Positions 1-26,274 of a DNA stretch of 26,274 nt are shown here, piece by piece (positions within the stretch are counted from its first letter, which is position 1; each line of letters starts with the position of its first letter). Origin of the DNA: a virus. The notes below the pieces were generated by a model. That model did no database searches, was not told where the DNA came from, and was given only the letters and a program-made list of their open reading frames with translations. The translations under genes and the position numbers were made by a program. Location: positions 1 to 26,274 of the IMG/VR virus record IMGVR_UViG_3300020477_000114; one strand, given 5' to 3'.

Positions 1-678
1 CAGATAAATGGTAGTCACAATTTCGAAGTGGCGGCCGCGGGATCGGCGGACGGTAACATCTCCTTCACCTCTGGGTTGACAGTTGATTCCAGCGGGAATG
101 TGGGTCTTGGCACGGGGTCGCCGTCGGGTAAGCTGGATGTGGAATCGGCCGCCGCCACCACCGACATCATCATCAATAACACCGCTACCAACGGTGACCC
201 GACGTTGCAATGGCAATTGTCCGGCACCACGAAATACATGTTGGCCGTCGACGACGACGACGAGGACCGATTAGTGATGATTGCAGGCACCAGCATCCCC
301 GGTAATCAGATGTTTGCTTGGGACGGAAACAAAAATGTGGGCATCGGGGGGCATGGCGATTGGGGGACCAACGCAGTGGGGGTACTGTCGATCAAAAACG
401 GGACACCTCCAGCGTCTTCACCCGCCAATGTCGTCCAACTCTACGCCGAGGATGTGTCCAGCAGCAGCGAGTTAAAGGTGCGCGACGAAGCGGGGAACAT
501 CACGACCCTCTCGCCGCACAATTTTGAGGGCGTCCCCGGCGGCCCATCCGAAGATCTCGCGTGGGCCTATTGCAGCGAACGAAGCGGCAGGAGAATCAGC
601 GTCGACATGCTGAAATTGGCCCGAACCATAGAACGACTATCCGGCGAAACGCTGGTACATATCACGGAGGGAAATTAA
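1..678 (+). CDS. Tail fibre / tail spike-like protein, 3' part only
   Basis: The frame is open from the first base, so the gene begins upstream of the window; the GTG at 28 is internal rather than a convincing start. The visible 225 residues include the phrase NVGLGTGSPSGKLDVES, of the kind common in phage fibres and other trimeric surface proteins, followed by Gly/Asn/Asp-rich strand-forming sequence. The last 45 residues (from EDLAWAYCSERSGRRISVDMLKLARTIERLSGE) resemble the C-terminal tag of many phage fibre proteins. The likely role is host-surface contact on the virion. The receptor-binding part cannot be judged because the N-terminus is missing. Small same-strand genes follow directly, as is usual for a fibre-to-lysis junction. 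The fibre assignment rests on composition and phrase resemblance only. Confidence 0.6.
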   Translation, partial: QINGSHNFEVAAAGSADGNISFTSGLTVDSSGNVGLGTGSPSGKLDVESAAATTDIIINNTATNGDPTLQWQLSGTTKYMLAVDDDDEDRLVMIAGTSIPGNQMFAWDGNKNVGIGGHGDWGTNAVGVLSIKNGTPPASSPANVVQLYAEDVSSSSELKVRDEAGNITTLSPHNFEGVPGGPSEDLAWAYCSERSGRRISVDMLKLARTIERLSGETLVHITEGN

Positions 679-679
679 T

Positions 680-883
680 ATGGCTGATTATACCATCACC
701 ACAAATTCAGATAGAGATGCCGCATTGTCTACTCTTGCGCGTGAACACAATCTCACCACCGCACAGTTGCTACAAGGGCAGGTCGAACAGCAGGGGGATG
801 TCCTTATTTTGAGTGCCCATAATGAGTGGTGGAACAGCTTAGACGCTGCCGCCAAAAAAAGGATCTACGACGCCAACCAATAA
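680..883 (+). CDS. Small hypothetical protein (67 aa)
   Basis: I do not recognise the family. The protein is soluble and mostly helical in appearance, with no membrane segment or cysteine motif; Trp-Trp occurs in AHNEWWNSLDAAAKKR near the C-terminus. The ATG at 680 lies one base after the stop of the fibre gene, and a GGAGG sits inside the end of that gene at the right distance, so translation is probably coupled to the fibre gene. Its position immediately after the fibre suggests a fibre chaperone or accessory virion protein, but nothing in the sequence proves that. Confidence 0.6.
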   Translation: MADYTITTNSDRDAALSTLAREHNLTTAQLLQGQVEQQGDVLILSAHNEWWNSLDAAAKKRIYDANQ

Positions 884-889
884 GGGTAC

Positions 890-1090
890 ATGACTATGCG
901 TAGCGAGGCTGAAATCAAACTACAGATAGGCCAACTCAAAGAAAGTCAACAGCAGCGCTTGCAGCAGTTGGCCGCCAACGATCCACTTTTCCAAAAGTAC
1001 CAAGGCGCTATTGATTCGCTCGTTGCTGTGCTCACCGACGAGGCCGCAGAAAGTGAGGGGGAGGGTGTCCTTGCTGAGAGTGAGAGCTAG
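890..1090 (+). CDS. Small coiled-coil-like hypothetical protein (66 aa)
   Basis: The N-terminal 40 residues are rich in Gln, Glu, Lys and Leu (EAEIKLQIGQLKESQQQRLQQ), as expected for a short coiled coil, and the tail is acidic. There is no membrane segment. Two starts are close together: ATG at 890, only about 3 bases after AAGGG, and ATG at 896, about 9 bases after it; the second is better spaced and would give MRSEAEIKL. The family is unknown. It lies in a tightly packed run of small genes between the fibre and the putative membrane/lysis genes. Confidence 0.55.
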   Translation: MTMRSEAEIKLQIGQLKESQQQRLQQLAANDPLFQKYQGAIDSLVAVLTDEAAESEGEGVLAESES

Positions 1091-1099
1091 GAGCGCGCC

Positions 1100-1315
1100 G
1101 TGATCGAAAACGAAGTTGGCACATTGGCGTCGATCTTGGGCACAGCCGGGGGCAGCAGCAGCCTGTCGGCAGCCGTTGTGTACTGGCTGATGAAGCGCAA
1201 CGGGAACGGCGAAAGCCGCAGTGGCTTAGATGCGAAAGTTGACAAGATGATCGAATTGCAACATCAAACCAATCTACTGTTAGCTGAGATTAAGGGGGCG
1301 CTCAATCACGATTGA
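1100..1315 (+). CDS. Small single-span membrane protein, possible holin or lysis accessory
   Basis: It has 71 residues with a GTG start at 1100, chosen because AGGAG lies 7 bases upstream. After a short N-terminus, residues about 9-32 (ASILGTAGGSSSLSAAVVYW) are small and hydrophobic and can span the membrane once. The remaining 40 residues are charged and end in an amphipathic helix with a His-Asp terminus. The size and arrangement suit phage lysis or membrane-anchored accessory proteins. Two further small membrane proteins follow, so this may be a holin/antiholin group. No family could be recognised, and the lysis role is inferred from size, topology and position. Confidence 0.55.
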   Translation: MIENEVGTLASILGTAGGSSSLSAAVVYWLMKRNGNGESRSGLDAKVDKMIELQHQTNLLLAEIKGALNHD

Positions 1316-1353
1316 GCTTATGCCGCGAAAAGACAAAACGAGAAAAATGAAAA

Positions 1354-1776
1354 GTGCAACGCCTAAGATTTCCACCCGCAAGCGAAGTCGCCTCGGTCAC
1401 CGAACTCCGCAAGCTGTATGACGAGGCTCGAACGGAGATAAAAAACTACAAAGCCGCGGCGAATATGAGCAACATATCTGCTCGTAACGTCGACCGAAAA
1501 AACCAACAGTTACAGAAAGAAGCAAAGCAAACCAACAAGCAGCTCGTCCATCTGACGAAAAAGGAAAAGCTGCACGACGAAGCAAAAAAAGCCGGTGCGT
1601 GGTCCGCAGGGGCCGCCGTATTTACCACGCTGCTTTATGAAATGTGGAAGGTCGTTGGCTTTCCCGGCGGGCGAGAGTGGCGAGGTTGGTGGGAACATGA
1701 AGCAGCGTATGGCACGGTCATGTGGATGACCACGTGCCTGTTCGCGTGGGCGTATAAGTCGCTACACGCCGAGTAA
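1354..1776 (+). CDS. Coiled-coil protein with C-terminal membrane segments (140 aa)
   Basis: The first 85 residues are highly charged and helical, with a Lys/Glu/Gln-rich central stretch (QQLQKEAKQTNKQLVHLTKK). Two hydrophobic segments follow, near residues 93-112 (WSAGAAVFTTLLYEMWKVVG) and 120-136 (AAYGTVMWMTTCLFAWAY). A C-terminally anchored protein with a cytoplasmic coiled coil would fit a holin- or spanin-like lysis function, but this is inference. The start is a GTG at 1354 with only weak GAGAAA upstream; a stop codon in frame at 1348-1350 rules out an earlier start. An ATG at 1347 opens a different frame and ends after 24 codons. Confidence 0.55.
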   Translation: MQRLRFPPASEVASVTELRKLYDEARTEIKNYKAAANMSNISARNVDRKNQQLQKEAKQTNKQLVHLTKKEKLHDEAKKAGAWSAGAAVFTTLLYEMWKVVGFPGGREWRGWWEHEAAYGTVMWMTTCLFAWAYKSLHAE

Positions 1777-1863
1777 TGGGAAGATAACAATTGAAGGGTG
1801 CAGAAAGTGGTGTAGCTGGCACGTTTGTTGCCGCGATTATATAAGTCTATAAGAGAGGTTGCG

Positions 1864-2115
1864 ATGAGCAAGCTAATGACGAACAAACTGATAAAATTGG
1901 GATTTCATGGCGCGGAATTGAAAAAATCATCTGCGGATTTCGGCAAAGTCACGGCGGGTGCTATTATCTTTTCCGTTTTAGACGATTTCGGGCTCCTCCC
2001 TGCACTCGTCGCCGAAACACACCCGGAAGCCGGAATTGTTTGCTTTACGGCCCTCGCCGCTTTGGTGTTGCAACTCGTCAAAAATAACGATGGTAGGGAT
2101 TGGGACAATAGCTGA
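1864..2115 (+). CDS. Small two-span membrane protein, candidate holin (83 aa)
   Basis: The start at 1864 (MSKLMTNKLIKLGF) is chosen over the upstream ATG at 1825 because AGAGG lies 5 bases before it. Two hydrophobic segments can be seen, about residues 31-50 (TAGAIIFSVLDDFGLLPALV) and 56-74 (AGIVCFTALAALVLQLVKN), after a basic amphipathic N-terminus. This is the topology of short class II-type holins. It is the last rightward gene before the convergent integrase, and its stop codon lies inside a 42-bp palindromic element. The endolysin is on the opposite strand 1.7 kb away, so holin and endolysin would not be co-transcribed, which is unusual and lowers certainty. Confidence 0.55.
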   Translation: MSKLMTNKLIKLGFHGAELKKSSADFGKVTAGAIIFSVLDDFGLLPALVAETHPEAGIVCFTALAALVLQLVKNNDGRDWDNS

Positions 2116-2142
2116 CACAAATAAAGGTCAACTATTGTCCCG
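2101..2142 (+). repeat. 42-bp palindromic element, copy A
   Basis: The left arm GGGACAATAG plus cTGAC pairs with the right arm GTCAa plus CTATTGTCCC: 15 pairs with one mismatch around an A/T-rich loop containing CAAATAA. A second copy lies at 8234-8275 on the other strand, matching at 36 of 42 positions by direct comparison, including the asymmetric loop. Copy A overlaps the stop codon of the 1864-2115 gene. No T-run follows, so it is not an ordinary intrinsic terminator. Confidence 0.85.
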
Positions 2143-2170
2143 ATTGATTCGTGCCGCTGTCGGGGGGCCG

Positions 2171-2202
2171 TCAAAACCACCTTATTTTTAAGGCAATTTT
2201 GA
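2171..2202 (+). terminator. Imperfect hairpin between convergent genes, weak terminator candidate
   Basis: Nested inverted repeat: TCAAAA ... CCTTA, loop TTTT, TAAGG ... TTTTGA, with a 3-base internal mismatch. It lies between the rightward membrane-protein gene and the leftward integrase. The T-rich right arm could help end rightward transcription, but there is no clean T-tract after the stem. Confidence 0.3.
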
Positions 2203-2462
2203 TGGCAGATTAGATATTTATTTGATAGACCGTGCCGCGGGTAGGTGTGGGTATTGTGAGAGATATTGTTTTTATTGATCTTATATGAATTTTCCACAGG
2301 CGACTGCAGATAAGCTATAGCTACCTCCCCGACAACGTCACTATTGTTTATAGACGTAATAACTGTCTATTGGGGAGGGGCGGCGGCGGATACAAATCGC
2401 AATAAGCGCAATAAGTGCAATGTCTATGCACGCGGCGTATTAGATGAAAATTAGATGAGCGA
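2203..2462. other. Gene-free, repeat-rich segment beside the integrase: candidate attP region
   Basis: No credible gene is present. The stretch contains the 10-bp palindrome AGCTATAGCT (2313-2322), a CCTCCCC/GGGGAGG inverted repeat (2324-2330 and 2372-2378) enclosing smaller ones (ATAGAC/GTCTAT and ACGTC/GACGT), two tandem CGCAATAAG 9-mers (2398-2415) followed by TGCAATGTC, and two TTAGATGA 8-mers (2440-2447, 2451-2458). It is A/T-rich compared with the flanks and abuts the 3' end of the integrase gene. Phage attP sites with core and arm-type integrase sites commonly occupy such positions. The core cannot be defined without the host junction. Confidence 0.45.
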
Positions 2463-3599
2463 CTACCCAAACAGTCGCTCGTCCAATCGCGCACCCGCCA
2501 TCTCTGAGTCGTCGGGGAATAGGTGGGAGTATTTATCCAGCGTGATCTGCACGTTTTTATGTCGAGCCTTGCGCTGCACTACCTTTAGGTTCTCCCCTTG
2601 CCGCACCAACTGCGAGACAAACGTGTGCCGCAAGCCGTGGTATGTGAGCGGCGGCACCCCTGCCGCCTTGATGCCATCGCTTAGCACGGCACGTACCGCA
2701 CTCGTAGAGATGGGTTGCAGCTTTTGCGGCGAGGGCCAGACGAGGTCAATCCCATCGGCCCAGAATATATTCCGTTGTCGCGCCTCGCGCTGAGCTCGCC
2801 GATGCGCTTGTAGGTCGTCCAGCAGGGACGGGGGCACGTAGACGCTGGCGATGCTTTCCGCTGTCTTAGGTGGAGATAGGGTCTTTGTGAGGCTGGAATA
2901 CTGCTCCCGCACTGTGTATGTCTGCGCGTCGGCGTCGAGGTAGCGCCAGCGCATGCCCTGCACCTCGCCTAACCGCAAGCCCGTCAACAGCGGCACTTTG
3001 TAGAGCGCCGCCCATTCTCGCGGCAACACCGCGAGGAAGCGCTGGATGTGTTGGTCATCCCACACGACCAACTCCTTGGCCGGGATCGTCGGCGGCGCGA
3101 CCATCGTGGCGACGTTGCGGTGCAAATATTGCCAATCGACGGCGCGCGCCAAGATCTGTCGCAGGAGATTGAGCGCACCGCGCACGGTGGCGGGCGACAG
3201 TCCACTGCGCAGTTGCCCAGCCTTCCACCGCTCGACGTCTTCCGGCGACAGTTGACTCAAGGGGATTGACCCGAGGTGGGGGGTTATCTGCGTATCAATC
3301 GCGCGGCTATATAGCCGCAGGGAGTTGGGGCGCAGATCGTGCTGGCGACCCGCGAACCAGCGCGCGCAGAATGCCTCCAACGGCATCTGCCGCCGTGCCG
3401 CCTCGACGTAACTGCCCCGCTCTATCTCCGACAGTAGGCGCCGCTTCTCCCGTCGCGCGTGCGCCCAAGTCTGCGGGTCATCAATCTTGTGCCACCGCTG
3501 TTTTTTCCCCAGCGGCAGCGGTACGAAAAAACTGACCTTGCCGCTGGGGTAGGTGCGGCGCTCTATCCCGTCGCGCATCTCTCGTTTGTATCCAGCCAT
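2463..3599 (-). CDS. int: Tyrosine recombinase (phage integrase)
   Basis: It is a 378-residue site-specific recombinase that would integrate and excise the phage genome by cutting DNA through a tyrosine. Domains in order: an N-terminal segment with TYPSGKVSFFV, resembling arm-binding regions; a SAM-like core-binding domain around residues 70-165 (EAFCARWFAG to ILARAVDW); and a catalytic domain with R209 (LLTGLRLGEV), K245 (SPPKTAES), H321 and R324 (YHGLRHTF), H347 (ARHKN) and the nucleophile Y357 (LDKYSHLF). All six catalytic positions are present. The ATG at 3599 is preferred over 3635 because GGAGG stands just upstream. The start overlaps the 3' end of the excisionase-like gene by 37 bases, so the two are probably translated together. 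The 3' end faces the candidate attP. Confidence 0.95.
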   Translation of the reverse strand: MAGYKREMRDGIERRTYPSGKVSFFVPLPLGKKQRWHKIDDPQTWAHARREKRRLLSEIERGSYVEAARRQMPLEAFCARWFAGRQHDLRPNSLRLYSRAIDTQITPHLGSIPLSQLSPEDVERWKAGQLRSGLSPATVRGALNLLRQILARAVDWQYLHRNVATMVAPPTIPAKELVVWDDQHIQRFLAVLPREWAALYKVPLLTGLRLGEVQGMRWRYLDADAQTYTVREQYSSLTKTLSPPKTAESIASVYVPPSLLDDLQAHRRAQREARQRNIFWADGIDLVWPSPQKLQPISTSAVRAVLSDGIKAAGVPPLTYHGLRHTFVSQLVRQGENLKVVQRKARHKNVQITLDKYSHLFPDDSEMAGARLDERLFG

Positions 3600-3811
3600 A
3601 GAACCCTCCGTTGCTCCCGCTTCGATTTTTCCCATGCGTCAAACTCGTCTATAGGATAACGCCACAGGGGCCGCTTGTCACTGCCGAAGTTAACAGCGCA
3701 GGGGATGCGCCCTTGATTTGTCCAGAGCCGCACGGTTGCGGGTTTGATGTTTAGGATTTGGCTCAGTTGCGCGACAGAGTAATATCGTTGCAGTGTCGTC
3801 ATGACTTCCAT
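3563..3811 (-). CDS. xis: Excisionase-like helix-turn-helix protein
   Basis: It is an 82-residue protein with a MerR/excisionase-type winged helix: YYSVAQLSQILNIKPATVRLW is the helix-turn-helix, followed by a wing and YPIDEFDAWEKSK, the usual close of HTH_17-type domains. Such proteins bind near attP and favour excision, or act as small regulators. GGAGG lies 6 bases before the ATG at 3811. It directly precedes and overlaps the integrase gene on the same strand, which supports a recombination directionality role. It could instead be a transcription regulator of the same fold. Confidence 0.8.
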   Translation of the reverse strand: MEVMTTLQRYYSVAQLSQILNIKPATVRLWTNQGRIPCAVNFGSDKRPLWRYPIDEFDAWEKSKREQRRVLWLDTNERCATG

Positions 3812-3823
3812 TGTTGTCCTCCG

Positions 3824-4267
3824 TTAATAAGTCCACAACCTAGAGTGCCACCCCCCACCGATGCCCAAGCTCTCGCACTGCTCCTCGTCCATCGCGTCGA
3901 GGTGGATAAACCGCCCACGCCCTCGCTGCGAGATGCCGATGCCGCTGATGGTCGGCTCTGTAAGGGCGTGCGCTAGTATCCTTCTGGCCTCGTCGCCCCG
4001 CGTGGCAATATCTGCAGCGCACCCCATATTGTGGCTGCCCGGTTTTTTCCCCTTCTCAATTTTTGCCATTTCTGCCGGATGGGACGCGGCCCGATATAGA
4101 GAGCTAAAGCGCAGCGGAAACCCTAGCACTCGGCGCATGCGCTGCATTGAGTCCAAAAAATCCTCGCTGATAAGACACAGCCCCGAATGGCTGCAGCTGG
4201 CCTCGTCAAACGAGATATTGGGCCAGCGATGGGTGGGCCAATTGTCACGGACAAATGCGGTTACCAT
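3824..4267 (-). CDS. Peptidase M15-family endolysin
   Basis: It is a 147-residue zinc peptidase of the M15 (D-Ala-D-Ala carboxypeptidase / L-Ala-D-Glu endopeptidase-like) type, expected to cut peptidoglycan peptide stems at lysis. Zinc ligands are visible: H79 and D86 in SHNMGCAADI and H122 in GRFIHLD; FPLRFSSLYRAASHPAEM matches the conserved core upstream of the first ligand. The N-terminal phrase with Cys-Ser-His-Ser-Gly is also common in this family. There is no signal peptide, so a holin would be needed. The start at 4267 is chosen because CGGAGC lies upstream, while the longer version would begin inside a 14-bp stem-loop. It sits in the leftward early operon between the Fis-like gene and the excisionase, an odd place for a late function. 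Confidence 0.88.
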   Translation of the reverse strand: MVTAFVRDNWPTHRWPNISFDEASCSHSGLCLISEDFLDSMQRMRRVLGFPLRFSSLYRAASHPAEMAKIEKGKKPGSHNMGCAADIATRGDEARRILAHALTEPTISGIGISQRGRGRFIHLDAMDEEQCESLGIGGGWHSRLWTY

Positions 4268-4288
4268 TATATTGCTCCGTTGGTAGTG

Positions 4289-4332
4289 TGTGGGATATTC
4301 GGTTTTTGACGCCTTCAGCCGAATATCCCACA
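4289..4332 (-). promoter_or_regulatory. Perfect 14-bp stem-loop before the endolysin gene
   Basis: TGTGGGATATTCGG at 4289-4302 is the exact reverse complement of 4319-4332, with a 16-base loop. It begins 4 bases after the stop of the Fis-like gene and ends 21 bases before the endolysin start. On the leftward transcript no U-tract follows, so a simple terminator is unlikely; on the other strand a T7 run starts 7 bases after the stem. It may act as an operator, an RNA processing site or an mRNA-stabilising hairpin. Confidence 0.75.
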
Positions 4333-4336
4333 AGGT

Positions 4337-4489
4337 TTATTTTTTTGGCCAGTCTATACCGTGCCTCCGCGTGCTGCGCAGGAACGAGCTTGGTTGACAT
4401 CCCAGCATGTTGGCCGCTTGCCGCGTAGTGTGGCACAAGCGCACAGCGCGCGCGACCCGCTCATAGGTAAGATTAGAGGCTTTGGGCAT
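4337..4489 (-). CDS. Fis-type helix-turn-helix protein (50 aa)
   Basis: This is a small basic protein of 50 residues. The C-terminal half, TRQAANMLGCQPSSFLRSTR followed by RHGIDW, matches the pattern of the Fis/NtrC-family DNA-binding helix-turn-helix (the AA..LG....L.R....GI pattern). There is no activation or dimerisation domain beyond a short N-terminal helix. The ATG at 4489 overlaps the last 17 bases of the sigma-factor gene, so it is probably coupled to sigma translation. A partner role with the sigma factor, such as marking phage promoters, is possible but inferred. The frame ends at a TAA just before a strong stem-loop. Confidence 0.7.
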   Translation of the reverse strand: MPKASNLTYERVARAVRLCHTTRQAANMLGCQPSSFLRSTRRHGIDWPKK

Positions 4490-5363
4490 AGTGCATTGAC
4501 CTCATCTGTTTCAGTTTGGTTAGGGCCACTTCTTTAATCTGTCGCACCCGCTCCCGCGTGACGCCCAGCGCCGCGCCGATCTCTTCTAGCGTTTCCGGCT
4601 CGTCCCCATCGAGCCCATAATAGCGCTGCAATATGTGGCGCATACGCGGGGGCAACTCCTCAAGACCCTGCCGGATTGCGGCCGCCTGTTCTTCTTCGTG
4701 CAGCGTGTCAAGGATCTGGTCGGCGCACTCATCGGGTAGCTCGCTCGTGGCTGCTATCTCGTCGTGTGCAGCCATAAGCACGCCGTTTGGCAGGGCATAG
4801 AGTTCGCGCAGTTCTATCGGGGGGTGACCTGCAGGCGAGTTGTCGGCGGCCAACAGGTCTAGCCGGACATCCGCAAAGCTGGAGCGCCACACACCTACCT
4901 GTCGCGCCTCCGACAGTCCCAACGACTCGTTGACCTGTCTCCACGATACGGCCCGACCCTGCGCCTGCTCCAGCTCCCTCTCGCGCTTTATGTACGCGCG
5001 CCGATCCGTCGCTACGTTAGACGGGTAGCGCACGACTCGCACGTTTTCGTCGATGGCCATGAGTACGCGCTGACGTATCCAGTGGACGGCGTAGGTGATA
5101 TATTTCTTTCCGGCGTCCACGTCGAATTTGTCCAGCGCCACGGCGAGTCCGATAATGGCCTCTTGCACGAGATCCTCAAATGTGACGCCGCGCCCTCGAT
5201 ATTTTGCGGCCTCGGATACGGCAAACCGGGTGTTGCTCCGTATCACCTTCTCGCGCGCCTGCTGGTCACCCGCCTGCGCCGCGCGTATCAGTTCCTCCTC
5301 CTCTGCGCGCGGCAGCGGGGGCAAACTGAGCTTTTTTATGTGTTCAATCTGGCTTTCTTTCAT
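4473..5363 (-). CDS. RNA polymerase sigma-70 factor, RpoD-like
   Basis: It is a 296-residue sigma factor that would redirect host RNA polymerase to particular promoters. Region 1.2 (EELIRAAQAGDQQAREKVI), region 2 (GRGVTFEDLVQEAIIGLAVA, then KYITYAVHWIRQRVL, with the core-binding and -10-melting positions), region 3 and region 4 (LPPRMRHILQRYYGLDGDEP, then the helix-turn-helix ALGVTRERVRQIKEVALTKL) can all be seen. It is therefore a full group 1/2-type factor rather than an ECF sigma. The length equals short primary sigma factors lacking region 1.1. CGGAG lies upstream of the ATG at 5363. The start overlaps a 41-residue gene and the end overlaps the Fis-like gene, giving a coupled trio. A likely role is switching on later phage genes. 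Confidence 0.92.
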   Translation of the reverse strand: MKESQIEHIKKLSLPPLPRAEEEELIRAAQAGDQQAREKVIRSNTRFAVSEAAKYRGRGVTFEDLVQEAIIGLAVALDKFDVDAGKKYITYAVHWIRQRVLMAIDENVRVVRYPSNVATDRRAYIKRERELEQAQGRAVSWRQVNESLGLSEARQVGVWRSSFADVRLDLLAADNSPAGHPPIELRELYALPNGVLMAAHDEIAATSELPDECADQILDTLHEEEQAAAIRQGLEELPPRMRHILQRYYGLDGDEPETLEEIGAALGVTRERVRQIKEVALTKLKQMRSMHYAQSL

Positions 5364-5469
5364 CGTTCAAACTCCGAGTTTTAAAGTCCTCTATTTTGCG
5401 ATCTGACAGGCTTGACTGCCTAAGGGCTATCCGGACACCCATAAATGCAGATGTGCGATTGTAGGCCAT
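5344..5469 (-). CDS. Small basic hypothetical protein overlapping the sigma gene (41 aa)
   Basis: The frame from ATG 5469 to TGA 5344 encodes MAYNRTSAFMGVRIALRQSS and 21 further residues, many charged (DRKIEDFKTRSLNDERK). GAGGG lies about 7 bases before the ATG, which begins 22 bases after the upstream gene. Its last 20 bases overlap the start of the sigma gene, and the sigma ribosome binding site is inside it, the usual arrangement for coupled translation. It fills what would otherwise be a 127-base gap. The family is unknown. A regulator or anti-sigma partner is conceivable but only by position. Confidence 0.5.
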   Translation of the reverse strand: MAYNRTSAFMGVRIALRQSSLSDRKIEDFKTRSLNDERKPD

Positions 5470-5490
5470 AATGCGGCCCTCTGGGGGCAC

Positions 5491-6063
5491 CTATGCGCCT
5501 CTCTGCTCGTGGGGCGCCCACCCTGCGGATCGGTATTCGGGTGCGCGCTGCTCGGGGCTGCCGTAGCGGCGCAACCGCTCGGCCCGATCTGCGGCCTGCG
5601 CCTGCGCCCCCGCCCGGCAGGCGGCGGCGACGTTTTTGCGATGATACGCCAGCCGCTCGGCTGACAGCGTCGCTTTCGGCGGCGCGGGCTGCGTATGCTG
5701 TCTGCTGCAGTGGCGCTGCGTGTAGACGGCGGCGCTTTGCAACTCGTCCCACGCCGCCCAGATGTGGCCGGGGCTGGGTGCCCACGTCTGTGTCTTGATG
5801 TGATGTCGGAGCGCGGCATCAAATGCGGCGTCGTCCATCCCCGACAGATTGAGCTGCCATGCCTGTACGAGGTCGGCCCACGCCTCCCTGCCGCTGGGTA
5901 GCTTGACGTTGGCGAGGTTGAGGCTGGCCGCGCGCGTCAGGCCGTCATAAATGGCGCGATGGCTAGGCGTCGGTGCCGAAGATGTCCTCGAATGTGGGGA
6001 TGCTGTCGTTGCGGTTAGTACTGCCTCCCATCCACTGGCTTGTGTGTCCGTTGGTTGCGGCAT
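5491..6063 (-). CDS. Possible helicase-loader-like replication protein
   Basis: It has 190 residues. The middle, about 45-110 (REAWADLVQAWQLNLSGMDD to WAPSPGHIWAAWDEL), resembles the small helical N-terminal domain of phage helicase loader / replisome organiser proteins, where a Trp-rich helical bundle ends in a (F/W)xPSxGxI phrase. The C-terminal third is Ala/Arg-rich and low in complexity (AACRAGAQAQAADRAERLRR). AAGGAG lies 9 bases before the ATG. The gene overlaps the 3' end of the initiator gene by 101 bases, a typical initiator-loader pair. No ATPase motif is present. The function is inferred from a weak pattern plus context. Confidence 0.45.
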   Translation of the reverse strand: MPQPTDTQASGWEAVLTATTASPHSRTSSAPTPSHRAIYDGLTRAASLNLANVKLPSGREAWADLVQAWQLNLSGMDDAAFDAALRHHIKTQTWAPSPGHIWAAWDELQSAAVYTQRHCSRQHTQPAPPKATLSAERLAYHRKNVAAACRAGAQAQAADRAERLRRYGSPEQRAPEYRSAGWAPHEQRGA

Positions 6064-6772
6064 TGGGCTGATCTCCTTGGGTGTGATGGCGTTGGCACAT
6101 GGCCCAGATATAGCTGCGCCAGTTGTCCGGCGCGTCTAGGTCGTGGCGGGTGCCAATCGTGTGGATAAAGCGGTGCAGTACGAGGATGGGTAGTTCGTCC
6201 CCGAACTGCCGTTTAAGCCCCGCGAAAAATTGGGGCGGGTAATCGGCATCCTCCCCCGGTGCGATCTCACAGTAAGCTGCGTAACACTCAGCCTCGTAAC
6301 TGCTGTCATCGTCCAAATCGGGCGTGTTCGCGCGCGCCCGCGCGGGGGGTGGTACATTTATCTTTTTGCTTTTATCTTTTACTGCGTTGTTAGTCGTCTG
6401 TTGATCGTCTGTTAGTTGTCTGTTGATTTGCTTGTTGGTTTCATTCCCGTCAATCACGTAACCGTCAAAGTTTATTACAGTTCCGATAGATCCGGCGTTT
6501 GTTGATTTGCTTGTTAAAAATTCGACCTTTTCGAGGTGCGATATTAAGGTGCGCGTTTGTTGCACTGACAGATGGCACGATCTGCTTAGCTCGTCCCAGC
6601 CGAACGGGAATTGCCCACGCTCCAGATGTTCGCCGTTGAACCAACCCTCTTGCCTATTTGATCGGAATAAGATAACTGCGATCAATAGCGCGCCTGTGTG
6701 CTTGTGGCGCTTGGGCAATCGGTCAATCACGCCGCTAAAGGCGGCGTTAGAAATGGGTGTAAAATAACTCAC
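5963..6772 (-). CDS. Phage replication initiator (O / DnaD-type winged helix)
   Basis: It is a 269-residue protein. The N-terminal ~95 residues (FTPISNAAFSGVIDRLPKRH, then SRSCHLSVQQTRTLISHLEK and EFLTSKSTN) match the winged-helix domain of phage replisome organisers: helices, an HTH with QQTRT, and a wing. A low-complexity Asn/Gln/Thr/Lys linker follows (about 115-145), encoded by tandem 11-bp repeats, then a conserved C-terminal region with APDNWRSYIWAMCQRHH, seen in many initiators as the helicase/loader-contact region. The start is GTG at 6772 with AAAAGGGG upstream. It should bind the iterons inside its own gene and open the origin. The loader-like gene follows and overlaps. Confidence 0.7.
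   Translation of the reverse strand: MSYFTPISNAAFSGVIDRLPKRHKHTGALLIAVILFRSNRQEGWFNGEHLERGQFPFGWDELSRSCHLSVQQTRTLISHLEKVEFLTSKSTNAGSIGTVINFDGYVIDGNETNKQINRQLTDDQQTTNNAVKDKSKKINVPPPARARANTPDLDDDSSYEAECYAAYCEIAPGEDADYPPQFFAGLKRQFGDELPILVLHRFIHTIGTRHDLDAPDNWRSYIWAMCQRHHTQGDQPNAATNGHTSQWMGGSTNRNDSIPTFEDIFGTDA
6388..6515. repeat. Iteron-like 11-bp repeats inside the initiator gene: candidate replication origin
   Basis: Four consecutive 11-mers run from 6388 to 6431 (TGTTAGTCGTC, TGTTGATCGTC, TGTTAGTTGTC, TGTTGATTTGC), with a degenerate fifth at 6432-6442. The 16-mer TGTTGATTTGCTTGTT occurs at 6421-6436 and again at 6500-6515. Next to the array, at 6354-6380, is an A/T-rich tract with strong strand asymmetry (T-rich on +, A/G-rich in gene sense). 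Lambda's origin has the same design: iterons then an asymmetric A/T-rich tract, within gene O. Confidence 0.65.
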
Positions 6773-6823
6773 TTTTTATCCCCTTTTGGGCGGGTTTTTA
6801 TGTCGGGTTGTCGATTGGGCATT

Positions 6824-6988
6824 TTATTGGGCGTGCAGCGACAGGGGGCGCACGAGTATTCCTTTCTGTTTTAACCCCCTGCCGCTGCATTTAGTGTAGG
6901 GGGCGGGTGTCTCGTCCCCAGCGGGTTGCCGCGCCGTTTTTGCGCCGCACCCGAATCGCCCCCGGCGTGCGTGTCGGGTCGTTCCCAT
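6824..6988 (-). CDS. Possible small basic protein (54 aa)
   Basis: The frame from ATG 6988 encodes MGTTRHARRGRFGCGAKTAR and continues for 34 residues, Arg/Lys-rich with two cysteines. A purine-rich GGGGGAG lies about 8 bases upstream. It would sit in the leftward operon between the SWIM protein and the initiator with normal spacing. Against it, the protein looks unstructured, has no recognisable family, and the segment is dense with RNA hairpins, so the frame may be accidental. I keep it as a possibility only. Confidence 0.3.
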   Translation of the reverse strand: MGTTRHARRGRFGCGAKTARQPAGDETPAPYTKCSGRGLKQKGILVRPLSLHAQ

Positions 6989-7089
6989 GCCTCGCTCCCC
7001 CTTTGTCGTCAGACAAAGCCGAGGCCACGCGCCGGGGTGATTCCACCCGCCCCCGTGCCGCACTATATTTATTTTTCCCCTAGTGCGGC
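6834..7089 (-). other. Highly structured segment of the early transcript, candidate structured RNA
   Basis: Four inverted repeats lie within 256 bases: 6834-6848 with 6875-6889 (15 pairs, one G-U when read on the minus strand); 7001-7007 with 7012-7018 (7 bp, 4-base loop); 7035-7039 with 7044-7048 (5 bp, 4-base loop); and 7057-7065 with 7081-7089 (9 bp perfect, straddling the SWIM gene stop). None is followed by a U-tract. The segment is about 300 bases without a secure gene. It may be a regulatory RNA element, a small RNA or an assembly signal. Confidence 0.45.
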
Positions 7090-7338
7090 TAATGCTCTCA
7101 GTATATACTCGGCTTCGGCGCGAACCTCTTCGGGCGTGGCATCCACGGCCCACGGGTGTTGCTGTGTGCCGTGCAACCCCCGCGCCATAAGCCGCTGGCA
7201 CGTGTCTAGGTGCCTACACTGCTGTCGATAGCGATAGCCCGCGCAGGAGCAGTGCCACCCCTCTGCCCCACGACTGACGCGATGGCGCTGGTCAGTCGTG
7301 GCGGAGGGTACGGTATAGTGATAGCTACGCCGTTGCAT
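7069..7338 (-). CDS. SWIM-type zinc finger protein (89 aa)
   Basis: Residues 29-46 read WHCSCAGYRYRQQCRHLD, giving the CxCx(n)CxH spacing of SWIM zinc fingers, which mediate DNA or protein contact and occur in phage and mobile-element proteins. The rest is helical, with a C-terminal EEVRAEAEYILRALAAL helix. The ATG at 7338 overlaps the last 14 bases of the upstream gene. Its early-operon position between a putative recombination protein and the replication initiator suggests a DNA-metabolism role. The left part of its stop region forms one arm of a 9-bp hairpin. Confidence 0.7.
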   Translation of the reverse strand: MQRRSYHYTVPSATTDQRHRVSRGAEGWHCSCAGYRYRQQCRHLDTCQRLMARGLHGTQQHPWAVDATPEEVRAEAEYILRALAALGEK

Positions 7339-7885
7339 TGCTGTCCCACTGCTTGGCTTGTTCTACGATCAACTGATAGGCGCTTTCACTTTTCGTCTCG
7401 TCCAAAAACGCTAGATCCTCCGTTTTTAAATCGCGCTTGAGGTCGCCGATAAAGGCCGCCCCTTCGTCGCCATATTTAGTTAACACCTTGGCCTCGGCGG
7501 TAAGCAGTTTTAAGCTTCTGGGTGCGTTTCGGTTGCCGTTTTCCGCTGACGCGAGCTGGGGCGCGCCCTCGTCGTCACCAAACTCTTCGCGGGCTGCCTC
7601 GCCGCAGTTAGTGGCAAAGCGCAGAGCGCGGGCCACAGCGCGTGTTTCGGCCATTCGCAGCAAGTGGGGGTGGATCATGCGGCCCGTATTCGCCGCGCAC
7701 GCATCGCCGTGGGCTTCGAATGTACGGGCGGTGCCGTTGTCGCCGGGCAGTGTCACAATGGCTTTAAAGACGTAAAGCGGCGTGTCGTGATCGGCGTGGA
7801 TTAATTCGGTTTCGACGCTGCGCAACCCCTGTTGGTGCGCAGCGTCCAGTAGCTCTTTGAATGGGATTCCTGCAAATTGTGGCAT
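7325..7885 (-). CDS. Possible phage recombination / ssDNA-associated protein (186 aa)
   Basis: The middle section, HPHLLRMAETRAVARALRFA followed by TNCGEAAREEFGDDEG, matches a phrase in a group of phage proteins sometimes linked to Rad52-like or other DNA-annealing functions. The N-terminal part looks like a beta-rich fold (ELIHADHDTPLYVFKAIVTL). The C-terminal ~60 residues look like a separate helical domain. AAGGAC lies 9 bases upstream of the ATG at 7885. It is the largest gene in the first half of the early operon and is followed by the overlapping SWIM protein. The annealing assignment is from memory of the phrase; a profile search is needed. Confidence 0.4.
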   Translation of the reverse strand: MPQFAGIPFKELLDAAHQQGLRSVETELIHADHDTPLYVFKAIVTLPGDNGTARTFEAHGDACAANTGRMIHPHLLRMAETRAVARALRFATNCGEAAREEFGDDEGAPQLASAENGNRNAPRSLKLLTAEAKVLTKYGDEGAAFIGDLKRDLKTEDLAFLDETKSESAYQLIVEQAKQWDSNATA

Positions 7886-7900
7886 TGGGCTGATGTCCTT

Positions 7901-8032
7901 TTATCTAGGCGTTAGGATAAGCGCCGCCAACACGATCACGGTGGCGGCTAGGTAAATGCTGCTTATCGTATCGACGCGCGTCCAGCGGCGCTCTATGTGC
8001 GCCTCGGATTGTGCGATGGCGTCGTGGGTCAT
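7901..8032 (-). CDS. Small single-span membrane protein (43 aa)
   Basis: It begins MTHDAIAQSEAHIERRWTRV and ends with the hydrophobic span ISSIYLAATVIVLAALILT followed by Pro-Arg. The ATG at 8032 is preferred over upstream starts because GAGGAG lies 8 bases before it, and it overlaps the upstream stop as ATGA, indicating coupled translation. One C-terminal membrane helix with a charged N-terminal helix suggests an inner-membrane early protein such as an exclusion or lysis-timing factor. No family is recognised. Confidence 0.55.
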   Translation of the reverse strand: MTHDAIAQSEAHIERRWTRVDTISSIYLAATVIVLAALILTPR

Positions 8033-8217
8033 TGGGCACACTCCTCGCATCTTATACCGCCCGTGCGCCCGTCGTACTGCGCCTCTACGCCGACCGCCAC
8101 CAAGCGGCAGCAGTCGTAACACTGCCCGCCCTTTGTAGCGATGACGATATAGCGGGCGTTGGGGCGCCGGGCGACAACGGGACGCGGGTTGTTTATGTAG
8201 CGTGATTGATACCTCAT
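8029..8217 (-). CDS. Small CxxC zinc-ribbon-like protein (62 aa)
   Basis: Two cysteine pairs, CYDCC near residues 34-38 and CEEC near 58-61, frame a beta-rich stretch and would form a zinc ribbon. The N-terminus is basic (RYQSRYINNPRPVVARRPNA). AAGGAGG lies 5 bases before the ATG at 8217, which decides the start against the longer frame from 8346 that would read through a palindromic element. It overlaps the downstream membrane-protein gene by 4 bases. The role is unknown; such small Cys-rich proteins are common in early phage operons as host-takeover or nucleic-acid-binding factors. Confidence 0.6.
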   Translation of the reverse strand: MRYQSRYINNPRPVVARRPNARYIVIATKGGQCYDCCRLVAVGVEAQYDGRTGGIRCEECAQ

Positions 8218-8233
8218 GCTGCCTCCTTTTAAA

Positions 8234-8275
8234 CGGGACAACAGTTGGCCATTATTTGCGTCAACTATTGTCCCG
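8234..8275 (-). repeat. 42-bp palindromic element, copy B
   Basis: Read on the minus strand it begins CGGGACAATAGTTGAC, continues with CAAATAA and ends CAACTGTTGTCCCG. It matches copy A (2101-2142) at 36 of 42 positions, including the loop. Several differences keep or wobble the pairing (C-G for T-G, T-G for T-A, T-A for C/A). It lies between two early genes, 16 bases after one stop and just before the next ribosome binding site. Confidence 0.85.
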
Positions 8276-8290
8276 CTTTCCTGTATTTTA

Positions 8291-8584
8291 TTAATCATCT
8301 GCAATCGACTGGCAATGTGACCACCAATCACGGACGCGCTCCACATCTGCTCTATCCCACGTTCTCATCGCCCCTAGGCCGGGCGGACGCGAGATGTCGA
8401 GAGTGTGCCGAAATTCTCGATGTGACCCACCAAGTCGCACATACACTGACAGCGTCTTTGTGTCGCCCCCTTGAACCCTCAGCGTCGCCCCGTACCACTT
8501 CGATCCTAGCGGCTCGTCACTATATATTTCTATCATGTTGTCGCTAATGCGTTCCGCTGTCATTTTAGTCGTTTGAGTTTGCAT
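8291..8584 (-). CDS. Hypothetical early protein (97 aa)
   Basis: It is a soluble, beta-rich-looking protein with DNMIEIYSDEPLGSKWYGAT and TLSVYVRLGGSHREFRHTLD, ending in a charged helix with DRADVERVRDWWSHC. I do not recognise the family. GGGAGG lies 8 bases before the ATG at 8584. It is the second gene of the leftward operon and is followed by palindromic copy B. Confidence 0.6.
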   Translation of the reverse strand: MQTQTTKMTAERISDNMIEIYSDEPLGSKWYGATLRVQGGDTKTLSVYVRLGGSHREFRHTLDISRPPGLGAMRTWDRADVERVRDWWSHCQSIADD

Positions 8585-8603
8585 TTTACATTCCTCCCGT
8601 TGA

Positions 8604-8834
8604 TTAGGCGCTCAACTCTTGTGCTTGTGAGATAGCATAGTAGCGGTTTGTGGCGAGAGCGCGGCGATTGCGCGGCTGCTTCGGGGCGACGGCGGTGCAG
8701 TCGAGGCAATGGTAGGTGCCGCCGCGGACATACATCGGCAAGCCGAAGGCGTCGCAGGTGGGATTGTCGCAGAGCGGTATGTGGTTGGGGATGTTGCGGT
8801 CGAGATGCGAGGGTGTTACCTTTGTTCTAATCAT
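8604..8834 (-). CDS. First gene of the leftward operon: zinc-ribbon protein (76 aa)
   Basis: Cysteine pairs CDNPTC near residue 22 and CLDC near residue 43, separated by FGLPMYVRGGTYH, make a plausible zinc ribbon. The C-terminus is basic (KQPRNRRALATNRY). Start ATG 8834 is preferred over GTG 8840 because AGGAG is about 9 bases before the ATG and only 3 before the GTG. It is the first gene behind the leftward promoter, so it is expected to be made earliest. The function is unknown. Confidence 0.6.
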   Translation of the reverse strand: MIRTKVTPSHLDRNIPNHIPLCDNPTCDAFGLPMYVRGGTYHCLDCTAVAPKQPRNRRALATNRYYAISQAQELSA

Positions 8835-8867
8835 GTCCACCGGCTCCTAGGCTGAGGGTGTGATTGT

Positions 8868-8898
8868 GGCCCGTTGAGTGCTCTAACACTCGCGGGCC
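8868..8898 (-). promoter_or_regulatory. 5' leader stem-loop of the early operon
   Basis: GGCCCG...GAGTG at 8868-8880 pairs with CACTC...CGGGCC at 8887-8898 (about 12 pairs, one bulge and a G-U option, 6-base loop). The predicted leftward transcription start near 8909 places this hairpin about 11 bases from the RNA 5' end, upstream of the first ribosome binding site. It could protect the mRNA 5' end or act as an attenuator or antitermination site. Confidence 0.55.
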
Positions 8899-8915
8899 TT
8901 TCTAATTGATGTCTA

Positions 8916-8944
8916 AATATAAGCCACTGTGGACTAAAGGTCAA
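8916..8944 (-). promoter_or_regulatory. Leftward early promoter (PL-like)
   Basis: On the minus strand, TTGACC (8944-8939) and TATATT (8921-8916) are separated by exactly 17 bases, a good sigma-70 promoter. The -35 overlaps a 24-bp element (8928-8951) that matches the operator in the opposing promoter at 16 of 24 positions, with TTGAC and TTAGTCC at the same spacing. It should drive the operon from 8834 down to the integrase. Confidence 0.75.
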
Positions 8945-8970
8945 GCTCTTTTTTGTAAATTGGTAGCAAT

Positions 8971-9006
8971 ATAGGACTTGACACTTAGTCCTATATGGAT
9001 CATATT
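8971..9006 (+). promoter_or_regulatory. Rightward promoter with perfect dyad operator (PR-like)
   Basis: TTGACA (8978-8983), a 17-base spacer and CATATT (9001-9006) form the promoter of the regulator gene. The inverted repeat ATAGGACT-N8-AGTCCTAT (8971-8994) is perfect and covers the -35 box. This is the layout of an autoregulated repressor: protein bound there would block polymerase. Confidence 0.8.
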
Positions 9007-9028
9007 GAGAGGAAACAGGAGGATGGCT

Positions 9029-9241
9029 GTGAGAATACGAGAGCAGGCGATAGTCGCGCTTATGGGCGTGGCGGGGATCAAGACTAAGACGGCACTGGCG
9101 CAGCGGTGCGGCTGGTCGCCGCAACTCTTGGATCGATACCTGCATAACCGCCGCCGCAGCTTCTCGACGACTACGGTCGATAAGCTCTGCCGCGCGCTGG
9201 ACGCCCAGCCCGGCGACTTTCTGGAGTATGTTGCGGAGTAG
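9029..9241 (+). CDS. Small Cro/CI-type helix-turn-helix regulator (70 aa)
   Basis: It is an XRE-type DNA-binding domain filling the whole protein: IKTKTALAQRCGWSPQLLDR is the helix-turn-helix, SFSTTTVDKLCRAL the following helices and QPGDFLEYV the usual closing phrase of the HTH_26 group. There is no dimerisation or peptidase domain. GTG at 9029 is chosen because AGGAGG lies 6 bases before it, while the ATG at 9023 directly abuts that site. The gene follows its own promoter with a perfect dyad operator, so autoregulation is likely. It could be the lysogeny repressor, a Cro, or a controller (C) protein for the downstream nuclease/methylase pair. Confidence 0.85.
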   Translation: MRIREQAIVALMGVAGIKTKTALAQRCGWSPQLLDRYLHNRRRSFSTTTVDKLCRALDAQPGDFLEYVAE

Positions 9242-9258
9242 TAGAGATTGAGGCGGGG

Positions 9259-9283
9259 CGCAGAAATAATTGCTATTTCTGCG
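9259..9283 (+). other. 10-bp perfect hairpin after the regulator gene
   Basis: CGCAGAAATA and TATTTCTGCG form a perfect stem with a 5-base loop, 17 bases after the regulator stop. There is no T-tract, so it is not a terminator by itself. It may stabilise the regulator mRNA 3' end ahead of the true terminator at 9354. Confidence 0.45.
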
Positions 9284-9353
9284 GTATGGCACTACATTCG
9301 CTGGTGTAGGCCGAAAGTCTAATGGCATTGGGCTGACCGTCTACTGTTTGACG

Positions 9354-9389
9354 CCGCCGGGGTGTTCGCGCACTCCGGCGGTTTTTTTT
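9354..9389 (+). terminator. Intrinsic terminator of the regulator transcript
   Basis: An 11-bp stem (CCGCCGGGGTG with CACTCCGGCGG, one G-T pair) with loop TTCGCG is followed by eight Ts. It should end rightward transcription from the regulator promoter. Confidence 0.88.
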
Positions 9390-9454
9390 GTGACCTCCTA
9401 CGATACGATACTATACACCGGAAGTCAATAAAAAAACCCGACAAGAAAAAGGGT

Positions 9455-9484
9455 AAGCGTTTGTCTTTTTTTTTGCAAACGCTT
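9455..9484 (+). other. Inverted repeat with T-run in its loop
   Basis: AAGCGTTTG (9455-9463) and CAAACGCTT (9476-9484) are perfect complements. The 12-base loop is almost all T. Alternatively GACAA upstream pairs with TTGTC to give a weak stem followed directly by nine Ts, i.e. a second terminator. It belongs to a roughly 370-base stretch (9242-9613) that otherwise holds only hairpins and candidate control sites. Confidence 0.5.
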
Positions 9485-9512
9485 GATCCCTATGTCTAAT
9501 ATCCTGAGTGCT

Positions 9513-9582
9513 ATAGGACAAATATCAAACCCTATTATTTGCCCTTGCGTACGCGTGGCCGCTTGGTCATATTGCGTATAAT
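9513..9582 (+). promoter_or_regulatory. Candidate operator and -10 box ahead of the nuclease/methylase pair
   Basis: ATAGG-N13-CCTAT at 9513-9535 repeats the outer arms of the regulator operator (there ATAGG-N14-CCTAT), starting with the same ATAGGAC. A perfect TATAAT lies at 9577-9582, about 30 bases before the nuclease ATG, but without a good -35 box at 17 bases. Control by the regulator is therefore possible but unproven. Confidence 0.35.
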
Positions 9583-9613
9583 TGGTGCGCTTTTCCTCCT
9601 GTTTCGTAGCCCA

Positions 9614-10174
9614 ATGCCACGCGCACTACGCCGCTGGGGTGCAAGATACGAATTGCACCCCAGCGGCCCACTCTTGTCTAGGTCTACCGTGGACTGTCGC
9701 ACACCTAAGGGCGAGGTCGCTATTGCACTTGAGCAGACCGCCGCCGCCCGTATCTGCGCCGCCTTGCGCTGTCGGGGCATCCGACTGCCCGCCACAGCTC
9801 GGCTGGATCGGCTGTTGGTGCGAGACAATACGCTCGTTGCTCTCGCGGAGATCAAGTCCCGCAACCTGACCCGCGCCCAGCTCGACGAATACGGGAGTTA
9901 TCTCGTCACCGCCCGCAAGTTAGACGACCTCGCCGCAGCGGCTGCGCTATACGCCTGTCCGGCGTATCTGTTTGTCTTTTTGGCGTTGGATGAGGACATT
10001 ATCTATTGGCCCGTGGCCGATGCCTCGGGGCGCATCTGCGTAGACCACACCCGCGCCCACACCGAAACCCAAAAATCTATTAATGGCAACACTGCACGCC
10101 GACAGAACGCCTATCTGGCACTGGAGGGGTGCCAGACTATTGAGCGGACGACTCCGCGGGAGATGGCAGCGTAA
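9614..10174 (+). CDS. PD-(D/E)XK nuclease-like protein
   Basis: It has 186 residues. ARLDRLLVRDNTLVALAEIK gives the D65 ... E79-x-K81 signature of PD-(D/E)XK nucleases on consecutive strands, preceded by a helix with E40-Q41 and followed by the helix LDEYGSYLVTARKLDDLAAA and strand YLFVFLAL. Such folds cut DNA in restriction, repair and recombination. The ATG at 9614 is preferred over upstream TTG codons although no ribosome binding site is visible; its context AGCCCAATGCC recurs at other starts in this window. The stop overlaps the ATG of the methyltransferase gene as TAATG, so the two are coupled. It may act as a restriction-like or host-DNA-degrading nuclease; specificity is unknown. Confidence 0.65.
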   Translation: MPRALRRWGARYELHPSGPLLSRSTVDCRTPKGEVAIALEQTAAARICAALRCRGIRLPATARLDRLLVRDNTLVALAEIKSRNLTRAQLDEYGSYLVTARKLDDLAAAAALYACPAYLFVFLALDEDIIYWPVADASGRICVDHTRAHTETQKSINGNTARRQNAYLALEGCQTIERTTPREMAA

Positions 10175-11544
10175 TGGGAGATACTGTATTGGCATTGCCC
10201 TGTAGTTGCGATTCTGGTGGGCGCTTGCGGCGGGTGGCTGTGGATCAACTGCAGGCGTATCAGGGCAACCTAAAGACGTTGCACGAGGCGCAGTACGCTA
10301 AGCTCAAGGCTAGTATGGAGCAGAAGGGTTTTTTTGCGCCGATCTTCGTATGGGCGGGCCATAACTATATACTGGATGGACACCAGCGCCTGCATGTGCT
10401 TACGACTGAGCGGTGGACGGTAGAGGGGGGCGTGCCCGTGGTCGAGATTGAGGCCGACGACGAGAAAGACGCAGCCGAGAAGCTGTTGCTATTGTCCAGC
10501 ACTTACGGCAAGATCGACGAGCAGGGGGTGTATGAGTTTACCTCGGCGCATGACATCTCGCTAGCCGAGTGGGACTTGTCCGACTTGCCGGATTTTGATT
10601 TGCCGGACTATCTCGAGGGGTATTACGATGCGCCGCACAATGGGGACGCGCCGCCCGATGAAATACCCGAAGTGGCCGAAGAGTCGGTCACATGGTCCGG
10701 CGATTTGTGGGTCTTGGGTGAGCATCGGGTGTTGTGCGGCGACTGCACAATACGAGAGGAAGTGGATCGGCTTATGGATGCCGCGCAAGCCGATCTGTTT
10801 ATTACTGATCCTCCTTACGGCGTGGGGTTCGTCGAGAAGGCAAGGAGTTTGCACGAGCGCGGTTATGGTTTTGCTGCCAGTAGTGGACACGCTTTGATTA
10901 GCAACGATCAAGCGACCGAAGACGATGATGGAATTAGTAAATTCTTAGAAGTGGCGCTGAATGCTTGGTGGGCGAGTGGGCAGCTAAAAGCCGGGGGCGC
11001 GTTTTATGTATGTGCGCCCGCGGGAAGGACAGAAACTACATTCAGAAATGTTATTGATAAGTTTTGGCCGCTTCGGCAATGTCTGGTGTGGGTGAAGAAT
11101 AGCTTTGTTTTGAGTCGCCAAGATTACCATTGGCGACACGAGTCTATATTATATGGCTGGAACAATAATGGTAGCCATTTTTTTTGCGAAGATCGCTCCC
11201 AAGATACGGTTTGGGAAATTAGCCGAGACCTCGTCAGTGATGGCGGTAGCGAGGATAATGTACATCCTACGATGAAACCCGTGGCCCTCATGGTGCGTAT
11301 GTGTGCTAATTCTTCCCGCGTAGGTGAATTGGTAGTTGATCCCTTTTTAGGGTCGGGCACTACTTTGCTGGCGGCAGAGCAAACGCAGCGGCGCTGCAAT
11401 GGGATGGAATTGCAACCCGCGTATGTGGATGTAATTGTCAAGCGCTGGCAAGACTACACCGGACAGGAGGCCACGCTGGACAGCGACGGGCGCACCTTTG
11501 CCGAGGTTGCCCAAGAGCGGCGAGGAGAGGCGGTCGACGCGTGA
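10174..11544 (+). CDS. ParB-domain DNA methyltransferase fusion
   Basis: It has 456 residues. The N-terminal part (about 17-125) is a ParB/sulfiredoxin-like domain with ILDGHQRL (66-73). The C-terminal part is an amino-methyltransferase that would methylate adenine N6 or cytosine N4: motif IV DPPY at 211-214, the SAM-binding motif DPFLGSGTT at about 389-397, and HPTMKP before it. The motif order IV then I is that of beta-type enzymes. Such ParB-methylase fusions are frequent in phages and protect DNA or mark it for packaging or replication. Bases 11041-11220 hold only 74 G/C of 180 by hand count (41%), against 57-68% in two 60-base samples outside it, so the target-recognition part may be acquired. 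It overlaps the nuclease gene by one base. Confidence 0.88.
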   Translation: MGDTVLALPCSCDSGGRLRRVAVDQLQAYQGNLKTLHEAQYAKLKASMEQKGFFAPIFVWAGHNYILDGHQRLHVLTTERWTVEGGVPVVEIEADDEKDAAEKLLLLSSTYGKIDEQGVYEFTSAHDISLAEWDLSDLPDFDLPDYLEGYYDAPHNGDAPPDEIPEVAEESVTWSGDLWVLGEHRVLCGDCTIREEVDRLMDAAQADLFITDPPYGVGFVEKARSLHERGYGFAASSGHALISNDQATEDDDGISKFLEVALNAWWASGQLKAGGAFYVCAPAGRTETTFRNVIDKFWPLRQCLVWVKNSFVLSRQDYHWRHESILYGWNNNGSHFFCEDRSQDTVWEISRDLVSDGGSEDNVHPTMKPVALMVRMCANSSRVGELVVDPFLGSGTTLLAAEQTQRRCNGMELQPAYVDVIVKRWQDYTGQEATLDSDGRTFAEVAQERRGEAVDA

Positions 11545-11566
11545 CCACTATATCGAAGTTTACATA

Positions 11567-11992
11567 ATGCACAAGGTGACCGACCGGCAAATTGAGACAG
11601 TACTAGCCCAAACGGGTGGGCTGATTGCGCCTGCTGCTAGGCAGTTGGGTGTGACGCGTAATGCTATCTACAAGAGGGTTCGGGAGAATCCCGATTTGCG
11701 CGATTTGCTGGACGAGATACGAGAGAGCCACATTGACTTTGCCGAGGGCCAATTGCTGGGCAAGATCCGCGAGGGGCACCCCGCTTGTATTATGTTTTTT
11801 CTGCGGACGATTGGAAAGAGCCGTGGCTACGTCGAGCGGGTGCAGGGTGATTTGAGAGTAGAGCAAGTGCCGCAGAAGCCACTGAATTTGCCGCCGCCGG
11901 TGGAGGATTACAGGCAGTGGCAACAGCAGCGGGCGGTGAATCCCGTGGCAGCGGGTGAGGCAGAGGATGCCATTATCACAGAAGAGGACTAG
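11567..11992 (+). CDS. terS: Probable terminase small subunit
   Basis: It is a 141-residue protein with an N-terminal helix-turn-helix (TGGLIAPAARQLGVTRNAIY) followed by a helical region (LRDLLDEIRESHIDFAEGQL) and IMFFLRTIGKSRGYVER, a phrase common in small terminase-like DNA-recognition proteins. The C-terminal 40 residues are Pro/Gln-rich and probably flexible. It would recognise the packaging site and hand DNA to the large subunit. The start at ATG 11567 follows the methyltransferase stop by 22 bases; upstream starts would overlap it. The ribosome binding site is weak. One small gene separates it from the large subunit. Confidence 0.75.
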   Translation: MHKVTDRQIETVLAQTGGLIAPAARQLGVTRNAIYKRVRENPDLRDLLDEIRESHIDFAEGQLLGKIREGHPACIMFFLRTIGKSRGYVERVQGDLRVEQVPQKPLNLPPPVEDYRQWQQQRAVNPVAAGEAEDAIITEED

Positions 11993-11997
11993 GCCGC

Positions 11998-12240
11998 ATG
12001 AGCGAAAAAGAAGAAACACCGCAAGCGCCGGTGCAGCCCGCAGTGCATACCATACTGACCGCATTCTCGCAGACGTTGGCCGACATTGCGATAGTTGCGG
12101 CGATGTCGGGCTATGCCAGCCGCACCAGCGCACAATACAGCGACGAGGACATGGCGCGCTATGACGCCGCGTGCGTGCGCCTGCTTGTAGACGTAGGGGT
12201 TGATCCGGCGCCGATAGACGAGGCACAGGAGTCAGATTAA
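11998..12240 (+). CDS. Small hypothetical protein between terminase genes (80 aa)
   Basis: The family is not recognised. The protein is helical, with an Ala-rich middle (FSQTLADIAIVAAMSGYASR) and an acidic C-terminus (DVGVDPAPIDEAQESD). It starts 5 bases after the small-terminase stop and ends 30 bases before the large subunit, so it is clearly part of the packaging operon. A role as a packaging accessory factor is possible only by position. Confidence 0.55.
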   Translation: MSEKEETPQAPVQPAVHTILTAFSQTLADIAIVAAMSGYASRTSAQYSDEDMARYDAACVRLLVDVGVDPAPIDEAQESD

Positions 12241-12248
12241 GGCGATTT

Positions 12249-12278
12249 ATGGGAGGGTCCTTCCTACCAAATGACTGA
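12249..12278 (+). other. 9-codon minicistron overlapping the terL start
   Basis: ATG 12249 encodes MGGSFLPND and stops at TGA 12276-12278, just after the terL ATG at 12271. AAGG lies 6 bases before its ATG. The only other candidate for a terL ribosome binding site is GGGAGGG, 13 bases from its ATG, which is inside this minicistron. It may feed ribosomes into terL. Confidence 0.3.
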
Positions 12279-13701
12279 AGCCATCGCCCCACCCGGGGAG
12301 CAGGACGCGCCTTATTCGTGGGAGCCGCAAGTGGGGCCGCAGTCCGACGCGATACAGGCGGCGGGTTTTTGCCAAGAGCTGTTTTTTGGCGGCGCAGTGT
12401 TTGCGGGCAAGACCTATTTTCTGCTGGGCGACTTTGCGCAGGACTTGCATCAAGCGGAGAATTGGATCGGCCTGTTGTTCCGCAAGACCGGCCCCGAGCT
12501 GGACGACATTATTGCCAAGTCGAGGCGTATCTACCCGCATTTAGGGGGGCGCTTTATCGTGGGTCGCCGCACGTGGGTTTGGGAGAGCGGACCGTTTAAG
12601 GGTGCTGAATTGAGGATGCGGCACATGGAGAACGAGAAGGACTTTGAGCTGTATATGGGCTGGGACTTGTCTTGGATCGGTTGGGACGAGTTGCCGAACT
12701 GGAGCAGCCTGTTGCCCTATAAACAGATGATTTCACGCCTGCGCGGCAAGGCGAACCGTAAACGTATACGCGCCACCGGCAACCCCGGCGGGTTGTGCCA
12801 CAACGAAATCAAGGAATATTTCCACATTGGCACCCACCCGCACGGCAATAAACTGGTCTACAATACGCGTTCTAAGATGCACAAGATGTTCATACCGGGG
12901 CGCGTTACAGACAACAAAAAGGGCCTTAAGGATGACCCAGACTATCTGGACAGGCTGCAGGGGGTAGGCGACACGGAACTGATTAAGGCGTGGGTGGACG
13001 GCGACTGGGATGCAGTGGTAGGGAGCTACTTTTCGATGTTCAGAAAAAGGGACGTGTTGGTGCCAGCGTTTGAGATCCCCCAAAACTGGCCGCTGTTTGT
13101 CGCGATGGACTACGGGGAAGAGAACCCCACCGCGGCGGTATTGCTGGCGGTGGACTACGATGACAACGCGTGGGTGGTCAATGAATACTACCGACCCGGC
13201 CCGTGCGCGGGGATGGATCACGCTCTCGGCGTGCGGGCAATGGTGGAAAACTGCCCGTTCACGGGGGGGCGCCGTCCGCGCTTGCTTCTTGCGCCCGGCG
13301 ATATGTGGACAGTACGCAAGCCGGGCGAGGCCAGCAAGGCACTGGCGCCCGCTGACACGTTTACCCAACAGCACCTGCACTTGACGCGGTGCAATATGGA
13401 TCGGGTCAACGGGGCGCGCAATGTCAAGGACTTACTATATGGCGGGCGGCTGAAATTCTTTGAGGGTTACACCGACCGGGTGCTCTCGTCATTGGGCAGC
13501 GTGCAGCGCGACCCGCACAACCCCGAGGATGTGCTAAAGGCGGGCGACGACCACAGCTACGACGCCCTGCGCTACGGCGTTAACCACGTCTACAAGCCGC
13601 GCCGGATCGTGGTGAAAGATAAGGGGGTAGGCACGGCGGCGCATTTGCTGGGCCAGATAGCAGGCATGGCGCAACACAAGCGGAGGTATGTGACACAATA
13701 G
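12271..13701 (+). CDS. terL: Terminase large subunit
   Basis: It is a 476-residue DNA packaging motor with an ATPase and a nuclease. Walker A GGAVFAGKT (40-48), Walker B LSWIGWDE (133-140, catalytic E140) and the coupling motif ATGNPGG (168-174) are intact. The C-terminal RNase H-like nuclease begins at FVAMDYGEENPTAA (D280) and ends with DDHSYDALRYG, giving the expected acidic residues. The length is typical for a full terminase. ATG 12271 is the only ATG after the upstream in-frame stop. It follows the small-subunit region and precedes a gap with a strong terminator before the portal gene. Confidence 0.93.
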   Translation: MTEAIAPPGEQDAPYSWEPQVGPQSDAIQAAGFCQELFFGGAVFAGKTYFLLGDFAQDLHQAENWIGLLFRKTGPELDDIIAKSRRIYPHLGGRFIVGRRTWVWESGPFKGAELRMRHMENEKDFELYMGWDLSWIGWDELPNWSSLLPYKQMISRLRGKANRKRIRATGNPGGLCHNEIKEYFHIGTHPHGNKLVYNTRSKMHKMFIPGRVTDNKKGLKDDPDYLDRLQGVGDTELIKAWVDGDWDAVVGSYFSMFRKRDVLVPAFEIPQNWPLFVAMDYGEENPTAAVLLAVDYDDNAWVVNEYYRPGPCAGMDHALGVRAMVENCPFTGGRRPRLLLAPGDMWTVRKPGEASKALAPADTFTQQHLHLTRCNMDRVNGARNVKDLLYGGRLKFFEGYTDRVLSSLGSVQRDPHNPEDVLKAGDDHSYDALRYGVNHVYKPRRIVVKDKGVGTAAHLLGQIAGMAQHKRRYVTQ

Positions 13702-13710
13702 AATATCCCC

Positions 13711-13763
13711 TTGCGCGGGCTTTAGTCGTTTCTCATAATGTGGGAAGGTAGCCTTACCACATT
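13711..13763 (+). promoter_or_regulatory. Candidate promoter with palindrome between terL and portal
   Basis: TTGCGC (13711-13716), 17 bases, then CATAAT (13734-13739). The -10 runs into a 27-bp palindrome, 13737-13763: AATGTGG-g-AAGG, loop TAG, CCTT-a-CCACATT, 11 pairs with one mismatch. The palindrome could be an operator covering the start site or the 5' hairpin of a transcript. Confidence 0.45.
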
Positions 13764-13877
13764 AGATCAATTGCTTTCCACGGCTGGGATCTAAAGGTTT
13801 GGCCTCTATTTTTTCTCCTGTTTTTTTGGTTTTGGACGCTTACCATCACTAGGCGGATGGTAAGCGTCCTTTTTTTT
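13746..13877 (+). ncRNA. Possible small RNA of about 130 nt
   Basis: A transcript starting near 13746 from the candidate promoter would contain a TTAGATC/GATCTAA hairpin (13762-13794) and end at the strong terminator at 13834-13877. No gene lies in the interval. Boundaries and even existence are predictions from the promoter-hairpin-terminator layout alone. Confidence 0.35.
13834..13877 (+). terminator. Strong intrinsic terminator after terL
   Basis: GGACGCTTACCATC (13834-13847) pairs perfectly with 13856-13869 across an 8-base loop and is followed by eight Ts. It should separate the terminase transcript from the portal operon, so portal transcription needs a promoter downstream or antitermination. 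Confidence 0.92.
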
Positions 13878-13882
13878 ATGTG

Positions 13883-13930
13883 AGGGGAGGGGTGGCGGTG
13901 ATGGCGCTGCCCCTCCCTTGCATTTTATAA
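13883..13930 (+). promoter_or_regulatory. Hairpin-embedded 9-codon leader ORF before the portal gene
   Basis: AGGGGAGGGG (13883-13892) pairs with CCCCTCCCTT (13910-13919), hiding the only good ribosome binding site. ATG 13901, in the loop, opens MALPLPCIL, whose TAA (13928-13930) directly abuts the portal ATG at 13931. Portal translation may depend on this leader. Confidence 0.5.
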
Positions 13931-16033
13931 ATGGCAGAATTATCACAAAAAGACCGAAAGTTTTTTGCCGCTGAAGGCAAGATGCTCGACGAGTTGTATA
14001 AGGGGCGCATGAGTCAGTGGCAGCGGCTCATAGATCAGTACAACAATGAGTACAACGTACAGATCCGCGATCTTGAGGCTGGGGAGATGATACGCATTCC
14101 CCGCTTCTGGCCGCTGGTGCGGCAGATTGTTGCGACAATTGCCTTTAATTATCCAACCCTATTTTTCACGGTAGAGGACGACGAGGGGGCAGGCGCGGGC
14201 ATATCGGACATCCTAGAGCGGGCCTCTAAGGCGTTTTTAAACCTCACAGACACCAAGGCGCACGTACATCAAGCCATCTTTGATGCACTGGTTACCGGCG
14301 TAGGGTGGCTGCGGCAGGACTACAACCCGCCCGGTGACGATATGGTTCCGCCCTATACGACCAACGACGCACTGGCCGAGGACATGGTGTCGGTCACTCG
14401 TATTCCGCCCGGCCACGTCCACCTCGACCCACTGACGGCCCCCCACATGCTGGGGACGGCGCGATATATCCGCGAACTAATGTGGACGCCGTTAAAACAG
14501 CTGCGCGACGATCCCGAAGTGCGAAACAAAAACCAGCTAAAGGCCACGCCGATTGCCGCCAAGGACGAGTTGGGCTTTGGCGAAACGATGAATGGGCCGG
14601 ACGCCAGTCCGCAAGAGACGGCGCTGCGCGGCGCGATAGAAAACGGCGACTTTGTGCTGGTGGAGCGATGGCACGACCGGATCAACAAGCGGTTGATCAT
14701 GTTTGCCCACGGCGTTGAGCGGGAGATACTCTGCAAACGCCACCCTTTTGCCAATATGGTTTTCCCGGCCCGCACCGACACGCTGGGCTTTAACGTGACC
14801 GACGAGGACGGCCAGCCCGTTTTTGACCTGTCGCAAGGTCAAGAGGCGCCGGGTTGGCTAGTCGAGCAGGGCTTCCCGTTTGTGCCGATCCGCTTCGACC
14901 TGTCGGCGCAAAGCTATTATCCCACGTCGCACCTTGAGTATCTCGAGGACATCCAGTTGGGCATCATGGAGTCGATGTCTAGGCAGTCGGCGCTGATGAA
15001 GCGCACGGCGCGGCAGGGGATCGTGCAGGAATCGGAGGACGACGACGCCGTTGATCAGGTGCGGCTGGGCAATGACGGACAGTGGACAAAGGTTAAAGAC
15101 CCCAGCAATTGGCGCGAACTCAACTATGGGAGCGTGCCGGGCGAACAGTACGCTTTCGAGGACCGACTGCGGGGGTATGAGCAAGAGGCCACGCAAGTTA
15201 ACGACTTTACGGCGGGCGCAGGGGAAGAGGCGAAGACGGCGACGGAGGCGGGGTTGATTGCAGCGGTGGCTGATGTCAATAGGGAATGGATGGAGGCGGC
15301 GGTGGCGAGAACCTACGAGGATGTGGTTCGGAACAGCTTTCAGATTATGGGCGACCCGCGCTATCAGCCCGAAAACTTTGAGATTAACGTTGCACCGGAC
15401 GGGCGGGAGCGCATTTCGAGGGCTCTGCGCAACTCCGATTTCCTGTGGAATTACCGCATCGTAGTGCAGGCGGGGTCCACGCGGCCCCTGTTTGAGCAGT
15501 TGCAGCGGCAGCAGGCGGTGAATTTTTATGACCGCGCCATTGCTTCGCCCAACTTTGACCGGATGGAGTTGGATAAGTTTTTGGCGTCGGCATATGAGAT
15601 TGCCGACGCTGAGAAGATTTTGCGCAAAGGTATCAACGAAGACGCACAGCGGGCGGCAGCGCTGGAGAATGACTGGATGGTAACGAAAGGTGAAGATCCC
15701 GGTGTCGTGGTGGGGCAGGACCATCGCGCCCACCTAGAGACGCACCAGCAGTACCAAAACCACCCACAGTATCAAGAGCTAGTGCGCGCGGCGCAGGCTG
15801 TCGATGTCAACCAACTCCCGGTCAACCCGCAGGCGGCGCAGGGGGTGCGACTTATTGACCAAATTGCCGCCCAGCATATGCAGGCACACCAGCAAATTGC
15901 CGAGCAAGAGCAGGCTAACGTGGGCACGCCGGGCGGCGACGTGGCACTGACGACGCTGCAGGGGCAAGTGCAAAGTAATGCGCAGAACATCAGCAACCAA
16001 GTGCAGTCTGATACCGTAGACGCGCAGGGCTAA
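13931..16033 (+). CDS. Portal protein, P22-like size class
   Basis: It has 700 residues and would form the dodecameric ring at the capsid vertex through which DNA enters and leaves. Its length is close to P22 gp1 (about 725 residues) rather than siphovirus portals. The N-terminal ~120 residues (RFWPLVRQIVATIAFNYPTL) and the segment with LEYLEDIQLGIMESMSRQSA look like portal wing and stem helices. FTAGAGEEAKTATEAGLIAA is a portal-like hinge. The last 100 residues are Gln-rich and helical (QQYQNHPQYQELVRAAQAVD), recalling a C-terminal barrel. It follows TerL and precedes scaffold and coat genes, which supports the call. No ribosome binding site adjoins its ATG. Confidence 0.82.
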   Translation: MAELSQKDRKFFAAEGKMLDELYKGRMSQWQRLIDQYNNEYNVQIRDLEAGEMIRIPRFWPLVRQIVATIAFNYPTLFFTVEDDEGAGAGISDILERASKAFLNLTDTKAHVHQAIFDALVTGVGWLRQDYNPPGDDMVPPYTTNDALAEDMVSVTRIPPGHVHLDPLTAPHMLGTARYIRELMWTPLKQLRDDPEVRNKNQLKATPIAAKDELGFGETMNGPDASPQETALRGAIENGDFVLVERWHDRINKRLIMFAHGVEREILCKRHPFANMVFPARTDTLGFNVTDEDGQPVFDLSQGQEAPGWLVEQGFPFVPIRFDLSAQSYYPTSHLEYLEDIQLGIMESMSRQSALMKRTARQGIVQESEDDDAVDQVRLGNDGQWTKVKDPSNWRELNYGSVPGEQYAFEDRLRGYEQEATQVNDFTAGAGEEAKTATEAGLIAAVADVNREWMEAAVARTYEDVVRNSFQIMGDPRYQPENFEINVAPDGRERISRALRNSDFLWNYRIVVQAGSTRPLFEQLQRQQAVNFYDRAIASPNFDRMELDKFLASAYEIADAEKILRKGINEDAQRAAALENDWMVTKGEDPGVVVGQDHRAHLETHQQYQNHPQYQELVRAAQAVDVNQLPVNPQAAQGVRLIDQIAAQHMQAHQQIAEQEQANVGTPGGDVALTTLQGQVQSNAQNISNQVQSDTVDAQG

Positions 16034-16044
16034 CGCGGGCACGC

Positions 16045-16383
16045 ATGACCGCCCCCGAGTATCACGCCTTGAACTTGGCGGACTGTTCATGGCGCCATTA
16101 CCTACTAAGCATGGCAGAGATTAAGACAAAGAAAGCACCCCTACTAAGCATGGCAGAGATTAAGGCAAAGAAAGCACCCGCAAAGAAAAAGGCCGCAGCA
16201 AAGAAGGCACAAGTGAAAGCACCGAGCAACCCCGATCCCCAACCGCCCGCGGTGGACGCCGTAGAGGCGGCGCGGGCGGGCTTAGAGGCGGCGATCATTG
16301 CCAACACCAGCGACGGCAAGCAAGTCGCCCAGATCAGCCTGCAGGCGCTGTCAAGGGCGAAGGACTTATTAAATACGCTATGA
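16045..16383 (+). CDS. Lys/Ala-rich small virion-module protein
   Basis: From ATG 16045 the protein is 112 residues; starts at 16111 and 16150 are equally possible because a 39-bp tandem duplication repeats MAEIK and its ATG. The core (AKKKAAAKKAQVKAP) is very basic, histone-tail-like, and a helical C-terminus follows (ARAGLEAAIIANTSDGKQVA). None of the starts has a good ribosome binding site. It lies between portal and the Cys-motif gene and overlaps the latter by 4 bases. It may bind DNA or the acidic scaffold inside the head, but no family is recognised. Confidence 0.5.
   Translation: MTAPEYHALNLADCSWRHYLLSMAEIKTKKAPLLSMAEIKAKKAPAKKKAAAKKAQVKAPSNPDPQPPAVDAVEAARAGLEAAIIANTSDGKQVAQISLQALSRAKDLLNTL
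16102..16179 (+). repeat. 39-bp tandem duplication spanning a start codon
   Basis: CTACTAAGCATGGCAGAGAT and the following 19 bases occur twice in direct succession (16102-16140 and 16141-16179) with a single A/G difference. Each copy carries an in-frame ATG and encodes MAEIK(T/A)KKAP. The near identity indicates a recent event. Confidence 0.92.
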
Positions 16384-16877
16384 GCGCCATACGCACGTGG
16401 GATTTTTACTGCGAGTCCTGCGAGACCGCCCACAAGGATATCGTTTATACGGGACGCCGCCCCAAGACCATCCTTTGCGGGTGCGGCGCGCGGGCCGGGT
16501 GGGGGTTTGTGCAAAAAAACCAAATACACCACACGCACACGGGCCGTAAGTACGGCCAGTTTGACCCACAGTTCGGTTGCGTGGTGGAGGACTATGCGCA
16601 CAAGCAGGCGCTTTTGAAGCGGTATGGCAAAGAGGAGTTGCCCCCCGAGACGCACGAACAGATCGCAGAGGATATGCATGAGCAAGAGGAGCGGGCACGG
16701 CGCGTGGCTCCGCGTGACCCAGACACGCTAATCGCGGACTCGTTGGACGAACTCAGCGCGCAAATAATGGATAAAATTGACACCCGCCACACCGGAGAGC
16801 GGCAACTAAATCGTCTACTAGGCGGCGATTTAATCGACTCCGGATATGGCATAGACCACAACACAGAGGACAAGTAG
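16380..16877 (+). CDS. Zinc-finger-containing protein in head operon (165 aa)
   Basis: The N-terminus has FYCESCETAHKDIVYTGRRP followed by TILCGCGARAG: a CxxC...CxC arrangement of a zinc ribbon. The middle has HHTHTGRKYGQFDPQFGCVV and the rest is a charged helix (EQIAEDMHEQEERARR). It overlaps the previous gene by ATGA, so translation is coupled. Its place between portal and scaffold suggests a head-assembly or head-tail accessory role; similar regulatory-ribbon-like proteins occur near head genes in many phages. The exact function is unknown. Confidence 0.6.
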   Translation: MSAIRTWDFYCESCETAHKDIVYTGRRPKTILCGCGARAGWGFVQKNQIHHTHTGRKYGQFDPQFGCVVEDYAHKQALLKRYGKEELPPETHEQIAEDMHEQEERARRVAPRDPDTLIADSLDELSAQIMDKIDTRHTGERQLNRLLGGDLIDSGYGIDHNTEDK

Positions 16878-16884
16878 AAATCCG

Positions 16885-17823
16885 ATGGCAGAAGTAAGCG
16901 TGATGGATGATCCAGCGCTGGACAGCGGACAATCGGACGCCGCGCCGAGCAACGACACCTTGACCTCCGAAATGGGTATGGGTTTCGTCGAACCGGAGAT
17001 CGTGGCGGGCGACCTAAGTCCAAGTGAGGGGCAAACAGACGACGCGACGGCAGCACCACCCGCGCCCGATAACGGGCAATCAACCAACAACGACAGCCCC
17101 GCCGATACGCAGGAACAAGAGGCGGGGTATTTGCGCCATCAGGACTATACGCGCAAAACGATGGACGTGGCCGAGGAGCGTCGTCAATTGCAGGCCGACC
17201 GCGAAGCGTTCCTGAAGCAGCAGCAAGAGTTTCAGGAGGCGCAGCGGGCGCAGCCACAACCCCAGCAGGGCTTGACGCCCACTTTGTCGCAGCAGTTGCG
17301 GCAGAGCGCCTCAAGCCTCGAACTGTCCGAAGCCGACCGCGTGGGCATTAACGTGGTCGCACAGTTGGCCGAGACGGTGGAGGGGTTGCAGCAGGAGAAT
17401 CGGCAATTGATACAGCGTCTGGAAGGCGTCGAGCCGCAAGTACACCAGTTGGGGCAGGCGACGCAGACGCTAACACAGCAGAACGAAGCGGCTTCGCAGC
17501 GACAGTTGCAGCAGCAGTCGCAAGAGGCGGTGGAGTTGTTTGGCAACGAGATTGTGGGCAATCAGCGCATTGAAGCGTTTGTGGCGCACAACCTCAACAC
17601 CTCCAACCCGGCCACCGGGGAACCGTTTACGGTGGCCGAGTTGGTCGGGATTGCTACGGGACGCTCTATTGACGAGGCACGACAGGGACGGCAGCAGACG
17701 CAGGGGCAGCGACAGCAGGCGAAGCGGCAGGCACATGCTGGAGCTACGCCCAGCAGTCCCGCCCAGTCTAGCGGGCCGATCAGTCGGGAGCAATCGTTGG
17801 CCGAAATCGCGCAGACGATGTAA
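16885..17823 (+). CDS. Capsid scaffolding protein
   Basis: It has 312 residues and is acidic at the N-terminus (DDPALDSGQSDAAPSNDTLT). The helical region from about 88 (YLRHQDYTRKTMDVAEERRQ, then EAFLKQQQEFQEAQRA) is a phrase seen in phage scaffolding proteins, followed by a long Gln-rich coiled-coil-like middle (QLAETVEGLQQENRQLIQRL) and a basic C-terminal tail (QRQQAKRQAHAG) that could bind the coat protein as in P22 scaffold. It lies directly before the major capsid gene, the canonical place. No protease domain is visible, so the scaffold probably leaves the procapsid intact. Confidence 0.82.
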   Translation: MAEVSVMDDPALDSGQSDAAPSNDTLTSEMGMGFVEPEIVAGDLSPSEGQTDDATAAPPAPDNGQSTNNDSPADTQEQEAGYLRHQDYTRKTMDVAEERRQLQADREAFLKQQQEFQEAQRAQPQPQQGLTPTLSQQLRQSASSLELSEADRVGINVVAQLAETVEGLQQENRQLIQRLEGVEPQVHQLGQATQTLTQQNEAASQRQLQQQSQEAVELFGNEIVGNQRIEAFVAHNLNTSNPATGEPFTVAELVGIATGRSIDEARQGRQQTQGQRQQAKRQAHAGATPSSPAQSSGPISREQSLAEIAQTM

Positions 17824-17861
17824 TAGACCTGTGGGCGCATTGCAATTAGGAGTGTTTTGCA

Positions 17862-18845
17862 ATGGCTCAGACTACTTCAGAAGTATGGGACTCGCGTTGG
17901 ACAAGCACCCGCCGCTCAATACAGCCCGAGGTTGTTGACAACTTCTTCGAGGACTACCGGGCGCTGGCGATGCACCGACGCCGCGGCTTGCAGATGACTA
18001 GCCAAGGCGGCAAAGAGATCCATGTCATATTGGAGAGCGGCGGCGGCAGCGCCGAATCTTTTGACCGGTATGACAGCCTGAATAAAAACCCCATCGACCC
18101 ATTCGAGAGTGGATTTTTCAAGCGCCGCTACTACGCGGTGCCGGTCGTACTCGCCGATACAGAAGATTGGGAAAACAGCGGGCCGGAACAGGTGTTTAAT
18201 CTGTTGGAGGCGTTAGGAAATAACGCCATGAACAGCCTGTTAAAAGCGATCAATGAAGACATTTTTTCCGCGCAGTCCGGCAAAAACATCCTCGGCTATC
18301 AGGACCACATGGCCGACGCGGCAGGCGCTACGGTGGGCGGCATTAATTCCAGCACCAGCACTTTCTGGGAAAGCCAGCGCGACACCTCTGCGGTTACATT
18401 TACGTCGCAGACCGTCACGGATATTTTTGATGGCATCGCCACATGGAACAATGTCCTCGATTTATGCCAGATACAGGGCGGGACGATCCGGCAAATCTTA
18501 ACCACCTATTCGATTTGCCGCGCCTACCGCGAAGCGCTTTCGTCGCAGGCGTATGCCCGCACGACCACGCAGGACGCAAAAGGGATTGGCGGGTCACAGA
18601 TGCCCGATTTTTACACCGCCGAGGTTATCCCAGACAACGACTGCCCGGCGCTCCATAGCTACTTCCCAAACACCCAAAACATCAAGCTGAACGTGTTGCG
18701 GCAGGCCAACTTCCGTAAAACGCCGTTTGTGTCGATGCAGTCCAATGGCCAGCTGGCGCAGTTGGCATACATGGTTGCTGGCGTGCAGCTCACCAACAAT
18801 AACCGCCGCCGTAGTGGTGTAGCCACCGCTATTACCGGCAGCTAA
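17862..18845 (+). CDS. Major capsid protein
   Basis: It has 327 residues. The N-terminal segment (DNFFEDYRALAMHRRRGLQM), the beta-rich ESGFFKRRYYAVPVVLADTE and the C-terminal NFRKTPFVSMQSNGQLAQLA look like an HK97-fold coat: N-arm, spine helix (EQVFNLLEALGNNAMNSLLK) and P/A-domain strands. AGGAG lies 10 bases before the ATG at 17862. It directly follows the scaffold gene and precedes a hairpin and a decoration-like gene. No propeptide is evident. The call rests mainly on context, length and overall pattern. Confidence 0.82.
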   Translation: MAQTTSEVWDSRWTSTRRSIQPEVVDNFFEDYRALAMHRRRGLQMTSQGGKEIHVILESGGGSAESFDRYDSLNKNPIDPFESGFFKRRYYAVPVVLADTEDWENSGPEQVFNLLEALGNNAMNSLLKAINEDIFSAQSGKNILGYQDHMADAAGATVGGINSSTSTFWESQRDTSAVTFTSQTVTDIFDGIATWNNVLDLCQIQGGTIRQILTTYSICRAYREALSSQAYARTTTQDAKGIGGSQMPDFYTAEVIPDNDCPALHSYFPNTQNIKLNVLRQANFRKTPFVSMQSNGQLAQLAYMVAGVQLTNNNRRRSGVATAITGS

Positions 18846-18856
18846 GTCACCCTTTC

Positions 18857-18878
18857 GGGGCGCAAGCCAATGCGCCCC
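18857..18878 (+). other. GC-rich hairpin after the coat gene
   Basis: GGGGCGC and GCGCCCC form a 7-bp stem with an 8-base loop, 12 bases after the coat-gene stop, with no T-tract. It may stabilise the abundant coat mRNA or partly reduce readthrough into the next gene. Confidence 0.55.
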
Positions 18879-18915
18879 TCAACTCTGCCCATAGAGGTAG
18901 GAAGGATACAGTAAA

Positions 18916-19659
18916 ATGCCAGACATTATTCAGTCGGGACATATCAACAGCCCCAGCGATGGCGTAACTCAAGGGCTTTATGAGGAGTCGTCCGCGCAGC
19001 AGGGGAATCTAGGCGCCATCCGCCGCCTCGGCGATGGTCGGACGTACAGATATAGCTATTTCTCGGCGGCAGTGAACCGGGGAGTCCTTTGTTCGCCTGA
19101 CATTTCAGCCGGTGGCGTTGTCGAGGTAGACGGAAAATTGACCGCTGCCAGCATCGGGGACGTGACGATAACGGCGACAGACGCAGGCACTCTAGGGTCT
19201 GCGACTGCCGATCAATACGCTGGAGCCTATTTGCATACCACCGACGATGCCGGTGAGGGGTTTACCTATCGTATTAAGGGAAACACCGCAGCCAGCAGCA
19301 ACGCAGTCGATTTCAGCCTTTACGACCCGCTGGTTGTAGCTGTTACCACAGCGACGGACATAGCAATCACCCCGTTCCCTTATAACAATGTCAAGATCGC
19401 CAGTCCGACGGACTGTATCCTGTGCGGCGTCTCTGTGCGGACTATGCAGGCATCGTATTATGGCTGGGTGCAAACCAGCGGCGTGGCTACGGTCTTAAGT
19501 GATGCCGCGATTGCCCTAGGGACTATCGTGACTCTTTCCGATGGCGTCGATGGCGCTGTACACGCGCAAGATGCGTATACGGAGCCGCCGGTAGGCTACA
19601 CGACTATGGCCTCCGATGACACGGGCCACGTGGGGGCGGTCTTACAGCTTGGCGATTAG
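18916..19659 (+). CDS. Capsid decoration / stabilising-like protein
   Basis: It has 247 residues and is rich in Gly, Ala, Thr, Ser and Val, as in all-beta virion proteins. The N-terminal GTP-like phrases are absent; instead SGGV-type sandwich strands occur (ITATDAGTLGSATADQYAGA, YLHTTDDAGEGFTYRIKGNT). The sequence looks like a head decoration or fibre-like surface protein. GGAAGG lies about 10 bases before the ATG. It follows the coat gene and ends at a short terminator-like hairpin, so it may be made from the coat transcript. The call comes from position and composition. Confidence 0.5.
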   Translation: MPDIIQSGHINSPSDGVTQGLYEESSAQQGNLGAIRRLGDGRTYRYSYFSAAVNRGVLCSPDISAGGVVEVDGKLTAASIGDVTITATDAGTLGSATADQYAGAYLHTTDDAGEGFTYRIKGNTAASSNAVDFSLYDPLVVAVTTATDIAITPFPYNNVKIASPTDCILCGVSVRTMQASYYGWVQTSGVATVLSDAAIALGTIVTLSDGVDGAVHAQDAYTEPPVGYTTMASDDTGHVGAVLQLGD

Positions 19660-19661
19660 TT

Positions 19662-19686
19662 AACCGCATAGGGTTGCGGGTTTTTT
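19662..19686 (+). terminator. Short intrinsic terminator after the decoration gene
   Basis: ACCGCA pairs with TGCGG(G)T across a 6-base loop and is followed by six Ts. The stem is short, so partial termination is likely. The same CGCATAGGG also pairs with CCCTATGCG at 19724-19732, offering an alternative fold. Confidence 0.6.
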
Positions 19687-19741
19687 ACCGATGCGGGCGG
19701 CCTCGCCTTGGAATCTCCCAATGCCCTATGCGCCTTTGGGC

Positions 19742-19761
19742 GGGGTGTGGCCGCACACCCC
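19742..19761 (+). other. Perfect 8-bp hairpin in a 220-base gap
   Basis: GGGGTGTG, loop GCCG, CACACCCC. It lies in the 221-base stretch between the decoration gene and the next gene. The remainder up to 19870 shows no credible frame. It could be the 5' hairpin of the downstream message. Confidence 0.6.
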
Positions 19762-19880
19762 ACCTTAAAAAGGACTTCCGAACTAGCAAAAAAAAGATAG
19801 AGAGTAGCACGCGGATATATGCAACGCAGCACAACACTATCTTGATTTGGCCGCAACCCTAATAACTGGAGAGGTGCAGC

Positions 19881-20552
19881 ATGGCGAAACAGCGACAGAC
19901 CAAAAGTCAGCAGGGGCAGTTTGACGAGATGGGGCAACCCGTCGGCACAGAGCGAGGCGAGAAAAACATGGATGTCATCTCTCCCCCTGCCACGGTAGAG
20001 GCGGGGCCAGACGTCCCCGAGGATGAGCCGCGCGACCTACCGCCCCCCCAAGTGGCCGAAGCGCCCGATGGGGGCACGCCCTTCTCGCCGGAACAGCGGG
20101 CGCAGCTGCTCGGCTTGATTCGTTCCGACAAGGAAATATCGCACGCCCTCTTGCAAGCCGCCACGCAGACACCGGAGGGGCGCGAACTGCTCAACATACA
20201 GCCGGGGCAGGGCGCGCCGGTGGGGCACTATCGCCGAAACTACGAGAATGAGCCCCATTTGCGCGTGACGGGGGGCGTGGAGGTGCAGCACGATACCAGA
20301 TTTAGGCCCAACCCACCCAGCTATATCAAAAAATACAAAGCGCCCGACGGCTTCCGCACCGACCTCGAGACGGAGGCGATGTACGATGCTAACGACGAGC
20401 CAGCATTGACCGAGGAATACAAGCACTGGCTCGACATGAAGATGGCGGGCAAACACTTGGACGGAAAAGTGCAGTCCGATATGTCGGTGGGGGCATTTGG
20501 TCAAGAGACGGGCGACCGCTTTGCCGACGCCGACGGGCTATTGAGCCGATAG
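19881..20552 (+). CDS. Hypothetical virion-module protein (223 aa)
   Basis: Its first ~65 residues are Gln/Pro/Glu-rich and probably disordered (PDVPEDEPRDLPPPQVAEAP). A helical part follows (SPEQRAQLLGLIRSDKEISH, then LLQAATQTPEGRELL) and a C-terminal part with RRNYENEPHLRVTGGVEVQH. I do not recognise the family. GGAGAGG lies 6 bases before the ATG. It ends one base before the adaptor-like gene, so the two are coupled. Likely a head-completion or internal protein by position only. Confidence 0.55.
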   Translation: MAKQRQTKSQQGQFDEMGQPVGTERGEKNMDVISPPATVEAGPDVPEDEPRDLPPPQVAEAPDGGTPFSPEQRAQLLGLIRSDKEISHALLQAATQTPEGRELLNIQPGQGAPVGHYRRNYENEPHLRVTGGVEVQHDTRFRPNPPSYIKKYKAPDGFRTDLETEAMYDANDEPALTEEYKHWLDMKMAGKHLDGKVQSDMSVGAFGQETGDRFADADGLLSR

Positions 20553-20553
20553 T

Positions 20554-21264
20554 ATGCTACTCTCTGACGCCATTACCACCGTACTGCAACGCACGGGGTT
20601 ATCCACATCCGTGGACTCGCTGCGCGACAACGCGCGCACCTATCTGTCGATGGCGACCACCGAACTGCTGTCAATGGATGTGCCGTGGTGGTTTTTGGAT
20701 CAGACGGCGACCTTTACCACCGCCGCCGGGACTCGTGCCTATCAGCCCATCTCGGCACAGGTGGCGGCGTGGTATTCGTTCGTCGACGAAACCAACAACC
20801 GGGCGCTGCCCATCGTCGGGGCCGATGAATACGACGCGAACGACCTCGACCGCACAGAGACGGGCGACGCTGACTATGTCTACGTGGCAGGGCTGGACGG
20901 CACCACGGGCTACCCGGTCATAGAGATTACGCCTACGCCCGGCACCACGGGCGACAGGATACGGGTGCGCTATCGAGCAGACGTCGCCACCTATACCAGC
21001 GCCAACGATGCCACCGACTTAAGCGTATTGGGTCTGCCTAAGATTGCTGAGAACTGCATTATTTACAACGCCGCGTCCCTGTATCTACTGGACGAGGGCG
21101 ACACCGACAGCGCCGCACGGGAGGCCGCACGATACGGCGATGCGCTAACGCTAGCAATTGGTCAACATCGCCGGATGCAAGGCAACCGCCGTTTCCCCCC
21201 GCGTCGCGGGTTGGAGGAGCGCGGCCTTATCCGGACAGATTCGTCACTAATTGTGTCGTCATAA
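20554..21264 (+). CDS. Head-tail adaptor-like protein (236 aa)
   Basis: The N-terminal helices (LLSDAITTVLQRTGLSTSVD, then ARTYLSMATTELLSMDVPWW) and the later helical segment with IAENCIIYNAASLYLLDEGD, AAREAARYGDALTLA, match the layout of podovirus adaptor / tail-tube-A proteins that sit under the portal. The middle is beta-rich and carries VIEITPTPGTTGDRIRVRYR, a phrase typical of that group. It starts one base after the upstream stop without its own clear ribosome binding site. This gene supports a podovirus-type head-tail joint. Confidence 0.65.
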   Translation: MLLSDAITTVLQRTGLSTSVDSLRDNARTYLSMATTELLSMDVPWWFLDQTATFTTAAGTRAYQPISAQVAAWYSFVDETNNRALPIVGADEYDANDLDRTETGDADYVYVAGLDGTTGYPVIEITPTPGTTGDRIRVRYRADVATYTSANDATDLSVLGLPKIAENCIIYNAASLYLLDEGDTDSAAREAARYGDALTLAIGQHRRMQGNRRFPPRRGLEERGLIRTDSSLIVSS

Positions 21265-21275
21265 TGGACTAGACT

Positions 21276-24026
21276 ATGCCTCCTGAATTTTCAGCGACAC
21301 CCGGCACGCGGCGCAAGAAACGCCAAGCCAACCCCCTGCTCCAGCAGACGGCAGACCTCTTTGCGCGTTCTATCTCGCAGGCAGGACAACAAGACCCCAT
21401 CACGAAGGCCGAGTTGGGAGAGTTTGACTTTGGCGCGAAGCAGGCCCGCCAGCAGCAAATAGAAGACCTTAACCGTTTTAATGTGATCGGACGACAGGGC
21501 GTTTCGTCCGGTCGTGCTGCCGATATCTTAGGTGCATTTGACAGCGGCATAGAGCGCGGCAGGGACGCCATCAGAGCGCGAGGGACAGACAGGCTATTCA
21601 ACACCATCGTGCCGCAAGCGGTGCAGCAGGGGCAGTTTCAGGACGCATCTACGGTGCAAGAGGGGCAATTCCGGTCTAATCAGGAGCTATTACGGGAGCA
21701 GTTGGCCCAGCAGCAACGCCAGTTTGACGTAGGCTCTACGCAACGCGCTTTTGAGTTTAACAAGCAACTAAATGAGGCTGCACTGGCTCGAGAGCTAGAC
21801 CGCGAACGCTTAGCCCAGCAGCAGGGGCAGTTTGACGTAGGTACGACGCAACGGGCCTTTGAGTTTGGGCAAGGGCTAAATCAAGACCGCCGCCGCGTGG
21901 ATCTACAGCAGCAGGCCCAGCAAGAAACCGCACGGCAATTTGACGTAGGCAGCACGCAACGGGCCTTTGAGTTTGGGAAAGGGCTAAACGAGGCGCGGCA
22001 GGCGCGGGAGTTAGAGCGCGAGAGGTTGGGCGAAGAAGGGCGGCAATTTGACGTAGGCAGCACGCAACGGGCCTTTGAGTTTGGGAAAGGACTCAATCAA
22101 GCGCATCTGGCGCGGGAGTTGGAGAGGGAGAGGCTAGCACAGCAACAATTGCAATTTAATCTAGGCCAACAGCAACAGAATAGGCAATTTGTGTTTGCCG
22201 ATCAGTTAGAGCGCGACAGACTGGCCCAGCAGCAGTTGCAGTTTAACTTGGCCGAGCAGCGCGCCGGGAGAGAGTTTGCGTTTGAAGATCAACTGCGGCG
22301 AGACTTGCAGTCGGGACAGGTTGGATTAGAACGCGACAGGTTAGCCCAGCAACAACTGCAATTCAACTTAGCCGAGCAGCGCGCCGGGAGAGAGTTTGCG
22401 TTTGAAGATCAACTGCGGCGCGACTTGCAAGCGGAGCAGATTGGGCTAGAGCAGGACCGGCTGGGCCAACAACAACTGCAATTCAACTTAGGGCAGCAAC
22501 AGCAAGGCCGTCAATTTGCATTTGCTGACCAGTTAGAACGCGACAGGTTAGCCCAGCAGCAGTTGCAGTTTAACTTAGCCGAGCAGCGCGCCGGGAGAGA
22601 GTTTGCCTTTGGAGATCAACTGCAGCGCGACTTGCAAGCGGGCGAATTGGGCTTAGAGGGAGACCGTCTTGCCCAGCAGCAATTACAGTTCAACCTAGCG
22701 CAACAGCAAGCGGCGCGGGAGTTTAGCTTTAGAGATCAGTTGCAGCGCGACCTACAGGCCAATCAGTTGGGCCTTAGCCGCGACGAGTTGGCCCAGCAGC
22801 AATTGCAGTTCAACTTGGCCCAGCAACAGCAAAACCGTCAATTTGTCTTTGCGGACCAGTTACAGCGGGACTTGCAAGAATCTCAGCTGGCAGAGCAGGG
22901 GCGTCAGTTTGATCGCGGTATTACGTTGGCTGAGTTGGAGCGACAAGACGCTGTGCAAAATGCGCTGGCATCTCGGGTAATAGAACGAGACAGATTGGCC
23001 CAGCAGCAGGGGCAGTTTGACGTAGGTACGACACAGCGGTCCTTTGAGTTTAATCAGCAGCTAAATCAGGCACTACGAGACCGGGAGTTGCAGAGGGAGT
23101 TGGAGCAAGGGCGTATAGGCTTAGAGCAAGAGCGCTTAGCCCAGCAGCAGGGGCAGTTTGACGTAGGCACGACACAGCGGTCCTTTGAGTTTAATCAACA
23201 GCTAAATCAAGCATTGCGAGACCGGGAGTTGCAGAGGGAGTTGGAGCAAGGGCGTATAGGCTTAGATCGAGAGCGTCTAGCCCAACAGCAGGGGCAGTTT
23301 GACGTAGGTACGACACAGCGGTCCTTTGAGTTTAATCAGCAGCTAAATCAGGCACTGCGAGATCGGGAATTAGAACGCGAGAGGTTGCGACAGCAGCAAC
23401 GTCAGTTTGACGTAGGTACGACACAGCGCGGCTTTGAGTTTAATCAACAGCTAAATCAAGCATTGCGAGATCGGGAGTTAGAACGCGAACGCCTAGCCCA
23501 ACAGCAGGGGCAGTTTGACGTAGGTACGACACAGCGCGGCTTTGAGTTTAGTCAGCAGCTAAATCAAGCACTGCGAGATCGGGAGTTAGAACGCGAACGC
23601 TTAGCGCAGCAGGACAAGCAATTTGGTCTGAGCTTCCAGCAGGGACAGGATCAGATAGCTTTTGATAAAGATCGTGACATGCTCAATATGGCATTGGCAC
23701 TATCGGCGGCGAGACGCAGTGATCCTCTCGCAATGATCAATCAGGCTCGTTTAGATTTACCTGCTTTATTGGAAGGCAATGTTACGGGAGAAAACATAGA
23801 AGAACTGCTTCAGCAAAACAAGATCGGTGACACTATAGATCAACAAGTTGCCGAGGCTCTATTGGGGGCGCCTTCTGATGTTATTGACAAATTTGTCCAG
23901 AATCTTATGGGCACAGTCAATAAGGGTATGCAGATGACCGACGCGGCCAAGAGAAGCCAATGGAGAAGCTTTGTCCAGAATCTTCTGGGATTAGAGGATG
24001 ACGATGACCCATCGCCATTTGACTAA
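21276..24026 (+). CDS. Gln-rich long-repeat virion protein (916 aa)
   Basis: Residues about 143-790 consist of 18 units that begin LAQQQ or close variants, each with a QFD-V-G or QFN-L phrase, a Phe-rich centre (SFEFNQQLNQALRDRELERE or REFAFEDQLRRDLQ) and an ERDR end. Unit starts in bases are 21702, 21810, 21918, 22026, 22134, 22221, 22341, 22461, 22548, 22668, 22788, 22887, 22995, 23136, 23277, 23385, 23493 and 23601. Unit lengths are only 29, 33, 36, 40 or 47 residues. The N-terminal 140 and C-terminal 130 residues are non-repetitive; the end is acidic (EDDDDPSPFD). Its place after the adaptor suggests an ejected internal or needle-like protein. No known family is recognised. Confidence 0.75.
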   Translation: MPPEFSATPGTRRKKRQANPLLQQTADLFARSISQAGQQDPITKAELGEFDFGAKQARQQQIEDLNRFNVIGRQGVSSGRAADILGAFDSGIERGRDAIRARGTDRLFNTIVPQAVQQGQFQDASTVQEGQFRSNQELLREQLAQQQRQFDVGSTQRAFEFNKQLNEAALARELDRERLAQQQGQFDVGTTQRAFEFGQGLNQDRRRVDLQQQAQQETARQFDVGSTQRAFEFGKGLNEARQARELERERLGEEGRQFDVGSTQRAFEFGKGLNQAHLARELERERLAQQQLQFNLGQQQQNRQFVFADQLERDRLAQQQLQFNLAEQRAGREFAFEDQLRRDLQSGQVGLERDRLAQQQLQFNLAEQRAGREFAFEDQLRRDLQAEQIGLEQDRLGQQQLQFNLGQQQQGRQFAFADQLERDRLAQQQLQFNLAEQRAGREFAFGDQLQRDLQAGELGLEGDRLAQQQLQFNLAQQQAAREFSFRDQLQRDLQANQLGLSRDELAQQQLQFNLAQQQQNRQFVFADQLQRDLQESQLAEQGRQFDRGITLAELERQDAVQNALASRVIERDRLAQQQGQFDVGTTQRSFEFNQQLNQALRDRELQRELEQGRIGLEQERLAQQQGQFDVGTTQRSFEFNQQLNQALRDRELQRELEQGRIGLDRERLAQQQGQFDVGTTQRSFEFNQQLNQALRDRELERERLRQQQRQFDVGTTQRGFEFNQQLNQALRDRELERERLAQQQGQFDVGTTQRGFEFSQQLNQALRDRELERERLAQQDKQFGLSFQQGQDQIAFDKDRDMLNMALALSAARRSDPLAMINQARLDLPALLEGNVTGENIEELLQQNKIGDTIDQQVAEALLGAPSDVIDKFVQNLMGTVNKGMQMTDAAKRSQWRSFVQNLLGLEDDDDPSPFD
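21702..23635 (+). repeat. 18-unit coding repeat array
   Basis: Two groups of units alternate in blocks: the QFDVGTTQR type at both ends and the QFNLAEQRAGREFAF type in the middle. Units at 22995-23135 and 23136-23276 are almost identical in bases, pointing to recent duplication, whereas older units have drifted at synonymous positions. Confidence 0.9.
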
Positions 24027-24126
24027 TTCCCCTAAAACGGGTATGGGCTCATTTGACGATCTTGACGACAATAAATCAGCATGGGAAAAAGCCCTTGAGT
24101 GGGCTTTGGCACAGCGGCAACGATAG
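24004..24126 (+). CDS. Small overlapping protein (40 aa)
   Basis: The frame from ATG 24004 encodes MTHRHLTNSPKTGMGSFDDL and ends DDNKSAWEKALEWALAQRQR. GAGG lies 6 bases before the ATG, inside the end of the repeat-protein gene, with which it overlaps by 23 bases. The C-terminal half is a charged amphipathic helix with two Trp. An internal ATG at 24043 would give a 27-residue form. The family is unknown. It occupies most of the 145-base gap before the next large gene. Confidence 0.5.
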   Translation: MTHRHLTNSPKTGMGSFDDLDDNKSAWEKALEWALAQRQR

Positions 24127-24131
24127 AGAGT

Positions 24132-24156
24132 TTTAATAGACATAGGTCTTATTAAA
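24132..24156 (+). other. A/T-rich hairpin before the 540-residue gene
   Basis: TTTAATAGAC pairs with GTC(t)TATTAAA around a 4-base loop, one bulge. It lies 15 bases before the next ATG. It may limit readthrough or set mRNA stability. Confidence 0.4.
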
Positions 24157-24171
24157 GGATACAATAGGCGG

Positions 24172-25794
24172 ATGGCAAGTTTTCTTAAATCAATAGGCGA
24201 TACATTAACAAATCCCGGCTTTCTCATTCCGGCTGCGGCTACCGTTGCTTCGGGCGGCACCCTCTCGCCGTGGCTTCTTGCGTCAGCGGGCCTATCTACT
24301 GTCTCAGACTATGAACGGCAGCGCCAGCAGGAAAAGTTCTCTCGTCGGCAGAGGGACGCCCAGAGATTTGCGAACCTACAGCAAGCCATCTCTCCTAGGG
24401 GTGAACGCTTCCAGCCTGCCTATTCGGTGCCGAAGCTGAGTCTATTGGGCCGGGTGGCAGACTTAGGGGCTACGGGGATCGGTGCCTATAGAGCTTTCCA
24501 GCAGGCGCAGGCGGCGGCAACGCGGGCGGCCAAGGAAGACCAGCTATTGGACGAGCAGCTAGGCAGTATACGCCAAACCCGTGCGCAGAATCAGGCGGCA
24601 TTGGAGGCCGATTTTGGTCGCCGCGCCGCCGGGCAAGCCACAACGATGGGCGAGGCCTTGCAGCAACAGGTGCCGGTGCGTGTCGAGTCTTTCAATCGAG
24701 GCACTACCTTTGATCAGCCCGTATCGGTGGGGGCTTTGACAGATGGCGTTATACTTGGGGCAGAGCCAACACCGGGTTTTATGCGGGCATTGGGCGAGGG
24801 GGTGCAGGCGAATATAGACCAAGGGCGCCAGCGCCGGTTTGTAGAATCGCAAATTGCCGCTAATGAGGGGCGGGCTGCGAGTTCGGCAGCAAGACTGTTG
24901 GAAGCGCGCAACGCAGAATTGAAAATAGGGATGGAGGTGCGGGCCGATCTTATAGCAGACACCTTTGCCCGCTTAGGCCGACTCAATCCGCGTATGGATT
25001 TGGCTGAGTTATTGAAAAAGGACGAAACCGCCAAGGTTTTTAATTTACTCAAACCGGATGAGTTGGCGGTAGCGCAAAACGTATTCGTAGAGGCACAGCG
25101 CGATGCACTAGACGCCACAGACAAATTCCTTGGCACCACCGTCACGGGCCGTTTTAACGACGATGCCTTAATCCGCAAATCGTCCGACCTTACGCTGGGT
25201 ATGAGCTTAGTCGAGGCGGGATTCCAAGAGCAAAACGGTTTTGGTGATGCTTTGATGGTAAACGGTGGCAGTCGCGTACAAGACCCCGGAGGTGTAGTAA
25301 GACCCGTTGAAGCCGAGAACTTAGAAGCGGCGGCGGGCTTTTTGGCAAGAATAGGCGTAATCACTTCGGGTGAAAAATTCGTAGAGGGCGACAGGTTTAC
25401 GCCCCAAGTGCGCGTCAAATTGTTAAACGCTATGCTAAATGCATATCAACGCAACGCTACTAATGTAGGGGCGAAAGTGGATCAAATCTCCGAATCTCTG
25501 CTTGGACTTGAAACGGTGAAGAATAACATGGAAGCTTTCAACGTTTTCAAGCAGGGGTATTATATACCGCAATACAAAGTCGCCCCGCGCACCCAAGAAC
25601 TATTGGATACCATTGGCGCGCCAACGATATTAAATTTTGGCACCGGTCAGGGCGGCACTGGTAATACTACTCAACCAACGGTAAGCGAGTCAACCCTGCA
25701 AACAACAACACCGTCCGGCTTTGATATGAGCAACCCCGCAGACAGAGCACTTTGGAATATTGTTAAACCTTTGGGATCTAAAAAAGTCGAATAA
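24172..25794 (+). CDS. Putative internal virion / ejection protein (540 aa)
   Basis: An N-terminal hydrophobic stretch (PGFLIPAAATVASGGTLSPW followed by LLASAGLSTVSDY) comes first, then a long charged helical region rich in Gln/Arg/Ala (QAQAAATRAAKEDQLLDEQL), and a mixed C-terminal part with Ser/Thr/Gly-rich tail. Hydrophobic N-terminus plus long helices fits pilot or ejection proteins that enter the host envelope with the DNA. It lies between the repeat protein and another hydrophobic protein, as ejection genes do in P22-like and T7-like phages. No specific family is recognised. Confidence 0.5.
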   Translation: MASFLKSIGDTLTNPGFLIPAAATVASGGTLSPWLLASAGLSTVSDYERQRQQEKFSRRQRDAQRFANLQQAISPRGERFQPAYSVPKLSLLGRVADLGATGIGAYRAFQQAQAAATRAAKEDQLLDEQLGSIRQTRAQNQAALEADFGRRAAGQATTMGEALQQQVPVRVESFNRGTTFDQPVSVGALTDGVILGAEPTPGFMRALGEGVQANIDQGRQRRFVESQIAANEGRAASSAARLLEARNAELKIGMEVRADLIADTFARLGRLNPRMDLAELLKKDETAKVFNLLKPDELAVAQNVFVEAQRDALDATDKFLGTTVTGRFNDDALIRKSSDLTLGMSLVEAGFQEQNGFGDALMVNGGSRVQDPGGVVRPVEAENLEAAAGFLARIGVITSGEKFVEGDRFTPQVRVKLLNAMLNAYQRNATNVGAKVDQISESLLGLETVKNNMEAFNVFKQGYYIPQYKVAPRTQELLDTIGAPTILNFGTGQGGTGNTTQPTVSESTLQTTTPSGFDMSNPADRALWNIVKPLGSKKVE

Positions 25795-25798
25795 AATT

Positions 25799-26274
25799 AT
25801 GGCAAAAGCACAGTCATTTCTTACCCGCTTAGGTTTAGCGTTTGCGCCCGACACAACAGGTGCCCACGCCATGTTGCGGCAATCGGGGTTGCAACCTTTT
25901 CGCTTTCCCGATGGGACATTGGGCGCGTTTGCGCCCGAAGATACGGCAAGAATTAACGACTTGCACCGATGGCTGGAAAAGCCGGAACACCGGCGGCGAA
26001 TGGACGAGAACCCAACCTTGCGCATAGCAATAGAGGAATTTGAGCGTTCCGTTATGGAGCGCTCCCGCGTAGACCCCGAAGGGTTTGATTTTCCCGGTGA
26101 TATAGCCGACCTCAGTGGCGATGCTTTAATTAGCGGTGCCTCTGCTATGGGGGGGCTAATTGGGGCACTAAGAGGCGTGCCTCTTAGTCCAGCGGCCTCC
26201 ATACCGATGGGCTTAGCTGGTGCCGCAAGCATGGGGGGGGCTGCTGAAAAGGTACGTCAAGACATTGGCCGCTG
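25799..26274 (+). CDS. Putative internal virion protein with glycine-zipper segment, 5' part only
   Basis: ATG 25799 opens a frame that stays open to the end of the window (158 codons), so the gene is cut by the edge. It begins MAKAQSFLTRLGLAFAPDTT four bases after the previous stop. Residues about 30-100 are soluble and charged. From about 110 comes a Gly/Ala-rich hydrophobic segment with repeated small residues (SGASAMGGLIGALRGVPLSP, then MGLAGAASMGGAAEK), a glycine-zipper-like pattern that can insert in membranes. This suits an ejection or pore-forming virion protein. The opposite-strand frame in this stretch is a shadow. Confidence 0.6.
   Translation, partial: MAKAQSFLTRLGLAFAPDTTGAHAMLRQSGLQPFRFPDGTLGAFAPEDTARINDLHRWLEKPEHRRRMDENPTLRIAIEEFERSVMERSRVDPEGFDFPGDIADLSGDALISGASAMGGLIGALRGVPLSPAASIPMGLAGAASMGGAAEKVRQDIGR

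Follow-up and report, generated by a model that had tools for sequence, protein, structure and literature searches.

A tandem helical-repeat protein encoded beside the head-tail adaptor gene of a phage as a candidate ejection-type internal virion protein

Related delivery systems and the gene neighbourhood

The ejection proteins of the podoviruses T7 (gp14, gp15 and gp16) and P22 (gp7, gp20 and gp16) are largely helical and are encoded by three consecutive genes beside the adaptor and nozzle genes. In ejected T7, gp14 was described as two antiparallel helices (PMC11784390). In phiX174 the H protein forms a decameric alpha-helical tube which is composed of hendecads and heptads and lined with Q, N and R (PMC7354561). 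Moreover, designed coiled coils carrying two distinct hydrophobic seams assemble into large barrels (PMC6175849). The window analyzed in our study, an IMG/VR contig taken in full (26,274 bases), contains an open reading frame for a repeat protein of 916 amino acids (21276-24026, plus strand), and a homologous ORF is found at the equivalent place in many IMG/VR relatives. It likewise belongs to three consecutive genes beside the adaptor and nozzle genes, but it differs from the T7 and P22 clusters in the lack of detectable sequence homology, in its long tandem array and in the position of the nozzle gene, which comes last.

The head-tail adaptor gene is located directly upstream (20554-21264, plus strand; in a profile-profile comparison the profile of the window family matched the Mx8-type adaptors with E 1.4e-5 and a probability of 80%). 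The second gene of the cluster (24172-25794, plus strand; 540 amino acids) matches the gene at the equivalent place in the relative L018 (BLAST E 3e-7), and the third (25799-26274, plus strand) is cut by the contig end. The major capsid protein gene (17862-18845, plus strand; PHROG 9953, E 6e-34) encodes a protein 25-32% identical to the capsid proteins of Mx8, BUCT555, ppBjS10J-1 and 45A6. In L013 the second cluster gene is homologous (E 1.6e-22) to p56 of Mx8, which carries the annotation "virion structural protein", and in three relatives (L018, L026 and L029) the gene next after the third cluster gene is of the nozzle type. The order in the family is adaptor, repeat gene, two genes and nozzle, with the repeat gene opening the three-gene cluster. 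Similarly, the three internal-protein genes of T7, P22 and BPP-1 lie together beside the adaptor and nozzle genes, but with the nozzle first; in Mx8, too, the nozzle gene lies ahead of the genes for internal proteins, unlike in the repeat-gene cluster. Because of this context, i.e. the adaptor, the nozzle and, in L013, the neighbouring p56 homologue, the repeat protein is probably an ejection-type internal virion protein. A preliminary description of this DNA had suggested a DNA-ejection conduit or an internal core; the gene context fits an internal, ejected protein, whereas its role as a conduit is what we infer. We also considered the second cluster gene, whose product has a hydrophobic N-terminus, as the gp14 equivalent instead of the repeat protein.

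Several other features of the window were observed. A tyrosine integrase gene is present on the minus strand (2463-3635), and therefore the phage is probably temperate; despite the integrase, searches of genome contigs with the N-domain and capsid profiles yielded no prophage relatives. The window further encodes a sigma-70-type factor (4473-5363, minus strand; regions 2 and 4, E 1e-13 and 6e-17), a protein with an N6/N4 DNA methylase domain preceded by an N-terminal half that looks ParB-like by eye (10174-11544), and a tail-fibre-like ORF apart from the repeat gene (1-678). A near-perfect tandem duplication of 39 bp (16101-16179) lies within a small ORF situated between the portal gene and the one at 16380. 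Sulfotransferase and glycosyltransferase-type genes, which are absent from the window, occur in the head-gene cluster of four relatives between the post-capsid gene and the neck genes (L023, 5214-7785; L017, 9086-9970; also L018 and L029).

Searches with the whole repeat protein against phage genomes, viral contigs, Pfam and the PDB gave nothing useful, and its sequence matched no PDB entry at E 0.1, phiX174 H included. There was also no sequence match to the T7 gp14 / P22 gp7 family, a comparison in which the P22 gp7 relatives were too alike for a useful profile. Mx8 p54 and its family PHROG 6121 occupy the equivalent place relative to the p56-type gene and display, by eye, a similar motif of R/Q helix, G.GS turn and helix. 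They differ in having no long repeat array, and p54 members frequently terminate in a domain that tail-fibre families also possess. The suspected homology to p54 was not confirmed, as the profile tests were not significant: neither of the PHROG 6121 and 4287 profiles (Mx8 p54-type, DNA ejection) matched any of the repeat ORFs in the 14 records scanned, and hhalign against the p54-type family gave E 0.3-0.7. A weak match to PHROG 10257, annotated as minor head protein (1e-5), was put down to composition, since no stretch passes alone. In these sequence comparisons the repeat protein could not be linked to any known family, ejection proteins included.

Repeat units and helical phase

The N-terminal part of the protein contains a conserved domain at about residues 41-115 (21396-21620, plus strand) that is predicted to be a helical hairpin and carries the motif DLNRF.VIG..GVSSG..ADILG.FD. 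Relatives were gathered from viral contigs with capsid and N-domain queries; a first capsid alignment proved too diverse for scanning. In these relatives an ORF with the equivalent N-terminal domain follows the adaptor gene, the domain is 33-49% identical among them, and its HMM detects it in all 19 analyzed members, window included. Downstream of this domain we counted 18 units headed by QF, starting at residues 149, 185 and so on up to 782, and the unit alignment distinguishes a D kind (QFDVG...) from an N kind (QFNLx...). Four D-type units of 36 residues each (21720-22151) are followed by seven N-type units of 29, 40, 40, 29, 40, 40 and 33 residues (22152-22904), a divergent twelfth unit of 36 residues (22905-23012), five D-type units of 47, 47, 36, 36 and 36 residues (23013-23618) and an incomplete last unit with the C-terminal region (23619-24023), all on the plus strand. 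The count and the order of lengths given in the preliminary description were thereby recovered exactly. Q makes up 22% of the array. Adjacent units are at times near-identical in their DNA (93% identity between units 13 and 14), and between similar units dN/dS is 0.06-0.33 with dS often near 1, the differences being mostly synonymous. From their codons, the repeats are old, maintained and under purifying selection.

It had been claimed that every unit length is a sum of sevens and elevens and that lengths differ by exactly 7 or 11. All five distinct lengths do fall on the 7a+11b grid (P=0.046), but this proves little, as the grid takes in 65% of the integers from 13 to 69; the narrower length set originally named gives P 9e-5, but it was picked after the fact. 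Taken alone, the grid is therefore weak evidence. Within each kind the indels are clean, with 11 residues between 29 and 40 and between 36 and 47, and 7 residues between 40 and 33. The change from 36 to 40, however, is 4, and the step from D-type to N-type consists of several small indels, with two residues absent after QFDVGTTQ, so that the "7" is in part the net result of these.

Conservation of alpha-helical phase by the unit lengths is better supported than the grid. At 100 degrees per residue, the lengths 29, 33, 36, 40 and 47 depart from whole turns by 20, 60, 0, 40 and 20 degrees. When the repeat offsets of 19 homologous phage proteins were pooled, they were most coherent at 3.61 residues, and none of 2000 permutations reached the observed value; coherence was 0.70 overall and 0.95 in the nine arrays without turn modules. 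As these permutations disregard ancestry shared within lineages, the test was run with one member per lineage, and the 12 representatives again gave the 3.61-residue period (0 of 3000 permutations). In the relatives 76% of the offset weight lies within 45 degrees of phase, compared with 23% of integers. A period of 3.61 residues matches the pitch of an alpha-helix that is almost straight. The earlier proposal that unit lengths keep the helix in register holds in the window protein and in its relatives.

The arrays of the relatives vary in motif and length, with Pro-free stretches from 231 residues in L018 to 1061 in L013, which are shorter where turn modules contain Pro. Spacings of 18 and 29 residues are found in L013, a strict alternation of 18 and 11 in L029, 36, 18 and 11 in L020, and 25 and 50 in L054, L056, L061, L062 and L065. 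The lengths and unit counts differ widely between relatives, in agreement with the suggestion that array length is set by repeat number. Turn modules of the LTGxYxGxxTLAAQQL type occur in five members (L017, L018, L023, L024 and L045), which, taken together, showed no phase coherence above that of permutations. These modules interrupt the array and depart from the helical grid, and therefore helical phase is a strong tendency and not an absolute rule. In the L024 homologue (8105-12565) the conserved domain is preceded by a long Pro-rich N-terminal tail, in which a DAVGGRPGQ-type repeat occurs. In L018, L024, L029, L054 and L062 a short helix follows the array, and some of these proteins have there a small DG.xY-type segment which looks conserved by eye.

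Hydrophobic faces and predicted structure

A plain hydrophobic-moment analysis of the window array showed no peak at 100 degrees, and therefore we tested for two stripes. One-stripe power of the hydrophobic residues was 1.4, below the null mean of 5.7, while the second harmonic reached 17.8, a value attained by only 0.3% of column shuffles, which retain the unit structure. The window protein thus lacks the one stripe of a classical coiled coil; in place of the single hydrophobic stripe initially proposed, the second harmonic corresponds to two stripes on opposite faces of the helix. Two opposed stripes were likewise found in L014, L020 and L026 (fraction of shuffles <=0.005). One stripe and not two is present in L029, L032 and L043, and in L013 both signals are borderline. 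Two opposed stripes are expected where a helix has packing partners on either side, as in sheets and barrels. Besides, Gly and Ala together occupy one helix face in L013, L014, L026 and L032, and Q/N lie opposite this face in L013 and L026. In the same face test neither a Gly/Ala nor a Q/N face was significant in the window array, so that a Q-lined lumen is not supported by the window sequence.

The full-length AlphaFold monomer, modelled from ten sequences, is all helix (pLDDT 63, pTM 0.28). The N-terminal domain forms a helical hairpin at pLDDT mostly 69-94, the N-type block consists mostly of long predicted helices, and several helices break with low confidence at QFDVG in the D-type units. 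The D-type stretch modelled with an in-register alignment is one helix over residues 5-215 (pLDDT 67, pTM 0.24). These two models of modest confidence disagree on helix continuity at QFDVG. Neither contains a beta strand, QFDVG included, which speaks against the concern that these Gly-containing segments might be helix-breaking beta structure; the breaks in the full-length model nevertheless stand. Since both models are all-helical and several relatives have a Gly/Ala face, Gly is not demonstrated as a breaker, and the face in these relatives argues for a part in helix packing and not for a regular interruption.

As a single helix, the Pro-free stretch of 668 residues would measure 100 nm and its equivalent in L013 159 nm. 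The head of such a short-tailed phage is expected to be about 60 nm by estimate. An array located in the head would therefore have to be folded there, and the simple long coiled rod that had been envisaged is unlikely inside the head, being probably too long for it.

In Foldseek comparisons with the PDB, two chains of the T7 tail complex ranked first and second (E 1.6 and 1.9), with a Z of 7.2-7.5 that was equalled by unrelated helical proteins. The alignment with 7ey7_A places the N-terminal domain against chain residues 38-139 at 16% identity, and because these residue numbers correspond to a gp14 segment, 37-139, described previously (PMC8954989), we take the matched chains to be gp14. The resemblance of the predicted domain to the two-helix form of T7 gp14 is a weak hint. 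Against BFVD, Foldseek found nothing at E 0.001; Bbp12 of BPP-1, annotated as an internal virion protein, ranked 38th (rmsd 3.4, E 2).

Proposed function and its alternatives

Beyond a helical, two-faced protein that is under selection and encoded in this gene cluster, the steps of the following model are what we infer. We tentatively prefer, at somewhat less than even confidence, an ejection-type internal virion protein of a short-tailed phage whose helices pack laterally and which, once ejected, lengthens the passage through the envelope. The protein would comprise an N-terminal helical hairpin, a long helical tandem array and a short C-terminal region. Each helix may pack against neighbours on both sides, so that several copies or folded-back stretches would form an alpha-helical sheet or cylinder. 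The protein would be stored folded in the head, exit ahead of the DNA with the other two cluster proteins, and build or lengthen a passage through the host envelope. The array could change its length by duplication of phase-neutral units which would leave the packing undisturbed. The sheet or cylinder and the extended DNA passage are proposed by analogy with the designed barrels and the phiX174 H tube. The former are short Type-3 heptad peptides, whereas the repeat protein is a natural array with mixed steps of 7 and 11. With H it shares a Q-rich helix and 11- and 7-residue steps (PMC7354561), but the repeat array is about 5 to 9 times longer, has a mean period of 3.61 and two opposed hydrophobic stripes, belongs to a tailed dsDNA phage and showed no homology to H in the PDB sequence search. 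By this analogy a tube or conduit function is plausible, and the protein perhaps works like H-type or gp14-type conduit proteins, to which it is likened by features and not by family membership.

A rather unlikely alternative is an internal core or DNA-organising protein that folds back antiparallel around the portal or the packaged DNA and is retained, or ejected without forming a channel. The gene context is identical for this reading, a 100 nm helix has to fold to fit the head, the possible hinges at QFDVG in the full-length model would allow such folding, and two hydrophobic faces suit antiparallel sheets too. However, no DNA-binding domain or homologue was found in the family and PDB searches, and the helix-phase rule by itself fits storage no better than a channel. 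It is quite unlikely that the protein forms an external coiled-coil stalk, such as that of a tail fibre, whose length the repeat number would determine. Long helical repeats of variable number would suit a stalk, as would the one-stripe arrays of some relatives for a simple coiled coil, but the one-stripe signal is absent from the window protein, no beta or receptor-binding domain is predicted, and the gene is located in the interval from adaptor to nozzle, next to homologues of Mx8 p56, while the tail-fibre-like ORF (1-678) is elsewhere. It is similarly improbable that replication slippage has merely lengthened a drifting low-complexity linker which is helical but has no specific assembly, for although adjacent units are sometimes near-identical in DNA and copy number differs among relatives, the low dN/dS at dS often near 1, the phase conserved in diverse lineages and a two-stripe pattern exceeding column shuffles speak against it.

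Returning to the ejection-type internal virion protein, its repeat architecture is best read as a new feature among proteins of this type. It is possible, though on balance doubtful, that it represents a previously undescribed class of proteins for genome delivery, with a two-faced and nearly straight helical array which associates with itself sideways into a cylinder and whose length evolves by gain or loss of phase-neutral units. Detailed knowledge of how a short-tailed phage makes its passage through the host envelope is limited to very few phages. If conduit-type helices are composed of countable phase-neutral units, their length, periodicity and oligomer state would become directly testable. 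Moreover, the sequence rule described here, coherence at 3.61 residues together with two opposed stripes, could find similar proteins that are missed by homology searches.
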